64,000 nt of DNA from assembly GCF_028748185.1 (NCBI RefSeq), contig NZ_CP118164.1:4365814-4429813 (forward strand). Reading direction: 5' to 3'. Numbering within the stretch: the first letter of the stretch is position 1; each line of letters begins with the position of its first letter. Positions 1 to 64,000 of the stretch are shown here, in pieces. The position numbers and the translations under genes are program-made. Origin of the DNA: Bremerella sp. P1. Lineage in GTDB: Bacteria > Planctomycetota > Planctomycetia > Pirellulales > Pirellulaceae. Under the pieces are notes generated by a model, which saw only the letters and a program-made list of their open reading frames with translations, did no database searches and was not told the DNA's origin.

Positions 1-2
1 GT

Positions 3-1088
3 GGGCATGGCCTGGTGGCAATTCTGAAGAACGGCGAAGGGCCGACCGTGATGCTGCGGACCGATCTCGACGCCTTGCCGGTCACCGAGAACACCGAGTT
101 GGTCTACGCATCGAAGCAAACGGTCAAGCTGGAAGATGGGACCGAATCTGGAGTGATGCATGCCTGCGGTCACGACATTCATATGACCAACGTGGTCGGC
201 ACTGCCCGGTATATGGCGACCCACAAAGATGAGTGGCACGGCACGCTGATGATCATCGGTCAGCCAGCCGAAGAAAAAGGGCAGGGGGCCAAGGCGATGT
301 TGGGGGACGGATTATTCGAACGTTTCCCGAAGCCAGACTACGCAATCGCTTTGCATGTCGATCCCAACTTGCCGACGGGAACGGTCGGCTATCGCGGCGG
401 TTACGCGATGGCCAATGTGGATAGTGTCGATATCTACGTGCAAGGCAAAGGGGGCCACGGAGCTCATCCCGACGCAACGGTCGACCCGATCGTTCAGGCG
501 GCCCAGTTGATTTTGGACCTGCAGACGATTGTCAGTCGTGAAGTCAATCCAACCGATCCTGCTGTCGTCACGGTGGGGGCTATCCACGGTGGGACGAAGC
601 ACAACATCATCGGCAACGAATGTCATCTGCAGCTGACCGTGCGAAGCTACGGCGAAGAAGTACGCAAGCAACTGCTCGAAGCGATTCAGCGGAAGGCGAA
701 AGCGGTCGCGATCAGCTACCGTGCTCCGGAACCGAAAATTGAAATCAGCGAAGGAACGCCCAGCCTATTCAACGATAAGCATCTCACCTGGCGGATCGTG
801 AAGAACTTCAATCATGCGTTTGGCGACGAAAAAGTGGTGCCGGTCGATCCTTCGATGGGAGGCGAAGACTTCAGCCGCTATGGAATCGCCGGCGTACCGA
901 TCTTCATGTACCGGCTGGGGGCGGTCGATGCGAAACGGCTGGCTCGCTACGAGCAACTTGGGCAAGAGCCTCCCTCGTTGCACTCGCCGCTTTTCTATCC
1001 CGACGCCGAGGATTGTTTGGAAACCGGCATTAGCGCGACCGTGATCGCGCTCTTGGAACTCTTCGAGCACAAGCCGGGCGATCAGTAA
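3..1088 (+). CDS. M20-family amidohydrolase, 3' part of gene
   Basis: The reading frame is open from the first bases of the window with no convincing start, and residues before the first possible GTG (position 15) still fit the family, so the 5' end lies outside. M20 metallopeptidase-like amidohydrolases (hippurate hydrolase / N-acyl amino acid deacylase type) cleave amide bonds with two metal ions. The metal-binding block MHACGHDIHM and the PAEEKGQGA segment with its catalytic glutamate are present, as is the dimerisation-domain pattern GKGGHGAHP. The C-terminal GGEDFS segment carries another conserved ligand region. Substrate cannot be told from sequence. The stop overlaps the next start by one base (TAATG). 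Confidence 0.9.
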   Translation, partial: GHGLVAILKNGEGPTVMLRTDLDALPVTENTELVYASKQTVKLEDGTESGVMHACGHDIHMTNVVGTARYMATHKDEWHGTLMIIGQPAEEKGQGAKAMLGDGLFERFPKPDYAIALHVDPNLPTGTVGYRGGYAMANVDSVDIYVQGKGGHGAHPDATVDPIVQAAQLILDLQTIVSREVNPTDPAVVTVGAIHGGTKHNIIGNECHLQLTVRSYGEEVRKQLLEAIQRKAKAVAISYRAPEPKIEISEGTPSLFNDKHLTWRIVKNFNHAFGDEKVVPVDPSMGGEDFSRYGIAGVPIFMYRLGAVDAKRLARYEQLGQEPPSLHSPLFYPDAEDCLETGISATVIALLELFEHKPGDQ

Positions 1089-1462
1089 TGCATCGGCACA
1101 CATTAATGGGAATGGCGGCCGGTTACGTCGTTCTGGTGGGCATTATTATCTACGGTTTACTGCAAGCACGCGTATGGGTCGCAAAGACTTACGATACGCC
1201 TGAGGCGACCGAAAACTGGCAGAAGTTGACCCAAGAACTGGATCAACGGCAGGATCGCGACCATTCAACAGCAAAAAGGCCACCGCAACGGAGCGCAGAG
1301 CCGCCAATTAAGATCTTGTTTTCGGAGAACTTTCCTGCGATCGTTATCTGGAGCCTCGTGATTCTGAGTATTCTATACTGGAGCGTGGGAATAATGATTA
1401 CCGGTGCGATGCGAACACCTAGTCATCAACCTGCGTCACTTGATCATGACGCACCCCCGTGA
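1088..1462 (+). CDS. small membrane protein of unknown function
   Basis: A 124-residue protein whose ATG shares its A with the upstream TAA stop, so it is probably translated with the amidohydrolase gene. It has one hydrophobic helix near the N terminus (about residues 9-28) and a second at about 80-105, separated by a polar, charged stretch rich in Q, D and R. I recognise no family. The layout suggests a bitopic or two-helix inner-membrane protein; function unknown. Confidence 0.6.
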   Translation: MHRHTLMGMAAGYVVLVGIIIYGLLQARVWVAKTYDTPEATENWQKLTQELDQRQDRDHSTAKRPPQRSAEPPIKILFSENFPAIVIWSLVILSILYWSVGIMITGAMRTPSHQPASLDHDAPP

Positions 1463-1513
1463 GTTTGACACCCAGGCTGCCCTTTCCCATCAAGGGCCAT
1501 TGATCGGCGATAC

Positions 1514-2026
1514 ATGCCACCATCCAGTCGCGAATTTGAGACGCATTCACCGGAGCTATCCTTGGTGCGATTGCCTATTCGCGATGATCACATCGCCCAA
1601 GGGACGACCGCACTGCTGCTGATCGTGCTTGCGTTCCTTACTTATTCGGGGACCGTTTCGGTGTGGGTATCGCTGGGGGTCGTGCTGGCCTGCCTGGCCG
1701 CAACCTGGAAGATGTTTGTTCCCGTTCGGATTGACCTCGGCCCGCGGGGAATCATTCAGAATTCATTTCTCGGCAGCCGGAAGACACCCTGGCGAGAAAT
1801 TGCCCGGTTCGAGCCCCACGAGCAAGGCGTCATCCTTTATCTTACGCAAGACGACTCCCCGCTGGCTGGCTTTGCTTCGATTGATTTGGCCTGCCGCAGC
1901 ATGAAACCGGAAGTCGAAGCGATCGTTCGCTACTACATGGAATCGCGGCGAATGCGGACGGGCTCGTCGATCGTGAAGATGGCCGACGACCTCTCGAATT
2001 CCAAATCGGGTTCGGCCGCGAGTTAG
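1514..2026 (+). CDS. membrane protein with PH-like C-terminal domain
   Basis: A 170-residue protein with two closely spaced hydrophobic segments (about residues 32-67) followed by a soluble part containing an IDLGPRGI...W-EI-F pattern. That pattern is typical of bacterial PH-like membrane proteins (bPH2/YdbT-like). This is inference from layout only. Its TAG stop overlaps the converging stop of the oppF-like gene by three bases, so the two units are convergent with no room for a separate terminator. Confidence 0.55.
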   Translation: MPPSSREFETHSPELSLVRLPIRDDHIAQGTTALLLIVLAFLTYSGTVSVWVSLGVVLACLAATWKMFVPVRIDLGPRGIIQNSFLGSRKTPWREIARFEPHEQGVILYLTQDDSPLAGFASIDLACRSMKPEVEAIVRYYMESRRMRTGSSIVKMADDLSNSKSGSAAS

Positions 2027-3042
2027 CTCGGCGCCGCGTCTTCGATCGACTTGTCACCGGCAAAGAAGCAAGCTGCCGGGTGCGGTGTCCCTTCCAGCGG
2101 TGGTGGACTGGCCGTGCATTTCTCAGGCTGCACAATTGGGCAGCGATCGGCAAACGGACAGCCGGGGTAAAACGTATCAGGCGAGGGGACTTCCCCTTGC
2201 AGCACGATCCGTTGCCGTTTGCGTTCGATATCCGGGTCGGGCACCGGAATAGCCGACAAGAGGGCCTGTGTGTAAGGATGCATCGGCTGCCGGAACAACT
2301 CTTGAGATTCCGATAGCTCGACGATTCGTCCCAGGTACATCACACCGATTCGGTGCGAGATATGCCGGACGACACTCAAGTCGTGGGCAATGAAGACATA
2401 GGCGACGCCCAGCTTCTGCTGCAAGTCCATCAACAGGTTGATCACCTGGGCCTGAATCGAAACGTCGAGGGCCGAGATTGGTTCGTCGCAGACAATCACC
2501 TTGGGCCTGGCCGCGAGTGCTCGGGCAATCCCGATACGTTGTCGCTGACCGCCCGAGAACTCGTGCGGATACCGATTCACAAACCGTGGATTGAGCCCGA
2601 CGACATCCATCAGTCGCATCACTTCCAGCTTTCGATCGAGACCAGACTTCAGTCCGAAGATCGAAAGAGGTTCACCAATGATCGTGCCCACGGTCATACG
2701 CGGATTGAGCGAAGCGTACGGATCCTGAAAGATCATCTGCAGGTCGCTACGATGTTGCCGCATCGATGCTGGCGAGAGATCGTCGATTCGTTTGCCGTTG
2801 AGGTGAATCGTACCGGCGGTCGGTTTGACCAGGTTCATGATGGCCCGCGCCGTGGTCGACTTGCCGCAGCCACTTTCCCCCACCAGCCCAAACGTTTCAC
2901 CAGGCTTCACATCAAACGAAACGCCATCAACGGCCCGTACGATTTCAGTTTGGGACGCGAACCACTTGCCGCGTCGAACCGGAAAGTGAACTTTCAGGTC
3001 GCGGACTTCGAGAACGGGAGAGACGTCTATTACTTGTGACAT
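2023..3042 (-). CDS. oppF: oligopeptide ABC transporter ATPase, OppF-like
   Basis: The second ATPase of an oligopeptide/dipeptide importer; it powers uptake across the inner membrane together with the OppD-like partner. Visible motifs are Walker [10 protein letters not shown], the Q-loop [12 protein letters not shown], signature [14 protein letters not shown], Walker [13 protein letters not shown] and the H-loop histidine in FIAHDL. The C-terminal oligopeptide-transporter extension carries the family cysteines ([11 protein letters not shown]). It is the last gene of a five-gene minus-strand operon (OppA-B-C-D-F) and starts about 25 bases after oppD ends. Confidence 0.93.
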
Positions 3043-3066
3043 GGATGCGATAGCTTAGCTAAGACG

Positions 3067-4125
3067 TTAGTTAGTGGCAGTGGGTGGAACCGGCAGATCA
3101 ATCTGGGTAACGTCGCGAATGCACGCATGCGCGGTTCCCGTGTCGACTTGAACTAGCGGTGGATCGATCTTCTGGCAGTCATCCACGCGGTACGGACAAC
3201 GCGGATAGAACGAACAGCCTGGGATCGGCTCGCTCATGTCGGGTGGTTGTCCTGCAACTGGTGAGAGTTGGGCTCCCACTTCCTCGTCGATCCGCGGAAT
3301 CGAATTGAGCAACCCCAACGTGTAAGGGTGTCGAGGGTCGGCGAACAAGTCGTGAGCCTTGGCCTGTTCGACCTTGCGTCCGGCGTACATGACCAGCACG
3401 TCTGTGGCCATGTTCGCGATCACACCCAGGTCGTGCGTGATCATCACGATCGCCGTGTTGTGTTCTTCTTGCAGCTGCTGCATGAGTTCCAGGATCTGGG
3501 CTTGAATGGTCACGTCCAGAGCAGTCGTCGGTTCGTCCGCGATCAGGATTTCGGGATCACACGACAGGGCCATCGCGATCACCACGCGTTGCCGCATCCC
3601 GCCGGAGAATTCGTGCGGATAGTTGAACACGCGGCGTTTGGCACCTGGGATGCCGACCTTTTCAAGCATCTCGATCGCGCGGTCCAAGGCGTCTTTATAG
3701 GACAGCCCCAGATGCTTTCGCGTGACCTCGGTCAACTGTTCGTCGATGGTCAAAAATGGATTGAGCGTGGTCATCGGATCCTGGAAGATCATCGCGATGC
3801 GGTTCCCACGAATGCTCGCGAGTTCCTTGTCGCTCATCTTCAGCAGGTCTTTGCCGTTATACATGGCCGAGCCGCTGGTGATCTTGCCAGGAGGCTGAGG
3901 GATCAGCCCCAGCATGGCCAGGTTGGTGACCGACTTACCAGAGCCTGACTCGCCGACAATACCTAGCGTTTCGCCAGCTCGCAGATCGAAGTCAACCCCG
4001 CGAACCGCTTTGAAGGTTCCATCTTCGGTGCGGAACTCGACTGCCAGGTCACGCACTTCCAGCAGCACTTTGCCGGTGCCGGAAGGCTTGTCCTTCGTCG
4101 ATGCGCTCGTCGTTTCTACAGTCAC
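3067..4125 (-). CDS. oppD: oligopeptide ABC transporter ATPase, OppD-like
   Basis: The first ATPase of the peptide importer. Walker A is GESGSGKSV, the Q-loop is [12 protein letters not shown], the signature is [14 protein letters not shown], Walker B is [12 protein letters not shown] and the switch histidine lies in MITHDL. The C-terminal cysteine region ([11 protein letters not shown]) is the hallmark of the OppD/DppD group. It probably starts at a GTG ten bases downstream of the oppC stop, which indicates translational coupling. Substrate (di- versus oligopeptide) cannot be decided from this sequence. Confidence 0.93.
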
Positions 4126-4135
4126 AAGGTTACCC

Positions 4136-5308
4136 TTATCGGTTCTTCATTCGCGGGTCGAGAGCGTCACGCAGTCCGTCACCCAGGAAGTTCAAGGAGT
4201 ACAGCGTCGATGCCAATGCCAAGGCCGGGAACACCACCAACCACCAGTAGATTTTCACCGGCGTGATCACCTTCAGGCCTTCCTCAGCCAGCACACCCCA
4301 GCTCACAGCCGGAGCTTCCACGCCCAGACCAAGGAACGACAGAAACGCCTCGAACAGCATCACCGCCGGAATGGTCAGCGTCAGGTAGACGATCACAATA
4401 CTCATCACGTTGGGCACCAGGTGTAGAAACACAATGCGGAATCCACTGGCGCCCACGGTTCGTGCCGCGTCGACAAATTGTTCGTTTTTCAAGCTGATGA
4501 TCTGACCACGCACCACGCGGGCCATCGTCAGCCAGTACACGGCCCCGATCACGATATACAAAATGACGATGCGGCTGATGCCGTAGCTTTCCAGCCACTG
4601 CTTGACGTCGTCTTCGCTGAGGATCGTGATGAGGAAGAGCACCAGGAAAATGAACGGCACCGAATACATGATGTCGACTACCCGCATCATGAAGTCGTCG
4701 ACCATCCCGCCTGAGTATCCGGCGATTGCCCCGTAGCTAACCCCGATGATCAGCGAAACGAGTGTGGCGACCAGTCCCACGATCAACGACACCCGAGCCC
4801 CATAGAATAGACGCGAAAGCAAGTCGCGTCCCAAGAGGTCGGTGCCGCACAAACTGGGCAGGCAATAGTCGCCGAAGATCGCCAGGCGCGTGTTCAATAG
4901 CAACATGTCAAAGCCGGTCGGGTCGGTCCAAAGCTCGCCAACGCGGCGATCGAACTCTTCTCCTTCGAGTCCCTTGAGTTGCAAGCTGACCGGGACGACT
5001 TCCTTTTCCCCTTCTTCGTTGGCCCGCTTGGTCGTCGAGTGAAACTCTGGGGGCAAAGCCAAACGGTTGGCCAGGTCTTGCTCACGCGGCGATTGCAAAG
5101 GGAACAGCGGAGTGAAGATGGCTGCCAAGGCTAGCAGGACCAGGAAACTGAGTGCCGTCATCGAGACCCAGTCGCGGCGCAGCCGACGCCAGGCATCTTG
5201 CCATAGCGAAATCCCGCGGATGTTTCTCGCCTCGTTGTACATTGCCTGATACTTCTCGATCGGCGGCAACGCGTCGGCGTAGGGGTCGTGCTTATTAAGT
5301 GAATCCAA
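4136..5308 (-). CDS. oppC: peptide ABC transporter permease, OppC-like
   Basis: Inner-membrane permease of the importer. A cytoplasmic N-terminal region of about 45 residues precedes the first helix. A long periplasmic loop follows, and then the binding-protein-dependent transport core with the EAA loop (VDAARTVGASGFRIVFLHLV) that contacts the ATPases. The loop between the first helix and the core, about 100 residues with a charged EEGEKE stretch, is longer than in the Escherichia coli protein. The annotated start is TTG with an AAGG about ten bases upstream; no ATG lies close by. Confidence 0.9.
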   Translation of the reverse strand: MDSLNKHDPYADALPPIEKYQAMYNEARNIRGISLWQDAWRRLRRDWVSMTALSFLVLLALAAIFTPLFPLQSPREQDLANRLALPPEFHSTTKRANEEGEKEVVPVSLQLKGLEGEEFDRRVGELWTDPTGFDMLLLNTRLAIFGDYCLPSLCGTDLLGRDLLSRLFYGARVSLIVGLVATLVSLIIGVSYGAIAGYSGGMVDDFMMRVVDIMYSVPFIFLVLFLITILSEDDVKQWLESYGISRIVILYIVIGAVYWLTMARVVRGQIISLKNEQFVDAARTVGASGFRIVFLHLVPNVMSIVIVYLTLTIPAVMLFEAFLSFLGLGVEAPAVSWGVLAEEGLKVITPVKIYWWLVVFPALALASTLYSLNFLGDGLRDALDPRMKNR

Positions 5309-5332
5309 GGCTCTGGCCTTCGCAGCGAGGAG

Positions 5333-6256
5333 TTACTTGTCCAACTTGACGCGAGGATCGATCAAACCGTACGACAGGTCGACCAACGTATTCATCGAGA
5401 ACAACAGGAAGGTGTAGATCATCACCACCGCCAGGCTGACGGGGTGATCCTTCTGCTGAACGGCCTCGATGAAGTGGCTTCCCAAACCGGGAATAAAGAA
5501 GATGCGTTCCAGCACCAGCGACCCGGTCAGAATGCCTGCCGTGGCTGGTCCCAGGAATGAGACGACCGGCAGGATAGCACCACGAAATGCATGCTTCAGC
5601 ACGACCGTCGCAGGCATCAGCCCCTTGGCATACGCCGTACGAATGTAGTCTTGCCCCAGCACTTCCAGCATGCCGGTTCGTGTCAGACGCGAGATGTACG
5701 CCGCGAAAGGAGCCGCCAGGCAAAGCGACGGCAGCACCAAATTGATCGGGCGTCCCCAACCAGCCGCGGGAAACAGATTCAAGCCGAACACAAAAATAAT
5801 GATCGCGAAGCCTGCCAACACAAAGTTAGGAATCGCGATCCCCAGCGTTGCAATCATGCGGAAGGTCACATCGATCAGCGACTGTCTTCTTAGTGCCGAG
5901 ATGATCCCGGTCGAGAAGCCAATCAGCATCGCGAAGCTAAGCCCCAATAGCCCGAGCGAAATCGAAATCGGTAAACCTTCCGAGATGATCTCGAAGACCG
6001 ACTTGTCGATCAGCTTCATGCTGGGGCCCGGGTTGAGCACCATGTAGTTGCCCATTGTCTTGACGTACCGCGTCGCAAGAGGCTTATCCAGGTCGTAGTA
6101 TTCTTCCAGGTTGCGTTTGATCGCCTCGGGAAGTTGCCGCTCGTTCAAGAGCGCACCTTCCGGCGAGACCGTCCACATCAGAAAGAAGCTAATCGTGAAG
6201 ACGACCCACAAGGTGATCACCAGCCACATTAGCCGCTTGGCCAAAAAGTAAATCAC
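5333..6256 (-). CDS. oppB: peptide ABC transporter permease, OppB-like
   Basis: Partner permease with an N-terminal helix, a periplasmic segment and the usual permease core containing the EAA-loop sequence DYIRTAYAKGL. I place the start at the GTG at 6256. It overlaps the upstream oppA stop as GTGA and has a strong GGAGGG six bases before it. A longer form from 6271 would lie on that ribosome binding site. About 307 residues, normal for the family. Confidence 0.92.
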   Translation of the reverse strand: MIYFLAKRLMWLVITLWVVFTISFFLMWTVSPEGALLNERQLPEAIKRNLEEYYDLDKPLATRYVKTMGNYMVLNPGPSMKLIDKSVFEIISEGLPISISLGLLGLSFAMLIGFSTGIISALRRQSLIDVTFRMIATLGIAIPNFVLAGFAIIIFVFGLNLFPAAGWGRPINLVLPSLCLAAPFAAYISRLTRTGMLEVLGQDYIRTAYAKGLMPATVVLKHAFRGAILPVVSFLGPATAGILTGSLVLERIFFIPGLGSHFIEAVQQKDHPVSLAVVMIYTFLLFSMNTLVDLSYGLIDPRVKLDK

Positions 6257-8247
6257 TCCAAGCCCTCCCACTCGCGAATCTTTTCGCGTTGTTCTTCGTC
6301 AATTTCGAGGATGTGCAGGGGATGGAGATCCTGCAGGTTCGGATAAAAGTTCTTCACGTACGGCCGTACCATGTTGATCGAAACGTAGAAGTAGATCGGC
6401 AAGATCGGCATCTCGTCGACCAGTACCTCTTCCGCGTCGCGAAGCATGTTAAAGCGTTTTTGGGGATCGGCTTCACTGCGTGCCGCGTCGATCAGGCCGT
6501 CGTACTTTTCGTTGCTCCAGCCGGTCTCGTTGTTCTCGCCGTCGGTGACGAACATGTCGAGAAAAGTATTCGGATCGGGATAGTCGCCAATCCAACCAGC
6601 CCGAGCGACGTCGTAATCCATTTCGCGGACCGTTGTCAGGTAGACGCCCCACTCGACGTTCCGTAGTTGAACATCGATGTGCAGATTGCGTTTCCACTGC
6701 TGTTGGATCACTTCGGCGATCTGCTTATGCCCTTCCGACGTGTTGTACAGAATCTGGATGGGACGCATCTTTTCGCCGCCCAGGGCTTCCTCAAGCAGCT
6801 TTCGGGCACGCTCTGGATCGTACGACTCGGTCGGTGGTCCTTCGTATCCGGTGATACCCGGCGGCACGAGCGAACCAGCCGGAACCTGCCCACCGCGGGT
6901 GACGAAGTCGACGATCTCTTGCTTGTTGATTGCCAGGTTCAGGGCCTGCCGTACTTTCGGATTATCGAGCGGCGGCCGATTGGTGTTTACGCGATAGAAG
7001 TAGGTAGAAAGCATTGGGGCGATCTGCAGATCGTCGCTTTCATTCTCTCGCCCTGGCTCCTTCTTCTTCTCCTGGTCGAGTTCTTTCAGATCGTCCAACA
7101 CCGGGTTGGGAATATCGGTGGCCCACTCCATCTGGCCGCTCATGAACATGTTGAGCTGCGTGGTGTTCGACTGCACGGCCAGGGCGTCGATCGTCTCCAG
7201 TTTGACTTTATCCGCATTCCAATAGGTCGGGTTCTTCGCCAGGCGAATACGATCGCGGATGCGGCGTTCCTGAATTTGATAGGGGCCGTTGGTGACAATG
7301 TTCTCCGGCTTGGTCCAGTCAGGGTAACCGTGCGTTTCGATACACGTGCGATTGACCGCGTGCATCGGGTAGAACGAAGCCAGTTCCAGGAAGTACGGCG
7401 TCGGCGATTCGAGCTCGATGACCAGCGTCATCTCGTCAGGAGCTTTGATGCCGACTTCGCTGAAGTGAAGCAAAACGTGCATCGCTTCTTCGGCGCCGGG
7501 ATGCTTCTCCAGGAAAGCCTTTGGCGTGCCTGTTTGATAGAAGACGCGTTCGGTGGTTTCTCCGTCCCATTGCGGTTGGCCGTCTTTCTCAGGCACGCAG
7601 TCGACGGTGAATACTTTGTAGGAAGCACTCTCTTCTTCGCCGTGTCCGGAGTTGCTCGATTCGCTGGAACCTTCCGGATAGGTATCTACCTTCTTCAAGA
7701 TGCCGGAGACCATCGTTCCGCGAGGGAACATCTGAGCGCGATCCTTACGATCGGCCAGTTCGACTTCAACATGGTCGCCGACATCAAAATCGCCGGTCGT
7801 GTAGCGTTTGGCGTTCTTGATGTACCACAGTTGGTACCCGTACTGCGTTCCCGATTCTGGATGCAAAAAACGCATCCAGGAGAAGTCCCAGTCGTAAGCG
7901 GTGACCGGTTCGCCGTTGGTCCACTTGGCACCTTCACGCATGTGAAAGGTATAAGTCTTCAGGTCATCCGATACGTCGTGCGACTTGGCCATCGCGGGCA
8001 ACGGGACCATGTCGTTGGGATCGTTGGGATCGGGCATCTTCCGATAGAGCCCCTCGAAGATGGCGTCAATGATCCGCCCTTCAGGGGCACCGGTGCTTTT
8101 AGCCGGGTCCACCGTTTGTGGCTCGGTACCGTTAGAAAAGGTGAAGTCCGCGGGGGGGAGCGACCCCATCCGAAGCGCGAAAAAGAGAGCGACTACGAAG
8201 ATTAGTGGGAAGAAGTAAGGAAATAATCCTCGTATTGACCATTTCAT
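6253..8247 (-). CDS. oppA: peptide ABC transporter substrate-binding protein, OppA-like
   Basis: Periplasmic or membrane-tethered receptor of the importer, solute-binding protein family 5. An uncleaved-looking hydrophobic N-terminal segment (FFPLIFVVALFFALRMG) is followed by the family opening NGTEPQTVDPAKSTG. Later come the long lobe-I insertion typical of OppA and the C-terminal lobe. No lipobox cysteine is visible, so anchoring by the N-terminal helix is likely. It is first in the operon and overlaps oppB by four bases. The start may instead be a GTG at 8262. Confidence 0.9.
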   Translation of the reverse strand: MKWSIRGLFPYFFPLIFVVALFFALRMGSLPPADFTFSNGTEPQTVDPAKSTGAPEGRIIDAIFEGLYRKMPDPNDPNDMVPLPAMAKSHDVSDDLKTYTFHMREGAKWTNGEPVTAYDWDFSWMRFLHPESGTQYGYQLWYIKNAKRYTTGDFDVGDHVEVELADRKDRAQMFPRGTMVSGILKKVDTYPEGSSESSNSGHGEEESASYKVFTVDCVPEKDGQPQWDGETTERVFYQTGTPKAFLEKHPGAEEAMHVLLHFSEVGIKAPDEMTLVIELESPTPYFLELASFYPMHAVNRTCIETHGYPDWTKPENIVTNGPYQIQERRIRDRIRLAKNPTYWNADKVKLETIDALAVQSNTTQLNMFMSGQMEWATDIPNPVLDDLKELDQEKKKEPGRENESDDLQIAPMLSTYFYRVNTNRPPLDNPKVRQALNLAINKQEIVDFVTRGGQVPAGSLVPPGITGYEGPPTESYDPERARKLLEEALGGEKMRPIQILYNTSEGHKQIAEVIQQQWKRNLHIDVQLRNVEWGVYLTTVREMDYDVARAGWIGDYPDPNTFLDMFVTDGENNETGWSNEKYDGLIDAARSEADPQKRFNMLRDAEEVLVDEMPILPIYFYVSINMVRPYVKNFYPNLQDLHPLHILEIDEEQREKIREWEGLE

Positions 8248-8742
8248 TCGGTGATTTCTCACTCATTCGGGCCATTGGCAGTGGGTTTCAAGGTGATCAT
8301 CACCTAAGTTCCTGATCGTATCAAATTCCGCAAGAGCTGACGATATGCTGATCTCAAACGGACCAGTCCGCTTGAAAGGCGCAAGCTACAGGCCTTGTTT
8401 TCGATAGAAATGTTGCAGTTTCATTCGAATTGTCCGATACTCCGGGAATGAGCGAACCGCCTTGCCCGAGCATTCGTACGTTGGGGCGAGGCTCGATTGC
8501 AGTATGAGAGCCGTTAGCGCTTGGTTCACCTACTAGCAATTGGGTTTGTTCATCGCCATTCGATTTAACTTTACGCGTCTTCGTTGGAAACTGCATTTCT
8601 CCGTTTCGCTATCAAGGCGAGCGAGGGTTAAGCATTGGCCGCGTCAAGCTATCTCTCAGGGCGTGACTCATCCTTTTTCAGGGCCAGTTAACTTAACTAA
8701 TCAGTAGGGGCCCAAGCCTTACTAACACGGAGAAGATCTGCC
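8248..8742. other. divergent intergenic region, oppA / ArsR-type regulator
   Basis: About 490 bases separate two divergent units. I see no convincing gene: the only sizeable frame (minus strand, 8354-8596) lacks a family resemblance and a ribosome binding site. The segment should hold promoters for both directions, but I cannot name boxes with confidence. Confidence 0.4.
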
Positions 8743-9228
8743 ATGATGTTCTTGGCCACTCCAGCCAATGGACACACGATGTCCAAAGGGTACTACTCAG
8801 ACAATGATAGTCCCTCGCACGTTTCCCAGCCGGAAGGATCCGGTAAGGAAGTTTCACCTTACGAACCCTTGAACGAAGACGTTGCTCGTCAGCTCGTTCA
8901 ACTCTTTAAGCTGTTGGCCGACGAAACTCGGCTTAAAATCCTCAGCTACCTGCTACAGGCAGGCGAACTCAATGTTCGATCGCTGTGTGATTTGCTCGAT
9001 CAAAGCCAGCCAGCAGTCAGTCATCACCTGGCCCTGCTGAAAACCTGTGGACTGATCGAATCGCGACGCGACGGTAAGAACAATTTCTATCGCGTCATTC
9101 CGGAACAGTTCGGACGCTTCGCCGAAGTGTTGTTCCGCCAAGTACCTGGCCTGGAAGACGATAAGATCGACTTCGGCGAAGCCATGGTACGCCTGGAAAC
9201 GGAAACCCAAGCGGTCGCCGTCCACTAA
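8743..9228 (+). CDS. ArsR/SmtB-type winged-helix transcriptional regulator
   Basis: The core (about residues 45-130) reads as an ArsR-family winged helix: FKLLADETRLKILSYLLQAGELNV, then the recognition helix QSQPAVSHHLALL and the wing LIESRRDGKNNFYRV. No CxC or other metal-site cysteines are present in the expected helix, so it is unlikely to be a classical metal sensor. The N-terminal 40 residues are polar and of low complexity, and the first possible ATG was taken although later ones (for example residue 13) are possible. It stands alone, followed by a strong terminator. Confidence 0.85.
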   Translation: MMFLATPANGHTMSKGYYSDNDSPSHVSQPEGSGKEVSPYEPLNEDVARQLVQLFKLLADETRLKILSYLLQAGELNVRSLCDLLDQSQPAVSHHLALLKTCGLIESRRDGKNNFYRVIPEQFGRFAEVLFRQVPGLEDDKIDFGEAMVRLETETQAVAVH

Positions 9229-9259
9229 GAACCTTCTCTCCTCAATATGAGGCTCGCAC

Positions 9260-9296
9260 GAAGGCTACCTGATCGTGTCCCAGGTAGCCTTCTTTG
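9260..9296 (+). terminator. Rho-independent terminator after the ArsR-type gene
   Basis: A perfect 12-base inverted repeat (GAAGGCTACCTG at 9260-9271, CAGGTAGCCTTC at 9281-9292) has a 9-base loop and is followed by TTT. It lies 32 bases after the stop codon. Confidence 0.85.
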
Positions 9297-9425
9297 CGTT
9301 CTTGCCAGGAGAAATCGGCCTCCTTCGGCGATCAGGCCTCTTTTGCCGTTGTTCGTACTGCCAAAAAATCGGGTAAGGGTTAGAATTTCATGATGGAATC
9401 TTGTACACCTTAGCCCCCTTGGATC

Positions 9426-10811
9426 ATGGCAGAGAATCTCGACGGCCAGCAGCCTGCCCCATCGCCGGAAGCGGCTCCCTCCGAAGGAAAGCCAGCGGAA
9501 CATGTTCCCTTTACGGTAACTGCAGACAAGGTACGTAAATTCCCGACGACTTCCGGCGTCTATATCTTCAAAGACGACAAAGGGCGGGTGATCTACGTGG
9601 GCAAGGCCAAGAACCTGCGTTCAAGGGCAAGCAGTTACTTCCTGGCCGAAGCGGCCGTTGATCAGCGGACCGGCTACTGGGTCAACGAAATCGCCGATGC
9701 TGACTATCTGGAGACCGAAAGCGAAGTCGACGCACTGCTCGCCGAATCGCGGCTGATCAAAGATGTCCAGCCGAAGTACAACAAAGAGCAAAAAGACGAC
9801 AAAACGTTTCCCTACCTGATGATCACCCAGCGGGAAGACTTCCCCCGCGTCGAGTTTACCCGCGAACCCAAAGATAAAAACGCCAAGCTGTACGGACCCT
9901 TTGCCAGTGCCGGGGCCCTGCGGGGAGCGATTCAGGTCCTGCAGCGGATTTTCAAGTTCCGCACTTGCGATCTCGACATCGACGAGACCGACGAACGCTG
10001 GAAATGGTTTCGCCCGTGTCTCTTGGCCAGCATCGATCAGTGCACGGCTCCCTGCAATCTTCGGATCAGCAAGGAAGAGTACCGCAAAGATATCCGCCGC
10101 TTGCAAATGTTTTTGGAGGGGAACCGCACGCGTCTGGTGAAGCAACTGCAAGACGAAATGCAGGAAGCTTCCAAGAACCTGGAGTTCGAGAAGGCCGCCA
10201 AGCTGCGCGACGAGATCACCATGCTCGAGCGTCTCGATGAGCGTGGCGAGTTGGAAACGCACGCCCAGCCGGAAGTCTTTTACGTCGATCCGAAGAAGGG
10301 ACTGGCAGGCCTCCGCAAAGTGTTGGGACTGTCGGAAACTCCGCGGACGATCGAAGGGGTCGATATCGCCCACCTCGGCGGAAGTGACACGGTGGCTAGT
10401 CTCGTTCAGTTCCTCGACGGGTTACCGTTCAAGCCTGGCTACCGTCGGTTTAAGATTCGCGGCGTCGATGGCGTGGACGACTTCCGTAGTATCCACGAGG
10501 TCGTAGCCCGCCGCTTCAAACGGTTGAGCGACACGTCCGAAGTCTTCCCTGATATTCTGCTGATCGACGGCGGTAAGGGGCAACTCAACGCGGCGATGGC
10601 CGCTTTCCGCGATCTGAAGATCGAACCGCCGACGGTGATCTCACTGGCCAAACGGGAAGAAGAAGTTTACCGGCCCGGCCAAAGCGAACCGATCCGGCTC
10701 AGTCGTCACTCATTTGCTTTGCGACTGCTGCAATACGTTCGCGACGAGTCCCACCGTTTCGCGCAGCACTATCACCACTTGCTACGAGAAAAAAGAACGT
10801 TCGACCGGTAA
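9426..10811 (+). CDS. uvrC: UvrC-type excinuclease subunit lacking the C-terminal HhH domain
   Basis: Nucleotide-excision repair nuclease that makes both incisions around a lesion with UvrA and UvrB. The N-terminal GIY-YIG nuclease (about residues 35-120, TSGVYIFKDDKGRVIYVGKA) and the UvrB-binding UVR helices (about 225-260, LEFEKAAKLRDEITMLE) are present. So is the RNase H-like second nuclease, with aspartates in GVDIAHLGG and LLIDGGKGQL and the histidine in RDESHRFAQHYH. The protein ends at 461 residues right after that domain, whereas typical UvrC (about 600) continues with helix-hairpin-helix motifs. The frame closes cleanly, so this looks like a natural short form. Confidence 0.92.
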   Translation: MAENLDGQQPAPSPEAAPSEGKPAEHVPFTVTADKVRKFPTTSGVYIFKDDKGRVIYVGKAKNLRSRASSYFLAEAAVDQRTGYWVNEIADADYLETESEVDALLAESRLIKDVQPKYNKEQKDDKTFPYLMITQREDFPRVEFTREPKDKNAKLYGPFASAGALRGAIQVLQRIFKFRTCDLDIDETDERWKWFRPCLLASIDQCTAPCNLRISKEEYRKDIRRLQMFLEGNRTRLVKQLQDEMQEASKNLEFEKAAKLRDEITMLERLDERGELETHAQPEVFYVDPKKGLAGLRKVLGLSETPRTIEGVDIAHLGGSDTVASLVQFLDGLPFKPGYRRFKIRGVDGVDDFRSIHEVVARRFKRLSDTSEVFPDILLIDGGKGQLNAAMAAFRDLKIEPPTVISLAKREEEVYRPGQSEPIRLSRHSFALRLLQYVRDESHRFAQHYHHLLREKRTFDR

Positions 10812-10817
10812 AATATC

Positions 10818-10908
10818 TGTCCCCTCGCCCCTTTGGGGAGAGGGTTAGGGTGAGGGACGAACTTGGTACCTGCTTTCCAACCCTCACCCTTGCAAGGGAG
10901 AGGGGACA
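10818..10908. repeat. long imperfect palindrome (REP/BIME-like)
   Basis: TGTCCCCTC at 10818-10826 pairs with GAGGGGACA at 10900-10908. Inside it, AGGGTGAGGG pairs with CCCTCACCCT. The whole 91-base block could fold into one long stem. The G/C-rich TTAGGGTGAGGG core resembles dispersed extragenic repeats known from many bacterial genomes. It sits between uvrC and the WYL gene and may end uvrC transcripts. Confidence 0.65.
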
Positions 10909-10989
10909 GGAATGCAACAATAGCATCGTGCGGAGCGGTTGGTTACACTTGGACTTCCGCGTCACCCACCCGGCATGGAGGCAACTACG

Positions 10990-12012
10990 ATGGCACGCAA
11001 CGAACAACTGATTCGGCAGCACAAGATCTTGCAGATTCTCGAGCGTTATCGCTACGGTTGCCTGCTGGAAGAGATCCGCGACGCGTTGGTCGATGAACTC
11101 GGCTTGTCTTCGCTGCACACACGTACCGTTCGCCGCGATATCGAATCGCTGCAAGCGGCTGGTCTCGATATCGACGTGCACGACTCAGGACGTGGGCGCG
11201 TCTGGAAGCTGGGCGCCAGTGGCCGGGGGATGCATAAGATTACCGCGACGGCGACCGAACTGATTGCGCTTTCCCTCGGACGCGACCTGCTCTTGCCGCT
11301 ATCGGGCACGCCGTTCTGGGTGGGGGTCGAGTCGTTCTGGACGAAGATTCAAGAGCAGCTGCCTGAAGGAACGTGGGAGCATTACCGTAAGTATCGTCAG
11401 GTGCTGTACGTAACAGGGCTGGCATCGAAGAACTATTCGGCCCAGGAAGGAACGCTCAAGAATCTGAATCGGGCCATTCATCAGCATCGAATTGTTGAGG
11501 TTGCCTATCAAAAGCCGGGCCAGCCTTCGCCTAGCCAGCGGCGGCTCGAACCGTACGGCATTGTGTTCCACCAGGGCAGTATTTACATCGTAGCGGCGGC
11601 CAGCGAACTGCCGGAAGACGATCCGAATCGCATCCGACACTGGAAGCTCGATCGCTTCAAGAAAGCGGAAGTCACCGACGACTACTTCAAGGTGCCCAAA
11701 GACTTTGACCTGGAAGAGCATCTGGGCGGATCGATCGGGATCTTCGCGGCTCACAAGCCGATGGATTTCAAGATCAAGATCACCGCGGCGGCGGCCAACT
11801 GGGTGGTCGAAGATCCGTGGCATGCCGAGCAAAAAGTCGAGCAGCACAAAGATGGCAGTATTACGCTGACCGTCAAAGCGGCGCACGAGCTGGAGATCAT
11901 TCCTCGCGTGTTGGCTCTGGGGCCAGAAGCCGAGGTGTTGTCACCTAAGTCGACCCGTGAAGCGATCAAGGCACGCGTCGAAAAGATGGCCGAGGTCTAC
12001 GCAAAACGCTGA
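10990..12012 (+). CDS. WYL-domain transcriptional regulator
   Basis: An N-terminal winged HTH (about residues 1-75, with RTVRRDIESLQAAG as the recognition region) is followed by a WYL domain at about 155-230 and a C-terminal WCX-like extension. WYL regulators bind nucleic acid or other ligands through the WYL domain and often control DNA-damage or defence genes. I chose the ATG at 10990 because GGAGG lies eight bases upstream; the longer frame from 10939 reads into repeat DNA. It faces the AddAB/YhaN operon convergently, with its stop about 16 bases inside the 3' end of the cyclotransferase-like gene. Confidence 0.88.
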   Translation: MARNEQLIRQHKILQILERYRYGCLLEEIRDALVDELGLSSLHTRTVRRDIESLQAAGLDIDVHDSGRGRVWKLGASGRGMHKITATATELIALSLGRDLLLPLSGTPFWVGVESFWTKIQEQLPEGTWEHYRKYRQVLYVTGLASKNYSAQEGTLKNLNRAIHQHRIVEVAYQKPGQPSPSQRRLEPYGIVFHQGSIYIVAAASELPEDDPNRIRHWKLDRFKKAEVTDDYFKVPKDFDLEEHLGGSIGIFAAHKPMDFKIKITAAAANWVVEDPWHAEQKVEQHKDGSITLTVKAAHELEIIPRVLALGPEAEVLSPKSTREAIKARVEKMAEVYAKR

Positions 12013-12410
12013 GTGTTGCCGGTCCAGTGAACCATGCCTTGCGCATCGGCAGGGACTGCGGCATAGGTCGGCAAGATCGGTTTATTGAAGACGTAGGTCG
12101 TCGCCGTGATCGGCTGGCCATCCAACGTTTCGCACTCGACCACTTCCCGCGTGTACAGGGTTGGATAGCCTTCGACGTCGTCGAGCACGCTGAGTAGACG
12201 CTCTTCCTGCTTGGCTTTGAAGAGCCAAATCTCACCCACGACGCGAGTCTCTCCTTCCAGCTTCAGCCCGGGGTAGTCCGCAATTTGCCAAAGCGAGCCG
12301 GGTGTTGATCCACGCAGCACGGCCACCGGTCGGCAGGGCCAGCAGCGTTCGCGGACCTCGCCCCGTTTCAGCGTTCCGTAGGCAAAAAAGGCAACCAGTT
12401 CGTCAGACAT
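11997..12410 (-). CDS. gamma-glutamylcyclotransferase-like (AIG2/GGCT) protein
   Basis: The start FFAYGTLKRGE is the signature of the GGCT/AIG2-like fold, and a catalytic-type glutamate follows in LDDVEGYP. These enzymes release 5-oxoproline from gamma-glutamyl amines or peptides, though many bacterial members are uncharacterised. I place the start at the ATG at 12410, directly after the YhaN-like stop, rather than at an upstream start inside that gene. It closes the five-gene repair operon; whether it has a repair-linked role is unknown. Confidence 0.8.
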   Translation of the reverse strand: MSDELVAFFAYGTLKRGEVRERCWPCRPVAVLRGSTPGSLWQIADYPGLKLEGETRVVGEIWLFKAKQEERLLSVLDDVEGYPTLYTREVVECETLDGQPITATTYVFNKPILPTYAAVPADAQGMVHWTGNTQRFA

Positions 12411-12411
12411 T

Positions 12412-15400
12412 TTAAAACAAGCTTGGTGTGGAGGACTTCTCAGGCGTCTTCTTACGCTTGGGCTTCGCCTTGGTTGGTGTCGCTTCGACCGGCTGGCCGT
12501 CAATTCGCGTCACCTGAATCGACTCACTGAGTGATTGTACTTTGTCGACCAGCGGCTGATGGCACGTCAGCATGATAATCTGAATCTGCGGATCGAAATC
12601 CATGAGGACCTTGAGCGTCGCAATTTGGCGCGCATCGTCGAAGTTGACCAGGATGTCATCCATTAGCACGGGCATTGGCTCGGCACGTTCGCAATAGTGC
12701 CGAATGTACGCCAGGCGAATCGCCAGGTAAAGCTGCTCGCGTGTGCCGGTGCTTAGCTCCGAAGGCTTGCGGCGAAGTTCGTTCGGCCCGCTCAGGATGA
12801 GGCCCCCTTCGTGATCGGGGTCGTGCTCGACCTTGGTATATCTTCCCTCCGTCATTTGCTCGATCAACTCACTGATGATCGAAAGGAGTTGCCCCGAGTT
12901 CTCTTCGCGAAATGCCTGCATGGCCCGGCCGAGCATTTCCTTCGCTATCAATAGCGGCCCCAGTCGGTCCAGGCAGTCAGAAAGCTCTGCTTGCAGGGCT
13001 TCGATCTTTCCTTGAGCCATGACGGCATGGCTGGTTTGATCGACATCACGAAGTTGATGGCCCAACTCGCCCAGTTGCCGGAGTACCTGTTCTTGAAGTT
13101 GTTTCGCTTCGGCATGCTCGCTGGTCGCCGAGGCCAAGTCCTGATTGAGGCTATCGACATCCAATGCCTCTAGAGCCTGTTGGAATGGCTCAGGCGGTTC
13201 CGACTCGCGAACGAGCGCCAACTGGGTTTCGATCTCGGCCAGCTCTCTTTCAAGGGCTTGTTTCTCGCGGACGATTTGCGAAACGACTTCCAACTGCTCA
13301 TCCGTTTCGGCATCGATTTGAGATCGCCATTGAGACAAACGCCCTTGAACTTCGGCCAGTTCCTTCTGGCTGCTCTCGAGAGACTCGGATCGGACTTGGC
13401 GTTTGATTTCCAGCTCTTTGCGACGTTCTCGCTGGTTTTCCGCTTCCGTAAGAATCGTTCCCAATCGCTGGGCGGCATTTTCCGGCGTCATATCGGCTAG
13501 CGGTTCGCCGGTTGCTACCACGACGGCTTCGACCTGGCCGGCGAATTGTTGCAGGCCGTTTTCCATGTCCCCGATCCGCTGCTGCAGCCCATCCGCACTG
13601 ACCAGCTTGGCCTGCACTTTTTCGACGGCTTGAATCAGATCGGCAGCCGTCTCCAGGTCGACACCGCCAATCGTGTCAAAGACCGACAGGATCTCCGCAG
13701 CTTCCGCTTGGATTGCCGAAAGCTGCTGCTGCCGCTTTTCGTTCTGACTGAACGCACTCTTGCGGTTGTCGCGGTTGAGTTGCCGCCGATTTTCCAACTG
13801 ATCGCGACGCTGTTGATCTGATTGAACACGCTTGAGAAACGACTCAAGCCAAGCGGTTGCTTCTTCGGCGGCAATATCGCTCGCTACCAAATCGTGCTCA
13901 CGCAAGAGTCCAGTCGTCGCCTCGATGCGGCGATCGAGTTCGGTGATCTCTTGTTCGGTTTGCGAGATCTCCGACTGGGTTTCGACGAGGGCCAGGTAGG
14001 TAGCTCGCCAGGGCAGCATCTCTTGCGGAGACTTCGGAGTGAGCTCGACTGGCTGCCACTCGTCGGTCCAGGCTTGCCATGTTTCCTGACGGCTGGTCAT
14101 GAGTTGCGCCAAATGCTTTTCGCGATCTGACAGACGCTGTTCGAGCGTGCGGATTGTCCCCTGCATGGCCTGTTGATCGGCCAGCATTTGGGCATGACGG
14201 TACCTTTCGTCCGCCAGGTTGTCGGTTTGCTCTAACTGTTGGTCGAGTGTTTCTGCGTGCGACTTGTTCTGCTCCGCAGGCAACGCGTCCTCTTGGCCCA
14301 GCAATTGAGAACGCAGCGACTGCCACGTCTGGTTACGCTCCTTACGGGCCGAATGCAGTTCCTCTTCCGAGACCAGTTGGGCACTCTGTTCGAGACGGCG
14401 CAACTCATCGTTCTTGGTTCCCAGTTCGTCAGACGTCTCGCGAACGGAAGATTCAGCGGCACGTATCTGTTCGGCTAGCGATTGAAGCTCGGAATCGAAC
14501 CGATGAATCGTTGGCTCCATCGGCAATGCCAGGGGCGCGGTGAAGTCGAGCTTGCGGCCAGCGATGGCGTCAATCGGGAGACGACGCTGCTCGAGATCGG
14601 CGGTTAACTTGCGAACGTGAACTGCCATGTCCGCGCGACGAGCAATCGACTGACGTAGTGGATCGATGTTGGCATGCAGGCGCTCGATCAACTCCGCCGG
14701 ATGCTGCGGAATCTCGGCCAGGGTCGCTTCGATCTCTTGGATGTCGCGATCCAGGCGTTCGACCTCAGGCGTATGCGATTCAATTTCGGTCGTTAACTTC
14801 TGAAACGTCTTGGTTAATTGCTGGATCTTGTTCCGCTGCGTGAGCGTCAATTCAAACTTGGCGATCTGATCGAGCTGGAGCTTCGGATCAATCCGAAGCA
14901 AAATGGACTCGGCCTCGTCGAGGTCGCGCTGCCGATCCTGCGTACGCAGGGGAATGTCGCGGCGATACCCTTGGACCTCTTTGATTCCGAACAACAGAGA
15001 CCGGATTGCTTCGCCTGATTCGATAACTCGCGCATTGAACTCAATCGCCGCAATCTCCTGCTCGAGCTGTTTCAGGTCGAGCGTCAGGTTTTCGACTTCA
15101 CTGGTAAGCTTGGCTGCTTGTCGTCGTGTTTGCGATAGCTCTTCCAGAGCATCGGCCGGAAACGACTGGGGTGCTTCCAGTTTCGCCAATTGCTGCTGCT
15201 TGGCCTGTCGCTTGATCCACAGCGGATGGGCTTTGCGGAGACGTTCCAGGTGCTGCTGCTTGCGGTAGACCTTGTCCAGCGTCGAGCTAAGGCGAGTCAG
15301 TTCTTCCTCGCAGCGGCGGGCCTCGGTCAGCCACTCTTCATACTCGGCAGGGCGAAGGGATGACTGCTTAAGCTCGGTTTTCAGAGCTTTGATGTCCGAC

Positions 15401-15957
15401 AGAATCGAATTGATCTTTTGCTTCTGACCACGACTTTTGAAAAGACTCTCGGTCTCTTCGTCGATGCTCTTGAGCAGTTCCTTGTAGTCGTGCAGTCGGC
15501 CCAGACCGCCGCCGAACAGGGCTTCATCCAGGTTGGCTTCTTTCAGGCTCTCTTCGCCGGTCGCAAGTTCCTTGAGAGAGAACCCAAACACATGTTCGTA
15601 CAGACGCTGGTCGGCTCCGCTGATGAGTTGCTTCCAACGATCTTCGTCGATCTCTTCGTCTTGATACGTGCCCGATAGCGTGTTCTTGTTGCCTTGGCGG
15701 CGAACGATTTGGAGATCTTCGCCGTCGGCCATGGTTAGCTGGGCGGTGGCCTTCATCTTCTTTTTCGTCGAATCGGGCGCAAACGGGTTGCTCTTGGCGT
15801 GCAAGAACCCGAACAGCAGTTCGCGTACTGCTTGCAGTAGCGTCGACTTGCCTGCCTCGTTTCGGCCATAGACAACTTGCAGGCTATGGGTCTGAAACGC
15901 GAAGCCTTGCTCGACGTGAATGCCGTAGTTTTCCAGTTCCAGGTGACGTAATTTCAT
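12412..15957 (-). CDS. YhaN-like SMC/Rad50-type AAA ATPase
   Basis: A protein of 1,181 residues with a split ABC-type ATPase at its ends. Walker A is YGRNEAGKST near residue 35. The C-terminal part has the signature-like LSTGTREQLYLAIRLAY and Walker B VLMDDILVNFDD. Between them lie some 900 residues rich in E, Q, L and R heptads, that is, long coiled coils. With the preceding nuclease gene it forms an SbcCD/Rad50-Mre11-like pair (YhaN-YhaO in Bacillus nomenclature) for DNA-end processing. The start at 15957 gives MKLRHLELENYG, the family opening, and overlaps the upstream stop as ATGA. Confidence 0.9.
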   Translation of the reverse strand: MKLRHLELENYGIHVEQGFAFQTHSLQVVYGRNEAGKSTLLQAVRELLFGFLHAKSNPFAPDSTKKKMKATAQLTMADGEDLQIVRRQGNKNTLSGTYQDEEIDEDRWKQLISGADQRLYEHVFGFSLKELATGEESLKEANLDEALFGGGLGRLHDYKELLKSIDEETESLFKSRGQKQKINSILSDIKALKTELKQSSLRPAEYEEWLTEARRCEEELTRLSSTLDKVYRKQQHLERLRKAHPLWIKRQAKQQQLAKLEAPQSFPADALEELSQTRRQAAKLTSEVENLTLDLKQLEQEIAAIEFNARVIESGEAIRSLLFGIKEVQGYRRDIPLRTQDRQRDLDEAESILLRIDPKLQLDQIAKFELTLTQRNKIQQLTKTFQKLTTEIESHTPEVERLDRDIQEIEATLAEIPQHPAELIERLHANIDPLRQSIARRADMAVHVRKLTADLEQRRLPIDAIAGRKLDFTAPLALPMEPTIHRFDSELQSLAEQIRAAESSVRETSDELGTKNDELRRLEQSAQLVSEEELHSARKERNQTWQSLRSQLLGQEDALPAEQNKSHAETLDQQLEQTDNLADERYRHAQMLADQQAMQGTIRTLEQRLSDREKHLAQLMTSRQETWQAWTDEWQPVELTPKSPQEMLPWRATYLALVETQSEISQTEQEITELDRRIEATTGLLREHDLVASDIAAEEATAWLESFLKRVQSDQQRRDQLENRRQLNRDNRKSAFSQNEKRQQQLSAIQAEAAEILSVFDTIGGVDLETAADLIQAVEKVQAKLVSADGLQQRIGDMENGLQQFAGQVEAVVVATGEPLADMTPENAAQRLGTILTEAENQRERRKELEIKRQVRSESLESSQKELAEVQGRLSQWRSQIDAETDEQLEVVSQIVREKQALERELAEIETQLALVRESEPPEPFQQALEALDVDSLNQDLASATSEHAEAKQLQEQVLRQLGELGHQLRDVDQTSHAVMAQGKIEALQAELSDCLDRLGPLLIAKEMLGRAMQAFREENSGQLLSIISELIEQMTEGRYTKVEHDPDHEGGLILSGPNELRRKPSELSTGTREQLYLAIRLAYIRHYCERAEPMPVLMDDILVNFDDARQIATLKVLMDFDPQIQIIMLTCHQPLVDKVQSLSESIQVTRIDGQPVEATPTKAKPKRKKTPEKSSTPSLF

Positions 15958-17213
15958 TCGCTTGCGGCCCCTAATCGACTGCGGAGAAGCTGCTCGGCTG
16001 CGGTGATCCACTGAGGCAGACGCTCGTCCAAGGTTCCTTCGTCGCTCAAGGCGATGTGCTGAGCACTCACTTTGTCGAGCACCGGTTTGACGAGTTCTTC
16101 CAGCTGCTTCGTCGCTTCCTTGTCCTCTTGAACCTGGTCGAACTGCTGGGCGATCGATCCCCAAAGATCGTGCGTATCTTGAAGCGAAGCCTGGGACTCC
16201 GGCTGCGTTTCGAAGCGGATCTTTTCGATCCAGATCTCGTCGTCAATGGCTTCGGCGGCGTTGTGAATTTCGCCCAGCACTTCGCCCCGCTTGATCAGAT
16301 CGGACAGCTGCTCATGAACTCTCGTTGCCCCGCAGAAGGTCAGACGAAAGGCCGACCCGAGTCCCTGGTGCTGGTCGTGGCCTGCTTGAATCGCGGAGCC
16401 TGCTTTGGCCAAAACACCTTCCAGCGAGGTTTCCTGCGAGACGTCAAGAACCAGTTCCTGCCAACGCAGGGAATCGGTCGGATGAAAGGTAACCTCCTTG
16501 AGCGACTCCCCTTCCACTTCGGCAATCAGGCATCCTTTGGCACCCGGTTCGCGAATGTGACGCCCTTGAGGATTGCCGCTGTAAGCGACGTACGGCTCGG
16601 TGGAAAGAGGTTCTGTATTTCGCAGATGAATGTGCCCCAAGGCCCAGTAGTCGTAACCACGGCTGCGGAGTGTTTCGATGGTCGTGGGAGCGTACGTATC
16701 GTGATGTTCGTTACCGGTCAGGCTGGTGTGAAGCATGGCGACATTGAACATCCCGTTGACGCGCTGCGGATACTTTGCGGCGAGGTCGATCATCACTTCG
16801 CGGTCGGCAAAGCCTTGGCCGTGAATCGCGATACCGATGTCTTCCAGGGCAATCGTCGTTGGGTTGTCATGAGGAAGTTCGATCACGTTCTCGGGCCAGC
16901 GAATCTTGCGTTGAATCTGGCTGACGGCATCATGGTTGCCGCGAATGTAATAGACCCCAATATCTGCATCGGCCAAGCGGCGGAATTGACCGGCAACCCA
17001 CTGGCCGGAATGCATGTCCTTCCAATCGCCGTCGAACAGGTCACCTGCGATCAAGATGAACGCCACCTGCTGTTCGATTGCTAAGTCGACGATACGCTCA
17101 AGCGCCGTACGGGTCGCACGCTGGACGCGGCGCATCATCGCTTCGTCGCGCACGGCGAGGCCTCGCAGTGGGCTGTCGATATGAAGATCGGCAGTGTGAA
17201 TGAATTTCGTCAT
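15954..17213 (-). CDS. SbcD/YhaO-like DNA repair exonuclease (metallophosphoesterase)
   Basis: Calcineurin-like phosphoesterase of the Mre11/SbcD group. Motifs are FIHTADLHIDSP (metal ligands D, H), AGDLFDGD, RGNHDAVS, the LHT-containing histidine region and ALGHIHLR. A C-terminal part of about 150 residues probably binds the YhaN-like ATPase. The start at 17213 (MTKFIHTADLH) overlaps the addA stop as ATGA; the longer frame up to 17549 only repeats the antisense of addA. Confidence 0.92.
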   Translation of the reverse strand: MTKFIHTADLHIDSPLRGLAVRDEAMMRRVQRATRTALERIVDLAIEQQVAFILIAGDLFDGDWKDMHSGQWVAGQFRRLADADIGVYYIRGNHDAVSQIQRKIRWPENVIELPHDNPTTIALEDIGIAIHGQGFADREVMIDLAAKYPQRVNGMFNVAMLHTSLTGNEHHDTYAPTTIETLRSRGYDYWALGHIHLRNTEPLSTEPYVAYSGNPQGRHIREPGAKGCLIAEVEGESLKEVTFHPTDSLRWQELVLDVSQETSLEGVLAKAGSAIQAGHDQHQGLGSAFRLTFCGATRVHEQLSDLIKRGEVLGEIHNAAEAIDDEIWIEKIRFETQPESQASLQDTHDLWGSIAQQFDQVQEDKEATKQLEELVKPVLDKVSAQHIALSDEGTLDERLPQWITAAEQLLRSRLGAASE

Positions 17214-20200
17214 GAAGTACTTTTTTCCTGCCATGTGATGATCTTCGGTCCGTGCACGAAGAACAGCGTGCCTCGGATGGCTGAGCTGGGGAGCTTGAAG
17301 ATCTGGGCGACTGCCTGGCGATAGGCGTTGACCTGAGGGCGATAGTGGTCGACTTTTTCCTTCAAGGCAGACTCGTCCTCGAAGGAATCGGTTTTGAAAT
17401 CGATCACGTCGGCGGCAACCACCTGGCCGCCACGTTGTACCAAGACGAGCCGGTCGATGGACCCACGCAAGACCGAACCTTGGTGCGTGATCGCGAAGGG
17501 GAACTCGCGATGCACACTTAATACGTCCTTGGCGTTTGCCCCGGACCACCAGGCCTTGGCGAGGTACTGTTGGTTACTGAGAAGCTCGCCCGCTGGGCCA
17601 GATTTCAGGATCGATTCAAAGTGACTGAAGGCTCCGTCGTAGGCAAACTCGCCGTACTGGGCCCGTGCCGAAGCGATCATCTGCTCTCGATCAGCGGTAA
17701 ACGTTTCAATCCAGCCGACTGACTCCATCCAGTGATGCATGGCCGAACCGTACTGCATTCCGGCAGTCACCACCTGTTGCTTGAGCAAGTCCTTGACGCG
17801 TCGCATACGCCCGCCTTCGAGAGACGATGGGGCAACGAACTCGCCCAGCGCACCTTGTGGCGTTGGTTTGAGCTGAATGGGAAGTCGCTCCTCGGCCGCT
17901 GCCTGAGTCGATTCGGTTTCATCCGCCTTCATTTCGAGCGACTCGTACCAGGTAGAATCGCCTTTTTCATAAAGCAGCTGATTTTCTTCGGGGAAGGGAA
18001 TCTCAGTGAGGCCGTTGAGGATGATGCCTGAGAATGACTTGGATGGGCCATCGCCGCCGGACTTGGGTTTCGGACGCGGCTTGATGACCATGTGCAGAGC
18101 ATGCACGGCGCGGGTCAATGCGACGTACAGCACACATAGCGATTCGACGACGTTCTTTTGCTGCGTTTCCTCGAAGATCGTTTGAACCGCGTCAGGCAGC
18201 ATCGGTTGAAGCGACTCGGATACGTAATGGGTTACGCCACTGATCGGTCCGATCTGATCGTCACGCCGCAGCACGAAACTGTCGGTTTGCGGTGGGATTC
18301 GGTTGTCCAGCTCAGGCAGGAAGACCGCATCGAATTCCAAGCCTTTGGACTGATGGATGTTCATCACGCGGACTGCCGCACTCGACGAATCACCCACACG
18401 CTGCGATTGAATGAAGCGGACAAAGTCCTGGCTGCGGAGCGTAGCTTTCGATTGGTAAGCGAACGCCAGACGTTCCAGCTGTTCCAGACGCCGCTGTTCC
18501 CGCGGGGTGCACTCAGGATGAAGGTGCTTGGCCCAGCGGCTGATGGCTGCGCCGTATCCATCGACCAGCAGTTCGCGTCGCAGACCATTGGCGACCTCTT
18601 CCCACTGCGAATTGCTTTGGACTGCCGATCCCAGTAATTCGACCAACGGCGACTGAACCACATGGAAGCGAGCTGCCGTGTTGCCGGGGTGATCGATCCA
18701 CTCCAGAAGCGACAGCATGAGCTGCACGGCGGCCGAATCAGTAAGCGGGTTACCCCCTTCTTCACTGGCCATCACATCCAGCTCGCGAAGCAGGTAGATC
18801 ATCGACGCGATTGTCGCATTGCGTCGAACGAGAACGCCGATCGAGATGTGCGGCGCTTGGCGATGAAGTTCTGCTACCCGATTGGCGGTTAAAGCGATGA
18901 CCTGATCGTCCGATGGCTTCCCTTCGATGTCCATCGGGGCTGACTCGAGCGTCACATGCCCTGGTAATTCTTCGCGGGCCGTCTCGTGGGGGTGGAAGAA
19001 GTTGAGCCAGTGATCAATACCACTGCGCATCTTCCCAGCAGCCGGGAAATTACGAAGCTTGCCGAAGATACGATTCACCGTCTCCATGATCAAAGGGGAC
19101 GAGCGGTAGCTCTTGTCCATGTCCTCGGGATTGATCCCAGGCAGCGTCTTTTGAACGGCATCGAAGATTTCAGCGACACCTCCACGCCAGGCGTAGATGG
19201 CCTGCTTCATGTCCCCCACGCACAGGATCGAGCGGTCCTTCGGCTGGGTGGCGATCTTCTGGGCGACCGGCCGAATCACGTCCCATTGCACCGGCGAGGT
19301 GTCCTGGAACTCGTCGAGCAAGAGATGCTCGATCTTTCGGTCGAGCCGAAACTGGTTTTGAATGTCGGAGCTGTTCTCCAACGCGTCACTCAACCGGCGC
19401 GTCACGTCTTCAAAGCGGTATCCACGGTGTTGCCACTTGAGACGTTCGTAGTGAGTATGAAAACGATCCAGTAGTTGGTAGGCACCGCGATTCTGATCGA
19501 TCGTACGTCCGATCAGAATGCTCTGCACATAACGCACTAGCGTTTGATACACGCGGACGACGTCGTCAGGAATTGGCTTGCGGCTGTAGGTGTCTTCGCC
19601 TGCGATGATCTTGGGCGGTAGGCCAGTGTCGAGGAACTTGGGCCACAACTGATCGCGAAACCGCTGGACATCGGCCACCATGGCCTTCTTCAGCGCCTTT
19701 TGATCCGCCGGGTAGCTGTCGAGAAACTCGATGGCATCCTCTACTTCCTTTTCCTTTGGAGCGGCAGCCATCGAAAGAACTTGCCACGAGTTCTCGTCTG
19801 ACTCGAGGTAGACGCCGTACAGGTCGTTGACCACGCTCATGACCAGTCGTGAAACGCTACGCTCGGAACTTCCTTTGCTCAGCAGGTGCAAAAGTTGGAT
19901 GACTTCGTTCGTTTCCGGGTGGGCGAGAACTCGGTTCACGGCATCCATCCGCAGACGCTGGTCGTCGACATCATCGATGATCGTCCAGTCTGGCGGCAGA
20001 CCTAGTTCAAAACTGAAGCATTGCGCGAGCCGGATGAAATGGCTGTCGAGCGTTTTGACCTGCAGGCGATGCATCTGTTGCGGAATCTTCTGCAGCGTTC
20101 GCAGGCAGTCTTCTTTGGTGAGTGGATCGCCTTCGAGCGAACCATTGAGTTCGTCCAGCTTGTCAGGATCGATCGCGGCCACAGCTAAACGCATCATGAT

Positions 20201-20374
20201 GCGGTCGAGAATCTCACCGGCAGCTTTCCGCGTGAACGTGGTCGCCAGGATTTCATCGGGCCGACCGCTATGGGCGACGATCCCGAGGTATCGACTCGAG
20301 AGGCGGAAGGTCTTACCACTTCCGGCCGAGGCGCGAATCAGCGTGTTGGGAAAGGGAGTTGGATTAGCGCTCAT
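17210..20374 (-). CDS. addA: AddA-type helicase-nuclease
   Basis: UvrD/RecB-superfamily helicase of 1,054 residues fused to a C-terminal nuclease, the engine of AddAB double-strand-break resection. Helicase motifs are Walker A IRASAGSGKT, Walker B LLLDEFQDTSPVQ, motif III ILCVGDMKQAIYAWRGG, motif V NIHQSKGLEFDAVFL and motif VI YVALTRAVHAL. The C-terminal PD-(D/E)XK site is visible as RGSIDRLVL followed by VIDFKTD. The start ATG at 20374 shares one base with the upstream TAA. It is coupled on both sides to its neighbours. Confidence 0.93.
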   Translation of the reverse strand: MSANPTPFPNTLIRASAGSGKTFRLSSRYLGIVAHSGRPDEILATTFTRKAAGEILDRIMMRLAVAAIDPDKLDELNGSLEGDPLTKEDCLRTLQKIPQQMHRLQVKTLDSHFIRLAQCFSFELGLPPDWTIIDDVDDQRLRMDAVNRVLAHPETNEVIQLLHLLSKGSSERSVSRLVMSVVNDLYGVYLESDENSWQVLSMAAAPKEKEVEDAIEFLDSYPADQKALKKAMVADVQRFRDQLWPKFLDTGLPPKIIAGEDTYSRKPIPDDVVRVYQTLVRYVQSILIGRTIDQNRGAYQLLDRFHTHYERLKWQHRGYRFEDVTRRLSDALENSSDIQNQFRLDRKIEHLLLDEFQDTSPVQWDVIRPVAQKIATQPKDRSILCVGDMKQAIYAWRGGVAEIFDAVQKTLPGINPEDMDKSYRSSPLIMETVNRIFGKLRNFPAAGKMRSGIDHWLNFFHPHETAREELPGHVTLESAPMDIEGKPSDDQVIALTANRVAELHRQAPHISIGVLVRRNATIASMIYLLRELDVMASEEGGNPLTDSAAVQLMLSLLEWIDHPGNTAARFHVVQSPLVELLGSAVQSNSQWEEVANGLRRELLVDGYGAAISRWAKHLHPECTPREQRRLEQLERLAFAYQSKATLRSQDFVRFIQSQRVGDSSSAAVRVMNIHQSKGLEFDAVFLPELDNRIPPQTDSFVLRRDDQIGPISGVTHYVSESLQPMLPDAVQTIFEETQQKNVVESLCVLYVALTRAVHALHMVIKPRPKPKSGGDGPSKSFSGIILNGLTEIPFPEENQLLYEKGDSTWYESLEMKADETESTQAAAEERLPIQLKPTPQGALGEFVAPSSLEGGRMRRVKDLLKQQVVTAGMQYGSAMHHWMESVGWIETFTADREQMIASARAQYGEFAYDGAFSHFESILKSGPAGELLSNQQYLAKAWWSGANAKDVLSVHREFPFAITHQGSVLRGSIDRLVLVQRGGQVVAADVIDFKTDSFEDESALKEKVDHYRPQVNAYRQAVAQIFKLPSSAIRGTLFFVHGPKIITWQEKSTS

Positions 20375-23193
20375 TAGGCAGGCTCCCATTTTCCGAGAAC
20401 GGTATCTTGGCAAATCCGTGAGAATTCGTCTTCGTAGCGGGCCTGACCAGGAGGGAAGAACTTTCCAGCACGGATTTCGCGAATGGCGTTGACGATGGTG
20501 AGGTCGGCCTGGTCAAGGTCTTCCTCTTTCCACTTGGCCTGGCGGAAACGGACTTCTTCGCCAAGCTTGGGCAGGGTGATGTAGCCAAGCGTAACTTCGC
20601 CTCGTACGCCGACGCTTTTCACCAGGTGACGGTAGAAGGGAAGCTGAACGCTGACCCATTGCTTGTCATCGCGAGGACCGATCTGATGGTCTTTCTCGGG
20701 ATCGCCGGTACTGTCGCCGGTCTTGTAGTCCCACACGGCCCATTGCCCCGACTCGGGATGATGGTCGATTCGGTCGATGCGACCTTCCAACTCGATCTCG
20801 GTACCGTCCACTTTGATAGTCGGATAGGGGCCAGATACTTCCGCTTCGCAGCGAAAAATGGTCCAGCCATTCTGACGGTGCTGTGCCTGACCAGAGGCAA
20901 AGGCTCGCAGCCGCAGACGCAACTGTTCGATCTGCAGCTTGATCGTCGCCAAGGGGCTTTTGCCGTACCGTTTGGCGGCCAAGGTGCTTAATTCGGCCGA
21001 AAGGAAATCGAAGATGATCTTTTCGTCGGGCGAGTCCTTCACCTCACTCGTGCCGAAAGCTTGCAACGTGTCGTGAGCCAGGTTGCCAAACGCACCTCCA
21101 TCGAGTTCCGTGCTCCAGTCATCTTCGCCGCGAAGCCCCACGACGTACTTGAGGAAGAATCGATAAGGGCATTTCAAATACTGATTGATACGCGTTGCCG
21201 AGAACCGATCCCAGGCAGGCATTTCAACCACTTCCAGGCGATCGGGGAGAGGAATTGCGATGCGTTGTCGATGGTCCTGCGACTTTTCGCTGGGGCGTTT
21301 GGCCTCGTTCTGCGGATCTTCTGGCGTGCCGAAGAACTTGTGCACGCGCGCGGCTAAATCGGTCGTGCCACCAGTGAACAGCAGCCGGCTGGGTGCCAGC
21401 GGATCGCCGTCGGCACTGCGTTTTGGAACGATCCACTTGACCGCTTCGCGCGAGTGCTGAATGACCTGAACCTGGTAGGCATCACGGGCATAGCGTAGCG
21501 AGTCGTCTTCTAGTCCCAACAGGTTTCGCAAGGAGTTGGGCAGGAACAAGTCTGCCGTGTTCGCACTGGGAATCAATCCGTCATTGAAGCTGGTGACGAC
21601 GCAGACCGGGGCATCCATCAACGGAAGTTCCAGCCAGCCTAACGCTTCTATCGCCTCGGGGTCATGTTCGGCGGGGATCATCGACGAAGTCAACTGGCTC
21701 TTAAGAACCCGCAGTATTTCCGATGCCCCAAACGCTTGCGAAAGCGACTCGGGAATGTCATTCCACTGGGCCATGGCTTCATTAATCGATTGAAGCGGTC
21801 GAGCAAGTTGGAAGTTCGCCTCGGTATCGAGGTCGATCACCTGAGTTCCATAAACCGAAAGAAGAAGCTCTCGAACTTGATCAGCCCACTGCGGTAGCGA
21901 GCGTTTCTCGCCGACAAACGGCGCGGCAAGTTCGTTGAGCTTGGCGACGGCTTGCGATACTTCTTCGTTTTGAATCGAATTATCGATGACATCCGGCAGG
22001 CGATGGTTGAACCAGTTGTCGAGCTTCTCGATGCCGGCCGGGGCGAACTTCAATGCATGAAACAGGTCGGGGTGTCGCAGAGCAGAAGCCAGGGCGTGGT
22101 ACTGCCGCGTTTGCGAGAGCTCGATGATTGTCTCGATCAAGCGGAAGGGAAGGGTGCTCACCACCGAACGACCGGGACCATAGCGGCACGTGAGTCCGTG
22201 TTGACCAAAGATACGGCGGACCTCGCCCAAAAGGTTCTCGTCCGGGAGGCCCACGATCACATCTTTGGCCGTGTACTTGTCTGCGACCGCGGCGATCGCT
22301 CCAGCGGCTTCGTCGGCTTGTTGGGTTGGACCGTCAACAATGGCGACCGATTCCCAGTCCAACTCAATCGCTTCGTCCGCCCAGGCATCGGCAACCAAGC
22401 AGCCGTGCTCATCAAAGTGGTCGGACCAACTATCTGGGGCACCGACAATCGCGGTGACCTTTCCTCCTTTGCCGGCAACCTGATCGAGCATCTGGCGCGT
22501 CGCACGATTCAAGTCGACGGTCGCAAGCAAGACAATGTGCGCGTCACTGTGGCATTCGTTATGTTTGATGGCGTAAAGTCGAGCCGACTGCTTATCCCAC
22601 ATCTGCAGTGCATCGAGCCGGGCCAGATAGGCGTTTTGCAGTTTCGCCAGAACATCCCATCGAGGCTGTTCAGTGAAGTCTTCCAGTGAGTGGGCTTTCT
22701 GAGCGACTTCCGTGAAGTCGAGGGCGTCAGAAACGAGTTCTCGATAGACGCGTCGCACCGAATCGCCGTAGTCACGCCAGGTGCCGAGATCGTTGGCATC
22801 GGGCGGGAAGGGAATCAGCGGCTTGAGGGGCTCGTTGCCAAACGCGCGCAGCGTTTCACCCCAGGCAAATTGTTGGGTTAACTCCGACGCAAAGGGAAGC
22901 TTGGCTTCGTAGAGATGTTCGGGAAGTTGGCCAACGGTGATGATCCCAGGCGGAATGAGGGAACGTCCGTCCCTTTCTACTTTCTGGATGAGTAGTTCGG
23001 TCAGTCGACGCCCTGCCAAACCACCCGGTACGACGACCAGACAGTGGGAAAGATCGACCAGCGGGAGGTTCTCAGGCGAGACGGTAGCCGCCTGGATCAG
23101 CCAATCGGCTGCCGAATGAAGGATGGGGCGGTCCCAGGTTACAAATTCACGAGAAATCACCATCGAGCCGTCCATGGGGAAGGTAGGGATCAT
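20374..23193 (-). CDS. addB: AddB-like PD-(D/E)XK nuclease subunit without Walker A or Fe-S motif
   Basis: A partner of AddA, 939 residues, by position and C-terminal nuclease: TRINQYLKCPYRFFLKYV (recB-type entry), RIDRIDHH and AVWDYKTGD supply the catalytic residues. The N-terminal region follows AddB in outline. However, the place of the Bacillus AddB Walker A reads VVVPGGLAGRRL, without GKS/T. The cysteine cluster that holds 4Fe-4S in AddB is missing too: one cysteine remains in RICQDTVL near the C terminus. It is the first gene of the operon. The start is uncertain, with alternatives about 6 and 10 codons downstream. Confidence 0.82.
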   Translation of the reverse strand: MIPTFPMDGSMVISREFVTWDRPILHSAADWLIQAATVSPENLPLVDLSHCLVVVPGGLAGRRLTELLIQKVERDGRSLIPPGIITVGQLPEHLYEAKLPFASELTQQFAWGETLRAFGNEPLKPLIPFPPDANDLGTWRDYGDSVRRVYRELVSDALDFTEVAQKAHSLEDFTEQPRWDVLAKLQNAYLARLDALQMWDKQSARLYAIKHNECHSDAHIVLLATVDLNRATRQMLDQVAGKGGKVTAIVGAPDSWSDHFDEHGCLVADAWADEAIELDWESVAIVDGPTQQADEAAGAIAAVADKYTAKDVIVGLPDENLLGEVRRIFGQHGLTCRYGPGRSVVSTLPFRLIETIIELSQTRQYHALASALRHPDLFHALKFAPAGIEKLDNWFNHRLPDVIDNSIQNEEVSQAVAKLNELAAPFVGEKRSLPQWADQVRELLLSVYGTQVIDLDTEANFQLARPLQSINEAMAQWNDIPESLSQAFGASEILRVLKSQLTSSMIPAEHDPEAIEALGWLELPLMDAPVCVVTSFNDGLIPSANTADLFLPNSLRNLLGLEDDSLRYARDAYQVQVIQHSREAVKWIVPKRSADGDPLAPSRLLFTGGTTDLAARVHKFFGTPEDPQNEAKRPSEKSQDHRQRIAIPLPDRLEVVEMPAWDRFSATRINQYLKCPYRFFLKYVVGLRGEDDWSTELDGGAFGNLAHDTLQAFGTSEVKDSPDEKIIFDFLSAELSTLAAKRYGKSPLATIKLQIEQLRLRLRAFASGQAQHRQNGWTIFRCEAEVSGPYPTIKVDGTEIELEGRIDRIDHHPESGQWAVWDYKTGDSTGDPEKDHQIGPRDDKQWVSVQLPFYRHLVKSVGVRGEVTLGYITLPKLGEEVRFRQAKWKEEDLDQADLTIVNAIREIRAGKFFPPGQARYEDEFSRICQDTVLGKWEPA

Positions 23194-23313
23194 GCCACAG
23201 GTAGGATACCTCTCCTCGGCTTGGAGGTGAAGTCACCCCACCATGAAAGGCAACACTTCCCTATCTTCGCATTTGGGCGTGACACGGTTGGTCACGCGGC
23301 TCAATCGAGTGAT

Positions 23314-24495
23314 CTATTTCCCGAGAATTTGATCGTAAACGCCTGCGACACCTCGGGCCATGGCGACGTCTGAGAAGGACTCGGCATGGCGAGCGAGGGC
23401 TGACGTACGAATCTTTCGCCAATCTTCTCGCCCCGTCAGAACGGCCTCGATCCGTTGGGCCAGATGCTCCGCATCGTTCGGCTTGGCGATGATTCCACTC
23501 TCGCCGTCGGTGATGGCCTCGGTAACTCCTTCGACATCGGTGGCCACGACCGGCGTGCCGGCCGCCATCGATTCGAGCACCACCATCGGTAGGCCTTCGC
23601 CGAACAGACTTGGCAGAACGAACAGGTCCATCTGAGAGAACTGGGCATTCACGTCACGCGTGAAACCAACCCAGTCGATTGCATCTTCCAGCTTTAGCTG
23701 TTGAACACGTTCGTGAATCGTCGCTTCGTATTCCGGGGTCTCGAAAGGACCCACCGCACGCAGACGAACCATGTGCCCTTGTTCGCGCAGCTTGGCCATC
23801 GCATCGAGCAAGACTTCCAGGCCCTTGCGAGGTCGGAACAAGGCGACCGTTCCCAGGGTCCAATCGCCGCAAGGAAGCTCACGCTGGGGAACGTCTGCCA
23901 CTTGTGGCACGCCATTGTGCACGATCGTCAGGCGATTGTCCCCTACGCCCAGGCCACGCATATGGCCGGCCAGGCTATTGGAAACACACACTAGTTGAGA
24001 AGCATTGGCGATCGCGGTCTGTTCGATCTTTTGATTGACCCAGTTCTGCCACTTGCGAGTTGAGTCTCGCGATGTCGGACTGTGGACGTGGTAAACAAAC
24101 GGCACACCCGTCAGGTAAGACGCCCCCATGGCCAGCATCGCGGTGCGGGGCGTGTGGGCATGGATGACCTGAAACTTTTCCGCTTTGACCAGGTCGGCCA
24201 GATTCTTGGCCTGCCACAAATCGAACCGATGTCGCATGGGAAGGTCGAAGATAGGGCACTGGTCGGCAGCCCGTGCTTCGGCGAACTTGCCAGGCTTCAC
24301 GCAGACGAAGCTGGCGTTGTAACCGAACTGAGGGAGACACTTGCCGAGCAAGTCTTGAACCCGTTCGGCACCGGAATAGTGCTCGCCGTTGATGACATGC
24401 ACTACCTTAGCGAGCTTCGTCGGAACGCTCGCTTGGGCAGGCGATTCAACTTGAGGAGCTTCGGTGGGGATCGTGGGGATCGCCGTATCGGACAT
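23314..24495 (-). CDS. GT4-family glycosyltransferase
   Basis: A retaining glycosyltransferase of the GT-B fold. The N-terminal Rossmann half begins at HVINGEHYSGAERV, where the glycine-rich loop recognises the acceptor side. HAHTPRTAMLA and VHNGVP are typical of the family. The C-terminal half carries the sugar-nucleotide motif PSLFGEGLPMVVLESMAAG with its E-x7-E spacing. It probably builds cell-surface or exopolysaccharide chains; sugar and acceptor are unknown. It stands alone, about 120 bases after which (in its direction) the addB gene starts. Confidence 0.88.
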   Translation of the reverse strand: MSDTAIPTIPTEAPQVESPAQASVPTKLAKVVHVINGEHYSGAERVQDLLGKCLPQFGYNASFVCVKPGKFAEARAADQCPIFDLPMRHRFDLWQAKNLADLVKAEKFQVIHAHTPRTAMLAMGASYLTGVPFVYHVHSPTSRDSTRKWQNWVNQKIEQTAIANASQLVCVSNSLAGHMRGLGVGDNRLTIVHNGVPQVADVPQRELPCGDWTLGTVALFRPRKGLEVLLDAMAKLREQGHMVRLRAVGPFETPEYEATIHERVQQLKLEDAIDWVGFTRDVNAQFSQMDLFVLPSLFGEGLPMVVLESMAAGTPVVATDVEGVTEAITDGESGIIAKPNDAEHLAQRIEAVLTGREDWRKIRTSALARHAESFSDVAMARGVAGVYDQILGK

Positions 24496-24657
24496 CGCGG
24501 GGCCTTTGCGTTTGAGTGCTGTTTCTCAAACGTAGGTTTTGGCCGCGTATTGCGTCGCATTCAATTAGGTGACAGCTAGGGTTTGCTGCACCAGCCGTAC
24601 CGATTGTGCCGATTATGCGTTCAACCTGCACTGAGGCCGTGGTTTCCCCGGTTGCGA

Positions 24658-26421
24658 CTATCCACCAAGCCAAAACAGCTTTCCGATTTCGGGAAGTTTG
24701 GCATAGAACAGATACCCACCAGCGATGAGCATACCCAGCGATGACGTCCACAAGCCAATATCCCACCAGATCCCGGGACGAAGCCGTGGATCAATGCGTC
24801 GATAGCGGTAGTACAGGGCCGCGACGGAAAGCATCGGCAGCATGATGGCCTGCATCACACCGCTCAACAGCACCAATTGAGCCGGCTTCGGAATGAAGGT
24901 GTAGACCGTAAAGCAGAACAGCGGAAACGCGATGTTGAATACCGAAACGGTGTTGTGTAACGCGCGATCCGACGGCGGGATGATTCCGAACAAGCGAACG
25001 CCGTCGGCATCGACCCGTGCATGGCCTGCGTTGGCGACGAAGAACGTAGAGTACAGAACGGCAAACGCACCAAACAGAAACAGTGTCGGTGCCACCGACC
25101 CGAAGACCGGTTCGTACATCACGCTCAGCGTGCGGATCAACTCGGTGCTTTCCGGGTTCATGCCGGTTCGGCCGAGAATCGCCGCACCCAACAAGTAGAA
25201 CGCAATGGTCGCAAACGTGTAGACGAGCATCGAGCCCCACGAGTCCCACTGCATGACCTTCAGCCAACCGGTTGCTCGACGAGCCCAGCCTTCGCTTTCG
25301 TCACGCTTGCCAGTGAAACGAGCGTATCCCTTCTCGACGCACCAGTAGGGATACGTAATTAACTCGGCCGCACCTACACCAATGATACCGAAGGTTGCCA
25401 GGGCCGTGATGACGGGGGTTGTGCCGGCGATCGAGGGATCTGGCAGGCTAAAGCTCAGCCCTTTGAGGACCTCGCTCCCGGAGATCGCCCATTCAGGCGT
25501 GAACTGAAGCGCGCACAAATTACCGATCGTGATCAGGGTGAATCCGGCAACCAGGACGGTCGAGAAGTTCTGAATGAAGTGATACCTGCCTAAGTAAAGC
25601 AGCACTGACGTGATCACCGCGATGAGGCCTGCCCAAAGCTTATCGTCGATGCTCACGATCGAGGCCTTGATGCTCTCCATTTCATTTCGAGCATCCTGAA
25701 TACGGCTTTCGATCTGCTTGGAGGACGACTCATTAGCAGCTTCGGCGAGAGTGATTTGTTCGGCTTGCACGAGGCGGCGGAGACTTAAGTAACGGGCCGA
25801 TTGCGCGCCTTGGGCTGCTTCCAGTTCGGCAATACGGGCCTGGGCTGCAAGCTTTGCGTCATCATCACCACGTTGACCAGCGAGCCGGACGAGGGTCTCT
25901 TGAACTTGGATGTCGGCTTGTGCTTTGGCGAACTCGTTGAACGTTCGCCCCTTCTCGGTAAGGGGAATACTGATCTGCAGGGCTTGCCCAACGCTTCCGA
26001 CGATCCCGCCGAGCTGGGCCAGGCTGGCCAACGTCATCAGCAGCCAATAAACCATCAGCCAGTTCACACGATAGGGCTTGCCCCAGGCCTTGAAGGAGAT
26101 CGCCGGGCCGGGGATTTCATTCAAGCCATCCAGGGCCGTCTTGCCGGAAGTGATGGTATAACGGCCGAATTCGACTTGGACGAAGACCTTGATCACACAG
26201 CCGAGAATGATGAGCCACAGCAGGGCAAAGCCGGCTTCGGCACCTGTTTTGGTGGTCGCGATCAGTTCGCCTGAGCCAACGATCGAGCCTGCCACGATCA
26301 ACCCAGGACCTAGCCAGGACAGCGTGGATAAGAAAGTAGTTGGGGGCTCGACAGTGGTGGTGATATCGTCGATTGGTTCTTCGTCGGGCGCGGCGCCAGA
26401 CGGCTGAGTTGCATCGCTCAT
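24658..26421 (-). CDS. divergent Nramp-fold transporter with coiled-coil insertion
   Basis: Integral membrane protein of the SLC11/Nramp fold (LeuT-like), about 587 residues. The opening LSWLGPGLIVAGSIVGSGEL corresponds to TM1. The canonical metal-binding DPGN is replaced by VGSGE, and the TM6 MPH motif region reads GAAELITYPYW, so classical Mn/Fe transport is doubtful. A hydrophilic, heptad-like insertion of about 110 residues (roughly 151-261, rich in Q, A, E, R) separates two membrane segments. I favour the ATG at 26421; a TTG at 26481 would add 20 residues. No clear ribosome binding site. Confidence 0.8.
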   Translation of the reverse strand: MSDATQPSGAAPDEEPIDDITTTVEPPTTFLSTLSWLGPGLIVAGSIVGSGELIATTKTGAEAGFALLWLIILGCVIKVFVQVEFGRYTITSGKTALDGLNEIPGPAISFKAWGKPYRVNWLMVYWLLMTLASLAQLGGIVGSVGQALQISIPLTEKGRTFNEFAKAQADIQVQETLVRLAGQRGDDDAKLAAQARIAELEAAQGAQSARYLSLRRLVQAEQITLAEAANESSSKQIESRIQDARNEMESIKASIVSIDDKLWAGLIAVITSVLLYLGRYHFIQNFSTVLVAGFTLITIGNLCALQFTPEWAISGSEVLKGLSFSLPDPSIAGTTPVITALATFGIIGVGAAELITYPYWCVEKGYARFTGKRDESEGWARRATGWLKVMQWDSWGSMLVYTFATIAFYLLGAAILGRTGMNPESTELIRTLSVMYEPVFGSVAPTLFLFGAFAVLYSTFFVANAGHARVDADGVRLFGIIPPSDRALHNTVSVFNIAFPLFCFTVYTFIPKPAQLVLLSGVMQAIMLPMLSVAALYYRYRRIDPRLRPGIWWDIGLWTSSLGMLIAGGYLFYAKLPEIGKLFWLGG

Positions 26422-26616
26422 GGGGGGCAAACGAGGTGAGGGGATGGGGGCCAGGGGATGAAGGAAGAGATCGGGGTACAAACTACCCCATTTTTACTGG
26501 CTTGAAAAGAAGTTGCCGCGTCAGGCGGCGGCGTCCGTGCCAAGAGATGCGACGGTCGCCTGGGATCGGTGCGACTACGAATTCAGCAAGCTGAATTGGA
26601 TGAGGTGCACGTCGTT

Positions 26617-26850
26617 CTAGCGAGACTCATCGTAGTAGACGACTTCTTCTTCGACGATCTCTTCGGACGGAACCGTTTCGGTCACAACCGATTCCGATGA
26701 ATACGGCGAGAATGCGGAACCAGCTCGGTGCCCACTTGCTTGCGCTTCGTCGTAGGCTGCGTACGAGTAGTCAAACGGGTGACTGCACATCGTGCATCCG
26801 ACGTTCGCCATCAGAACTACGGAAGCGAGGAGGGTAAGCAACTTCTTCAT
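26617..26850 (-). CDS. small lipoprotein
   Basis: A 77-residue product with a signal peptide (MKKLLTLLASVVLMANVGC) ending in a plausible lipobox cysteine at residue 19. A short mature part ends in a strongly acidic, tyrosine-containing tail (EEIVEEEVVYYDE). I recognise no family; planctomycetes encode many such short lipoproteins. Monocistronic as far as can be seen. Confidence 0.65.
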   Translation of the reverse strand: MKKLLTLLASVVLMANVGCTMCSHPFDYSYAAYDEAQASGHRAGSAFSPYSSESVVTETVPSEEIVEEEVVYYDESR

Positions 26851-27047
26851 GGCATTGCAGCCTTGGTATGTGGGAGCTAATCGTCACAGTAAGTCGGTTC
26901 AGAATCATCTTCGACCAAACCGGCTTGGTAAATTGAGTTGAATTTGACGATTGTTCCGATTTTGCGGACCAGTTCCGCTAGCAAGACCAGAGGAACGTCT
27001 GAGCGTTCCTCTGGGGCATCTTTTCGGTTGTCTGTCGGCCGAATCGC

Positions 27048-27821
27048 CTAGGCAATCAGCTTATTGCGCCGCGCCATTCGCTGACGAATAGGAGGCTGCG
27101 TGTCGATGATCCGTACGACATCTTGCCACTGCAGCGTTTCTGCACCGAGGGCATCGACAATCGCTAGCAGTTCTTCCCAGTCCTCATCGTTGGCGACCGA
27201 GAAACGCAGGTCACCGCGATTCAAGCAATCGGGGACCGGAATCATTTCCACGGCAAACAGTTCCGGGTAGTTGAGGAACGAACTGTCGACGCGATAGGCA
27301 TCTGCGTTCGATTTCACTTCCCGATTGGCTTTGGCCAACGCCGCACTGCGGATCCACTCCGAGAACAAGCCGATCGAGGATTGGGAAGCGGGGCATCCAT
27401 CTTCCAGGCAGTATCCGATGTAGTCTTTGTCCCCATGCATTTGCGCGGTGACCAAGAGCCGGTCGATCAGTACGGGATCGCAGAAAGGTGTTTCCAGCGG
27501 GACGCGGACGATCGAATCAGTAGGATACTGACGCGCCGCATCGGCCAGCCGTGCCAGGGGTGTTTCCTTCTTGCTCAAGTGGCAAGGAATGTCTAGTGGA
27601 ATGAGAGAAACCAGATCGCGGTACTGCGGCTGGTCTGGCATGACGACGACGATGCCTTCGATCAATTCGGCTTCGGAAATACGACGTACCAGCCATTCGA
27701 TAAGGGGAGTCGAATTGAGTTTTCGAGCTGCGAGTTTGCTGGGTAAGAGGCTGGAATCTTGGCCAGATCCCGGCGCCAACATGATGTCGTCGTCGATCTG
27801 GACGATGGCGAGATTTCTCAT
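27048..27821 (-). CDS. cytidylyltransferase-like (NeuA/SpsF-type) protein
   Basis: A 257-residue GT-A-like nucleotidyltransferase. It has the layout of acylneuraminate/KDO cytidylyltransferases: an N-terminal strand, a lysine region (LPSKLAARKLNSTPLIEWLVRRI), IVVVMPDQ, and an acidic RVPLETPFCDPVLIDRLL segment where the family usually has GDxPxxxP. The canonical RxGSxRxPxK start is degenerate (LAPGSGQDSSLLPSK). Probably activates a sugar acid or a related surface-polysaccharide precursor; substrate unknown. Confidence 0.65.
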   Translation of the reverse strand: MRNLAIVQIDDDIMLAPGSGQDSSLLPSKLAARKLNSTPLIEWLVRRISEAELIEGIVVVMPDQPQYRDLVSLIPLDIPCHLSKKETPLARLADAARQYPTDSIVRVPLETPFCDPVLIDRLLVTAQMHGDKDYIGYCLEDGCPASQSSIGLFSEWIRSAALAKANREVKSNADAYRVDSSFLNYPELFAVEMIPVPDCLNRGDLRFSVANDEDWEELLAIVDALGAETLQWQDVVRIIDTQPPIRQRMARRNKLIA

Positions 27822-27972
27822 CGCGTCAATCCTTTATTGCGGGGGGGGCAGGGAACAGTGTCCGACACTGTGCATTTCTGGGGTCGCACCCATCCAGTTT
27901 AAAGGGGGGCTCGCATTTTCGTCAATCGACTTTGGGGCAGTTTGATGTCTCGACGTATCGCCTTGGTATCAA

Positions 27973-28638
27973 CTACATCGGGAGTTGTAATTCCAGTTGC
28001 TCGTAAATGCGTCGATCGTGTAGCGAGTCGGCCACGAACTGCGCTCCGTCAAAACCGTGTCCACGACTATGATCGCCCGGCACGGCAATGGCATAGGTAC
28101 CGGCGTCGATGGCGGCCTTGCATCCGGTTTCACTGTCCTCAAAGACGACAATCTCACCTGGTGAAAGGCCTAAGCGTTCGGCTGCGGTTAAGTAGATTTC
28201 CGGATCCGGCTTACCATGCTCTACGTCATCGCCGCCAATCACAAATTGAAGTTCTGGCGTAATGTTAAAGCGGCCTAGTAGGTCGATAGCTGAAGCTCGC
28301 TGGGCGCTGGTACACACGGCGATTGGGTAACTGGCTTCCAAGATCGATTTGAACAGTTCCGTAAAACCCGGCATGAGCCCCAGGGATGTTTCCAGAATGT
28401 CTGAGAATATTTCTTCAGACTCTTGATGGAGTGTCTCGATCGAGTCGGCCAGATCGTGCCAGTCGATCATCACTTGAAAAGCTTTCGGAGCGGGCCGTCC
28501 CATCATGGCATCGGTCAGGTCTTTGGTCAGGACGAGACCGCGGCGACGGAGAATTTCTGTCGAGACCTGCGGGTAGAGCATCTCGGTGTTCAAGATGGTC
28601 CCGTCCATATCGAAAACGACTGCTTTTAATTCAGGCAT
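27973..28638 (-). CDS. HAD-family phosphatase / phosphomutase-like protein
   Basis: HAD subfamily I protein with all four motifs: nucleophile FDMDGTIL at the N terminus, motif II VCTSAQ, the lysine in HGKPDPEIY and the acidic pair VFEDSETG. The helical cap lies at about residues 15-85. Length and motif spacing fit beta-phosphoglucomutase-like or phosphoglycolate phosphatase-like enzymes; the substrate cannot be read from sequence. Its start lies 180 bases upstream of the oppositely oriented tRNA-Leu. Confidence 0.88.
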   Translation of the reverse strand: MPELKAVVFDMDGTILNTEMLYPQVSTEILRRRGLVLTKDLTDAMMGRPAPKAFQVMIDWHDLADSIETLHQESEEIFSDILETSLGLMPGFTELFKSILEASYPIAVCTSAQRASAIDLLGRFNITPELQFVIGGDDVEHGKPDPEIYLTAAERLGLSPGEIVVFEDSETGCKAAIDAGTYAIAVPGDHSRGHGFDGAQFVADSLHDRRIYEQLELQLPM

Positions 28639-28820
28639 GTTTATCTGTGGCTTTTAAGGAACCTTGCAAAGGACTGGCGTCTGGAAGATCTACCCTTCCG
28701 TTTTCGCATCTTAGGCGCGAACACCCAAGAGGGGGCCACGTTGCCAAGTCCGTATCTGTGATGATATACTTGTGAACTTCATCCAGAGTCACCGTTAAAA
28801 CGTGTGATGTTGGATTGCCA

Positions 28821-28902
28821 GGGGATGTGGCGAAACTGGCAGACGCGCTAGATTTAGGATCTAGTTCCGCAAGGAGTGCAGGTTCGATTCCTGTCATCCC
28901 CA
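28821..28902 (+). tRNA. tRNA-Leu(UAG): tRNA-Leu (anticodon UAG)
   Basis: Acceptor GGGGATG (28821-28827) pairs with CATCCCC (28895-28901), and A28902 is the discriminator. The anticodon stem CTAGA/TCTAG holds the loop TTTAGGA with TAG at 28855-28857. A short class II variable arm (TTCC-GCAA-GGA) and the T arm GTGCAGGTTCGATTCCTG are present. CCA is not encoded. Confidence 0.95.
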
Positions 28903-29389
28903 CTTTTTTCTTTCGTATCAGACGCAGTTTATCGATTGCTGCTCACCCGCTCATGCGAGTGGATTCTTGTCGCGATACTCTCTCACTCATAGTTGATACA
29001 GATGTAGTATGCGCGGTTATATGGTCGGTCGGGTGCCCCTTTAAGTGATTGGGTGGTGTCACCCAAAAGAGTGTGTTGGTATGAGCGTTTCAGGCAAATA
29101 CGACACTTACTTGTACTTTCTCCCTTAGAAATGGTTGTGAGTCTATAAGAGGCGGGTGGTCGATGTAGGTGATCACGATATATTCGGGGATTACACTTTG
29201 CCCGCCAAAACCGACAGGGTGAAGTAAAGTCCAGAAAATCGCTCGGTTGGAAGCGTATTGCGGTTTGCCAGCATTCTCAATTTTCGCAAGTCGACGATTT
29301 GGACACATGGGTCTAGACTAGGTATAGGCCCTAGGCAAGGCATATTGGAAACGTCTTAGATTGTTTCATTGAAAGATAAAGTTCGAAGC
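28903..29389. other. intergenic region without recognised gene
   Basis: About 490 bases between tRNA-Leu and the next small gene. A minus-strand frame at 29090-29308 (72 codons) has no ribosome binding site and no recognisable features. T-rich sequence just after the tRNA (CTTTTTTC) may end its transcript. Nothing else is visible. Confidence 0.4.
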
Positions 29390-29692
29390 ATGGCAAAACG
29401 CGCTACTAACAAGCCATCTAAAGCAGATGCAATCCGTAATTACCAGAAGGATAACCCCGAAGCTTCGCCTACCGTTGTCGCGGACGCTTTGAAGAAGGCG
29501 GGTTACAAGGATGTTACGCCCCAGTATGTGAGCACCATCAAGTCGATGGATAAGCGAAAAGCGAATGGCCCAACTAAGACTGGCAAGATCACTGCCGAAG
29601 ATCTGATGACGGCGAAAGAGTTTGTCGACTCGATCGGCGGTGTTGGCCGCGCTAAGCAAGCGATGGAAATGCTCAGCAAGCTGACGCACTAA
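29390..29692 (+). CDS. small basic protein, HTH-like, planctomycete type
   Basis: A 100-residue lysine-rich protein starting MAKRATNKPSKADAIRNY. The middle (SPTVVADALKKAGYKDVTPQYVSTIKS) has the helix-turn-helix rhythm of a DNA-binding domain, and the C terminus forms a helix. I know similar short proteins from planctomycete genomes, but no function is established. I chose the ATG over an in-frame TTG at 29369. A hairpin follows eight bases after the stop. Confidence 0.7.
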   Translation: MAKRATNKPSKADAIRNYQKDNPEASPTVVADALKKAGYKDVTPQYVSTIKSMDKRKANGPTKTGKITAEDLMTAKEFVDSIGGVGRAKQAMEMLSKLTH

Positions 29693-29699
29693 GATGCTA

Positions 29700-29721
29700 A
29701 GTGTCCCTTCCGTGGGACACT
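29700..29721. terminator. hairpin between convergent genes
   Basis: AGTGTCCC (29700-29707) pairs with GGGACACT (29714-29721) around a 6-base loop. It lies exactly between two convergent stop codons (29692 and 29722). There is no strong T-run on either side, so its activity is uncertain. Confidence 0.5.
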
Positions 29722-30927
29722 CTATCTACGAATTAATGCTTGAACTCGCGGACTTGGATCGGTTGCCATGTCCGCTTTCAAGCGTCTTAGCAGTCGCGGG
29801 TCGGTGGATGTAAGAAGCGCAGCCGCCGCACTATATCTGACCCCCTCGTCTGGATCTTTCGTCATATAGTAGAGCCAGTGGGTTCGATCCTCCCTAGGCA
29901 TGACGGGCAGTTCTCGAACGAGTTGTAGACGCTGTGTGACATCGGGGTGCGTGAGTCTCGTTGCGAGTTCTAGATCTTCTGCATTGAAGTTCCGCGCTAT
30001 GAGAGTTTCGCGGGCATGCTTTACCATGCGCGTGTTCTGTAGGTGTAACTTCCACATGATTTCCAGTGTGGTCAGATGACTGAAGTCAGGCAGGGGCTCG
30101 GTAGGGTGGAGCCCAGGTGGAAGCTGTTTGGGGCTTTGAACCAGCGTAGGAAGCTTCAGGGGCCGATCGATTGCTACCCGGCGGTTGGCAGGCAGGACCT
30201 CTGAATCGCTATGCACGTGAACCTTAATCGCCGGCTGGGTGGCTAACGCGTCTTGGGGCTCACCGGGGATCGATTGCTGTTTCCATGGCAGTCCACCTCG
30301 TAGGTCTAGCTCGTCCATCTGCTGAAGCTGGGATGGGCTTTCCAAAGCGGTGTCGCCTGGCTGCTGCTGTTTCAGGTAGCTCATCACCATCTGGTCGCTC
30401 GCTGCCAGGTCGGTCGAGGATGTGGTTGGTCTACTGTCGCGAATCATATCCTCTAGCAATATGAGAAATGGACCTTGCTTAGGAGATGACATTCCAAGAT
30501 CCCAGTTGGACATCTGGCTAGCCATCAGATGAACACGGCCGCGCGTTTGCTGAGGATAGTTGGGTAGCTCGTCGTTGAGAGCTTCTGCCAATTGGTATGC
30601 CTGATTGGCAATGGCTAGTCCTGGTTCGGCTTGCAGCCTATCAATTCTGGCTTGCATCTGTTGGGTTGCTTCCAACGCAATGATCGGGCGATCCGAACCC
30701 ATCCAGCGAGCGAGGTCGTGATAAGGAGTCGACGAATGACGTAACGCGTACTCCATTCTTTTGGGAATCTCCGACTCGGGAGCATTCAACAAAATGGTAT
30801 CCATGCGCGCTGGTAGCAAATACCACAAAGCCATGATGCTAAACCCCACTGCCAGCAATAGCAGCATGCCCAGCAGTATCACTGTGGTCTTAACTGGTCG
30901 AAAGTGGCTTTCGTTCGAATGCTGCAT
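29722..30927 (-). CDS. membrane-anchored protein with HEAT-like C terminus
   Basis: A 401-residue protein with a single N-terminal helix (about residues 14-36, ILLGMLLLLAVGFSIMALWY). A long polar, proline- and glutamine-rich middle follows. The C-terminal 80 residues look like two HEAT-type repeats (DVTQRLQLVRELP, DPDEGVRYSAAAALL, DPSPRVQALI). I recognise no named family. Its likely role is protein-protein interaction outside the cytoplasm or at the membrane. Confidence 0.65.
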   Translation of the reverse strand: MQHSNESHFRPVKTTVILLGMLLLLAVGFSIMALWYLLPARMDTILLNAPESEIPKRMEYALRHSSTPYHDLARWMGSDRPIIALEATQQMQARIDRLQAEPGLAIANQAYQLAEALNDELPNYPQQTRGRVHLMASQMSNWDLGMSSPKQGPFLILLEDMIRDSRPTTSSTDLAASDQMVMSYLKQQQPGDTALESPSQLQQMDELDLRGGLPWKQQSIPGEPQDALATQPAIKVHVHSDSEVLPANRRVAIDRPLKLPTLVQSPKQLPPGLHPTEPLPDFSHLTTLEIMWKLHLQNTRMVKHARETLIARNFNAEDLELATRLTHPDVTQRLQLVRELPVMPREDRTHWLYYMTKDPDEGVRYSAAAALLTSTDPRLLRRLKADMATDPSPRVQALIRR

Positions 30928-31099
30928 GGATTGAATTCAGGACAGGGCGACTCGGTTGAGCTTTCATTGCCGAAAACCCGCAAGTGCTAGCACATAGTTC
31001 GGTTTAGGAATCTGAGAATGATTGTGGCGATCATAGCGGTTCAACCGATTTAAGGGTAAGGCCATCTCAGCCATCGCGAAGCCTAGGGGGAATGCTTGC

Positions 31100-32167
31100 A
31101 TGCCGATTTTCCGAAATTCAACCACTCCAACCTGTCTTCTCGGATCGATTTTGCGCTCGTGGACGTGTTTTGCGGGTGTCATTCTGGTATTCGGTTTGTT
31201 GCAAGCATCCACGGGAAATGCCCAGGAAGCTGAGGCCGAACTCGTCAGTTTCAGTCGTGAAGACAAACAGGATGCGCTCCGCCTGATTCCCTTCGGGCAA
31301 ATGAAACCGCTCGATCAGAATCGCGTTTCTCAGGTCGTGAAAGACCCGAGTATCTTTCGGCGACTGCCAGTACAAGTCATCGACTGTGATCCCGAAATCT
31401 ATGCGTTCCTGGTTAGCTATCCCGAAGTGGTCGTCAACATCTGGGAGCTGATGGGGATTACCAATGTTCAGGTGCGGCGGCTAAGTCCCACGTCGTTTCA
31501 CGCTAATGATGGCGCCGGCACAGTCAGCAACGTGGACATTGTTTATGCCGATGGCCAAACGAACATCTTCTTCGCCGAAGGGTACTACGAAGGACCACTT
31601 GCTCCTAAGAAGATCCTGGCCAACTGCGTGCTCGTCCTTCAGTCAGGCTACACCAAAGCGGCTCAAGGGGAGTCGTTTGTCTCGAATCGACTGGACGTCT
31701 TCGTCAAATTTGAGAGCCGCGGCGCTGACTTCCTGGCCCGCACGCTTCACCCGCTGATTGGTAAGACGGCCGATTACAACTTTGCCGAAACGTCGTCCTT
31801 CATCGGTAAGATCTCAAAGAACGCCGAAGACAACGTGAACGGAATGCACAACCTGGTCTCCCGCTTGCAGAAAGTCGATCCGACGGTTCGCAAGCAGTTT
31901 GGCGATGTGGTGACGCGTGTGTATCAACGTAAGGTCGTTGCGGAACGCGGCATTCAGCAGCAATTTGCCAAAGCCGAAGAGGAGGAAGAAGAACCACTTC
32001 CATTGGCGGCTGCCCCTGTGCAGGAGCCTGCTCTCTTGCCGGAACAACCAGAGCAAGTTGCGTTGCGTCCTTTGGAGCCGGCCGTCACGGAAGAAGCCGT
32101 CGAAGAAACGGCTTCAACTTCTCTGGGATCGATCCCCAGAAAGCGCTTCGCGGAACTACGACGCTAG
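31100..32167 (+). CDS. secreted planctomycete-type protein of unknown function
   Basis: A 355-residue protein with an N-terminal signal peptide (hydrophobic core FAGVILVFGLLQAS, likely cut after TGNAQ). Its globular part has no motif I can name. It is followed by a coiled, acidic and Ala/Pro-rich tail (EEEEEEPLPLAAAP...). Two possible starts lie eight bases apart in different frames; only the one at 31100 keeps this frame. Its stop overlaps the stop of the converging aas-like gene by four bases. Confidence 0.65.
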   Translation: MPIFRNSTTPTCLLGSILRSWTCFAGVILVFGLLQASTGNAQEAEAELVSFSREDKQDALRLIPFGQMKPLDQNRVSQVVKDPSIFRRLPVQVIDCDPEIYAFLVSYPEVVVNIWELMGITNVQVRRLSPTSFHANDGAGTVSNVDIVYADGQTNIFFAEGYYEGPLAPKKILANCVLVLQSGYTKAAQGESFVSNRLDVFVKFESRGADFLARTLHPLIGKTADYNFAETSSFIGKISKNAEDNVNGMHNLVSRLQKVDPTVRKQFGDVVTRVYQRKVVAERGIQQQFAKAEEEEEEPLPLAAAPVQEPALLPEQPEQVALRPLEPAVTEEAVEETASTSLGSIPRKRFAELRR

Positions 32168-35100
32168 TTCGATTCACTTGAAGAAGACGCGGTCGAATCC
32201 TTGGTTGCGAACCGTGCGTCGGCGATTGCCTTGAGTTCCCTCAAGTCGAGCTTGCCGGATCCGAGAATCGGAATCTTCTCGACTTCCATGAAGCTGTCGG
32301 TCGACGGAATGAACAGGTTCGGTAGGCCGGCCTGCTTCAGCTGTCGGCAGATGTCCTCTGGCGTGAGCTGAAGCGGAGCATGAACGACGACGATGCGTTC
32401 TCCCTTGGTGGGATGCTCGACGGCCGTTACGGCAACTGCCAATTCTTCGCTCTCGTGCGGGCCGAGGATCTGCTCGATAGCTTCTTCGATCCGCACGTGT
32501 GGGATCATCTCGCCCCCGATCTTTGAGAAGCGACTCACCCGGCCGGTGATCTTCAAAAAGCCGTCTTCGTCGATCAGGGCCACGTCGCCCGTTTTGTACC
32601 AGCCATCTTGTAGGACCTTCGCGGTTTCCTCAGGCTGATCCAGGTAGCCCTTCATCACGTTTGGACCCGTGATATAGAGCATTCCAGGCTCGTTGACCCC
32701 TTTGGCTTCGCCCGTATCGAGATCGATGATCTTGGCCGCGACGTTGGGGATCGGTCGTCCCACGGTGCCTTCCTTGCGATCGATCTGGAAGTTGTCGATC
32801 GAGCGGGCAGGAGGGATGTTCACCGATACCAGCGGCGAAAGTTCGGTGGCTCCATACCCTTCAACGGGGCGAACGCCAAACTTTTGCTCGAACGATTCAC
32901 ACAGATCGACAGGCAGCTTTTCGGCACCGGCGACAACGATTTCCAGTGTCGCAAAATCGTCCTTGTCGACACGACGTTGATAGCTGCGGAGGAATGTAGG
33001 CGTTGCCAAAATGACCGTTCCGCCGTGCTTCTTGGTCAGGTTGCCAATGATCTTCGGTTCCAGAGGACTGAAGTGGTAGGCCGACTTCACATCGATGCCA
33101 AACAGCGTCCAGAGCGTGACCGTGTATCCAAACGAATGGAAGAACGGAAGGATCCCGATGATCACGTCCTGGCGATTCAGATGGACCATCTGCTGAATGG
33201 CCTGAACATTTGACGAAATGTTCGCATGGGTCAGCTGCACCCCTTTCGGGACACCAGTCGAGCCAGAGGTGAAGATCACGGTGAGCGTATCGTCTGGGCG
33301 AATCTTGTTTAGGCCGTACGTGCGATCCAGCATCCAACTGGGAAGCACAAAGGATGTGAACGCACAGCTAATCTTGTCCCAGAGGGTCGGCTTGTCTTTC
33401 AGATCTTCCAGGTAGACCACCTCGCAATCGAGGTCCCACTCAAACTTCTCCATAAAGCGACGACTGGTTAGTACCGACTTGATGCCACACTTGTTGATGC
33501 AGTGGTTCATCACTTCGTTACTGGTCGTGTAGTTCAAGTTCACCGCAATACGGCGATCGAGGGCCAGGGCACCATTAACCGCGGCGCCGGCAACCGATGG
33601 AGGCAACAGAACCCCGACGTATTGTTCGTCCTTGCGTGACTTGAGAACGTGCCGCTTGAGCAAGCGACGCAGTACCAGGATGCGTGTCAGGAAGACACCA
33701 CCGGTCAGGTCAACGCCAGTTGAGTCCGCTACCTTGGAAGTGAATAGACGTCGTTTGCAAACGCGAAGGAGCGTTTTCGCTGGGGGAATCACTCGCTCAA
33801 CTCGTCGCTCGAAAGCGATCGCTCCTAACTTTTGGACTGCTTGGCGAATCACATGAATACCGTAAGGTGGTTCGATTGGCTCGCCGAAATGAATCGAGAT
33901 GGGGGTTTGCCAACTGCGAGGTATTTTCCAGAAGAACCGGCCTTCGCTGAAGGTAAAAACGCTTCCCCAGAGTTCGTCGATAAATACAGGCACGACTGGG
34001 GCGGAAGTGCCTTCGACCATCTTCAAGAGGCCTGGCTTGAAGCCTTGGATTTGTCCGCTACGGGTGATGCCTCCCTCGGCGAACACACAAACCAGTTCCC
34101 CGTTTTCGATCGCTTCGCGACCCTTTTGAAGGGCCTTCTGAATTCCTTTCGGGCCTTTGTCGATCAGGATCGCTCCGTGGTACTCGACAAAGCGGCGGAA
34201 CCATTCACTCTTGAAGTTTCCACCCCAGACTAGCATGCGAACAGGCCGGCTACTGGTGAGCATCAGCAGAACGCCATCGAGCCATGAAACATGATTCGAG
34301 ACCAGCAGCGCACCACCTTCGGCTGGCAGGTTTTCGCGATCATGAACCCGAATGCGGTAGAACGTTTCACTCGCCAGCCAAACAAGGAAGCGAAGTGAGT
34401 TCTGCGGAAGCAGGTAAAGGATGTAGAACAAAATCGGGATGGTAACAACGCCACACAACAGGAAGATTTGCCGCGAACTCAGCAGCGGCAAATTGGTCGC
34501 TTGAAAATAAATCTCGGCGACCAACTGCTTGTAGTCGGGATACTTATCAATTACTTCGCTACGATCAATCGGATTTTGATCGGTGAACGCCTGATGCAAC
34601 TGCGTCATCAGCAAGGAAGCGAACGCATAGGTCTTTTCGTCGTCGTTGGATGCCATCGACGCGGCGATATCGAGCGGCGAGTCGTACTCCTTACCGGCGA
34701 TGATATCAGCCCGAAGCTCATCCGACTTCTGCTTGACCTCTTTCGAGAACTCGGGCGAGACCTCTAACTCGGCGACTTGGTCGACGTTGCTGATATCGCC
34801 TTCGTAGACCGGAGTTCGCAGAACGGAGAACACCACCGAGACCAGCAGGATACCACCGAAGGTGAGGAAATTCGTAGCGGCGAGGATCGTGCCACGTTTT
34901 TCTGCCGGGGCTCGGTGTTGCAGGAAGGAAGCCAACGGCACTTCAAACAGGCCAGCTGACAATCCCATCAGGAAAAGCAAGAAACTAGCCACGAAGAAGA
35001 CAAAGTTCCAGTTTCCATCCGCACCGACAATCGGAGAAGGGCAGAGGAACAGCAGGAATGAGCAGATCGCCAATCCGGTTGCACCGAGCGGGAGAATCCC

Positions 35101-36012
35101 CATTTCGACGTGACCTTGCGACCAGTACCCCGCCAGAATGCAGCCCACCGCTGTCCCCACGACCAATACGGCCAGCAGTGGTCCGACATCGGCCTGAGTT
35201 GTGGTGCCGCTTTCAGCGGCAAATTGGTCGATATTCAGTTGGGCCAGCGCGGCTAATGTCCAAAAGAACGCGCTACCCATCGCGACATAAAAGATCGCCT
35301 TGTTGATTCGGAGTGCTCTGAGATCCTTGATCACGCTGCGGAATGGATTCCAGGGGAATTTCATGTCCGGCTGATTGATCGGCAGGTTTTGTATCCACAA
35401 GCTGGTTAGAATGCCGACGGCAGCGAAACCCACCATAATCAGCCCGGCCAGCCAGAGATTGGTTTCTCCCTGGTGCGTCCAGTCACTCAGCAGATTTCCG
35501 ACAACGGTCCCCAGGGCCGTGGCAACCACCGTGGCCAGGCCAATGATCCCATTGGCTGAGGAGATATGCTTGGTCTTGAGAATCTCGGGAATCGCACCCA
35601 ATTTCGCAGGGCCGTACATGGCACTTTGTGCACCGAGAAAGAAGACCACGCTGAACAGCCAGAAGAGCTGACCGCTCCAGGCAAGCATGATCCCGAGCGC
35701 CATGATCACGATTTCTGCGATCTTACAGGCAACGATCACGCTTCGTTTGCTGTAGCGATCGGCGAAATAGGCCGCATGCGGAGCAAAAATCAGGTATGGA
35801 GCGACCATACACGCGGTACCAGCCATCAAGATGGTACCTACATGTTCAGGTTGCTGTTCTTTCCCGATGCCAATGGCGAACCAACGGAAAATGTTGTCGT
35901 TCGCGGCACCGAAGAATTGCGTCAACACCAAGCCAATAAAGCTCGTCGACGACAGGTTATTCAGTTCGTCGTCGTGCTCTCGGATGGTGGGTTCATGGAC
36001 GCCGGGGGCCAT
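32164..36012 (-). CDS. aas: LplT-PlsC-Aas fusion: lysophospholipid flippase / acyltransferase / acyl-ACP synthetase
   Basis: One polypeptide of 1,282 residues with three parts. Residues about 20-540 are a major-facilitator transporter like LplT (FFGAANDNIFRWFAI start). About 560-750 is a PlsC acyltransferase with NHVSWLDG (HX4D) and the FAEGGITRSG block. About 790-1270 is an AMP-forming acyl-ACP synthetase with VIFTSGSTGVPKG and the YKTGDVALIDEDGFL region. In enterobacteria LplT imports lysophospholipid and Aas re-acylates it; here all steps are fused, as in several other phyla. An alternative start further downstream is possible. Confidence 0.9.
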   Translation of the reverse strand: MAPGVHEPTIREHDDELNNLSSTSFIGLVLTQFFGAANDNIFRWFAIGIGKEQQPEHVGTILMAGTACMVAPYLIFAPHAAYFADRYSKRSVIVACKIAEIVIMALGIMLAWSGQLFWLFSVVFFLGAQSAMYGPAKLGAIPEILKTKHISSANGIIGLATVVATALGTVVGNLLSDWTHQGETNLWLAGLIMVGFAAVGILTSLWIQNLPINQPDMKFPWNPFRSVIKDLRALRINKAIFYVAMGSAFFWTLAALAQLNIDQFAAESGTTTQADVGPLLAVLVVGTAVGCILAGYWSQGHVEMGILPLGATGLAICSFLLFLCPSPIVGADGNWNFVFFVASFLLFLMGLSAGLFEVPLASFLQHRAPAEKRGTILAATNFLTFGGILLVSVVFSVLRTPVYEGDISNVDQVAELEVSPEFSKEVKQKSDELRADIIAGKEYDSPLDIAASMASNDDEKTYAFASLLMTQLHQAFTDQNPIDRSEVIDKYPDYKQLVAEIYFQATNLPLLSSRQIFLLCGVVTIPILFYILYLLPQNSLRFLVWLASETFYRIRVHDRENLPAEGGALLVSNHVSWLDGVLLMLTSSRPVRMLVWGGNFKSEWFRRFVEYHGAILIDKGPKGIQKALQKGREAIENGELVCVFAEGGITRSGQIQGFKPGLLKMVEGTSAPVVPVFIDELWGSVFTFSEGRFFWKIPRSWQTPISIHFGEPIEPPYGIHVIRQAVQKLGAIAFERRVERVIPPAKTLLRVCKRRLFTSKVADSTGVDLTGGVFLTRILVLRRLLKRHVLKSRKDEQYVGVLLPPSVAGAAVNGALALDRRIAVNLNYTTSNEVMNHCINKCGIKSVLTSRRFMEKFEWDLDCEVVYLEDLKDKPTLWDKISCAFTSFVLPSWMLDRTYGLNKIRPDDTLTVIFTSGSTGVPKGVQLTHANISSNVQAIQQMVHLNRQDVIIGILPFFHSFGYTVTLWTLFGIDVKSAYHFSPLEPKIIGNLTKKHGGTVILATPTFLRSYQRRVDKDDFATLEIVVAGAEKLPVDLCESFEQKFGVRPVEGYGATELSPLVSVNIPPARSIDNFQIDRKEGTVGRPIPNVAAKIIDLDTGEAKGVNEPGMLYITGPNVMKGYLDQPEETAKVLQDGWYKTGDVALIDEDGFLKITGRVSRFSKIGGEMIPHVRIEEAIEQILGPHESEELAVAVTAVEHPTKGERIVVVHAPLQLTPEDICRQLKQAGLPNLFIPSTDSFMEVEKIPILGSGKLDLRELKAIADARFATKDSTASSSSESN

Positions 36013-36204
36013 ACATCTATTCCACGCGATGATTGCGATGCTTGCAATTCCGTAAGACTAGCCGATTTGGGGCGTTTCACCAACGCCACAAGGCGGCTGT
36101 CGGCCTCATTTGCCGACGCTTTCTTCGCGTATTTTCCTCGCTCGCAAGACAAGCGTGGATAAGATTTTCCGATTTTTACCCACGGGAAATGGGATCGACA
36201 GGAA

Positions 36205-36600
36205 CTAGGCCTGCAGATTGGCATCGACCAGTCGCCGCATTGTTTCTTGCAATTGCTCCGGCAGAAACGGCTTGACCATGAAGTCTTGAGCCCCTTTTCG
36301 TACCGAATCAGCGACGAGCGAGGTTTGATTCAACGCACTTACCATGACGACCTTGGCATTCGGGTCGTGTTCGATAATCTTTTCCAGTCCGTGAATGCCG
36401 TCGTGTTCCGGCATGACAATGTCCATCGTCACGGCATCTGGCTGTAGCTCGATGTACTTCTCGCAGGCCTCTTGGCCATTCTGCGCTTCACCGGCCAGTG
36501 TCCAGCCGTCTTCGGTCAAAGAGTCGATGACAAGTTTGCGCATTAACATCGAATCATCACAAACAAGCACTCGGCCACGTGAAGGATTGGATGTACTCAT
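36205..36600 (-). CDS. CheY-like single-domain response regulator
   Basis: Stand-alone receiver domain. The acidic pocket is VLVCDDSM, the phosphoacceptor aspartate lies in VTMDIVMPEHDG, the S/T position is in VMVSALNQ, and the conserved lysine is in MVKPFLPEQ. There is no output domain, so it acts by protein contact, as in chemotaxis or as a shuttle in phosphorelays. I start at the ATG at 36600 (MSTSNPSRGRVLV); a longer form from 36636 is possible. Confidence 0.9.
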   Translation of the reverse strand: MSTSNPSRGRVLVCDDSMLMRKLVIDSLTEDGWTLAGEAQNGQEACEKYIELQPDAVTMDIVMPEHDGIHGLEKIIEHDPNAKVVMVSALNQTSLVADSVRKGAQDFMVKPFLPEQLQETMRRLVDANLQA

Positions 36601-36916
36601 ATTTCTCTGCCCAGATTGCGAACATGTGATCAACACGCCGGGGGTCGCCCCTGACGTTCCTTACATGGATAGGTTAAGGATGAGCGCCAAGTGAGGGGGG
36701 AAGCGGTGGAATTGCAACTCTTCGTCCAAGCGTAGCCGACTTCTCGGAATATCCCCTACCGTCGATACCCCCTGAGCAATCCTTATAAGAGAGAAGATCC
36801 TTGACTTAGAGGAATCGCTCAGGCGCGTGCCCCTGTTGATTCGAAGATTGGATTAACGGACCGTTCAGTCCGTATTCCTTCATGCAACTAGTTTCAGCGA
36901 TTCAGCGGAGCTGACC
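36601..36916. other. intergenic region, divergent
   Basis: About 315 bases between the divergent receiver gene and a small membrane-protein gene. I see no gene and no clear repeat; it presumably holds promoters for both. Confidence 0.35.
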
Positions 36917-37219
36917 GTGGAAATCAATCGCAATCAATACTTCATGATCGGCGTTGTCTTGCTTGCCTTGGGCATTCAATTTCGCCTGGTCGACTCGGTG
37001 ACCCTGACTCAGGAAGCGAGTCAGTTTCTTGCGAAGCAATTCAACTCGAAGAAGGCCGAGCCAAGCGACGTGCCGACGGCCTTCGTTGCGGCAGCCGAAG
37101 ATTCTAATATCGTCTCGGCCAAGAAGACAATTAAACCTCCGCAGTGGTTGGGTTGGGCCCTTATTTCGATGGGTGCCGTGCTAGTGCTTCATAGCTTGGC
37201 GATGCCGAAGCCTGGTTAG
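36917..37219 (+). CDS. small membrane protein of unknown function
   Basis: A 100-residue product with a GTG start. A hydrophobic segment lies near the N terminus (YFMIGVVLLALGIQFRLVDSV) and a second near the C terminus (WLGWALISMGAVLVLHSLA); between them is a polar stretch of about 45 residues. Two-helix topology with a small external or internal loop. No recognised family. Confidence 0.6.
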   Translation: MEINRNQYFMIGVVLLALGIQFRLVDSVTLTQEASQFLAKQFNSKKAEPSDVPTAFVAAAEDSNIVSAKKTIKPPQWLGWALISMGAVLVLHSLAMPKPG

Positions 37220-37648
37220 CAAATCTCTCAAACCCAAGAATTACGCAAGCGTCTTGATCTAATGGCATCGCCTCGTGGCATCGGTAGATATGATGTCGCG
37301 AGTTATCTTTGCGGCAAAAGGGCAAGCTGGGCACAAACTGCGAATCGTGATCTTGTGCCGAAAGGCGGCAGTCTCTTATAAAAGTCGCTGACGAATTGGC
37401 CATTGACAGGCCGATTGCGGCGTTGATCGATCCTCAATTTAATTGACTGAGGAGAGATACGCGATTCCAAGAAACGTGCGGGAACAATGAGCCCTTCGGA
37501 ATCGGCATAAGCGTTACCATATTTGACGTAAATTGTGCTAAACTCGTCAAAAACTCACACCTTATTCATAAGCGTATCCGAGTATACTAACGTTAGATCA
37601 CTGATTTTCTCCAATGAAGCATTGGGACAGAGAAAGTTGTGATGGCTA
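37220..37648. other. intergenic region
   Basis: About 430 bases. The second half (about 37,500-37,620) is clearly more A/T-rich and probably contains the promoter of the next gene. No gene or structured element could be supported. Confidence 0.35.
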
Positions 37649-38041
37649 ATGCCTTCCCTTACCCTGCTTGGGGCCTTTAAGACACTTTCCCATCAACTGC
37701 GTCTACACAATTTCCCCGAATGCCAAGATGCCCAAGCTCTTGAGGCATTTCTACATGTTCGCGCAAGAATCAAGACTCTGAAAAGCACGGCAGAACTTCA
37801 ATCGTCGTGCAATGAGAAGTCGCTGCGGAGATGCCAAGATGAGTTCGAATTTGCCGAGCTCGTTCTTGAACGTCTGCGTTCGTACATTGATCACGCGCGA
37901 CCGCTAACGCCAATAGAGATGGTTTCGGCAATGTCGGCGCTCCAGTTCCTGGCGCGTCGTTTGATGGTTCCCTTTGAGGATTGGGATCTTGAGCGAACCA
38001 ATACACCCGACTTAGCCGATCTGCTTGTGGAGCAAGTGTGA
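37649..38041 (+). CDS. hypothetical helical protein
   Basis: A 130-residue, mostly helical soluble protein with three cysteines and charged amphipathic helices (for example CQDEFEFAELVLERLRSYI). No motif or family is recognised. The start at 37649 has no clear ribosome binding site and an overlapping frame exists on the other strand, so I am only moderately sure it is real. Confidence 0.45.
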   Translation: MPSLTLLGAFKTLSHQLRLHNFPECQDAQALEAFLHVRARIKTLKSTAELQSSCNEKSLRRCQDEFEFAELVLERLRSYIDHARPLTPIEMVSAMSALQFLARRLMVPFEDWDLERTNTPDLADLLVEQV

Positions 38042-38543
38042 TGTCTGACATTCGAAGGGCGGGGAAACGACTTGCCTGCTTCTTCAATTGGAGTGACTTA
38101 AAGAGAGACCTTCCCAACAAAGTGTCGCAGAGCTGGGAAGGTCCCCAGTTAAGCATGACTTGCAGTCCGGTTAGTCTTCCAAGAATGAACCTGGATCAAA
38201 GTTGGTATCCAATCCAGGAGTAAAGCAACCTCGACGATGATCGTTTCTGTCCCACGTTCGTCTCGGGGAAGCCGGGCCGGCCGCTTTAAGCGGCCGGCCT
38301 TCTTTACTTCTTGTCATACCTAAGAGGGTCGCAAGATCCGCTATAGTGTCTGAAATCGCAAGAACGATATGCGCTTCTTGAATCGACAAGTTAGCAATGT
38401 GTCAAACAGCAGATTTAAGTCGGCCTGACCGACAACGCCGTCAGAATGATCAAATTCGGTGGGCAGTCAGTAGTCACCCGGGTTAAGAGTTGCTCTGCAA
38501 AGTGTGATGCAGATTACATTTGGATAAACGTCCAGCGTGTGAT
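38042..38543. other. intergenic region with terminator and doubtful small ORF
   Basis: About 500 bases containing the hairpin at 38275. A minus-strand frame (38171-38389) ends in CFTPGLDTNFDPGSFLED, which reads like a protein C terminus, but it runs through the hairpin and has no visible ribosome binding site. I do not call it. Confidence 0.35.
38275..38305. terminator. strong GC-rich hairpin terminator
   Basis: GGCCGGCCGCTT (38275-38286) and AAGCGGCCGGCC (38288-38299) form a near-perfect stem. On the plus strand TTCTTT follows, fitting a Rho-independent terminator. It lies about 235 bases after the 130-codon gene, so an untranslated or small-RNA transcript may end here. Confidence 0.65.
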
Positions 38544-39467
38544 TTATGGCCTGTAACGCGGGTTTTCGTCCTCAGGAAAACGAGGATTACCACGTAGAAC
38601 ATTGGCATCGCGGATGGAGCTGTAAGGTCGCAAGCGAACATCTTCCAGGCTGGCGGAAAATGTGCCTTGGCCGGGAACGACCAGCTTGATCACGAGTGTT
38701 CCCAGCGGCGACACACGGCCATCGGTAGCCGGAGAAATTGCTTGGTACGGCAGCCGTGCCACGCGGGAGTCATACCGCGGAAACGTTTGATCCAGCGGAA
38801 TTCGCCAGCTACCGATCTTCACGAAACGAGCGCCCCTGCCGTGCGGAACGCTCGAGAACGACGCATTCTGGAAGGCATAAAGTTCCGCTTCTAAGTGCCC
38901 GCGAGCTGCGGTTGGAAGTCCCTGGGCATCCTCCGGCGTAAAGGTGACCTCCAGGCCATCAACGCTTGGGTCGCTATCCCAACTTTTGAAGGTTGCCCAA
39001 GACGAGACGGTCGAGATGGGAGCGGTCGTGGGGCCAGCTTCGAGTTGTTCTACCGCCACTTGGTTCTCTCTCGGAGTCACGGGCGGGCCGAGCGTAATCA
39101 CATTGGCGGCGCCCTTAGTCTGACGCTCTTCCGTTTGGACTTTCGTGATCAGGGTTGCCAGTTTTTCGAACGAAGCGGGAAGTTCGTTGATCGTTAGATG
39201 ACGAATCGCCGTCCATGAGATCGGACGACTTAGCTCAATCGACCCGCGACTGGTCGTGAGGTGGACCGTATTGAAGTCGCTTTTGGGGGAAATTCTACCC
39301 CGGAACGTTCGACCGCTGGCCGTTGTAAGCTCGACGATGGCCGAGGGGGCAAGATCCTGGGCAAACACATGTCCAGTGGCCAGGGTCAGGAAGCTGCCAA
39401 GGACGAACAGAAAGGCCACAACAATCGGCGCGAGTGAGAGAGAGGTCATGGAGTCGTACATGGGCAT
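38544..39467 (-). CDS. secreted protein with SH3/LSm-like N-terminal strand domain
   Basis: About 307 residues with an N-terminal signal anchor (LAPIVVAFLFVLGSFLTLATG, cut near HVFAQ). Next is a beta-rich segment (IVELTTASGRTFRGRIS...VHLTTSRGSIEL) resembling small barrel domains seen in planctomycete secreted proteins. The C-terminal half is unassigned. Several starts are possible (TTG 39482, ATG 39467, 39461, 39449); I use the first ATG. Confidence 0.65.
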   Translation of the reverse strand: MPMYDSMTSLSLAPIVVAFLFVLGSFLTLATGHVFAQDLAPSAIVELTTASGRTFRGRISPKSDFNTVHLTTSRGSIELSRPISWTAIRHLTINELPASFEKLATLITKVQTEERQTKGAANVITLGPPVTPRENQVAVEQLEAGPTTAPISTVSSWATFKSWDSDPSVDGLEVTFTPEDAQGLPTAARGHLEAELYAFQNASFSSVPHGRGARFVKIGSWRIPLDQTFPRYDSRVARLPYQAISPATDGRVSPLGTLVIKLVVPGQGTFSASLEDVRLRPYSSIRDANVLRGNPRFPEDENPRYRP

Positions 39468-39730
39468 CTGCCGTTGGGACAAGTTTCAATCGATAAGGTG
39501 CTCCTTCCCAAATGCAGTCGCAGTGCCAAGTAGAATCGATATACCTGGTCGTGTTCTTAAGTGTTGTAATAGAAATGCTTTGCGGCGACTTGTGTTGATT
39601 GCCGAGTTGTTGCTTAGAAGCAACGAAGATGTTTTTTCACCGCACGATGATTTCTTAACGCAACATCGCAATTCTCAAGCTACACTTGCGCGGTTTTTTG
39701 TTGGGTATCGTGGATAACGAGAGATCTACC

Positions 39731-40147
39731 GTGAAGAAACTGCTACCGAGCTTGTTGAGTATCTTCTGTGTCGTGTTGAGCTGCGTGGTGGCCATGTCGC
39801 CACCAGAGCAATCTGCAGCGGCCGAGCAAAATGCGGCTCCGGTAACTGACCGAATGAAGTCGGCTCAGCAGCTTCAGGAAAAGATGAAGCGGCTTCGCGA
39901 AGGGGCTGAAATCGTCGATGCATCAGGCACATTCGAATGGATCGGAGATCGCCTGAGCTTTGTGCAAGACGGCGAGAAAATGGTCCTCAAGATATTAGAA
40001 AACCGCATGATGGAACGCGTGGTTCAGGCCCAGGAAAGTTCGACCGGAGAGCTGAACTGGGTCGTCTCTGGGATCGTTACCGAGTACCGCGGAGGCAATT
40101 TTCTACTTCTGAAGCACGCTGTGCTTACCGGTAAACGTGGGGAATAG
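39731..40147 (+). CDS. small secreted protein of unknown function
   Basis: Starting at the GTG at 39731 gives a clean signal peptide (MKKLLPSLLSIFCVVLSCVVA) and a mature part of about 115 residues. That part is a charged helix (SAQQLQEKMKRLREG) followed by a beta-rich domain (GTFEWIGDRLSFVQDGEKMVLKIL). The longer frame from 39686 would bury the signal peptide. A purine-rich GAGAGAT precedes the start. Function unknown. Confidence 0.7.
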   Translation: MKKLLPSLLSIFCVVLSCVVAMSPPEQSAAAEQNAAPVTDRMKSAQQLQEKMKRLREGAEIVDASGTFEWIGDRLSFVQDGEKMVLKILENRMMERVVQAQESSTGELNWVVSGIVTEYRGGNFLLLKHAVLTGKRGE

Positions 40148-40357
40148 AACCCTGGAAACGTTGCGGCTTGGGCGATCGGGCAATTCTATTTGTCGTTGAC
40201 AGCGCGTAAGTGGAAATTATCATAGGCTTTAGCGTTTGAGACGATTCTGGCGCTGAAGTGGCCTGTAAGATTCTCAGAATGCTCATTTTTCCTTTGTATT
40301 CGCGATTCTCGTTACGTTAGAATTCTGCGAAGTCTTCAGGTAAAGGAATTGAAAGCA

Positions 40358-40717
40358 ATGTCGGACCAAAAGCGCCTCAAAGTAACCGAGGTGGAGGACG
40401 TCGCCGTAGTCGAATTCAAGGATCGCAAGATCCTGGATGACGTCCAAATACAAGAAATTGGGCAAGAGTTTAACGACCTGGTCGAGGTCGATAAGAGACG
40501 CAGCATTTTGCTGAACTTCTCCCATGTCGAATTCCTATCGAGTTCGGCTTTGGGGAAGCTAATTAGCCTCGACAAGCAGGTTAAACAGCAGGACGGGCAT
40601 TTGAAGATGAGCAATATTCGCCCGGAGATTATGGAAGTGTTTGCCATAACCCGGCTGAATAAGTTGTTTGATATTAAGGACGACGTTCCCGACGCATTAG
40701 CTGCGTTTCGTGGCTAA
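40358..40717 (+). CDS. STAS-domain anti-sigma factor antagonist
   Basis: SpoIIAA/RsbV-like STAS domain. The phospho-acceptor region is HVEFLSSSALGKLISL, with the conserved serine, after the hydrophobic strand ILLNFS. In partner-switching systems the unphosphorylated form sequesters an anti-sigma kinase and frees a sigma factor. A HATPase anti-sigma gene follows 160 bases downstream, beyond a terminator-like hairpin. ATG at 40358 with GGA ten bases upstream. Confidence 0.88.
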   Translation: MSDQKRLKVTEVEDVAVVEFKDRKILDDVQIQEIGQEFNDLVEVDKRRSILLNFSHVEFLSSSALGKLISLDKQVKQQDGHLKMSNIRPEIMEVFAITRLNKLFDIKDDVPDALAAFRG

Positions 40718-40810
40718 TTGGGAGTCCCTGTTTTCCGTTAGGGGGTTTTGTCGCTAAACTGATGCTATCACCCGTCTTTTGACAGGGTGTCTAGCGGCCA
40801 GCAGACATCA

Positions 40811-40842
40811 GTCAGGAAGAAGGCGTTCCTGACTGGCTTTTC
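40811..40842 (+). terminator. hairpin terminator between STAS and kinase genes
   Basis: GTCAGGAA (40811-40818) pairs with TTCCTGAC (40826-40833), followed by TGGCTTTTC. It lies between two functionally linked genes, so the kinase may be produced from a read-through fraction or from its own promoter. Confidence 0.65.
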
Positions 40843-40878
40843 CCGTAACACTCCTCCCATTCGTGATTGCGCTTAGTT

Positions 40879-41304
40879 ATGGGCAATGACAATAACTGGC
40901 TTTGGTCGAACAAGGAAACGATTCCTAGTGATACGGCCGAAGGACAGCGTCTCATCAAAGAACTGCTGAACCAACTCGAGCTTGCCGAGTGGGCCATGCA
41001 CGATAGCTTCGGTATCCACCTGGCCGCCGAAGAGGCTATCGTCAACGCAATTAAGCACGGAAACAAACAAGATCCGAACAAGTCGGTCGAAGTCGATATG
41101 CGCGTCGGAAAAGAACGTGTCATGATCCACATTACCGATGAAGGCCCTGGATTTAAGCCCGAAGATGTTCCCGATCCCACGCTGGACGAAAATCTGGACG
41201 TCCCCTCCGGCCGCGGCGTCATGCTGATCAAGGCGTATATGTCGGAAGTCTCGTACAACGAAAAAGGGAACTCAGTCAAAATGGTGAAAACCCGCTCGGC
41301 ATAG
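40879..41304 (+). CDS. RsbW/SpoIIAB-like anti-sigma serine kinase
   Basis: GHKL-type ATPase (HATPase_c_2). The N box is AAEEAIVNAIKHGNK, the G1 box is TDEGPGFKPED and the G2 region is PSGRGVMLIKAYM. Such proteins bind a sigma factor and phosphorylate the STAS antagonist. Together with the STAS gene upstream it forms a partner-switch pair; no sigma gene is adjacent. ATG at 40879 chosen over an in-frame TTG four codons earlier. Confidence 0.88.
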   Translation: MGNDNNWLWSNKETIPSDTAEGQRLIKELLNQLELAEWAMHDSFGIHLAAEEAIVNAIKHGNKQDPNKSVEVDMRVGKERVMIHITDEGPGFKPEDVPDPTLDENLDVPSGRGVMLIKAYMSEVSYNEKGNSVKMVKTRSA

Positions 41305-41464
41305 CCTGCCAGCAGTAGGATTTTGACTGGCTAGAGAACCTTCCTTCGGGAAAATTGTCTTCTTCGATAGCACCGGAATCCTTTCTTGCCGTCCCCCTCA
41401 TAACTTTCGCGTTAGGTGGCCTTGAAAGGGCAAAGGAAAAACGTAAACTTAGCTGTTCCTCTGA

Positions 41465-41537
41465 TCCCCTGTAGCTCAGTTGGTAGAGCAGGCGGCTGTT
41501 AACCGCCTTGTCGCAGGTTCGAGTCCTGCCGGGGGAG
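41465..41537 (+). tRNA. tRNA-Asn(GUU): tRNA-Asn (anticodon GUU)
   Basis: Acceptor TCCCCTG pairs with CGGGGGA (one G-T). The D arm is GCTCAGTTGGTAGAGC, the anticodon stem GGCGG/CCGCC holds CTGTTAA with GTT at 41498-41500, and the T arm is GCAGGTTCGAGTCCTGC. The discriminator is G41537. The accessory region begins directly downstream, so this is a likely insertion landmark. Confidence 0.95.
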
Positions 41538-41575
41538 CTCGTTTACTTTCTACGGAAAGAAACGCCAAACCAGTT

Positions 41576-41613
41576 AACGCCCGGCGTCGAGAGATCGGCT
41601 GCCGGGCGTTTTG
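41576..41613 (+). terminator. terminator after tRNA-Asn
   Basis: AACGCCCGGC (41576-41585) and GCCGGGCGTT (41601-41610) form a 10-bp stem followed by TTG. It lies 38 bases after the tRNA and suits processing of its precursor. Confidence 0.8.
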
Positions 41614-41986
41614 CGTTTACGGCCAGTTCCCGCAAGGGTTTGCGGCGTTCTGGCCATCTGCACGGCGCTCTCTGTTTCGAGAGAGAATCTCCGGGGTCCG
41701 AAAGGGACCTTCAAGGTTCCTTCCGCAGCCCGGAATCTCGGGCCAAAACTCTCGAAGTCTCTGATTAACAGACCCCCAAAAGTTAACAGGCTGGTCCCTT
41801 GCGCTGAGCGGAAGGGACCCTTCTTGCAGGCTTCTCCAGAACAATGCCCGGCGTCGAATACAGTCGGCAAGTCGGGAGTTAGTGGTTGTGCGCCGCGCCA
41901 TTTACCATGCTGCCCTCAGCCCATAATGGCAGCTAAATTGATTACGGGATTGGTGATGGGATTCAGCGAACGATAGGGGCATTCCA
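41614..41986. other. hairpin-rich non-coding segment at the island edge
   Basis: About 370 bases without a believable gene. GGTCCCTT (41793-41800) and AAGGGACC (41812-41819) form a hairpin. A related AAGGGACCTT/AAGGTTCCTT pair lies near 41718-41740. Frames on both strands here are compositional artefacts of these repeats. It may be a decayed insertion or attachment region. Confidence 0.4.
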
Positions 41987-43051
41987 ATGGCAAAACGTGA
42001 CCCAAACAAAACGGCACGAAACCGAATCATTGCGGCTATCAAAGAAAAACTTCGTTCGCTCCTGCCTAGAGTCCTAAAGGACACGGGCTACTCTAGCGAG
42101 GCGTCACTCAACGCGACTATTGGCAGTAAGCATGATGACTTTTTTGATCTGAAACACGACGTGGTTCCCAGCCACGAGCAATTCGTCATGCATTGGATGG
42201 AAGGATTCGTGAAGGCCGCCAAAACTCAGCACAGTTGCCGCGAGATGATGCGTCATCTGAAGAAGTCAAAGGCATTCAAAGAATACCTGCTGCTATTCCT
42301 GAAACGATCGTACCTGAAGCATTACGAGGAGCTTGCAAAACACAGGCCGCACGTCTCTGAAGCGATCTTATGGATCGGACAAACCAACGCAAATTACGGC
42401 CTGGCGGTAACACCTCGATTTAAGGATGGCCAGTGGGAAAACGACAAGAGCGAAATACGCGCATTTCGGAATGGCTACTGGACCATTGGTCATGTGATGG
42501 AGACAGGGCTGGTTATTCCCGGCAAAAAAAAGATCTTTGAATTCAGCGACGTTGACCAGTATTTGCTCTTCTTTACCGACACGCTTGTTCGCAATTCTGG
42601 TTCGACTCATGAGTATGAGCTTGCTGAACTCTATGCGGACTTCGTAAAGCAGCAGGAAGACCCCAATTCTGTTCCACTCCTGATACCGGAGTATCGATAT
42701 GGCGGATTGCACAAGCAACACCGCTACCGACTCGACTTCCTCATCATCAATCCATTCACCCTAGACAAGGTTGGATTTGAATTGTCGCCGTGGTCCACGC
42801 ATGGTTACCTGCGCAAAATCAAAGGGCTGACGCAGGCAAAAATCAATGAGATGGCCAAAGACAATTTTGAAAAAGAGATGGAGAAGCATCGCACTTTCTT
42901 TCAAGACAAAGGCATCTATTCCGTCATCTATACAGACAAGAACCTTAAAGACAAAAAGAAATTGTTCGAAAAGGACTTCGTGCCGTTGCTTCAGCCCGAG
43001 AGGCCTACAAGTTTCGTTTCGTTCGAGATAATGGAGGAATTCCTTGAATAA
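41987..43051 (+). CDS. orphan protein, possible PD-(D/E)XK-type nuclease
   Basis: A 354-residue soluble protein, first gene of the accessory region. I recognise no named family. The C-terminal third has a pattern that could be a restriction-nuclease core: a tyrosine/arginine-rich entry (PEYRYGGLHKQHRYRLD) with an aspartate at the end of a strand (RLDFLII), then VGFELSPWSTHG with a glutamate on the next strand. No lysine follows in the classical ExK position. The N-terminal half is helical and basic. The position next to a tRNA in an island fits a stand-alone defence effector; that is inference. Confidence 0.55.
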   Translation: MAKRDPNKTARNRIIAAIKEKLRSLLPRVLKDTGYSSEASLNATIGSKHDDFFDLKHDVVPSHEQFVMHWMEGFVKAAKTQHSCREMMRHLKKSKAFKEYLLLFLKRSYLKHYEELAKHRPHVSEAILWIGQTNANYGLAVTPRFKDGQWENDKSEIRAFRNGYWTIGHVMETGLVIPGKKKIFEFSDVDQYLLFFTDTLVRNSGSTHEYELAELYADFVKQQEDPNSVPLLIPEYRYGGLHKQHRYRLDFLIINPFTLDKVGFELSPWSTHGYLRKIKGLTQAKINEMAKDNFEKEMEKHRTFFQDKGIYSVIYTDKNLKDKKKLFEKDFVPLLQPERPTSFVSFEIMEEFLE

Positions 43052-43071
43052 GATTAGTTGGCGGCGTTCGA

Positions 43072-43188
43072 TGCGCTCCATTTCCAGGTGGTCGTGGGAT
43101 TTACCCGACCTGCAATGGAAACGTCATCGCGAAATGCGGTCGAGTTAAGCTCCATCATTGGGCACATGAGTCGCCAAGCGTAACATGA
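43072..43188 (+). pseudogene. relic of a CoiA-like zinc-domain protein gene
   Basis: The frame ending at TGA 43186-43188 reads, in its last part, YPTCNGNVIAKCGRVKLHHW and then AHESPSVT. This strongly resembles the N-terminal zinc-binding segment of CoiA-like (competence/nuclease-associated) proteins: two cysteines, a G-R-x-K turn and HHWAH. No start codon exists upstream (a TGA interrupts) and the frame stops just where the nuclease domain would begin. I read it as a fragment left by insertion or deletion. Confidence 0.55.
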
Positions 43189-43237
43189 GGAGCGGTCCCG
43201 CGCTTTCTCAACTGGCCTGCGTCATATTCATCCCGTG

Positions 43238-43282
43238 CCGGGTAGGTTAACAGATAGAGGCTGTTAACCATCTTGTTTCGCC
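43238..43282 (+). other. degenerate tRNA-Asn-like sequence
   Basis: GGCTGTTAACC at 43259-43269 is identical to the anticodon arm of tRNA-Asn (41494-41504). A D-arm-like GGTAGGTTAACAGATAGAG precedes it and CTTGTTTCGC follows, as in the tRNA (CTTGTCGC). The 5' half of the anticodon stem is missing, so it is not a functional tRNA. The first 24 bases recur with two mismatches at 61553-61576. Confidence 0.5.
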
Positions 43283-43342
43283 AGACATCGCGCCGGTCGC
43301 AAAGCGAAGGTCGCTGTGGGCATCTCCACACGGAGGCTCCGC

Positions 43343-43555
43343 ATGCGACCATTCGACGATTCTATTTCCATGACGCCTGACGAGCGTCGCGCCGCCATTG
43401 CCAAGATTTTAGCGGCTGGCATTCTCCGTCTTCACACGCGGGCTGCTCTCCCGTCAGCGTCTGCGTCATCTTCCGACGTCAAAAACACCGAGAATCCTGG
43501 CTCTCCACGCCTTGAAGTTCCCGGCGAAACCGTGCTCAGTGTCCACAACGGTTAA
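43343..43555 (+). CDS. small protein of the recombinase cassette
   Basis: A 70-residue product beginning MRPFDDSISMTPDERRAAIA, preceded by GGAGG six bases upstream. The MTPDERR..IA.ILA.GILRL pattern is familiar from short genes that precede DUF2924 and large serine recombinase genes in planctomycete and proteobacterial islands. The C-terminal half is Ser/Pro-rich and probably disordered. Function unknown; it may be a recombination directionality or accessory factor, which is a guess. Confidence 0.7.
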   Translation: MRPFDDSISMTPDERRAAIAKILAAGILRLHTRAALPSASASSSDVKNTENPGSPRLEVPGETVLSVHNG

Positions 43556-43588
43556 CGGTTTCTGAGACCCAAGAGAAAGGAGAGTCCA

Positions 43589-44086
43589 ATGCCTGTGAAT
43601 ATCGCTAAAGAGGTCGCCGCGCTGGAGCGGATGACCGTTCGCGAGCTGCGTCTGCGGTACGCGGAAGTTTTCAACGAAGAGACGAAGGCCGGCAACAAGG
43701 CCTGGTTGATCAAGCGAATCGCTTGGCGGTTGCAATCGCTGGAAGAAGGCGACATTTCCGAGCGAGCCCGGCAGCGGGCGGCCGAACTTGCCAACGACGC
43801 CGACGTGCGGTTGTCGCCACCCAGGGCCAAGCTCAAACCTGTGACCACACCGGATCGCACGACGACGGGGACGCTTGGCGACACCAGCGACGATCGACTC
43901 CCGCCGCCGGGAAGCATCCTCACCCGTGAATACAAAGGCCACATGGTCCAGGTGAAGGTACTGCCCAAAGGCTTCGAGTTCGAAGGCGAGGTCTACAAGT
44001 CGCTCAGCGGCGTGGCCAGGGCGATTACCGGCCAGCACTGCAACGGCTTCCATTTCTTTCGGCTCGGCAAGGAGAGCGTACGATGA
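43589..44086 (+). CDS. DUF2924 protein
   Basis: A 165-residue protein of the DUF2924 family. The helical N-terminal part (EVAALERMTVRELRLRYAEVF, then GNKAWLIKRIAWRLQ) is followed by the domain proper (PGSILTREYKGHMVQVKVLP...SLSGVARAITG). DUF2924 genes nearly always sit directly before large serine recombinases in mobile elements. Here the stop overlaps the recombinase start as ATGA. Its biochemical role is not established. Confidence 0.88.
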   Translation: MPVNIAKEVAALERMTVRELRLRYAEVFNEETKAGNKAWLIKRIAWRLQSLEEGDISERARQRAAELANDADVRLSPPRAKLKPVTTPDRTTTGTLGDTSDDRLPPPGSILTREYKGHMVQVKVLPKGFEFEGEVYKSLSGVARAITGQHCNGFHFFRLGKESVR

Positions 44087-45666
44087 CCAGGACCAGAAGC
44101 AAACGCAACGAATCCCATCGCGACGTCGTCCGCTGCGCGATCTACACCCGGAAGTCCACTGAAGAAGGACTCGACCAGGAGTTCAACACGCTCGACGCCC
44201 AGCGAGAATCGGGCGAGGCGTACATCGTCAGCCAGCGTCACGAAGGCTGGGAGTGCCTTCCAGATCGCTACGACGACGGCGGGTTTACGGGCGGCAACAT
44301 GGACCGCCCCGCTCTGCGGCGACTGATGGCGGACATCGAGGCTGGCAAAGTCGACTGCGTGATCGTTTACAAGGTTGACCGGCTATCCCGTAGCCTGCTC
44401 GACTTCGCCCGGATCATGGAGACGTTTGATCGCCACAATGTGTCGTTCGTCTCCGTGACCCAGCAGTTCAATACGTCCACATCGATGGGGCGGTTGGTGT
44501 TGAACGTACTCTTGTCCTTCGCCCAATTTGAACGGGAGATCATCTCCGAGCGGACGCGCGACAAGATCGCCGCCGCACGTCGCAAGGGCAAATGGTCCGG
44601 TGGCATGCCGCTGCTGGGATACAACGTAGATCCGCAGGGTTCAAAGCTTGTGGTCAACGAGACCGAGGCCGACCGCGTGCGAGCGATCTTCAATCTCTAC
44701 TCCGAACACCAGTCGCTGCTCGCGGTGGTCGCCGAATTGGACGAACGGGGATGGGTCAACAAGCGGTGGACGACCAAGAAGGGAATTGAGCGCGGCGGGA
44801 AACGGTTCACCAAGACGAGCCTCCACAAGCTGCTGACCAACGTCACCTACATCGGAAAGCTTCGCTACAAGGACGAAGTCCACGACGGTGAGCACGAGGC
44901 GATCGTCAGTACCGACGTGTGGCAACGGGTCCAGTCGCTCCTGAGCCGGAATGGTCGAACGGGCGGAGCGGCGGTGCGGAACAAGTTCGGTGCCTTGCTT
45001 AAAGGCATCCTCCATTGTTCTGCGTGCGGGACCGCTATGTCTCCCTCGCATTCGACGAAGAACGGCAACAAGCGGTATCGCTACTACGTCTGCACGAACG
45101 CGCAGAAACGCGGCTGGCACAACTGTCCGTCGAAGTCGATTCCCGCGGGCGAGATCGAACGGTTCGTCGTGGAGCAGATCCGGGCCATTGGCCATGACCC
45201 TACGATGGTCCGCGACACGGTCGCGCAGGCGCGTTCACTGGGCCAGTCCGAACGATTGGGCCTGGAGTCCGAACTTCGCGGCGTCCGGCGCGACGTGGCG
45301 CACTGGGACGCCGAGGTTCGCGAACTGCTCCCGCAGGTTGAACCCGGCGACCGGGAGACGCCGGCCAGGAAGCGACTGGCCGATCTGCAAGAACGCATCC
45401 GAAGTGGCGAGCAACGGGCGACGGACATTCAGGAGCAGCTGCTCGCTCTGGATCGCACGATGATTGACGAAGCCGATGTTGCTGCGGCCCTCGCCAAGTT
45501 CGATCCGGTGTGGGAGGCACTCGCCCCGCGTGAACAAGTCCGCCTCATTGATCTACTAATTGAACGAATCGATTACGACGGCGGGACAGGCGACGTTTCG
45601 ATCGCTTTCCACGCTGCCGGTATTCGGCAACTGGCTGACCAAATCGAAACGGAGGACGCGGCATGA
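44083..45666 (+). CDS. large serine recombinase
   Basis: Site-specific recombinase of 527 residues that likely integrates or excises this element. The catalytic resolvase domain starts at VRCAIYTRKSTEEG (nucleophilic serine about residue 25) and includes VIVYKVDRLSRSLLDFARI. The Recombinase domain follows (GYNVDPQGSKLVVNE...). A zinc ribbon is visible in LHCSACGTAMSP and the later YYVCTNA...NCPSK, and a coiled-coil tail is present. All regions are intact, so it may be active. It is coupled by ATGA overlaps to both neighbours. Confidence 0.93.
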   Translation: MTRTRSKRNESHRDVVRCAIYTRKSTEEGLDQEFNTLDAQRESGEAYIVSQRHEGWECLPDRYDDGGFTGGNMDRPALRRLMADIEAGKVDCVIVYKVDRLSRSLLDFARIMETFDRHNVSFVSVTQQFNTSTSMGRLVLNVLLSFAQFEREIISERTRDKIAAARRKGKWSGGMPLLGYNVDPQGSKLVVNETEADRVRAIFNLYSEHQSLLAVVAELDERGWVNKRWTTKKGIERGGKRFTKTSLHKLLTNVTYIGKLRYKDEVHDGEHEAIVSTDVWQRVQSLLSRNGRTGGAAVRNKFGALLKGILHCSACGTAMSPSHSTKNGNKRYRYYVCTNAQKRGWHNCPSKSIPAGEIERFVVEQIRAIGHDPTMVRDTVAQARSLGQSERLGLESELRGVRRDVAHWDAEVRELLPQVEPGDRETPARKRLADLQERIRSGEQRATDIQEQLLALDRTMIDEADVAAALAKFDPVWEALAPREQVRLIDLLIERIDYDGGTGDVSIAFHAAGIRQLADQIETEDAA

Positions 45667-46118
45667 ACACGTCGATCAACTACCAATGCAAGCTGAAGTT
45701 CGAACGCCGAGGGCGCGGGGCACGCTTGTCGGCCCGCGTGGCGAATGACCAAGATGAATCCGAGTTGCCCAAAGGCCGAGTACCGCGTGTGGCCAGGCTG
45801 ATGGCTCTAGCCATTCGGTTCGAAGACCTGATCCGGCGAGGCGAGGTGAGGGACTACGCGGAGTTGGCGCGGCTCGCGCACGTCACGCGAGCCCGCATCA
45901 CCCAGATCATGAACCTGCGGTTGCTTGCTCCGGACATTCAGGAGGCGATTCTGTTTCTGCCGCGTTTTGAACGGGGACGTGACAGGATTGGATTGGCTCA
46001 GATTCAACCAATCGCTTTGACTGTTGACTGGAGGAAACAGCGTCAGCTTTGGCGACAACTCTCGTCCTCCAGCCTGAGTTTACCTCAGGTGCTTGTGAAC
46101 GGCGCACAAACCAGTTAA
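45663..46118 (+). CDS. HTH protein following the serine recombinase
   Basis: A 151-residue protein with a helix-turn-helix in the middle (DYAELARLAHVTRARITQIMN) and a basic N terminus. Genes of this kind follow DUF2924-linked recombinases and may set recombination directionality or regulate the cassette; no function is proven. Its start overlaps the recombinase stop as ATGA. The last codons include the CAAACCAGTTAAC sequence also found just after tRNA-Asn. Confidence 0.75.
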   Translation: MNTSINYQCKLKFERRGRGARLSARVANDQDESELPKGRVPRVARLMALAIRFEDLIRRGEVRDYAELARLAHVTRARITQIMNLRLLAPDIQEAILFLPRFERGRDRIGLAQIQPIALTVDWRKQRQLWRQLSSSSLSLPQVLVNGAQTS

Positions 46119-46127
46119 CATCCTGTT

Positions 46128-46140
46128 TGTTTACTGTTTA
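46128..46140 (+). promoter_or_regulatory. candidate operator TGTTTA-C-TGTTTA, copy 1
   Basis: Two TGTTTA hexamers in direct repeat with one base between them, directly before the eight-gene defence operon. The identical 13 bases recur at 58061-58073. A binding site for the operon's XRE regulator is a reasonable guess but unproven. Confidence 0.4.
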
Positions 46141-46170
46141 GTGATCGATGACCTTGGCGCAGGCGTTCGG

Positions 46171-47001
46171 ATGAACTGTTTTCAGCTGATAAAGACTGTT
46201 CTCGACGAGGCATACGCAGCGATTCCTGGTGATCCAGGCACAAAGGACGCGTCGATACGAGAGGCTCTCGCATCCTTGTCGAACGAATACCGAAGTCTCA
46301 CCAAAAAAGGCTGCTTGGATTACAGCGATCCTTGCCGTCGGTTCGCTTATATTTATCGCTATACCACGTCCCACGCCAATTTGGTTTACCGACTGATCGA
46401 AGGCACTGGCCAGCTTCGCACACTATTTGATGAGAACAAGGTCACCACCTCGTGTGTTGGCGGAGGTCCAGGGAGTGACTTTCTAGGGATTCTCAAGTAC
46501 TGCTTGAAAGCTGGAAAGACACCCGAACTTAAATGCCAGATTCTCGACCGAGATGCGTCATGGGGAGAGTCCTGGAGTGACGTTGACGACAAGCTCGGCC
46601 CATCCTTTCGAATCTCAACGGTATTTCATCCTCTTGATGTGACCGACGCTGCGACTTGGATGAAGTTCTCAAAGTACCTTCAAGCTGATCTCTTCACTTT
46701 GATTTACTTTATGTCCGAGGTCTATGCGCTGCGTGAACAAGCTAATGCCTATTTTGAAACTTTGATGGGATCAGCAAAGTCTGGTGCGTTGATGCTCTAT
46801 GTCGATAACAACTCACCGGGATTCGCATCTTGGTTCGACGAATTGGCAACGCGTCATGACTGGGCGATTGTAGCGGCAGATCAAGGCATGCAGAATCTCC
46901 CATTTGAGGAAGAAAAGACCGACCTGAGACCATACATTGACAAGTTTGATCCGCCCAAAATTCGCGCTGACGTCGCCTACAGGATTGCGCGAAAGCAATG
47001 A
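46171..47001 (+). CDS. Rossmann-fold methyltransferase-like protein
   Basis: About 276 residues. After a helical N-terminal domain comes a class I methyltransferase-like core. The glycine-rich loop is VGGGPGSDFLGIL, an acidic second strand reads CQILDRDASWGESW, and the later LFTLIYFMSEVYAL sits at motif IV. No DNA-methylation (N/D)PP(Y/F) signature is present, so the substrate is unlikely to be DNA in the hsdM manner. It overlaps the DUF1848 gene by four bases (ATGA), indicating a two-gene unit. The start may instead be the GTG at 46141, but that abuts the operator-like repeat. Confidence 0.65.
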   Translation: MNCFQLIKTVLDEAYAAIPGDPGTKDASIREALASLSNEYRSLTKKGCLDYSDPCRRFAYIYRYTTSHANLVYRLIEGTGQLRTLFDENKVTTSCVGGGPGSDFLGILKYCLKAGKTPELKCQILDRDASWGESWSDVDDKLGPSFRISTVFHPLDVTDAATWMKFSKYLQADLFTLIYFMSEVYALREQANAYFETLMGSAKSGALMLYVDNNSPGFASWFDELATRHDWAIVAADQGMQNLPFEEEKTDLRPYIDKFDPPKIRADVAYRIARKQ

Positions 47002-47933
47002 TCATCTCCGCCAGTTACAAGAATGATATCCCGACGTTCTACGGTGAGTGGTTCATGAATCGCTTGCGCGCCGGGTATTGCAGGATGGTCAATCCGTGGA
47101 ACCGAAAACAGATCAGCCGCGTGTCGCTCGAACTCGAGGATGTGGACGGAATCATTTTCTGGACGAAGAACATCGCCCCGTTTCTGCCAAACCTGAAGGA
47201 AGTTCACGAGCTCGGGTACCGTTTCGTCGTTCAGCACACGATCAACAATTATCCACGGGCACTGGAGTTCTCTGTGGTCGATGCCGACCGCAGCGTCCAG
47301 CACTTGCGCAAGGTTTCGGAAACGTATGGACCACGCACCTGTGTCTGGCGATACGACACGATCGTCATGTCTTCCCTGACACCGGCCGACTTTCACCGTG
47401 AGAACTTCTCGCAGCTGTGCGGCAAACTGGAAGGCGTCACTGACGAAGTGGTCGTGTCGTTTGCCCATCTGTATCAGAAGACTCTCCGGAACATGAACTG
47501 GGCGGGCGAAGAGTTTGGGTTCACCTGGCATGATCCGGACGCCGACGAGAAACGGGCCCTGTTGTTGGAACTGGTGCCGATCGCCAATGTTCATGGAATG
47601 CAGGTGACGGTCTGCTCACAGCCGGATCTGGTCGTGCCCGGGACCAATGAAGCCCGGTGCATCGACGCGGCACGGCTGGAAGAAGTTTCCGGGCGGACTA
47701 TCCGTGTTGAAAAACGTGGAGCCCGCAAGGAGTGCGGCTGCTTCGCGTCCAAGGACATCGGCGACTATGACACCTGCCCACATGGGTGCGTCTACTGTTA
47801 CGCGGTGCAAAACCGTAATCTGGCTCAGCGGCGTTACCACGAACATGACCCGGATTCCGAGTTCTTGTACCCAGTGCCGGGAGCGCCGGCGGATGAGCCG
47901 CGTCCGGACCCACAACGAAAACTCTTTGACTGA
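46998..47933 (+). CDS. DUF1848 protein, radical-SAM-like Fe-S enzyme
   Basis: A 311-residue protein of the DUF1848 family. The N-terminal half is a TIM-barrel-like region (IIFWTKNIAPFL, YRFVVQHTINNYP). The C terminus carries the family's cysteine signature: CGC near residue 245, then DTCPHGCVYCYA at about 257-268, a CxxxCxxC-type cluster that probably binds 4Fe-4S. Related SplB-like proteins perform radical SAM chemistry on nucleic acids; the DUF1848 substrate is unknown. It forms an overlapping pair with the methyltransferase-like gene. Confidence 0.8.
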   Translation: MIISASYKNDIPTFYGEWFMNRLRAGYCRMVNPWNRKQISRVSLELEDVDGIIFWTKNIAPFLPNLKEVHELGYRFVVQHTINNYPRALEFSVVDADRSVQHLRKVSETYGPRTCVWRYDTIVMSSLTPADFHRENFSQLCGKLEGVTDEVVVSFAHLYQKTLRNMNWAGEEFGFTWHDPDADEKRALLLELVPIANVHGMQVTVCSQPDLVVPGTNEARCIDAARLEEVSGRTIRVEKRGARKECGCFASKDIGDYDTCPHGCVYCYAVQNRNLAQRRYHEHDPDSEFLYPVPGAPADEPRPDPQRKLFD

Positions 47934-47976
47934 GTCGGAATGCGATGCGAAGCAGCGATGAAGGATCCCACACCCA

Positions 47977-50115
47977 ATGAATGGCAGTTCGTTTAAGGAT
48001 ATCGAAAAGCTGGAAGCCGACCTCTGGTCGGCAGCGGACAACCTGCGCGCGAATTCGAAGCTCACGTCGAGTGATTACTTCATGCCGGTCTTGGGGATCA
48101 TTTTTCTCCGTCATGCTGCCAATCGTTTTGACACGGCCACGAAGCAGATCGAAGAGGACAAAGCTGCGGGCAAAATGCCCAAGCGAAAGGTTATCGACCA
48201 GGACTACATTCGTCGCCGTGCCCTGCCGCTTCCAGAAGAGGCTCGTTACGACTGGATCATGACGATGGCGTCCAGTGGCGAGAAGGCTCTTCCGACGCTG
48301 GTCACGGACGCGATGAAAGCGATCGAGGAAAAGTTCGATCCGCTGAAGGGTGTCCTGCCGAAAGACTACGGAATCTTTGAGCCGCAGGTTCTCGAAGACT
48401 TGATGCGACTGTTTAACAGTGAGCAGATTCGCAGTGCCACGGGCGATGTGTTCGGCCGCATCTACGAGTACTTCCTGGCGCGGTTCTCCATTCAGAAAGC
48501 CCACGACAACGGCGAGTTCTTCACGCCGTCTTCGCTCGTGCAGATGATCGTCAACGTCATCGAGCCGGATCACGGCAAGGTCTTTGATCCAGCCTGCGGT
48601 TCCGGCGGGATGTTCGTGCAGTCCAGTCATTTCATCGAACACGAAGGTGGTGACACCGCGAAAAAGGTTGTGTTTTATGGGCAGGAGAAGAATCCGGACA
48701 CAATCCGCATCGCGCAGATGAACCTCGCCGTGCATGGTCTGACTGGCGAGATCGCCGAGGCCATCACCTACTACCAGGACGAACATAATCTGGTTGGTGG
48801 AGCCGACTTCGTGATGGCCAATCCTCCGTTCAACGTCGACCTCGTCGATGCGGAACGGATCAAGACGGATACGCAACGGCTGCCGTTCGGGCTGCCGGGC
48901 GTCAACAAGCAGAAAAAGGTCTCAAACGGCAACTACCTGTGGATTTCGTATTTCTGGAGCTACCTCAATGAGACGGGCCGGGCCGGCTTTGTCATGTCGT
49001 CGCAGGCCTCCAGTGGCGGCCACGGCGAGAAGGACGTCCGCGAGCGGATTGTGAAGACCGGCGACGTCGATGTGATGATGTCGATCCGGTCGAACTTCTT
49101 CTATACGCGGACGGTCCCCTGCGAGTTGTGGTTCTTCGATCGCGGTAAGCCGAACGAGCGTCGCGACAAAGTCCTGATGATCGATGCGCGGAACGTCTTC
49201 CGGAAGGTGAATCGCACGATCTGCGACTTCTCGCCGGAACAGATGGCAAACCTAAGTTCCATCGTCTGGTTGTACCGCGGTCAAAAGGACCGCTTCATCG
49301 CTCTGGTTCAAAGTTACCTGGTAGCGATCACGGCAGAGTGTGCAGCAATCCCGCCGGCCTTGGAGCAATTCGAGGCAACGCTGGCAGATCTCGAAGGGAA
49401 GTACAAAGCATTTGAAACGGCAATGCAGAGTTGTGAATCGCTGCCAGCCGAGTCGAAGGCATCGGTCGAGGAATCAGCACTGGAGCATCGTGAAGCCATC
49501 CAGCCTTACCGGAAGGATCGCAAGTCGTTGGATGCCGACCTTTCGGCGTTCGTGAAAGTGACAAACGGCAAACCTCCGGCAACCACTCGGCCACAGCAAA
49601 CAGCCCGCTCGAAGTTTGATCCACTTGCAGAACGCATTCGTGGCCTAATTAAGCAGATTGATCTGCTCTACAAGATTGCGGAACGAACACATGGTTACAT
49701 CGGGAAAATGCTCGCTGACGCGAATGACGATGCAAAAGAATCGCTCACTTACGATCGGCGTCAGATTGGTCGGGATCTGAAGCAGCTTGAGGTTCAACGG
49801 AGAGACGCCGTAGAGCAGTTGCGGCGAGCTGTGTATTTCCACCGGCAGGTGACGTGGCTATTGGAGCGTTTTCCAGAAGGCAAACTGACGGACGTGCCAG
49901 GATTGGTAAAAGTCACGGACCGGGATGACATCGAAGCTGCAGATTGGAGTCTTAGTCCCGCTAGATACGTTGGAGTCGCGCCTGCTGAGGTTGATGACGA
50001 TTTCGACTTTGATGAGACGATTCGCGACATTCACACAGAACTTGTAGATCTGAATGGTGAGGCTGTCGAGCTCGCGAAAGTGATTCACGTTAACTTCGAG
50101 GAGATGGGGCTGTGA
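47977..50115 (+). CDS. hsdM: type I restriction-modification methylase HsdM with helical insertion
   Basis: N6-adenine DNA methyltransferase of a type I system. The HsdM_N helical domain starts near residue 8. SAM motif I is FDPACGSGGMFV and catalytic motif IV is VMANPPFN, with the target-handling region after it. Canonical HsdM is about 500 residues; this one has 712. Residues about 427-650 form an extra, strongly helical, charged segment between the catalytic part and the HsdS-binding tail (IEAADWSLSPARYVG). It overlaps hsdS by four bases (GTGA). Confidence 0.93.
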   Translation: MNGSSFKDIEKLEADLWSAADNLRANSKLTSSDYFMPVLGIIFLRHAANRFDTATKQIEEDKAAGKMPKRKVIDQDYIRRRALPLPEEARYDWIMTMASSGEKALPTLVTDAMKAIEEKFDPLKGVLPKDYGIFEPQVLEDLMRLFNSEQIRSATGDVFGRIYEYFLARFSIQKAHDNGEFFTPSSLVQMIVNVIEPDHGKVFDPACGSGGMFVQSSHFIEHEGGDTAKKVVFYGQEKNPDTIRIAQMNLAVHGLTGEIAEAITYYQDEHNLVGGADFVMANPPFNVDLVDAERIKTDTQRLPFGLPGVNKQKKVSNGNYLWISYFWSYLNETGRAGFVMSSQASSGGHGEKDVRERIVKTGDVDVMMSIRSNFFYTRTVPCELWFFDRGKPNERRDKVLMIDARNVFRKVNRTICDFSPEQMANLSSIVWLYRGQKDRFIALVQSYLVAITAECAAIPPALEQFEATLADLEGKYKAFETAMQSCESLPAESKASVEESALEHREAIQPYRKDRKSLDADLSAFVKVTNGKPPATTRPQQTARSKFDPLAERIRGLIKQIDLLYKIAERTHGYIGKMLADANDDAKESLTYDRRQIGRDLKQLEVQRRDAVEQLRRAVYFHRQVTWLLERFPEGKLTDVPGLVKVTDRDDIEAADWSLSPARYVGVAPAEVDDDFDFDETIRDIHTELVDLNGEAVELAKVIHVNFEEMGL

Positions 50116-51341
50116 CATTTCCTCAAGTTAGCTTTGGCTCGCTCTACTCGGAACCAGTCAGGAATGGATTGACCCGACCGACTGCCGTGCGGGGCTCAGG
50201 TTATCGAATGGTCAATATGGGCGAGTTATTCGCCTATGACCGCATCGGCGGCCAACCGATGGAGAGAGTGCAACTAAATGAGCGTGAATTGACTGTCGCA
50301 ACACTAGAACAAGGCGATCTCCTATTTGCCCGATCTTCACTGAAGGTTGAGGGGACGGGAAAGTGCTCACTCGTCGTTTCACTTCCTGAAACTACGACAT
50401 TCGAATCGCATCTCATTCGCGCACGACTAGAGAGGACCAGAGCAGATTCGCGATTCTACTTCTACTTCTTTCAATCGTATGTTGGACGAGCCACAGTTCT
50501 CTCAATAGCAAAACAAGTTGGCGCCGCAGGGCTTGCGGGAAGCAAGTTGGCAGATCTCAAGGTGCCGCGGCCTCCCCTCGACACGCAGGTGAGGATTGCC
50601 GACGTCCTCACTGCCTATGACGACCTGATCGACAACAACCAGCAGCGCATGAGCTTGTTGGAAGAGTCGGCGCGGCTTCTCTTTGAAGAGTGGTTTGTCC
50701 GTCTCCGCTTTCCCGGGCACGAGCACACCCGGATCGTCAAGGGAATCCCCGAGGGTTGGGAACGTCGGCCACTGGGCGACTGCGCGAAGTTCCTTTCGGG
50801 TGGGACACCCAGGAAGTCGCGACCAGAGTTTTGGGAGGGACACATTCCCTGGATCAGTTCCAAAGAGATGACACAACTTCGCCTTCAGGATTCGTCACTT
50901 CGAGTCACTCAGGAGGGAGCAGAACAGGGAACCCGACTTGTCCCGACAAACACTATACTGGCCGTCGTTCGAGGGATGTCTCTGGCAAAAGAATTCCGTG
51001 TTGCCGTCTGTAGCCAACCGGTGACATTCAACCAAGACCTCAAGGCGCTTGTAGCCGTTTCAGACATTCGGCCTGAGTATCTCTTCGCTTCGCTCGTGTC
51101 ACAGCGTGATCAGATCCGCGATCGTGCCACAGAAGCCTCACATGGTACGAAGAAACTAGACACTCCGGTGTTGTCCGCAGTGCCGATCCTGGTCGCGCCG
51201 GAGCGACTTCAGCGAGCGTTCTGTGACTGGGTCGTTCCAATGAACAAACTCTGGGACAACTGCTGGCGACAGAATCAGAAGCTGCGCGAGGCACGCGACC
51301 TTCTGTTGCCGCGCCTAATGAGCGGGGAGGTGGCAGCATGA
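50112..51341 (+). CDS. hsdS: type I specificity subunit HsdS
   Basis: Target recognition subunit of 409 residues with two recognition domains, about 1-150 and about 215-370. They are separated by the conserved long helix that starts at QVRIADVLTAYDDLIDNNQQ and closed by a similar C-terminal helix (WVVPMNKLWDNCWRQNQKL). The two domains read different half-sites of a bipartite sequence; the motif is not predictable. GTG start overlapping the hsdM stop; its TGA overlaps the next ATG. Confidence 0.92.
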   Translation: MTFPQVSFGSLYSEPVRNGLTRPTAVRGSGYRMVNMGELFAYDRIGGQPMERVQLNERELTVATLEQGDLLFARSSLKVEGTGKCSLVVSLPETTTFESHLIRARLERTRADSRFYFYFFQSYVGRATVLSIAKQVGAAGLAGSKLADLKVPRPPLDTQVRIADVLTAYDDLIDNNQQRMSLLEESARLLFEEWFVRLRFPGHEHTRIVKGIPEGWERRPLGDCAKFLSGGTPRKSRPEFWEGHIPWISSKEMTQLRLQDSSLRVTQEGAEQGTRLVPTNTILAVVRGMSLAKEFRVAVCSQPVTFNQDLKALVAVSDIRPEYLFASLVSQRDQIRDRATEASHGTKKLDTPVLSAVPILVAPERLQRAFCDWVVPMNKLWDNCWRQNQKLREARDLLLPRLMSGEVAA

Positions 51342-53443
51342 AGGCCGAAGACGTCAGGCTCACACAACTGCTGGAAGGCCCGAAACAGTTCATCGTCCCG
51401 GTGTTCCAGCGAGATTACAGCTGGGGAACGAAGAACTGTCTGCAGCTGTGGAAAGACATCGTCCGGGTCGGCTCAGACGACAACGCGAAGGCGCACTTCG
51501 TCGGTTCCGTTGTCTACATCGCCGCCGAAGACACGTCCGCAAAGATCACACGCTGGCTGCTCATAGATGGCCAGCAGCGACTCACCACACTGGCGATTCT
51601 GCTGGCCGCGCTTCGGGACCATATCCCGGAAGATGAAGAGGATGAGGAACCTCACGACGAAGAGGGACTCCCCTCAAGAGTCGAGCTGGAGGACTACTAC
51701 CTGTGCAACATCCACGGGAAAGGCGACCGTCGTTACAAACTGCACCTCCGCCGCGCCGACCATGAATCGCTGACGGCAATGATGGACCGGAAGGATTTCC
51801 CGAAGGAATGCTCAGAACGGATTCGGGAGAACTTCGAGTTCTTCAACGAGCAGCTCGCCAACGCCGATCTGGATGTAGTCTATCGCGGAGTCAAGAAACT
51901 GGTGGCGGTCGACGTCTGCCTGACGCGCGGCCAGGACGATCCGCAGATGATCTTCGAGAGCCTGAACTCCACGGGGCTCGACCTGACACAGGCGGATCTG
52001 ATCCGCAACTTCGTGCTGATGCGTCAGGAGGAAGAGGTGCAGACGCAATTATACCACGACCACTGGCAGCCGATTGAGTTGGCGTTCGGTGCCAGATACC
52101 GTACCGACTTCGACAAGTTCGTCCGGGACTATCTGACGCTGCTGCTCCGTCCCAGCAAGCCCATCAAAGCCGACGAAATCTACCAGAACTTCCGGAACTA
52201 CTTTCACAGCGTCGCCAACGGTACATCAATCGAGGAGATCCTGGCGCGGCTGAAACGATTCGGCGAATACTATGTGGCCTTCATTCTTGGGCAGGAAACT
52301 CAGCCGAAACTGAAAGAGGCCTTTCGCCGCCTGCGTGGCCTAGTCGAAGTGGCATCACCGGTAATTCTGCGGCTGTATGACTGCCACGCCCACGCCAAGA
52401 CACTGTCGCTCGATGAATTTGTGGCGGCGGTTGAGATTCTGGAAAGCTATGTCTTTCGCCGCTCGGTCTGTGCCATGCAGACCCGGAGTCTCGGCCAGAT
52501 CTTCGCATCCCTCGCGGCTCGCATTCGCGACGACGCTCCTCTGCTAAGTCTGGAGGTGTCGCTGTACCGGCAAGGGAAGAAGCGACGATTCCCGACCGAT
52601 GCAGAGTTCCGCGAAGCGCTGGAGACGCGAGATGTCTACGACATGCGTCATTGCCACTACCTGCTGGATCGGATCGAAAACGACAGTAAGGAGAAGATCG
52701 ACACGTCGGAATTCACGATCGAGCACGTAATGCCTCAAAATGAAGATCTGCGTCCGGAATGGCAGGCGATGCTCGGTGCCAACTGGCAGTCGATTCGCGA
52801 GGTGTGGTTGCATCGGCTCGGGAACATCACGCTGACGGCGTACAACCCAGAGTACAGCGACCGTCCGTTCGACGAGAAAAAGACCATCGACAACGGGTTC
52901 CTCGACAGTCCGCTGCGGCTGAACAAGTACATTCGCGAACAGACAAAGTGGACACCTCTCGAGATGGAGGCCAGGGGCAAAGACCTGACGGCGCGTGCGA
53001 TCAAGGTGTGGCCAGCCCTGGTGGTGGATCTGGAGGCTGTACGGGCAGCAGAGCTGGAGGAAAGGAAAGCAACGGCAGCCAAGTACAGCGTCGACAAGCT
53101 GGACATGGACCCGGTCAGCAAGGAGCTTTTCGATGCGTTGCGCCCACATGTGCTCTCGATGGGTGAGGATGTAGTCGAGTTGTGCGGTCCGAAGAGTATC
53201 ACGTACCGAGTCTATGACTTCTTCATGGAAGTGGTCCCCCGGAAACAGAGGCTGGCGCTGATTCTCAACCTCGATTTTGCCGAGTGCGAGGATCCAACGC
53301 AGCGAGCAGTCGATGCGACCGAGTATGCATTCATTCCCAATGCCTCGGAGAATGGAGGAGTGTTGTTCAGCATTGTGACTGAAGACCAGGTTTCAGCCGC
53401 ATTGCACGTGATCCGGCAGGCGTACGAAAAGGTTTCGGAGTAG
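51338..53443 (+). CDS. DUF262/DUF1524 (GmrSD-like) nuclease with DUF5655-like tail
   Basis: A 701-residue single-chain GmrSD-type protein. The DUF262 part has VPVFQRDYSW (about residues 20-30) and LIDGQQRLTTLAILL (about 75-90), a ParB-like nucleotide-hydrolysing core. DUF1524 has TIEHVMPQNE (about 460) and HRLGNITLTAYN (about 490), the His-Me-type nuclease site. The last 110 residues look like DUF5655. GmrSD enzymes cut glucosyl-hydroxymethylcytosine-containing phage DNA. It sits between hsdS and hsdR, overlapping hsdS as ATGA and ending five bases before hsdR, so it is an integral part of the operon. Confidence 0.88.
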   Translation: MKAEDVRLTQLLEGPKQFIVPVFQRDYSWGTKNCLQLWKDIVRVGSDDNAKAHFVGSVVYIAAEDTSAKITRWLLIDGQQRLTTLAILLAALRDHIPEDEEDEEPHDEEGLPSRVELEDYYLCNIHGKGDRRYKLHLRRADHESLTAMMDRKDFPKECSERIRENFEFFNEQLANADLDVVYRGVKKLVAVDVCLTRGQDDPQMIFESLNSTGLDLTQADLIRNFVLMRQEEEVQTQLYHDHWQPIELAFGARYRTDFDKFVRDYLTLLLRPSKPIKADEIYQNFRNYFHSVANGTSIEEILARLKRFGEYYVAFILGQETQPKLKEAFRRLRGLVEVASPVILRLYDCHAHAKTLSLDEFVAAVEILESYVFRRSVCAMQTRSLGQIFASLAARIRDDAPLLSLEVSLYRQGKKRRFPTDAEFREALETRDVYDMRHCHYLLDRIENDSKEKIDTSEFTIEHVMPQNEDLRPEWQAMLGANWQSIREVWLHRLGNITLTAYNPEYSDRPFDEKKTIDNGFLDSPLRLNKYIREQTKWTPLEMEARGKDLTARAIKVWPALVVDLEAVRAAELEERKATAAKYSVDKLDMDPVSKELFDALRPHVLSMGEDVVELCGPKSITYRVYDFFMEVVPRKQRLALILNLDFAECEDPTQRAVDATEYAFIPNASENGGVLFSIVTEDQVSAALHVIRQAYEKVSE

Positions 53444-53448
53444 CAGCG

Positions 53449-56400
53449 ATGGCGATCACCGGCATCAACAGTGAAGATCGGCTGGTCCAGAAGACCTTCG
53501 CGGACTACCTGCATCAACAGCTGGGCTGGGAGAGCGTTTATGCCTGGAATGACGAGACATTTGGCCCAACCGGGACGCTGGGACGAACCACCGAACGCGA
53601 TGCGATTCTGCTTCGAGATTTGCGGGATGCGATCACAAGACTCAACCCGCAACTGCCGGAATCGGCCCGCGACGAAGCTCTCCACAAGCTGACTCAGGTC
53701 GACTACGCCCGGTCGCTTGCTCAGCACAACCAGCAGTTCTTCAAGTACATCCGGGACGGCGTTCCGGTCACGTGGCGTGACTCAAATGATGAGATGCAGC
53801 ATGACCATGCCCGTGTGATTGATTTCCGGAACGGTCAGACGAATGGCGTGCCGAACAATCGTTTTGTCGCCGTCCGAGAGTTGAAGATTCAAGGGCTCCG
53901 GGTGCCGCACTACAACCGCCGTGCGGACCTGGTCTGTTTCGTGAATGGCCTGCCGCTTGTGTTCATCGAGCTGAAAGCCGTTTACCGAAACATCCGTCAG
54001 GGTTTCGACAACAATCTGACCGACTACCTGACCGAGCAGGTCATCCCGCATGCCTTCCACCACAACGTGTTTCTGGTCGTCAGCAACGGTGACCGTGCAC
54101 GGTACGGCTCCGTCACCAGCGACTGGGAGCACTTCGCTGAGTGGAAACGTAACGACGAGAAGCAAAAGGGAGAACTGGACGCGAAGGTTCTGCTGGACGG
54201 CATGTTGGCGAAGGATCGGCTTCTGGACATCATCGAGAACTTCATCCTGTTCGATGACAGCCGGCCAGGCGGCACTCGGAAGATCGTTGCTCGCAATCAT
54301 CAGGTGCTGGGCGTCAACAACGCTGTCGGCTCTGTGATGAAGCAGGAAGAGCTGAAGGAACAGTTTCCGCCGGAGAAACGACTGGAGTACCGGATCGCGA
54401 CAGTCGAGTTACCGGAGTCCGAACTCTCCGAAGCAGATCAGATGCTTTTGGAGGCTGGTGAGGAACCAAAGACTGAAATCGCCAAGCGACCGAAGAAGCG
54501 ACCGCGAGTGCTCGAATTGCCGCTTGTCGAACGAGCGCATCCGGACCTTGGACGGCTCGGGGTGTTCTGGCACACACAGGGCAGCGGCAAGTCGTACTCC
54601 ATGGCCTTCTTCGCCCAGAAGGTCCGACGCATGGTCCGCGGCAATTTTACGTTTGTGATCATGACGGATCGCGAAGACCTCGATGACCAGATCTTCCGAA
54701 CATTCGTGGGATGTGGCGTTGCCGACGAAAAGACTCCCCGGGCCGGTTCCGGCAAAGAACTGAAGGCGCTCTTGCAGGAGAACCACCGCTTCATTTTCAG
54801 CCTGGTCCACAAGTTCAATCAAAACGTCAGCCCGGACGAGCCGTACAGCACACGCGATGACATTATCGTGATCTCGGACGAAGCGCATCGAACACAGGCT
54901 GGTAAACTGGCCCGTAACATGAGGCTGGCGCTTCCGAATGCTTCCTTCATCGGCTTCACTGGTACACCGCTCTTCAAACATGACCACATTACGAAGCGAA
55001 TCTTTGGAACGTACGTCTCGAAGTACGACTTCAAGCGGTCTGAGGAAGATCACTCCACTGTCCGGCTGGTCTATGAAAACCGGGGCGAGAAGCTGGGGCT
55101 CGCGCGATTGGACTTGAACGACCGGATTGCCGAGAAGGTCGCTGAGGCCGATCTGGATCAGGATCAGACTGCCCTGCTCGAGAAGCTTCTCGGCAAGGAT
55201 TACGAGGTCATCACTGCCGACGATCGGCTGGACAAGTTGGCCGAGGATTTTGTCGAACATTGCTCGACGCGATGGCAGTCTGGAAAGTCAATGTTCGTTT
55301 GCGTCGACAAGATCACCTGCGCTCGTATGTACGAACGGATCATTCCTCGATGGAACGATCGCATCCTACAACTGCGTGCACAGATCCCCATTGCCGAAGC
55401 TCAGCTTCAGGCAACCACGAGTGACGATCTTCGCGAGAAACGCGCAGACGAACTTGCAGAACTGCATCAGCGGATCGCGTGGATGGAATCCACAATCATC
55501 GAGATCATCATCAGCGAAGCGCAGAACGAGGTGAAAGACTTCCAGAAATGGAACTTTGACATCGTGCCCCACCGCGAACGGATCAAACGAGGATTCACTG
55601 ACGCGAGTGGACAGAATCTGAGTGTAGAGGATGCATTCAAGTCACCGAAACATCCTTTCCGGGTTGCGGTCGTCTGTGCGATGTGGCTTACAGGGTTCGA
55701 CGTCGAATGTCTGTCAACTCTGTACATCGACAAGCCCATGAAGGCCCACACTCTGATGCAGGCAATTGCCCGAGCCAACCGTGTGTATCCGGGCAAGGAC
55801 TGTGGCGTCATCGTCGACTACAACGGAATGTTGAAGAGTCTGCGGAAAGCACTCGCGCAGTATGCCGTAGGAGACGATGAGGCCACGCCGCCGGATGAGG
55901 TGGTCGAGCCGATTGAGAATCTTGTCGCGTCATTGGTTGATGCCCTTGATGCGGCAGAAGACCACTTGCGCGGACTCGGATTCGATCCAGCGCGTTTCGA
56001 TGGAGCGAGTGGCTTCGATCGAATCTCTGCAATTCGGGATGGTGCCGACGCGGTCTGCGTGACGGACGAGGCAAAGCGCCGGTTCGAGATAATGGCGAGG
56101 GAAGTCTTCAATCGGTTTAAGGCACTTCTAACCGAACCGAGCGCATTTCAATACGCGTTGCGGCACGACAATCTCGAAGCGATCTACAAGAAGCTGGAAG
56201 AGAAGCGGGACACTGCTGATGTCACTGCCGTCCTGAAGGAACTGCATCGTGTCGTGAATGAGGCAATCCGGGCTGCAGGCCCTGGCGAGGACCATGCCGA
56301 GGGACTGACAATCGACCTGAGTCAGATCGACTTTGAAAAGCTGAAGGAGGAGTTCAAGCAAGTGCGCCGGAAAAACACGGCGTTACAAGACATTCGAGAC

Positions 56401-56910
56401 GTCGTTGAAAGAAAGCTCCAGGCGATGGTGAATACGAATCCATTGATGATGGATTACTACCGCAGGTACCAGGAGATAATTGCGGACTACAACCGCGAAA
56501 AGGACAGAACAACAGTCGAGCAGACGTTCGCGGCGCTTGTCGCTCTCGCCGCGAGTCTTGATGAGGAGCAGCAGCGGGCCGTCGAGGAGGGGTTGTCTCC
56601 CGAGGAAATGGCGATCTTCGACCTTCTCAAACGAGACACTCTGACGAAAGGAGACCGGGAGAGAGTAAAGCAGGCCAGTAAAGCGTTGCTTCTGAGTATT
56701 CGCGACCTCTTGGCACCGATGGACCTTTGGACTCGAAATGCACAGACACAGGCCGAAGTCCAGACTTCGATTCTTGATTGGTTGTACGAAACCTTGCCGC
56801 AACCGCCCTTCACTGAAAAAGACACGAGCGATCTGGCGGAGCGGCTATATGAACATGTGTGGCAACAGAGTGAGGCGGGTATTTTGACTTCGGGCCCCAC
56901 CCAATCATGA
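53449..56910 (+). CDS. hsdR: type I restriction subunit HsdR
   Basis: ATP-dependent translocase and nuclease of the type I system, 1,153 residues. The N-terminal PD-(D/E)XK nuclease is visible as NRRADLVCFVNGLPLVFIEL followed by K (about 154-175). The SF2 motor has Walker A WHTQGSGKSYS (about 370), DEAH box VISDEAHRTQ (about 475), motif III GFTGTPLF and the C-terminal lobe with WLTGFDVECLSTLY and QAIARANRVYPGK. The helical C terminus anchors to the methylase. All parts look intact. Overlaps the XRE gene as ATGA. Confidence 0.94.
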   Translation: MAITGINSEDRLVQKTFADYLHQQLGWESVYAWNDETFGPTGTLGRTTERDAILLRDLRDAITRLNPQLPESARDEALHKLTQVDYARSLAQHNQQFFKYIRDGVPVTWRDSNDEMQHDHARVIDFRNGQTNGVPNNRFVAVRELKIQGLRVPHYNRRADLVCFVNGLPLVFIELKAVYRNIRQGFDNNLTDYLTEQVIPHAFHHNVFLVVSNGDRARYGSVTSDWEHFAEWKRNDEKQKGELDAKVLLDGMLAKDRLLDIIENFILFDDSRPGGTRKIVARNHQVLGVNNAVGSVMKQEELKEQFPPEKRLEYRIATVELPESELSEADQMLLEAGEEPKTEIAKRPKKRPRVLELPLVERAHPDLGRLGVFWHTQGSGKSYSMAFFAQKVRRMVRGNFTFVIMTDREDLDDQIFRTFVGCGVADEKTPRAGSGKELKALLQENHRFIFSLVHKFNQNVSPDEPYSTRDDIIVISDEAHRTQAGKLARNMRLALPNASFIGFTGTPLFKHDHITKRIFGTYVSKYDFKRSEEDHSTVRLVYENRGEKLGLARLDLNDRIAEKVAEADLDQDQTALLEKLLGKDYEVITADDRLDKLAEDFVEHCSTRWQSGKSMFVCVDKITCARMYERIIPRWNDRILQLRAQIPIAEAQLQATTSDDLREKRADELAELHQRIAWMESTIIEIIISEAQNEVKDFQKWNFDIVPHRERIKRGFTDASGQNLSVEDAFKSPKHPFRVAVVCAMWLTGFDVECLSTLYIDKPMKAHTLMQAIARANRVYPGKDCGVIVDYNGMLKSLRKALAQYAVGDDEATPPDEVVEPIENLVASLVDALDAAEDHLRGLGFDPARFDGASGFDRISAIRDGADAVCVTDEAKRRFEIMAREVFNRFKALLTEPSAFQYALRHDNLEAIYKKLEEKRDTADVTAVLKELHRVVNEAIRAAGPGEDHAEGLTIDLSQIDFEKLKEEFKQVRRKNTALQDIRDVVERKLQAMVNTNPLMMDYYRRYQEIIADYNREKDRTTVEQTFAALVALAASLDEEQQRAVEEGLSPEEMAIFDLLKRDTLTKGDRERVKQASKALLLSIRDLLAPMDLWTRNAQTQAEVQTSILDWLYETLPQPPFTEKDTSDLAERLYEHVWQQSEAGILTSGPTQS

Positions 56911-57266
56911 CACGTACCGTTAACAAATTTGGCAAGATACTTCGCGCTCGCAGGCTCGAAATGAAGTTTAGTCTGCGCACATTCGCCAAGATGTCGGGCG
57001 TAAGCCCCACGTATCTCTCCCAGGTGGAACAAGGCAATGTGGATCCGCCTACGGCGGAGCGGGTTTCTCGGATGGCCGAGCTTTTGGAAGCGAACGTTGA
57101 CGAGTGGATCTCGCTGGCCGGACGTGTCCCTGAAGATTTGCCGGAGATTATCCAGAGGAACCCGACCGCGATGCCGGAGCTGCTCCGCGAGGCAAATGGT
57201 CTGACTGCCGAGCAGTTGAAGAAGTTGATCGAAGGTGCACGCAAGATGAAGGAAAAGAAGGGGTAG
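56907..57266 (+). CDS. XRE-family regulator
   Basis: A 119-residue protein with a lambda-repressor-like HTH at about residues 8-62 (FGKILRARRLEMKFSLRTFA, then VSPTYLSQVEQGNVDPP) and a helical tail. It overlaps the hsdR stop and lies six bases before the metallopeptidase gene, the classic XRE-ImmA pair. It probably represses the defence operon, with TGTTTA-C-TGTTTA as a possible site. Confidence 0.9.
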   Translation: MTRTVNKFGKILRARRLEMKFSLRTFAKMSGVSPTYLSQVEQGNVDPPTAERVSRMAELLEANVDEWISLAGRVPEDLPEIIQRNPTAMPELLREANGLTAEQLKKLIEGARKMKEKKG

Positions 57267-57271
57267 AGCCG

Positions 57272-58024
57272 ATGCCGCGACGCGCGAGTACGACGCGGAA
57301 GGAGCCGTATTTCACCAAGCAGCAACTCGAGGATGAAGCTAACTGCCTGCTGCACAAGTATGGCGAGGAACATGATCGCGTCGTTGAGCCGCCCGTGCCG
57401 ATCGACGACATCGTCGAACTTCACCTCGGGCTGACCTTCGAGTTCAAGGACATGCAGGCGCTGTTCGGCGTCGCGGATGTCCACGGTGCGTTGTGGGTTA
57501 ATGACCGGATCGTCGGAGTTGACCTCAGTCTCGATCCGCACGAGAACCCAGCGATGCTCGGTCGCTACCACTTCACGCTTGCTCACGAGGTGGGCCACTG
57601 GCAGCTGCATCGCCACCTATACCAGAGTCGCGCCAATCAACTGTCGCTTCTTCCCGAGGCGGAAGATCGCGCCGAGTACGTTTGCCGGTCGAGCGACAAG
57701 AGCCCGCTGGAGTGGCAGGCGAATTACTTCGCTGCCGCCCTACTGATGCCGCCGGAAATGGTGCGATCAGTGTGGCGCGAGCTTCATGGCGAACTGGATC
57801 CGATCTACTTGGAAGACTTGGACAAGAATCGAGACGCGATCTTGAACGAGGAGAGCCAGCGGCGTGGTGGTTACTCGGTGCCCGAAGACCGAATTCCCAA
57901 CATCTTGCTGGAGCATGCCGCCCTTCCGTTGGCCGAGAAATTCCAGGTTTCGGCAGAAGCCATGCGGATCCGTCTGGAGGAGCTGGGGCTTCTGAAACGG
58001 AAAAAAGAGAATTTGCTGTTCTAG
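57272..58024 (+). CDS. ImmA/IrrE-family metallopeptidase
   Basis: A 250-residue zinc peptidase with the HExxH site in FTLAHEVGHWQLH (about residue 103). A second acidic helix, EWQANYFAAALLMP, supplies the third ligand region. ImmA cleaves the phage-like repressor ImmR in Bacillus ICEBs1, and IrrE cleaves DdrO in Deinococcus. By analogy this protein would inactivate the XRE protein encoded just upstream and de-repress the operon. The C terminus is a helical domain of about 90 residues. Confidence 0.9.
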   Translation: MPRRASTTRKEPYFTKQQLEDEANCLLHKYGEEHDRVVEPPVPIDDIVELHLGLTFEFKDMQALFGVADVHGALWVNDRIVGVDLSLDPHENPAMLGRYHFTLAHEVGHWQLHRHLYQSRANQLSLLPEAEDRAEYVCRSSDKSPLEWQANYFAAALLMPPEMVRSVWRELHGELDPIYLEDLDKNRDAILNEESQRRGGYSVPEDRIPNILLEHAALPLAEKFQVSAEAMRIRLEELGLLKRKKENLLF

Positions 58025-58060
58025 CCGACTGTTCACGTCAGGCAATTTCTGTATGCTAGC

Positions 58061-58073
58061 TGTTTACTGTTTA
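58061..58073 (+). promoter_or_regulatory. candidate operator TGTTTA-C-TGTTTA, copy 2
   Basis: Identical to the element at 46128-46140. Here it lies after the ImmA gene and about 80 bases before the next start codon, in a 129-base gap. It would suit common control of the downstream pair of genes. Confidence 0.4.
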
Positions 58074-58153
58074 TGGTACACGGACGCCCGCCGGGACAGA
58101 CGGACGACCGGTTTCGTTTAACCCCAGCGCCACAGGCAAGGGAGTGAAAAACC

Positions 58154-59344
58154 ATGGCAACGTTCCGACTCCGCCATTTCTCGAGCCCGCACGTTCTGCG
58201 GGGAATCTCGCCCGAACGACTGCTGTCGTTTCTCGGGCCATATCGCGAGTTCTTTCAGTCTCGCGACTACGAACTACCAACGGATGCCACCGAGGAGATC
58301 GACTACGAGGGGCTCGTTAGCATCTTCATGACGCCGACCGAGGACTCGCCCGGAGAACTGCTCGATGCGCTCTTCCTGGTCGACGAAATGTCGACGCCGT
58401 TCAGCATGGCGACACTCATTGATATCGCTGAGGAGGCGGGCTACGAGCTCGAGGATGGTGACGACCACACGCCGGCCGATATCGCGATTCAGATCTGGTT
58501 GCTTGATCCCGATATTCTCGAGCGTAAGCACGCTGAGCAGTTTCTGTTCAAACGGAAGTCGTTCGAGTACTTCCAGTCGGCGAATGACCCTCCACCAGAG
58601 TTTCCTGGCTTCCCTGCCGCGACGCGACGCCGCATGGAACAGGAAATGAACGACTGGTTCGAGTCGAAGAAGCGAGGGCGCGGGGTCCGGGTGTTTGCCT
58701 ATCCAGACGAAAACGAGGTCCGGTTCCTGGTTCGACACGGTGAGCCGTTCAAGCGTGAAGAGACAATGAGCGGGGCGGATGTCGGCAGCGTCTGTTACCG
58801 GCCCCTCAAGTACGACGTTGTGGTCTACGATCGGCGAGTCGGCGAATTGCGTATCAACGCCAGCCTGGTTGGCGAGAAGCGATTCTATCGGCAGCAGTTT
58901 GGGAAACACATCTTCGGGGACGCTGATCATTTTCCAGGGAACGCGAAGTACACGCTCGAACCCCTGCGAGAATACGGCGCGGCGTCGTTGAACTGCTTTG
59001 AGGTCGATGAGATCGAATCGATCCGACTGACTGAGGTTCAGTTCCTTTCTGGTGGCCCGCACGGTTTGGTCGAGATCCTCAAGGCTTCCGACGTCTTCTC
59101 CGCCTTGGCTGATGCCGGACGTGACTTTCCAGAGCGAGACCGGATCATCAAGGCTGGATTCAAAGTCAAGTTCGCCGACTCTAAGACGCCTAGGTCCGTG
59201 AAGATCCGGCCGGCGAACATCGCCGACTACACCCGCGATGCCGACGCGAACGCGGTCGAACGTTGGCTCGCACTGCGGGGCTTCATCATCAACCAGGAGG
59301 CTGAGCAGCACGGTGAAGTCGCACAGACTGTGGCGGGCACTTGA
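58154..59344 (+). CDS. unrecognised island protein (396 aa)
   Basis: Soluble acidic protein without a family I can name. The N-terminal 130 residues are helical and acidic (EIDYEGLVSIFMTPTEDSPG...). The second half alternates short strands (VRFLVRHGEPFKRE, VVVYDRRVGELRINASLVGE) and ends in a helix-rich tail. No nuclease, ATPase or methyltransferase motif is visible. A ribosome binding site is weak (GGGAG 14 bases upstream). It is coupled to the next gene, whose start lies inside its 3' end, so the two probably work together. Confidence 0.65.
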   Translation: MATFRLRHFSSPHVLRGISPERLLSFLGPYREFFQSRDYELPTDATEEIDYEGLVSIFMTPTEDSPGELLDALFLVDEMSTPFSMATLIDIAEEAGYELEDGDDHTPADIAIQIWLLDPDILERKHAEQFLFKRKSFEYFQSANDPPPEFPGFPAATRRRMEQEMNDWFESKKRGRGVRVFAYPDENEVRFLVRHGEPFKREETMSGADVGSVCYRPLKYDVVVYDRRVGELRINASLVGEKRFYRQQFGKHIFGDADHFPGNAKYTLEPLREYGAASLNCFEVDEIESIRLTEVQFLSGGPHGLVEILKASDVFSALADAGRDFPERDRIIKAGFKVKFADSKTPRSVKIRPANIADYTRDADANAVERWLALRGFIINQEAEQHGEVAQTVAGT

Positions 59345-60233
59345 TCAAGTGCCGTTGGGCCAAGCTGTGCTGACCGAATGGGAGTCGTTGCTCGGCAGCG
59401 ACTTTGATTCCACGCGTTCCCTGCTTGGTTCGGCGGACAAGATCGCTGGCTATTATCCCGCGCCGAATTCGAGGGATCTGCCATGGCGTGTCGTTGAGCA
59501 TTGCCAGGATGATTTTGTGGCCGTCTGTGACCAGAGCGGTGACACGATTCCTCTGCGCAGACGCGACGTCGTTGTCTTCTCGCTGGACTTTCGTCGGCTG
59601 GCCAAAGAGCTCGCGGCCGCGTTCGAGTTCGCTCCAGCGTTCGACCCGATTCACGGTGTACCCCGGTGCTGGCGCGTCGGGACGATGGCCAAGTCCGGCG
59701 CTCCGGCGTTGCCAGTGCATCTTGTTGTTCCTGCTGGTTCCGGCGACCTTCGACGGGCCGTGGAATCCATCCGAGCAGCCGGCTTGGAACCAGGATCAAT
59801 TCTGGTGCCAACACGAACCAGCGTGACGCCCGCCATCGAGACACTGCTGAACTTGAACAGGGCGAGACTGATTGTGCTTGAGGAGACGCTCGTTGCCCGC
59901 AAATCAGATAGCTGGGAGCGGGCTGGTGCGTCTGGTCCTCCCATCGATGGTCACCCGACTTCGACCGCAGCGGACATCCCATTGAGCGAACGGGCCCAGG
60001 CACTATTGATCGCACTCCACGAGATGAACGCATTGGATTCCGATAGCCGTAAATCGAACGCCGAAGTGACAGGACGCGCTTTCGGCCCACTAGCAGATCC
60101 GAACGCCCAGAAACGCGTTTGGGGCAAGCTGCGAAAAGCGAAGTACGTCGAATCAAAAGAAGGAAGTGATGGCGGATACTGGTTGACCGACAGTGGCGCG
60201 ATGCGGGCGCGTCGACTTGGCGAGTCGATGTAA
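59313..60233 (+). CDS. unrecognised island protein (306 aa) with winged-helix-like C terminus
   Basis: I start at the GTG at 59313, which has AGGAGG 12 bases upstream and overlaps the previous gene by 32 bases. The longer frame from 59238 reads low-complexity antisense-like sequence. The N-terminal half is of unknown fold (DDFVAVCDQSGDTIPLRRRD). The C-terminal 90 residues (LLIALHEMNALDSDSRKSNA, then WGKLRKAKYVESKEGSDGGY) look like a winged helix. Function unknown; operon partner of the 396-residue protein. Confidence 0.6.
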   Translation: MKSHRLWRALDQVPLGQAVLTEWESLLGSDFDSTRSLLGSADKIAGYYPAPNSRDLPWRVVEHCQDDFVAVCDQSGDTIPLRRRDVVVFSLDFRRLAKELAAAFEFAPAFDPIHGVPRCWRVGTMAKSGAPALPVHLVVPAGSGDLRRAVESIRAAGLEPGSILVPTRTSVTPAIETLLNLNRARLIVLEETLVARKSDSWERAGASGPPIDGHPTSTAADIPLSERAQALLIALHEMNALDSDSRKSNAEVTGRAFGPLADPNAQKRVWGKLRKAKYVESKEGSDGGYWLTDSGAMRARRLGESM

Positions 60234-60292
60234 CCGATTGGGCACCGTTCGGACTCCGATCGCGCACCGATTAAAACGGCCAATTCAGCGAG

Positions 60293-60349
60293 ACTTCTCC
60301 ACGTGAGGATCACCACTGCGGTGACCCAAAAACGTTCACGAGGAGAAGT
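60293..60349 (+). promoter_or_regulatory. 5' leader hairpin sequestering the ribosome binding site
   Basis: ACTTCTCC (60293-60300) pairs with GGAGAAGT (60342-60349), and CGTGA (60302-60306) pairs with TCACG (60336-60340), giving 13 bp with one A-A mismatch. Inside it, TCACC (60310-60314) pairs with GGTGA (60320-60324). GGAG at 60342-60345 is the Shine-Dalgarno of the gene at 60353, so this fold would block its translation. Confidence 0.6.
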
Positions 60350-60352
60350 GAA

Positions 60353-60721
60353 ATGGTTGTTTCTGCACCCGCGCCCGGCGAGGGGCGTCATCCCAACTCG
60401 CGTCTTTCCAAGCAGGGACTCTCTCCCTGTCGAAGGCAGCTGCTCGAGCTGATGCAGCACGTCAACTTCGGTCGCCTGGAAGGCCTGACCGTCGTCGACG
60501 GCGACCCGGTCTTCGACCCCGCTCCGCGCAAACAGTTCGATATCAAGTTTGGCGGCGACAACGGACCGCGAGCTGAAATCAGCGCGGCCGACTTCCTGCT
60601 TAAGCAGCAAGTCATCGAGTTGTTCGCATTCTTCGACCAGATCCAGAACGGCGTGATTGACGTGCTGGAGATCAAGCATGGTCTCCCGTTCCGCATGGTC
60701 GTCACGGAGGTACCCGCCTAG
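60353..60721 (+). CDS. small island protein behind a structured leader
   Basis: A 122-residue protein with the core LLELMQHVNFGRLEGLTVVD followed by strand-rich sequence and an amphipathic C-terminal helix-strand (QVIELFAFFDQIQNGVIDVL). I recognise no family. It is monocistronic: its ribosome binding site is covered by the leader hairpin and a terminator follows about 75 bases after the stop. The tight arrangement suggests regulated expression. Confidence 0.7.
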   Translation: MVVSAPAPGEGRHPNSRLSKQGLSPCRRQLLELMQHVNFGRLEGLTVVDGDPVFDPAPRKQFDIKFGGDNGPRAEISAADFLLKQQVIELFAFFDQIQNGVIDVLEIKHGLPFRMVVTEVPA

Positions 60722-60796
60722 CGATCGGGGTAGGCACCCTCGACTGATTTGCACTCTTGGAATTCTGAATCTGTTACCTGACTGTCTGCCGGACGC

Positions 60797-60858
60797 AAAG
60801 CGGAGGCGACTGTGGGCGACGCCGATTTTGGCGCGACTCGCATCGCCTCCGCTTTTTT
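60797..60858 (+). terminator. Rho-independent terminator
   Basis: AAAGCGGAGGCGA (60797-60809) pairs with TCGCCTCCGCTTT (60843-60855), and the T-run continues (TTT). The loop is 33 bases and contains a smaller GGCG/CGCC stem. It ends the gene at 60353. Confidence 0.85.
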
Positions 60859-60941
60859 CGTTGGCCCATGCACCCACGTCTCTGTCCGGCACTGCGCCCA
60901 CTCAGTCACCGCTCCTTCTCCGGCGAAGGAGTAATCAACAA

Positions 60942-61526
60942 ATGGCTGATGCCAATTTCAATCCGAATGACGATCGTTTCACCCGTGGACTCATCCGACG
61001 CAAGGTCAAGCAGTTGATCGGCCGCGTCGGATTCACCGGCCAGGACCGAGAGGACCTGGAACAGGAACTCAAACTTCGCGTGCTGCAGAGCATGGTGAAG
61101 TTCGACCCGGACCAGGCCCATCGGAATCGGTTCATCACGGCAGTGGTCGAGCGCTACGTCCGCAATATCCTCCGTGATGCGTCGGCTGAGAAGCGTGACC
61201 ACACCCGTGTCTGCTCCCTCAATGTCGACATCGAGATCGCTGACGAGGGGCTCACTGAGTTCGCGCAGACCATCGATGCCCATCAGCACGACGGGCGACT
61301 GGGAACCGACAGCCGTCCTGATGCGGAACTCGCCGCACTGGCAATGGACCTGGCTGAGTTGATTTCCGACTTGCCTGATGAGTGGCAAACGCTCCTCGAG
61401 CTACGCAAGACCCATTCCATGACCGACATCGCGGTCTTAATGGGACGTCCGCGCACCACGCTCAACGGCTGGATGCATCGGATCGCGGACCGCTTCGAAC
61501 AGGCTGGTCTTCACGAGTACCTCTGA
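60942..61526 (+). CDS. sigma-factor-like protein in mobile element
   Basis: A 194-residue protein with the layout of a small sigma-70-type factor. An N-terminal sigma-2-like helical part (REDLEQELKLRVLQSMVKFD, HRNRFITAVVERYVRNILRD) and a C-terminal sigma-4/HTH part (DLPDEWQTLLELRKTHSMTD, then MGRPRTTLNGWMHRI) are joined by an acidic linker. Such genes occur in planctomycete prophage-like elements. It may drive transcription of the downstream replication genes, or be an HTH regulator. AAGGAG ten bases before ATG fixes the start. Confidence 0.75.
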   Translation: MADANFNPNDDRFTRGLIRRKVKQLIGRVGFTGQDREDLEQELKLRVLQSMVKFDPDQAHRNRFITAVVERYVRNILRDASAEKRDHTRVCSLNVDIEIADEGLTEFAQTIDAHQHDGRLGTDSRPDAELAALAMDLAELISDLPDEWQTLLELRKTHSMTDIAVLMGRPRTTLNGWMHRIADRFEQAGLHEYL

Positions 61527-61552
61527 GCTCGTTTCGTCAACTCACGTGGCAA

Positions 61553-61576
61553 CCGGGTAGGTCAATAGATAGAGGC
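61553..61576 (+). repeat. second copy of the 24-base tRNA-like sequence
   Basis: Matches 43238-43261 at 22 of 24 positions (CCGGGTAGGT, then AGATAGAGGC with two changes between and within). It lies 27 bases before the start of the small gene at 61603. The flanking sequence is not conserved. Confidence 0.6.
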
Positions 61577-61602
61577 CCAGTTGTTCCCGTGAGGACTGAA
61601 AC

Positions 61603-61908
61603 ATGAGCAAGCAGATCTATCGTTACGCCTTCGCTGACGGGGTCCCGATCGAAGAGATCGAATCGTCGTTGGTGCTGGCCATCATGGCGACCGAGTCGCT
61701 GCACGGCGAAAGCCAAACGCGGCTCGACGTCGCCCACTATCTCGATCCGGTACGGCGTGGCTGCGTCGTCGACGCCAGCACGCCGGCCGGTCGGGATTTC
61801 AATCGCCTCTTCATCGGATTCGTGCGACGCGAATTCGGCGAAGACTCGTTCCGCGTCGAGCGCGTGGATTCCTGTTCCCAAGAACCCTGTGAGCCCGCCG
61901 CCGCATGA
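61603..61908 (+). CDS. small island protein, unrecognised
   Basis: A 101-residue protein starting MSKQIYRYAFADGVPIEEIE, mixed helical and strand, with two cysteines near the C terminus. No family recognised. Its stop overlaps the start of the nuclease gene as ATGA, so it belongs to the replication/recombination operon that runs to the window end. Confidence 0.7.
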   Translation: MSKQIYRYAFADGVPIEEIESSLVLAIMATESLHGESQTRLDVAHYLDPVRRGCVVDASTPAGRDFNRLFIGFVRREFGEDSFRVERVDSCSQEPCEPAAA

Positions 61909-62984
61909 GCACGCAATCGCACCCTTGTTTCAACAGTGACGCAGCGACGGACGTCTTGGATCCAGCTTCCTCGAAAAGCGTCCTGACGTATTCCGCCCTC
62001 AACACGTTTCGCAATTGCCCGCGAAAATACAAGCATCGCTACGTCGACCATCTCCGTCCTCGCGAGCGTCCCGAGGCGCTGTCGTTCGGCAGCGTCATCC
62101 ACGGTGCGATTGAGCTTTGGTATCAGTTGCCCGCGGATGACGGTCGCCTGTGGTCAGTGCTGGATTACATCGACCAGCAATTCCCCGAGCGCGTGGGCGA
62201 CGAGCAGCAGATAGCCGCCTGGCATCTGGCTCGCGCCATGATCACAGGTTATGCGAGTCGCTACCCCAGCGAAGACTTCGACGTGGTAGAGGTCGAGAAG
62301 ACTTTCACCGGCGAGATTCGCAATCCCGACACCGGTCGTCCCAGCCAGACGTTCGTGATCGCGGGTAAGGCGGACGCCATCGTCCAGCAGCCCGATGGGA
62401 TGTATCTGCTGGAACACAAGACCGCATCCACCATCGATGCCAACTACCTCGACAAGCTGTGGACCGACACGCAGATCGCGCTCTACAGCCATTACCTCCG
62501 GCAGCTTGGCTATCCGATCGTCGGCGTGATCTACAACGTCCTGCTCAAGTGTCGGCTCAAGCAGAAAGCCGGTGAAACGCAGGAAGAGTACGAGGCCCGT
62601 CGCGCGGAACTGGCTGCCAAGAACAAGAGTGGCCGCTCCACCGCCAAGCGACAGATGCCCGAGTCGGACGAGGAGTATCAGGCCCGACTGGCTGAATGGT
62701 ACGCGCGTCCCGAAGTGTTCCATCGCGAGCACATTTACTTGTCCGAAGATCGCCTGGCAATGCTCCAGGAAGAGGTCTGGGAAATCACGCAGCAGTACCT
62801 CGACGCGCGACGTCGGGGCAAGTGGCTGCTCAACACGTCGAGCTGTTTCTCGTACCAGCGACCGTGTGAGTACCTGCCTTACTGCCAGTCCGGATTCAAT
62901 CCCAACGTCTCGGACAACCTCTACGAAATCGTTCCTCCGCACGAGGAACTCTCCCCGGCTGAATCCGACGCACCCCTGTTTTGA
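61905..62984 (+). CDS. Cas4/RecB-like PD-(D/E)XK nuclease with cysteine cluster
   Basis: A 359-residue nuclease. The start region YSALNTFRNCPRKYKHRYVD gives the first cysteine and the histidine region. GKADAIVQQ and MYLLEHKTAS supply the catalytic D and ExK. QIALYSHYL is the RecB motif. Three clustered cysteines near residues 312-327 (CFSYQRPCEYLPYC) together with the first one suggest a 4Fe-4S site, as in Cas4 and AddB. In a phage-like context next to a Sak4-like ATPase it probably resects DNA ends for recombination. No CRISPR genes are nearby. Confidence 0.88.
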   Translation: MSTQSHPCFNSDAATDVLDPASSKSVLTYSALNTFRNCPRKYKHRYVDHLRPRERPEALSFGSVIHGAIELWYQLPADDGRLWSVLDYIDQQFPERVGDEQQIAAWHLARAMITGYASRYPSEDFDVVEVEKTFTGEIRNPDTGRPSQTFVIAGKADAIVQQPDGMYLLEHKTASTIDANYLDKLWTDTQIALYSHYLRQLGYPIVGVIYNVLLKCRLKQKAGETQEEYEARRAELAAKNKSGRSTAKRQMPESDEEYQARLAEWYARPEVFHREHIYLSEDRLAMLQEEVWEITQQYLDARRRGKWLLNTSSCFSYQRPCEYLPYCQSGFNPNVSDNLYEIVPPHEELSPAESDAPLF

Positions 62985-62998
62985 AAGGAGCACCCCGC

Positions 62999-63784
62999 AT
63001 GGCACTATCGTTGCCGACACAACGCACCAAACCGATCACGGAGTTGGGCAAGCAGACGATCCTGCTTTACTCAGCGCCCAAACTCGGGAAGTCGACCTTC
63101 GCCAGTCGATTCCCCGAAGCGATCTTCTTCGAGTGCGAGCCCGGCCTCAGTCACCTCGAGGTCTACAAGGTCCCGACCTACACGTGGGAGGACTTCCTGG
63201 CCGCGTGCAAACTCGTGGCCCAGGGCGATCACCCGTTCAAAACGATCGTCATCGACACCGCCGACAACGCTTTCAAGTTCTGCAGCGAACACGTCTGTGG
63301 CAAGCATGGCATCGAGTACGAGGGCGACATGGGCCACGGCAAAGGCTGGGCCCTGGTCAAGAACGAATGGCACCGCGTGCTCACACGATTGGCCAGCCTT
63401 CCCTACGGTCTGATCCTCATCTCGCACGCGCAGGATAAGACCATCGAGACTCGCACCGGCGAGTACACCAAGACGCAGCCCAGTCTTCCGGATCGGGCCC
63501 GCAACGTCGTGCTCGGCCTGGTGGACATGATCCTCTACTGCGACGCGGTGCCGCGCAAGGAAGCCAACGGCACCGTGATGATCGACCGCATGATGCGCAC
63601 CAAACCGCATCCCACCTACGAAGCGGGCGATCGGACAGGCCGGCTGCCTGATCCTCTTCCGCTCGACTACGACGCCTTCGTCAAGGCGTTTCAATCCGCT
63701 GCCCCCGGCTCGATTCCCGGCACCGGCACCGCAGCGGAAGCGACCAAGCCGGGAAGCACCCAAAACGGAAAGGTTAAGCGATGA
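62999..63784 (+). CDS. phage-type RecA-like ATPase (AAA_24, Sak4-like)
   Basis: A 261-residue P-loop protein. Walker A is LLYSAPKLGKST (about residues 21-32), a Walker B-like strand is TIVIDTADNAF, and a sensor-type region follows in LILISHAQDK. This is the phage nucleotide-binding/Sak4-like group, which promotes single-strand annealing or strand invasion. I start at the ATG at 62999 because AAAGGAG lies eight bases upstream. Overlaps the next gene as ATGA. Confidence 0.85.
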   Translation: MALSLPTQRTKPITELGKQTILLYSAPKLGKSTFASRFPEAIFFECEPGLSHLEVYKVPTYTWEDFLAACKLVAQGDHPFKTIVIDTADNAFKFCSEHVCGKHGIEYEGDMGHGKGWALVKNEWHRVLTRLASLPYGLILISHAQDKTIETRTGEYTKTQPSLPDRARNVVLGLVDMILYCDAVPRKEANGTVMIDRMMRTKPHPTYEAGDRTGRLPDPLPLDYDAFVKAFQSAAPGSIPGTGTAAEATKPGSTQNGKVKR

Positions 63785-64000
63785 GCGATTACGACGACAG
63801 CTTTGCGCCCGGCGGCAACAACGTCGATTTGAGTGACTTCGATGACGACTTCTCGTCGGCGGAAGCACCCAGTTTCGATGAGGTTCCCGACGGCAAATAC
63901 CAAGTGCGGATCGATTCGGTACGGCTCGACCGCAGTCAACGCGGCGACCCGATGATCAAGTGGGATCTGCTGGTGATCGCCGGCCAGCATCAAGGCCGGC
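63781..64000 (+). CDS. DUF669 protein, 5' part
   Basis: Begins at the ATG overlapping the previous stop and runs off the window after 73 codons. An acidic, serine-rich N terminus (MSDYDDSFAPGGNNVDLSDF) is followed by the family core PDGKYQVRIDSVRLDRS...MIKWDLLVIAG. DUF669 proteins are phage-encoded and commonly paired with Sak4-like ATPases; a single-strand-binding role is suspected. The 3' part is outside the window. Confidence 0.82.
   Translation, partial: MSDYDDSFAPGGNNVDLSDFDDDFSSAEAPSFDEVPDGKYQVRIDSVRLDRSQRGDPMIKWDLLVIAGQHQGR

Follow-up and report, generated by a model that had tools for sequence, protein, structure and literature searches.

The eight-gene restriction operon at positions 46171–58024 of the window (the whole 64,000-nucleotide stretch of Bremerella sp. 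P1 DNA analysed here) sits within a prophage at a tRNA-Asn gene, between the integrase and the early genes. Three further planctomycete elements of this type share its outer genes, while the type I restriction-modification (R-M) cores or the accessory nucleases differ. From the gene layout and a 13-bp site flanking the operon, we propose that the operon is probably cargo that a temperate phage carries on its lysogeny side, and in which an XRE repressor would control both the defence genes and the early genes.

The prophage, its operon and related elements

The prophage starts after the tRNA-Asn (gtt) gene (41465–41538, + strand; ARAGORN), its insertion site, at the 3′ end of which the synteny with sister genomes ends, and it continues past the end of the window. 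The match to the window ends at 41538–41544 in six of the eight other genomes of the genus, at 41612 in G1060, and at 41788 in G1059, which has the prophage too. One inserted segment holds integrase, packaging, head and tail genes, the predicted gene content of a temperate phage. On the + strand, a DUF2924 protein (43589–44086; PF11149, E 3.2e-41), a large serine integrase (44083–45666; Resolvase, Recombinase and Zn_ribbon domains; phrog_95 integrase, E 2.5e-125) and a 151-aa recombinase-associated protein called g0b (45663–46118; phrog_14161 "recombinase", E 8.6e-20; no Pfam match) stand directly upstream of gene 1. These three genes overlap one another by 4 bases, and the last ends 52 bases before gene 1. 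Upstream of DUF2924 lies an unstranded inverted repeat (43245–43269; two 9-base arms, 7-base spacer), also listed as terminator-like, which is kept in G1059 (locus L092). Downstream, as far as roughly 80 kb beyond the window, the + strand of the joined contig sequence contains no second copy of the last 20 bases of the tRNA-Asn gene.

Behind the operon, the + strand encodes a protein of 396 aa that matches neither Pfam nor PHROG families (58154–59344), a phage sigma-factor-like protein (60657–61526) and a phage PDDEXK exonuclease (61905–62984), the latter two with domain and PHROG profile matches, and a Sak4-like ssDNA annealing protein (62981–63784). The 25 kb beyond the window include genes for exonuclease V, a primase, a ParB-DNA methyltransferase and a terminase, together with a head protease/major head protein, a head decoration protein, a major tail protein and a tape measure protein; the head and tail genes were read in the organism's own genome and in G1059 only, the contig of G111 ending before them. 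Compared with the window prophage, the exonuclease and Sak4 of G111 score 71% and 69%, and the terminase of G395 scores 63%. The G1059 element occupies the same tRNA gene and keeps the gene order; its blastn blocks extend from 41607 to 93723, and it lacks DNA-level alignment over 58095–60244 and 61838–70794; the R-M core is therefore not the sole break between the two elements.

The eight ORFs of the operon all lie on the + strand, with successive gaps of −4, 43, −4, −4, 5, −4 and 5 bases. The sequence-only reading had described genes running in one direction with overlaps or gaps of under 50 bases, which holds, and their appearance of a single transcript is likewise upheld; Pfam and motif matches also agree with the identities it had given (HsdM, HsdS and HsdR, a methyltransferase-like/DUF1848 pair, a DUF262/DUF1524 protein, and an XRE/ImmA pair). 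A promoter scan over 43000–60500 yielded no sigma-70 consensus, against 5.3 expected. Gene 1 (46171–47001) encodes a methyltransferase-like protein (MT) with a GGGPGSD motif, whose match to Methyltransf_34 (E 3.7e-5) is below the curated Pfam cut-off, and the next gene (46998–47933) encodes the DUF1848 protein (Pfam, E 3e-90). HsdM (47977–50115) has HsdM_N and N6_Mtase domains (PF02384, E 3e-69) with DPACGSG and NPPF, HsdS (50112–51341) has two Methylase_S stretches (PF01420), and HsdR (53449–56910) has HSDR_N and SWI2_SNF2 domains with GSGKS, DEAH and D..ELK. Together these three proteins carry the predicted hallmarks of a type I R-M system, namely the SAM motif and NPPF/Y in HsdM, the two target-recognition stretches in HsdS, and the nuclease and translocase motifs in HsdR. 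The operon closes with an XRE repressor (56907–57266; HTH_3), which is CapH-like and phage-repressor-like, and a CapP-like ImmA/IrrE peptidase (57272–58024; Peptidase_M78, HEVGH). For gene 1, HsdM, the GmrSD-like protein, HsdR and ImmA, we take the motifs to have their generally known meanings. The GmrSD-like single-chain nuclease (51338–53443) lies between HsdS and HsdR and consists of GmrSD_N, GmrSD_C and DUF5655 (DUF262, DUF1524 and DUF5655), with QR, DGQQR, FESLN and HVMP. Checked against the motif list in the available part of PMC11411939, it has the predicted features of a GmrSD type IV enzyme: DUF262 with QR, DGQQR and FxxxN, and DUF1524 with a His-Me finger.

In all four loci readable to their end (the window, L007, L015 and L092), DUF2924, integrase, g0b, MT and DUF1848 stand in front of the core, and XRE and ImmA behind it. 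The same front occurs in a fifth locus, L014, where the contig edge comes right after DUF1848. L007 has hsdM, hsdS and hsdR between the same ends, with PLD-like and Mrr-like genes in the place of GmrSD, while L015 and L092 have other type I systems within the same outer genes. Between the window and L092, the identities are 73% for the integrase, 66% for MT, 65% for DUF1848, 63% for XRE and 58% for ImmA; the HsdM proteins are 27% identical, over part of their length only. The idea that the eight genes form a set combination thus fails the refuting condition that the sequence-only reading had given for it, the gene-order comparison having found hsdMSR in L007 without GmrSD, and in view of the cores of L007, L015 and L092 we rejected a fixed system. 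GmrSD was likewise rejected as an obligate part. In the nearest relative, other nucleases occupy the hsdS–hsdR slot; judged by gene order, the slot is variable and GmrSD is one of the genes that can fill it. The gene at 58154 was also rejected as a common downstream gene, since its comparison with the gene at that place in L092 gave E 0.43.

The methyltransferase-like protein and its partners

A neighbour of MT was found in all 17 loci examined: DUF1848 in nine, AlkB in six and both in two. The adjacency in L018 is not independent, since this locus was found by a DUF1848 search. Type I genes lie near only seven of the 17 pair loci, L013 being counted by an HsdS-like stretch before MT. We rejected DUF1848 as an R-M subunit, because the pair also occurs in an IMG/VR contig whose 9.5 kb read contain no match to R-M genes. 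Conversely, 33 of the 36 genomes of the phylum that carry DUF1848 have it without MT, so DUF1848 has other uses. In a DUF1848 tree of 38 rows, which omits L101, L102 and L104 (stops in their ranges), L116–L127, and the near-copy or distant viral loci L025, L026, L037–L041, L043–L045 and L047–L051, ten rows group in a single clade (100/99), and nine of these are linked to MT. Alignment A6 omits L050.

The structural model of DUF1848 contains a radical-SAM-like barrel, likened by fold to MqnE, Elp3, BioB, NifB, PFL-AE, RlmN and Cfr. In these enzymes the cluster motif is expected in the N-terminal part, after the first strand; in DUF1848, by contrast, CX3CX2C lies at the C-terminus (residues 260–267 of 311), with C260, C264 and C267 as invariant columns of a 29-row alignment. 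This position suggests that the order of the barrel is permuted and that DUF1848 is a permuted radical-SAM enzyme. In the VIA structure rows, residue 1 of the model meets target residue 71 at the earliest in 21 of 22, and residue 26 in 9cg2. Plain Foldseek gave weak rows with other barrels on top, and radical-SAM enzymes rose only in the VIA look. The fold predicted for MT, taken from the VIA list, is METTL17/Rsm22-like. METTL17 and Rsm22 presumably have conserved Fe-S cysteines; MT, unlike them, has no cysteine among the invariant or nearly invariant columns of alignment A5 (11 rows), occurs on phage contigs and plasmids, and is partnered by DUF1848 or AlkB.

Searches of PHROGs and NCBIfam gave no family for MT or DUF1848, a PDB sequence search returned three weak matches for DUF1848 and none for MT, and DUF1848 is named in no paper of the literature searched. 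When viral sequences were scanned with an initial alignment of MT, none of 255 candidates was retained, and a class-level search around a Burkholderiales genome found one carrier in 369, namely that genome itself. Among the further search results, a match in G018 was set aside (E 1.9e-4, within a 526-aa frame, no neighbour match), G333 gave a partial match (64 positions, E 3.9e-4), and H2 is a plasmid match from Calothrix.

How might the pair work? Since the dealkylase AlkB can replace DUF1848, a putative radical-SAM enzyme, beside MT, the substrate would most likely be a methyl mark or a lesion on a base. In our model the pair would be a separate two-enzyme unit acting on nucleic acid, which is the weakest step of the proposed mechanism. 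It is possible, if somewhat unlikely, that MT and DUF1848 form a phage anti-restriction or self-marking unit, through which the altered phage DNA is spared by the nucleases of the host or of the phage itself, and not a unit for repair or RNA modification. This role is compatible with the lysogeny-side reading, and three IMG/VR contigs (L022, L053 and L054) that carry MT-DUF1848 or MT-AlkB, and whose read stretches contain no R-M match, speak for it. DUF1848 thereby gains a chemistry open to testing, and it has its partner in common with AlkB.

The 13-bp site and the repressor–peptidase pair

The site TGTTTACTGTTYA stands before the operon, upstream of MT, and again after ImmA. Operator candidate 1 (TGTTTACTGTTTA, 46128–46140, + strand) is 30 bases before the ATG of gene 1, and operator candidate 2 (the same 13-mer, 58061–58073, + strand) is ahead of the next gene set, which begins with the 396-aa protein. 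The exact 13-mer has three copies in the organism's own 6.96-Mb genome (G000), two of them at the operon and the third elsewhere, inside a coding region. The same-genus carrier G1059 has two copies, both at this locus. No exact copy exists in the remaining seven genomes of the genus, which have no full MT match and in which the closest XRE match has E 2.9e-11, as against 1e-63 in the two carriers. Within the window alone, a search tolerating up to two mismatches gives an unremarkable number of sites (2, against 1.0 expected).

Across the four complete loci, the best match before MT has 0, 0, 0 and 2 mismatches and the match after ImmA has 0, 0, 1 and 3; the flanking pair is thus exact or nearly exact in three of the four and degenerate in L015 (shuffle p 0.003 and 0.013). 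Five pair loci with no visible XRE-ImmA have 5 or 6 mismatches before MT, three of these loci (L013, L014 and L016) ending too early to show XRE-ImmA. The site scoring left out L012, L018, L019, L053, L054, L065, L067 and L068. We take TGTTTACTGTTYA to be the likely operator of XRE.

The adjacent XRE and HEXXH peptidase genes match the ImmR-ImmA and CapH-CapP arrangement at the sequence level. That this pair could switch the whole set had been a guess, and it gains support from the common site at both ends of the operon in the loci readable to their end. The sequence-only reading had overlooked that this locus belongs to the lysogeny side of a prophage, so that a role as phage repressor and anti-repressor is at least as likely as that of a dedicated defence switch. 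We propose that XRE binds both candidate sites. At the first, it would set the expression of its own operon, so that the lysogen would produce defence and repressor jointly; at the second, it would repress the early lytic genes. In the lysogen, HsdMSR would cut unmodified incoming phage DNA and GmrSD would cut base-modified phage DNA. Upon DNA damage, ImmA would cleave XRE and the phage would be released.

A dedicated CapH/CapP-type controller would work differently: defence would stay off until ImmA cleaves XRE upon phage-inflicted DNA damage, and the second site would govern a further defence gene, that at 58154. XRE does match PADLOC capH (E 1.1e-8) and ImmA capP (E 2.2e-19), CapH-CapP works in this way for CBASS according to the available parts of PMC10904395 and PMC10233336, and the RptR-R-M-DarTG-M48 locus is a regulated type I island, peptidase included (PMC12255303, in part). 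However, the pair is close to phage early genes in all four complete loci, XRE matches phage repressor families as well (phrog_3, E 9.8e-10), and keeping the modification subunits off until attack would risk self-cutting of the host. We therefore consider such a controller rather unlikely. Plain stacking of unrelated defence genes in the cargo slot of a prophage, with a separate promoter for each and no joint control, the 13-bp site serving the integrase or another phage protein, is improbable: GmrSD-type genes are common in type I loci (Machnicka 2015, PMC4619093, available part) and the core genes vary among relatives, but the eight genes share four 4-base overlaps, the frame is constant while the core changes, and L014 has the integrase trio with no site (6 mismatches at best).

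Returning to the lysogeny-side reading, the four elements with the same frame and different restriction cores offer a natural series for the link between repressor and restriction. More tentatively, MT with DUF1848 or AlkB may be a new two-enzyme unit carried by phages and further mobile elements, composed of an RNA/DNA methyltransferase-like protein and an interchangeable reversal enzyme (the O2-dependent AlkB or the permuted radical-SAM DUF1848). Some prophages would keep this unit and the repressor-peptidase pair as a constant frame around exchangeable restriction systems, one repressor site coupling lysogeny, defence and mark; we rate this as possible rather than probable.

Comparison with known systems

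ImmR-ImmA of ICEBs1 and TnSmu1 and CapH-CapP of CBASS likewise place an HEXXH peptidase after an XRE repressor, in a mobile element or defence operon (PMC10233336, as far as its available text goes). In contrast to them, the pair here closes a prophage restriction operon that has a candidate site at both ends. DUF1848 matches PADLOC RTasDUF1848 (E 8e-45), filed under the reverse-transcriptase defence DRT, which means that one database already ties the family to defence; unlike that system, the genes scanned here include no reverse transcriptase, and the partner is MT.

The notion that GmrSD partners type I R-M as a type IV enzyme has a supporting precedent in TgvAB of Vibrio cholerae VPI-2, where, in the available text of PMC11411939, GmrSD-family genes lie between hsdS and hsdR of a type I operon. 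By analogy, both loci would cover unmodified and modified DNA. VPI-2 is a pathogenicity island with two proteins, the DUF262-only TgvA and TgvB, whereas here one gene, for a single-chain GmrSD-like protein, lies between hsdS and hsdR, in a prophage and with MT-DUF1848 and XRE-ImmA at the ends. RloF is a DUF262 gene in the type I loci of Campylobacter jejuni (PMC4619093, PMC11411939), and PADLOC HEC-06, which the GmrSD-like protein matches, is a DUF262 gene embedded in another defence locus; going by the available descriptions of these systems, the MT-DUF1848 and XRE-ImmA frame is found here only. In the EPEC RptR-R-M-DarTG2-M48 island, too, a regulated type I operon encloses a second system and includes a gene for a metallopeptidase, but its available description (PMC12255303) gives an RptR repressor, an M48 peptidase and insertion-sequence flanks, not a prophage lysogeny region as here. 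Type I R-M with an embedded GmrSD is therefore already published, in VPI-2 and RloF; what looks new within the literature searched is the frame in a prophage, the pair of sites and the exchange of partners.

The operon within a prophage at tRNA-Asn

The sequence-only reading had described eight same-strand genes at 46171..58024 (+), and their positions, strand, and spacing (gaps of -4, 43, -4, -4, 5, -4, and 5 bases) proved correct. Pfam, PADLOC, and motif reading likewise confirmed the identities of HsdM, HsdS, HsdR, the single-chain GmrSD-like protein, DUF1848, XRE, and ImmA. Gene 1, hereafter called MT (methyltransferase-like), matches Methyltransf_34 below the threshold; each of the nine members of the MT protein alignment matches this family alone at E 0.01.

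The operon-bearing segment, in a window covering 64 kb of the 6.96-Mb genome, is a prophage. Chromosomal synteny ends at 41538-41544 in six of the eight other genus genomes, which is the 3′ end of tRNA-Asn (41465-41538). Past the tRNA, the genes for DUF2924, a serine integrase, and a recombinase-like protein are followed by the operon, and then by those for a sigma factor, an exonuclease, and Sak4. The 25 kb past the window encode exonuclease V, a primase, a ParB-DNA methyltransferase, and a terminase, as well as head protease/major head, head decoration, major tail, and tape measure proteins. Upstream of DUF2924, at 43245-43269, lies an inverted repeat with perfect 9-base arms, which is conserved in L092 (the G1059 locus) and could be an operator, a terminator, or a recombination site.

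The prophage of the same-genus genome G1059 occupies the same tRNA with the same gene order. Its blastn blocks span 41607 to 93723 of the window's genome, with gaps at the R-M core (47864-56970), at 58095-60244, and at 61838-70794. Matches to packaging or early genes connect the elements in genomes G111 (exonuclease, 71%; Sak4, 69%; exonuclease V, 52%) and G395 (terminase, 63%; ParB-methyltransferase, 71%) with the same phage kind. Among the relatives, head and tail genes were matched in G1059 only.

Constant frame and changing core

MT is rare: of the 392 phylum genomes, 4 have it, counting that of the window and one doubtful case, and a scan with two short patterns through 84,980 species, one genome each, yielded seven loci. 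The front DUF2924-integrase-g0b-MT-DUF1848, in which g0b is a 151-aa recombinase-associated protein, is present in five loci: the window, L007/L011 (G111), L014, L015, and L092. L014 stops at a contig edge; the remaining four end with XRE-ImmA. In these four complete loci, the frame is kept and the core differs. The window has hsdM-hsdS-GmrSD-hsdR. The hsd genes of L007 belong to the window's family (identities of 52, 53, and 48%), and a PLD-like gene and an Mrr-like gene occupy its GmrSD slot. L015 has a different type I system and a DUF5655/NucS-like gene. The L092 core consists of an hsdR of the EcoEI type, two small genes lacking a Pfam match, hsdM, and another ORF assigned as hsdS by place only.

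Within the genus, additional copies of the DUF2924-integrase-g0b trio lie at G000:C1:4474961-4476551 (L094) and 5752093 (L095) in the window's genome, and in G1058 (L093), G1060 (L096), G1059 (L097), and G333 (L098). Neither MT, DUF1848, XRE, nor ImmA was matched in the 20 kb read near them; the L093 copy carries another type I R-M set. The “MAKPF” gene follows ImmA in L007, L015/L069, and L092, and relatives of the L007 gene (27-30%) adjoin the trio divergently in L093, L094, L095, and L096.

The site at both operon ends

Side-by-side reading of the gaps revealed TGTTTACTGTTYA upstream of MT, recurring downstream of ImmA. Genome-wide, the window's genome has three exact copies, two at the operon ends and one within a coding region elsewhere; G1059 has two, before MT and after ImmA; and G111 has one, upstream of MT. 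Exact copies are absent from the whole G395 genome and from the seven other genus genomes, with 0.18 expected per genome from the base composition of the window alone. The reversed control pattern is absent from eight of the nine genus genomes and occurs twice in G1056. The seven site-less genus genomes have no full MT match, and their best XRE match has an E-value of 2.9e-11, versus 2.6e-63 and 4.1e-64 in the two genus genomes that carry the site.

In the four XRE-ImmA loci, the best matches have 0, 0, 0, and 2 mismatches within 150 bases before MT, and 0, 0, 1, and 3 after ImmA. The best matches before MT have 5 or 6 mismatches in L013, L014, L016, L017, and L022, of which L013, L014, and L016 end too early to reveal any XRE-ImmA downstream. 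Within the window alone, the count of sites with up to two mismatches is not unusual. A promoter scan detected no sigma-70 consensus across 43000-60500. Distant XRE relatives (E 1e-12 to 4e-8) lie elsewhere in the genus, at G000:C1:3663931-3664248 and in G1057, G1060, G327, and G1056.

In the simplest reading, the site is a candidate XRE operator, at the operon start and the early-gene start. Place, frame, core difference, and site are established. We propose that XRE would bind the site and ImmA would cleave XRE, that the operon would be transcribed jointly, as the sequence-only reading supposed, and that both restriction activities would be functional; any chemistry performed by the MT pair is likewise a proposal.

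Partners of MT and known systems

We inspected the MT neighbors in 17 loci, found via MT except for L018 (via DUF1848), L092 (via the integrase), and L022 (via MT and DUF1848). DUF1848 adjoins MT in nine (the window, G111, G114/L013, L014, L015, L016, L017, L022, and L092), and no AlkB match was found in the eight outside the window. An AlkB-type gene adjoins MT in six (L012, L019, L065, L067, L053, and L054). The two cyanobacterial loci L018 and L068, whose MT is only distantly related, have both; AlkB and this MT relative lie on one strand, with DUF1848 converging from the other. In L016:3724-4529, an Acidobacteria contig, MT is split over two frames, by gene breakage or sequencing error.

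Type I genes lie nearby in 7 of the 17 loci: the four prophages, L017, L013, and L019. L017:7112-17418 is a Burkholderiales type I operon, hsdM-hsdS-MT-DUF1848-183 aa-AlbA-domain gene-hsdR, in which the AlbA-domain gene is SLFN_AlbA_2/RecG-C-like. L013 has an HsdS-like stretch upstream of MT before its contig ends, and in L019, MT lies ~2 kb before a methylase gene. In the IMG/VR contig L022, MT-DUF1848 adjoins a putative integrase-like ORF identified by eye, and the 9.5 kb read there contain no R-M match.

DUF1848 is spread more widely than its pairing with MT, as 33 of the 36 DUF1848-bearing genomes among the 392 lack an MT match. In a 38-row tree, nine MT-linked DUF1848 proteins fall within one 10-row clade (support 100/99), and none of 500 label shuffles needed as few changes. 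The tenth row, L109, has no MT within 0.9 kb before DUF1848; the L018 and L068 proteins lie outside the clade.

In the literature searched, we found no paper that names DUF1848, and none that combines an AlkB dioxygenase, a prophage, a methyltransferase, and type I restriction. PADLOC already has a DUF1848 model, filed under reverse-transcriptase defence. Type I R-M systems in which a gene of the GmrSD family separates hsdS from hsdR are described for V. cholerae VPI-2 and for RloF, and type I genes are reported as abundant around GmrSD (PMC11411939, PMC4619093). Type I islands under repressor control, with a peptidase, are already published (PMC12255303), as are XRE-peptidase switches for mobile elements and CBASS (PMC10233336, PMC10904395).
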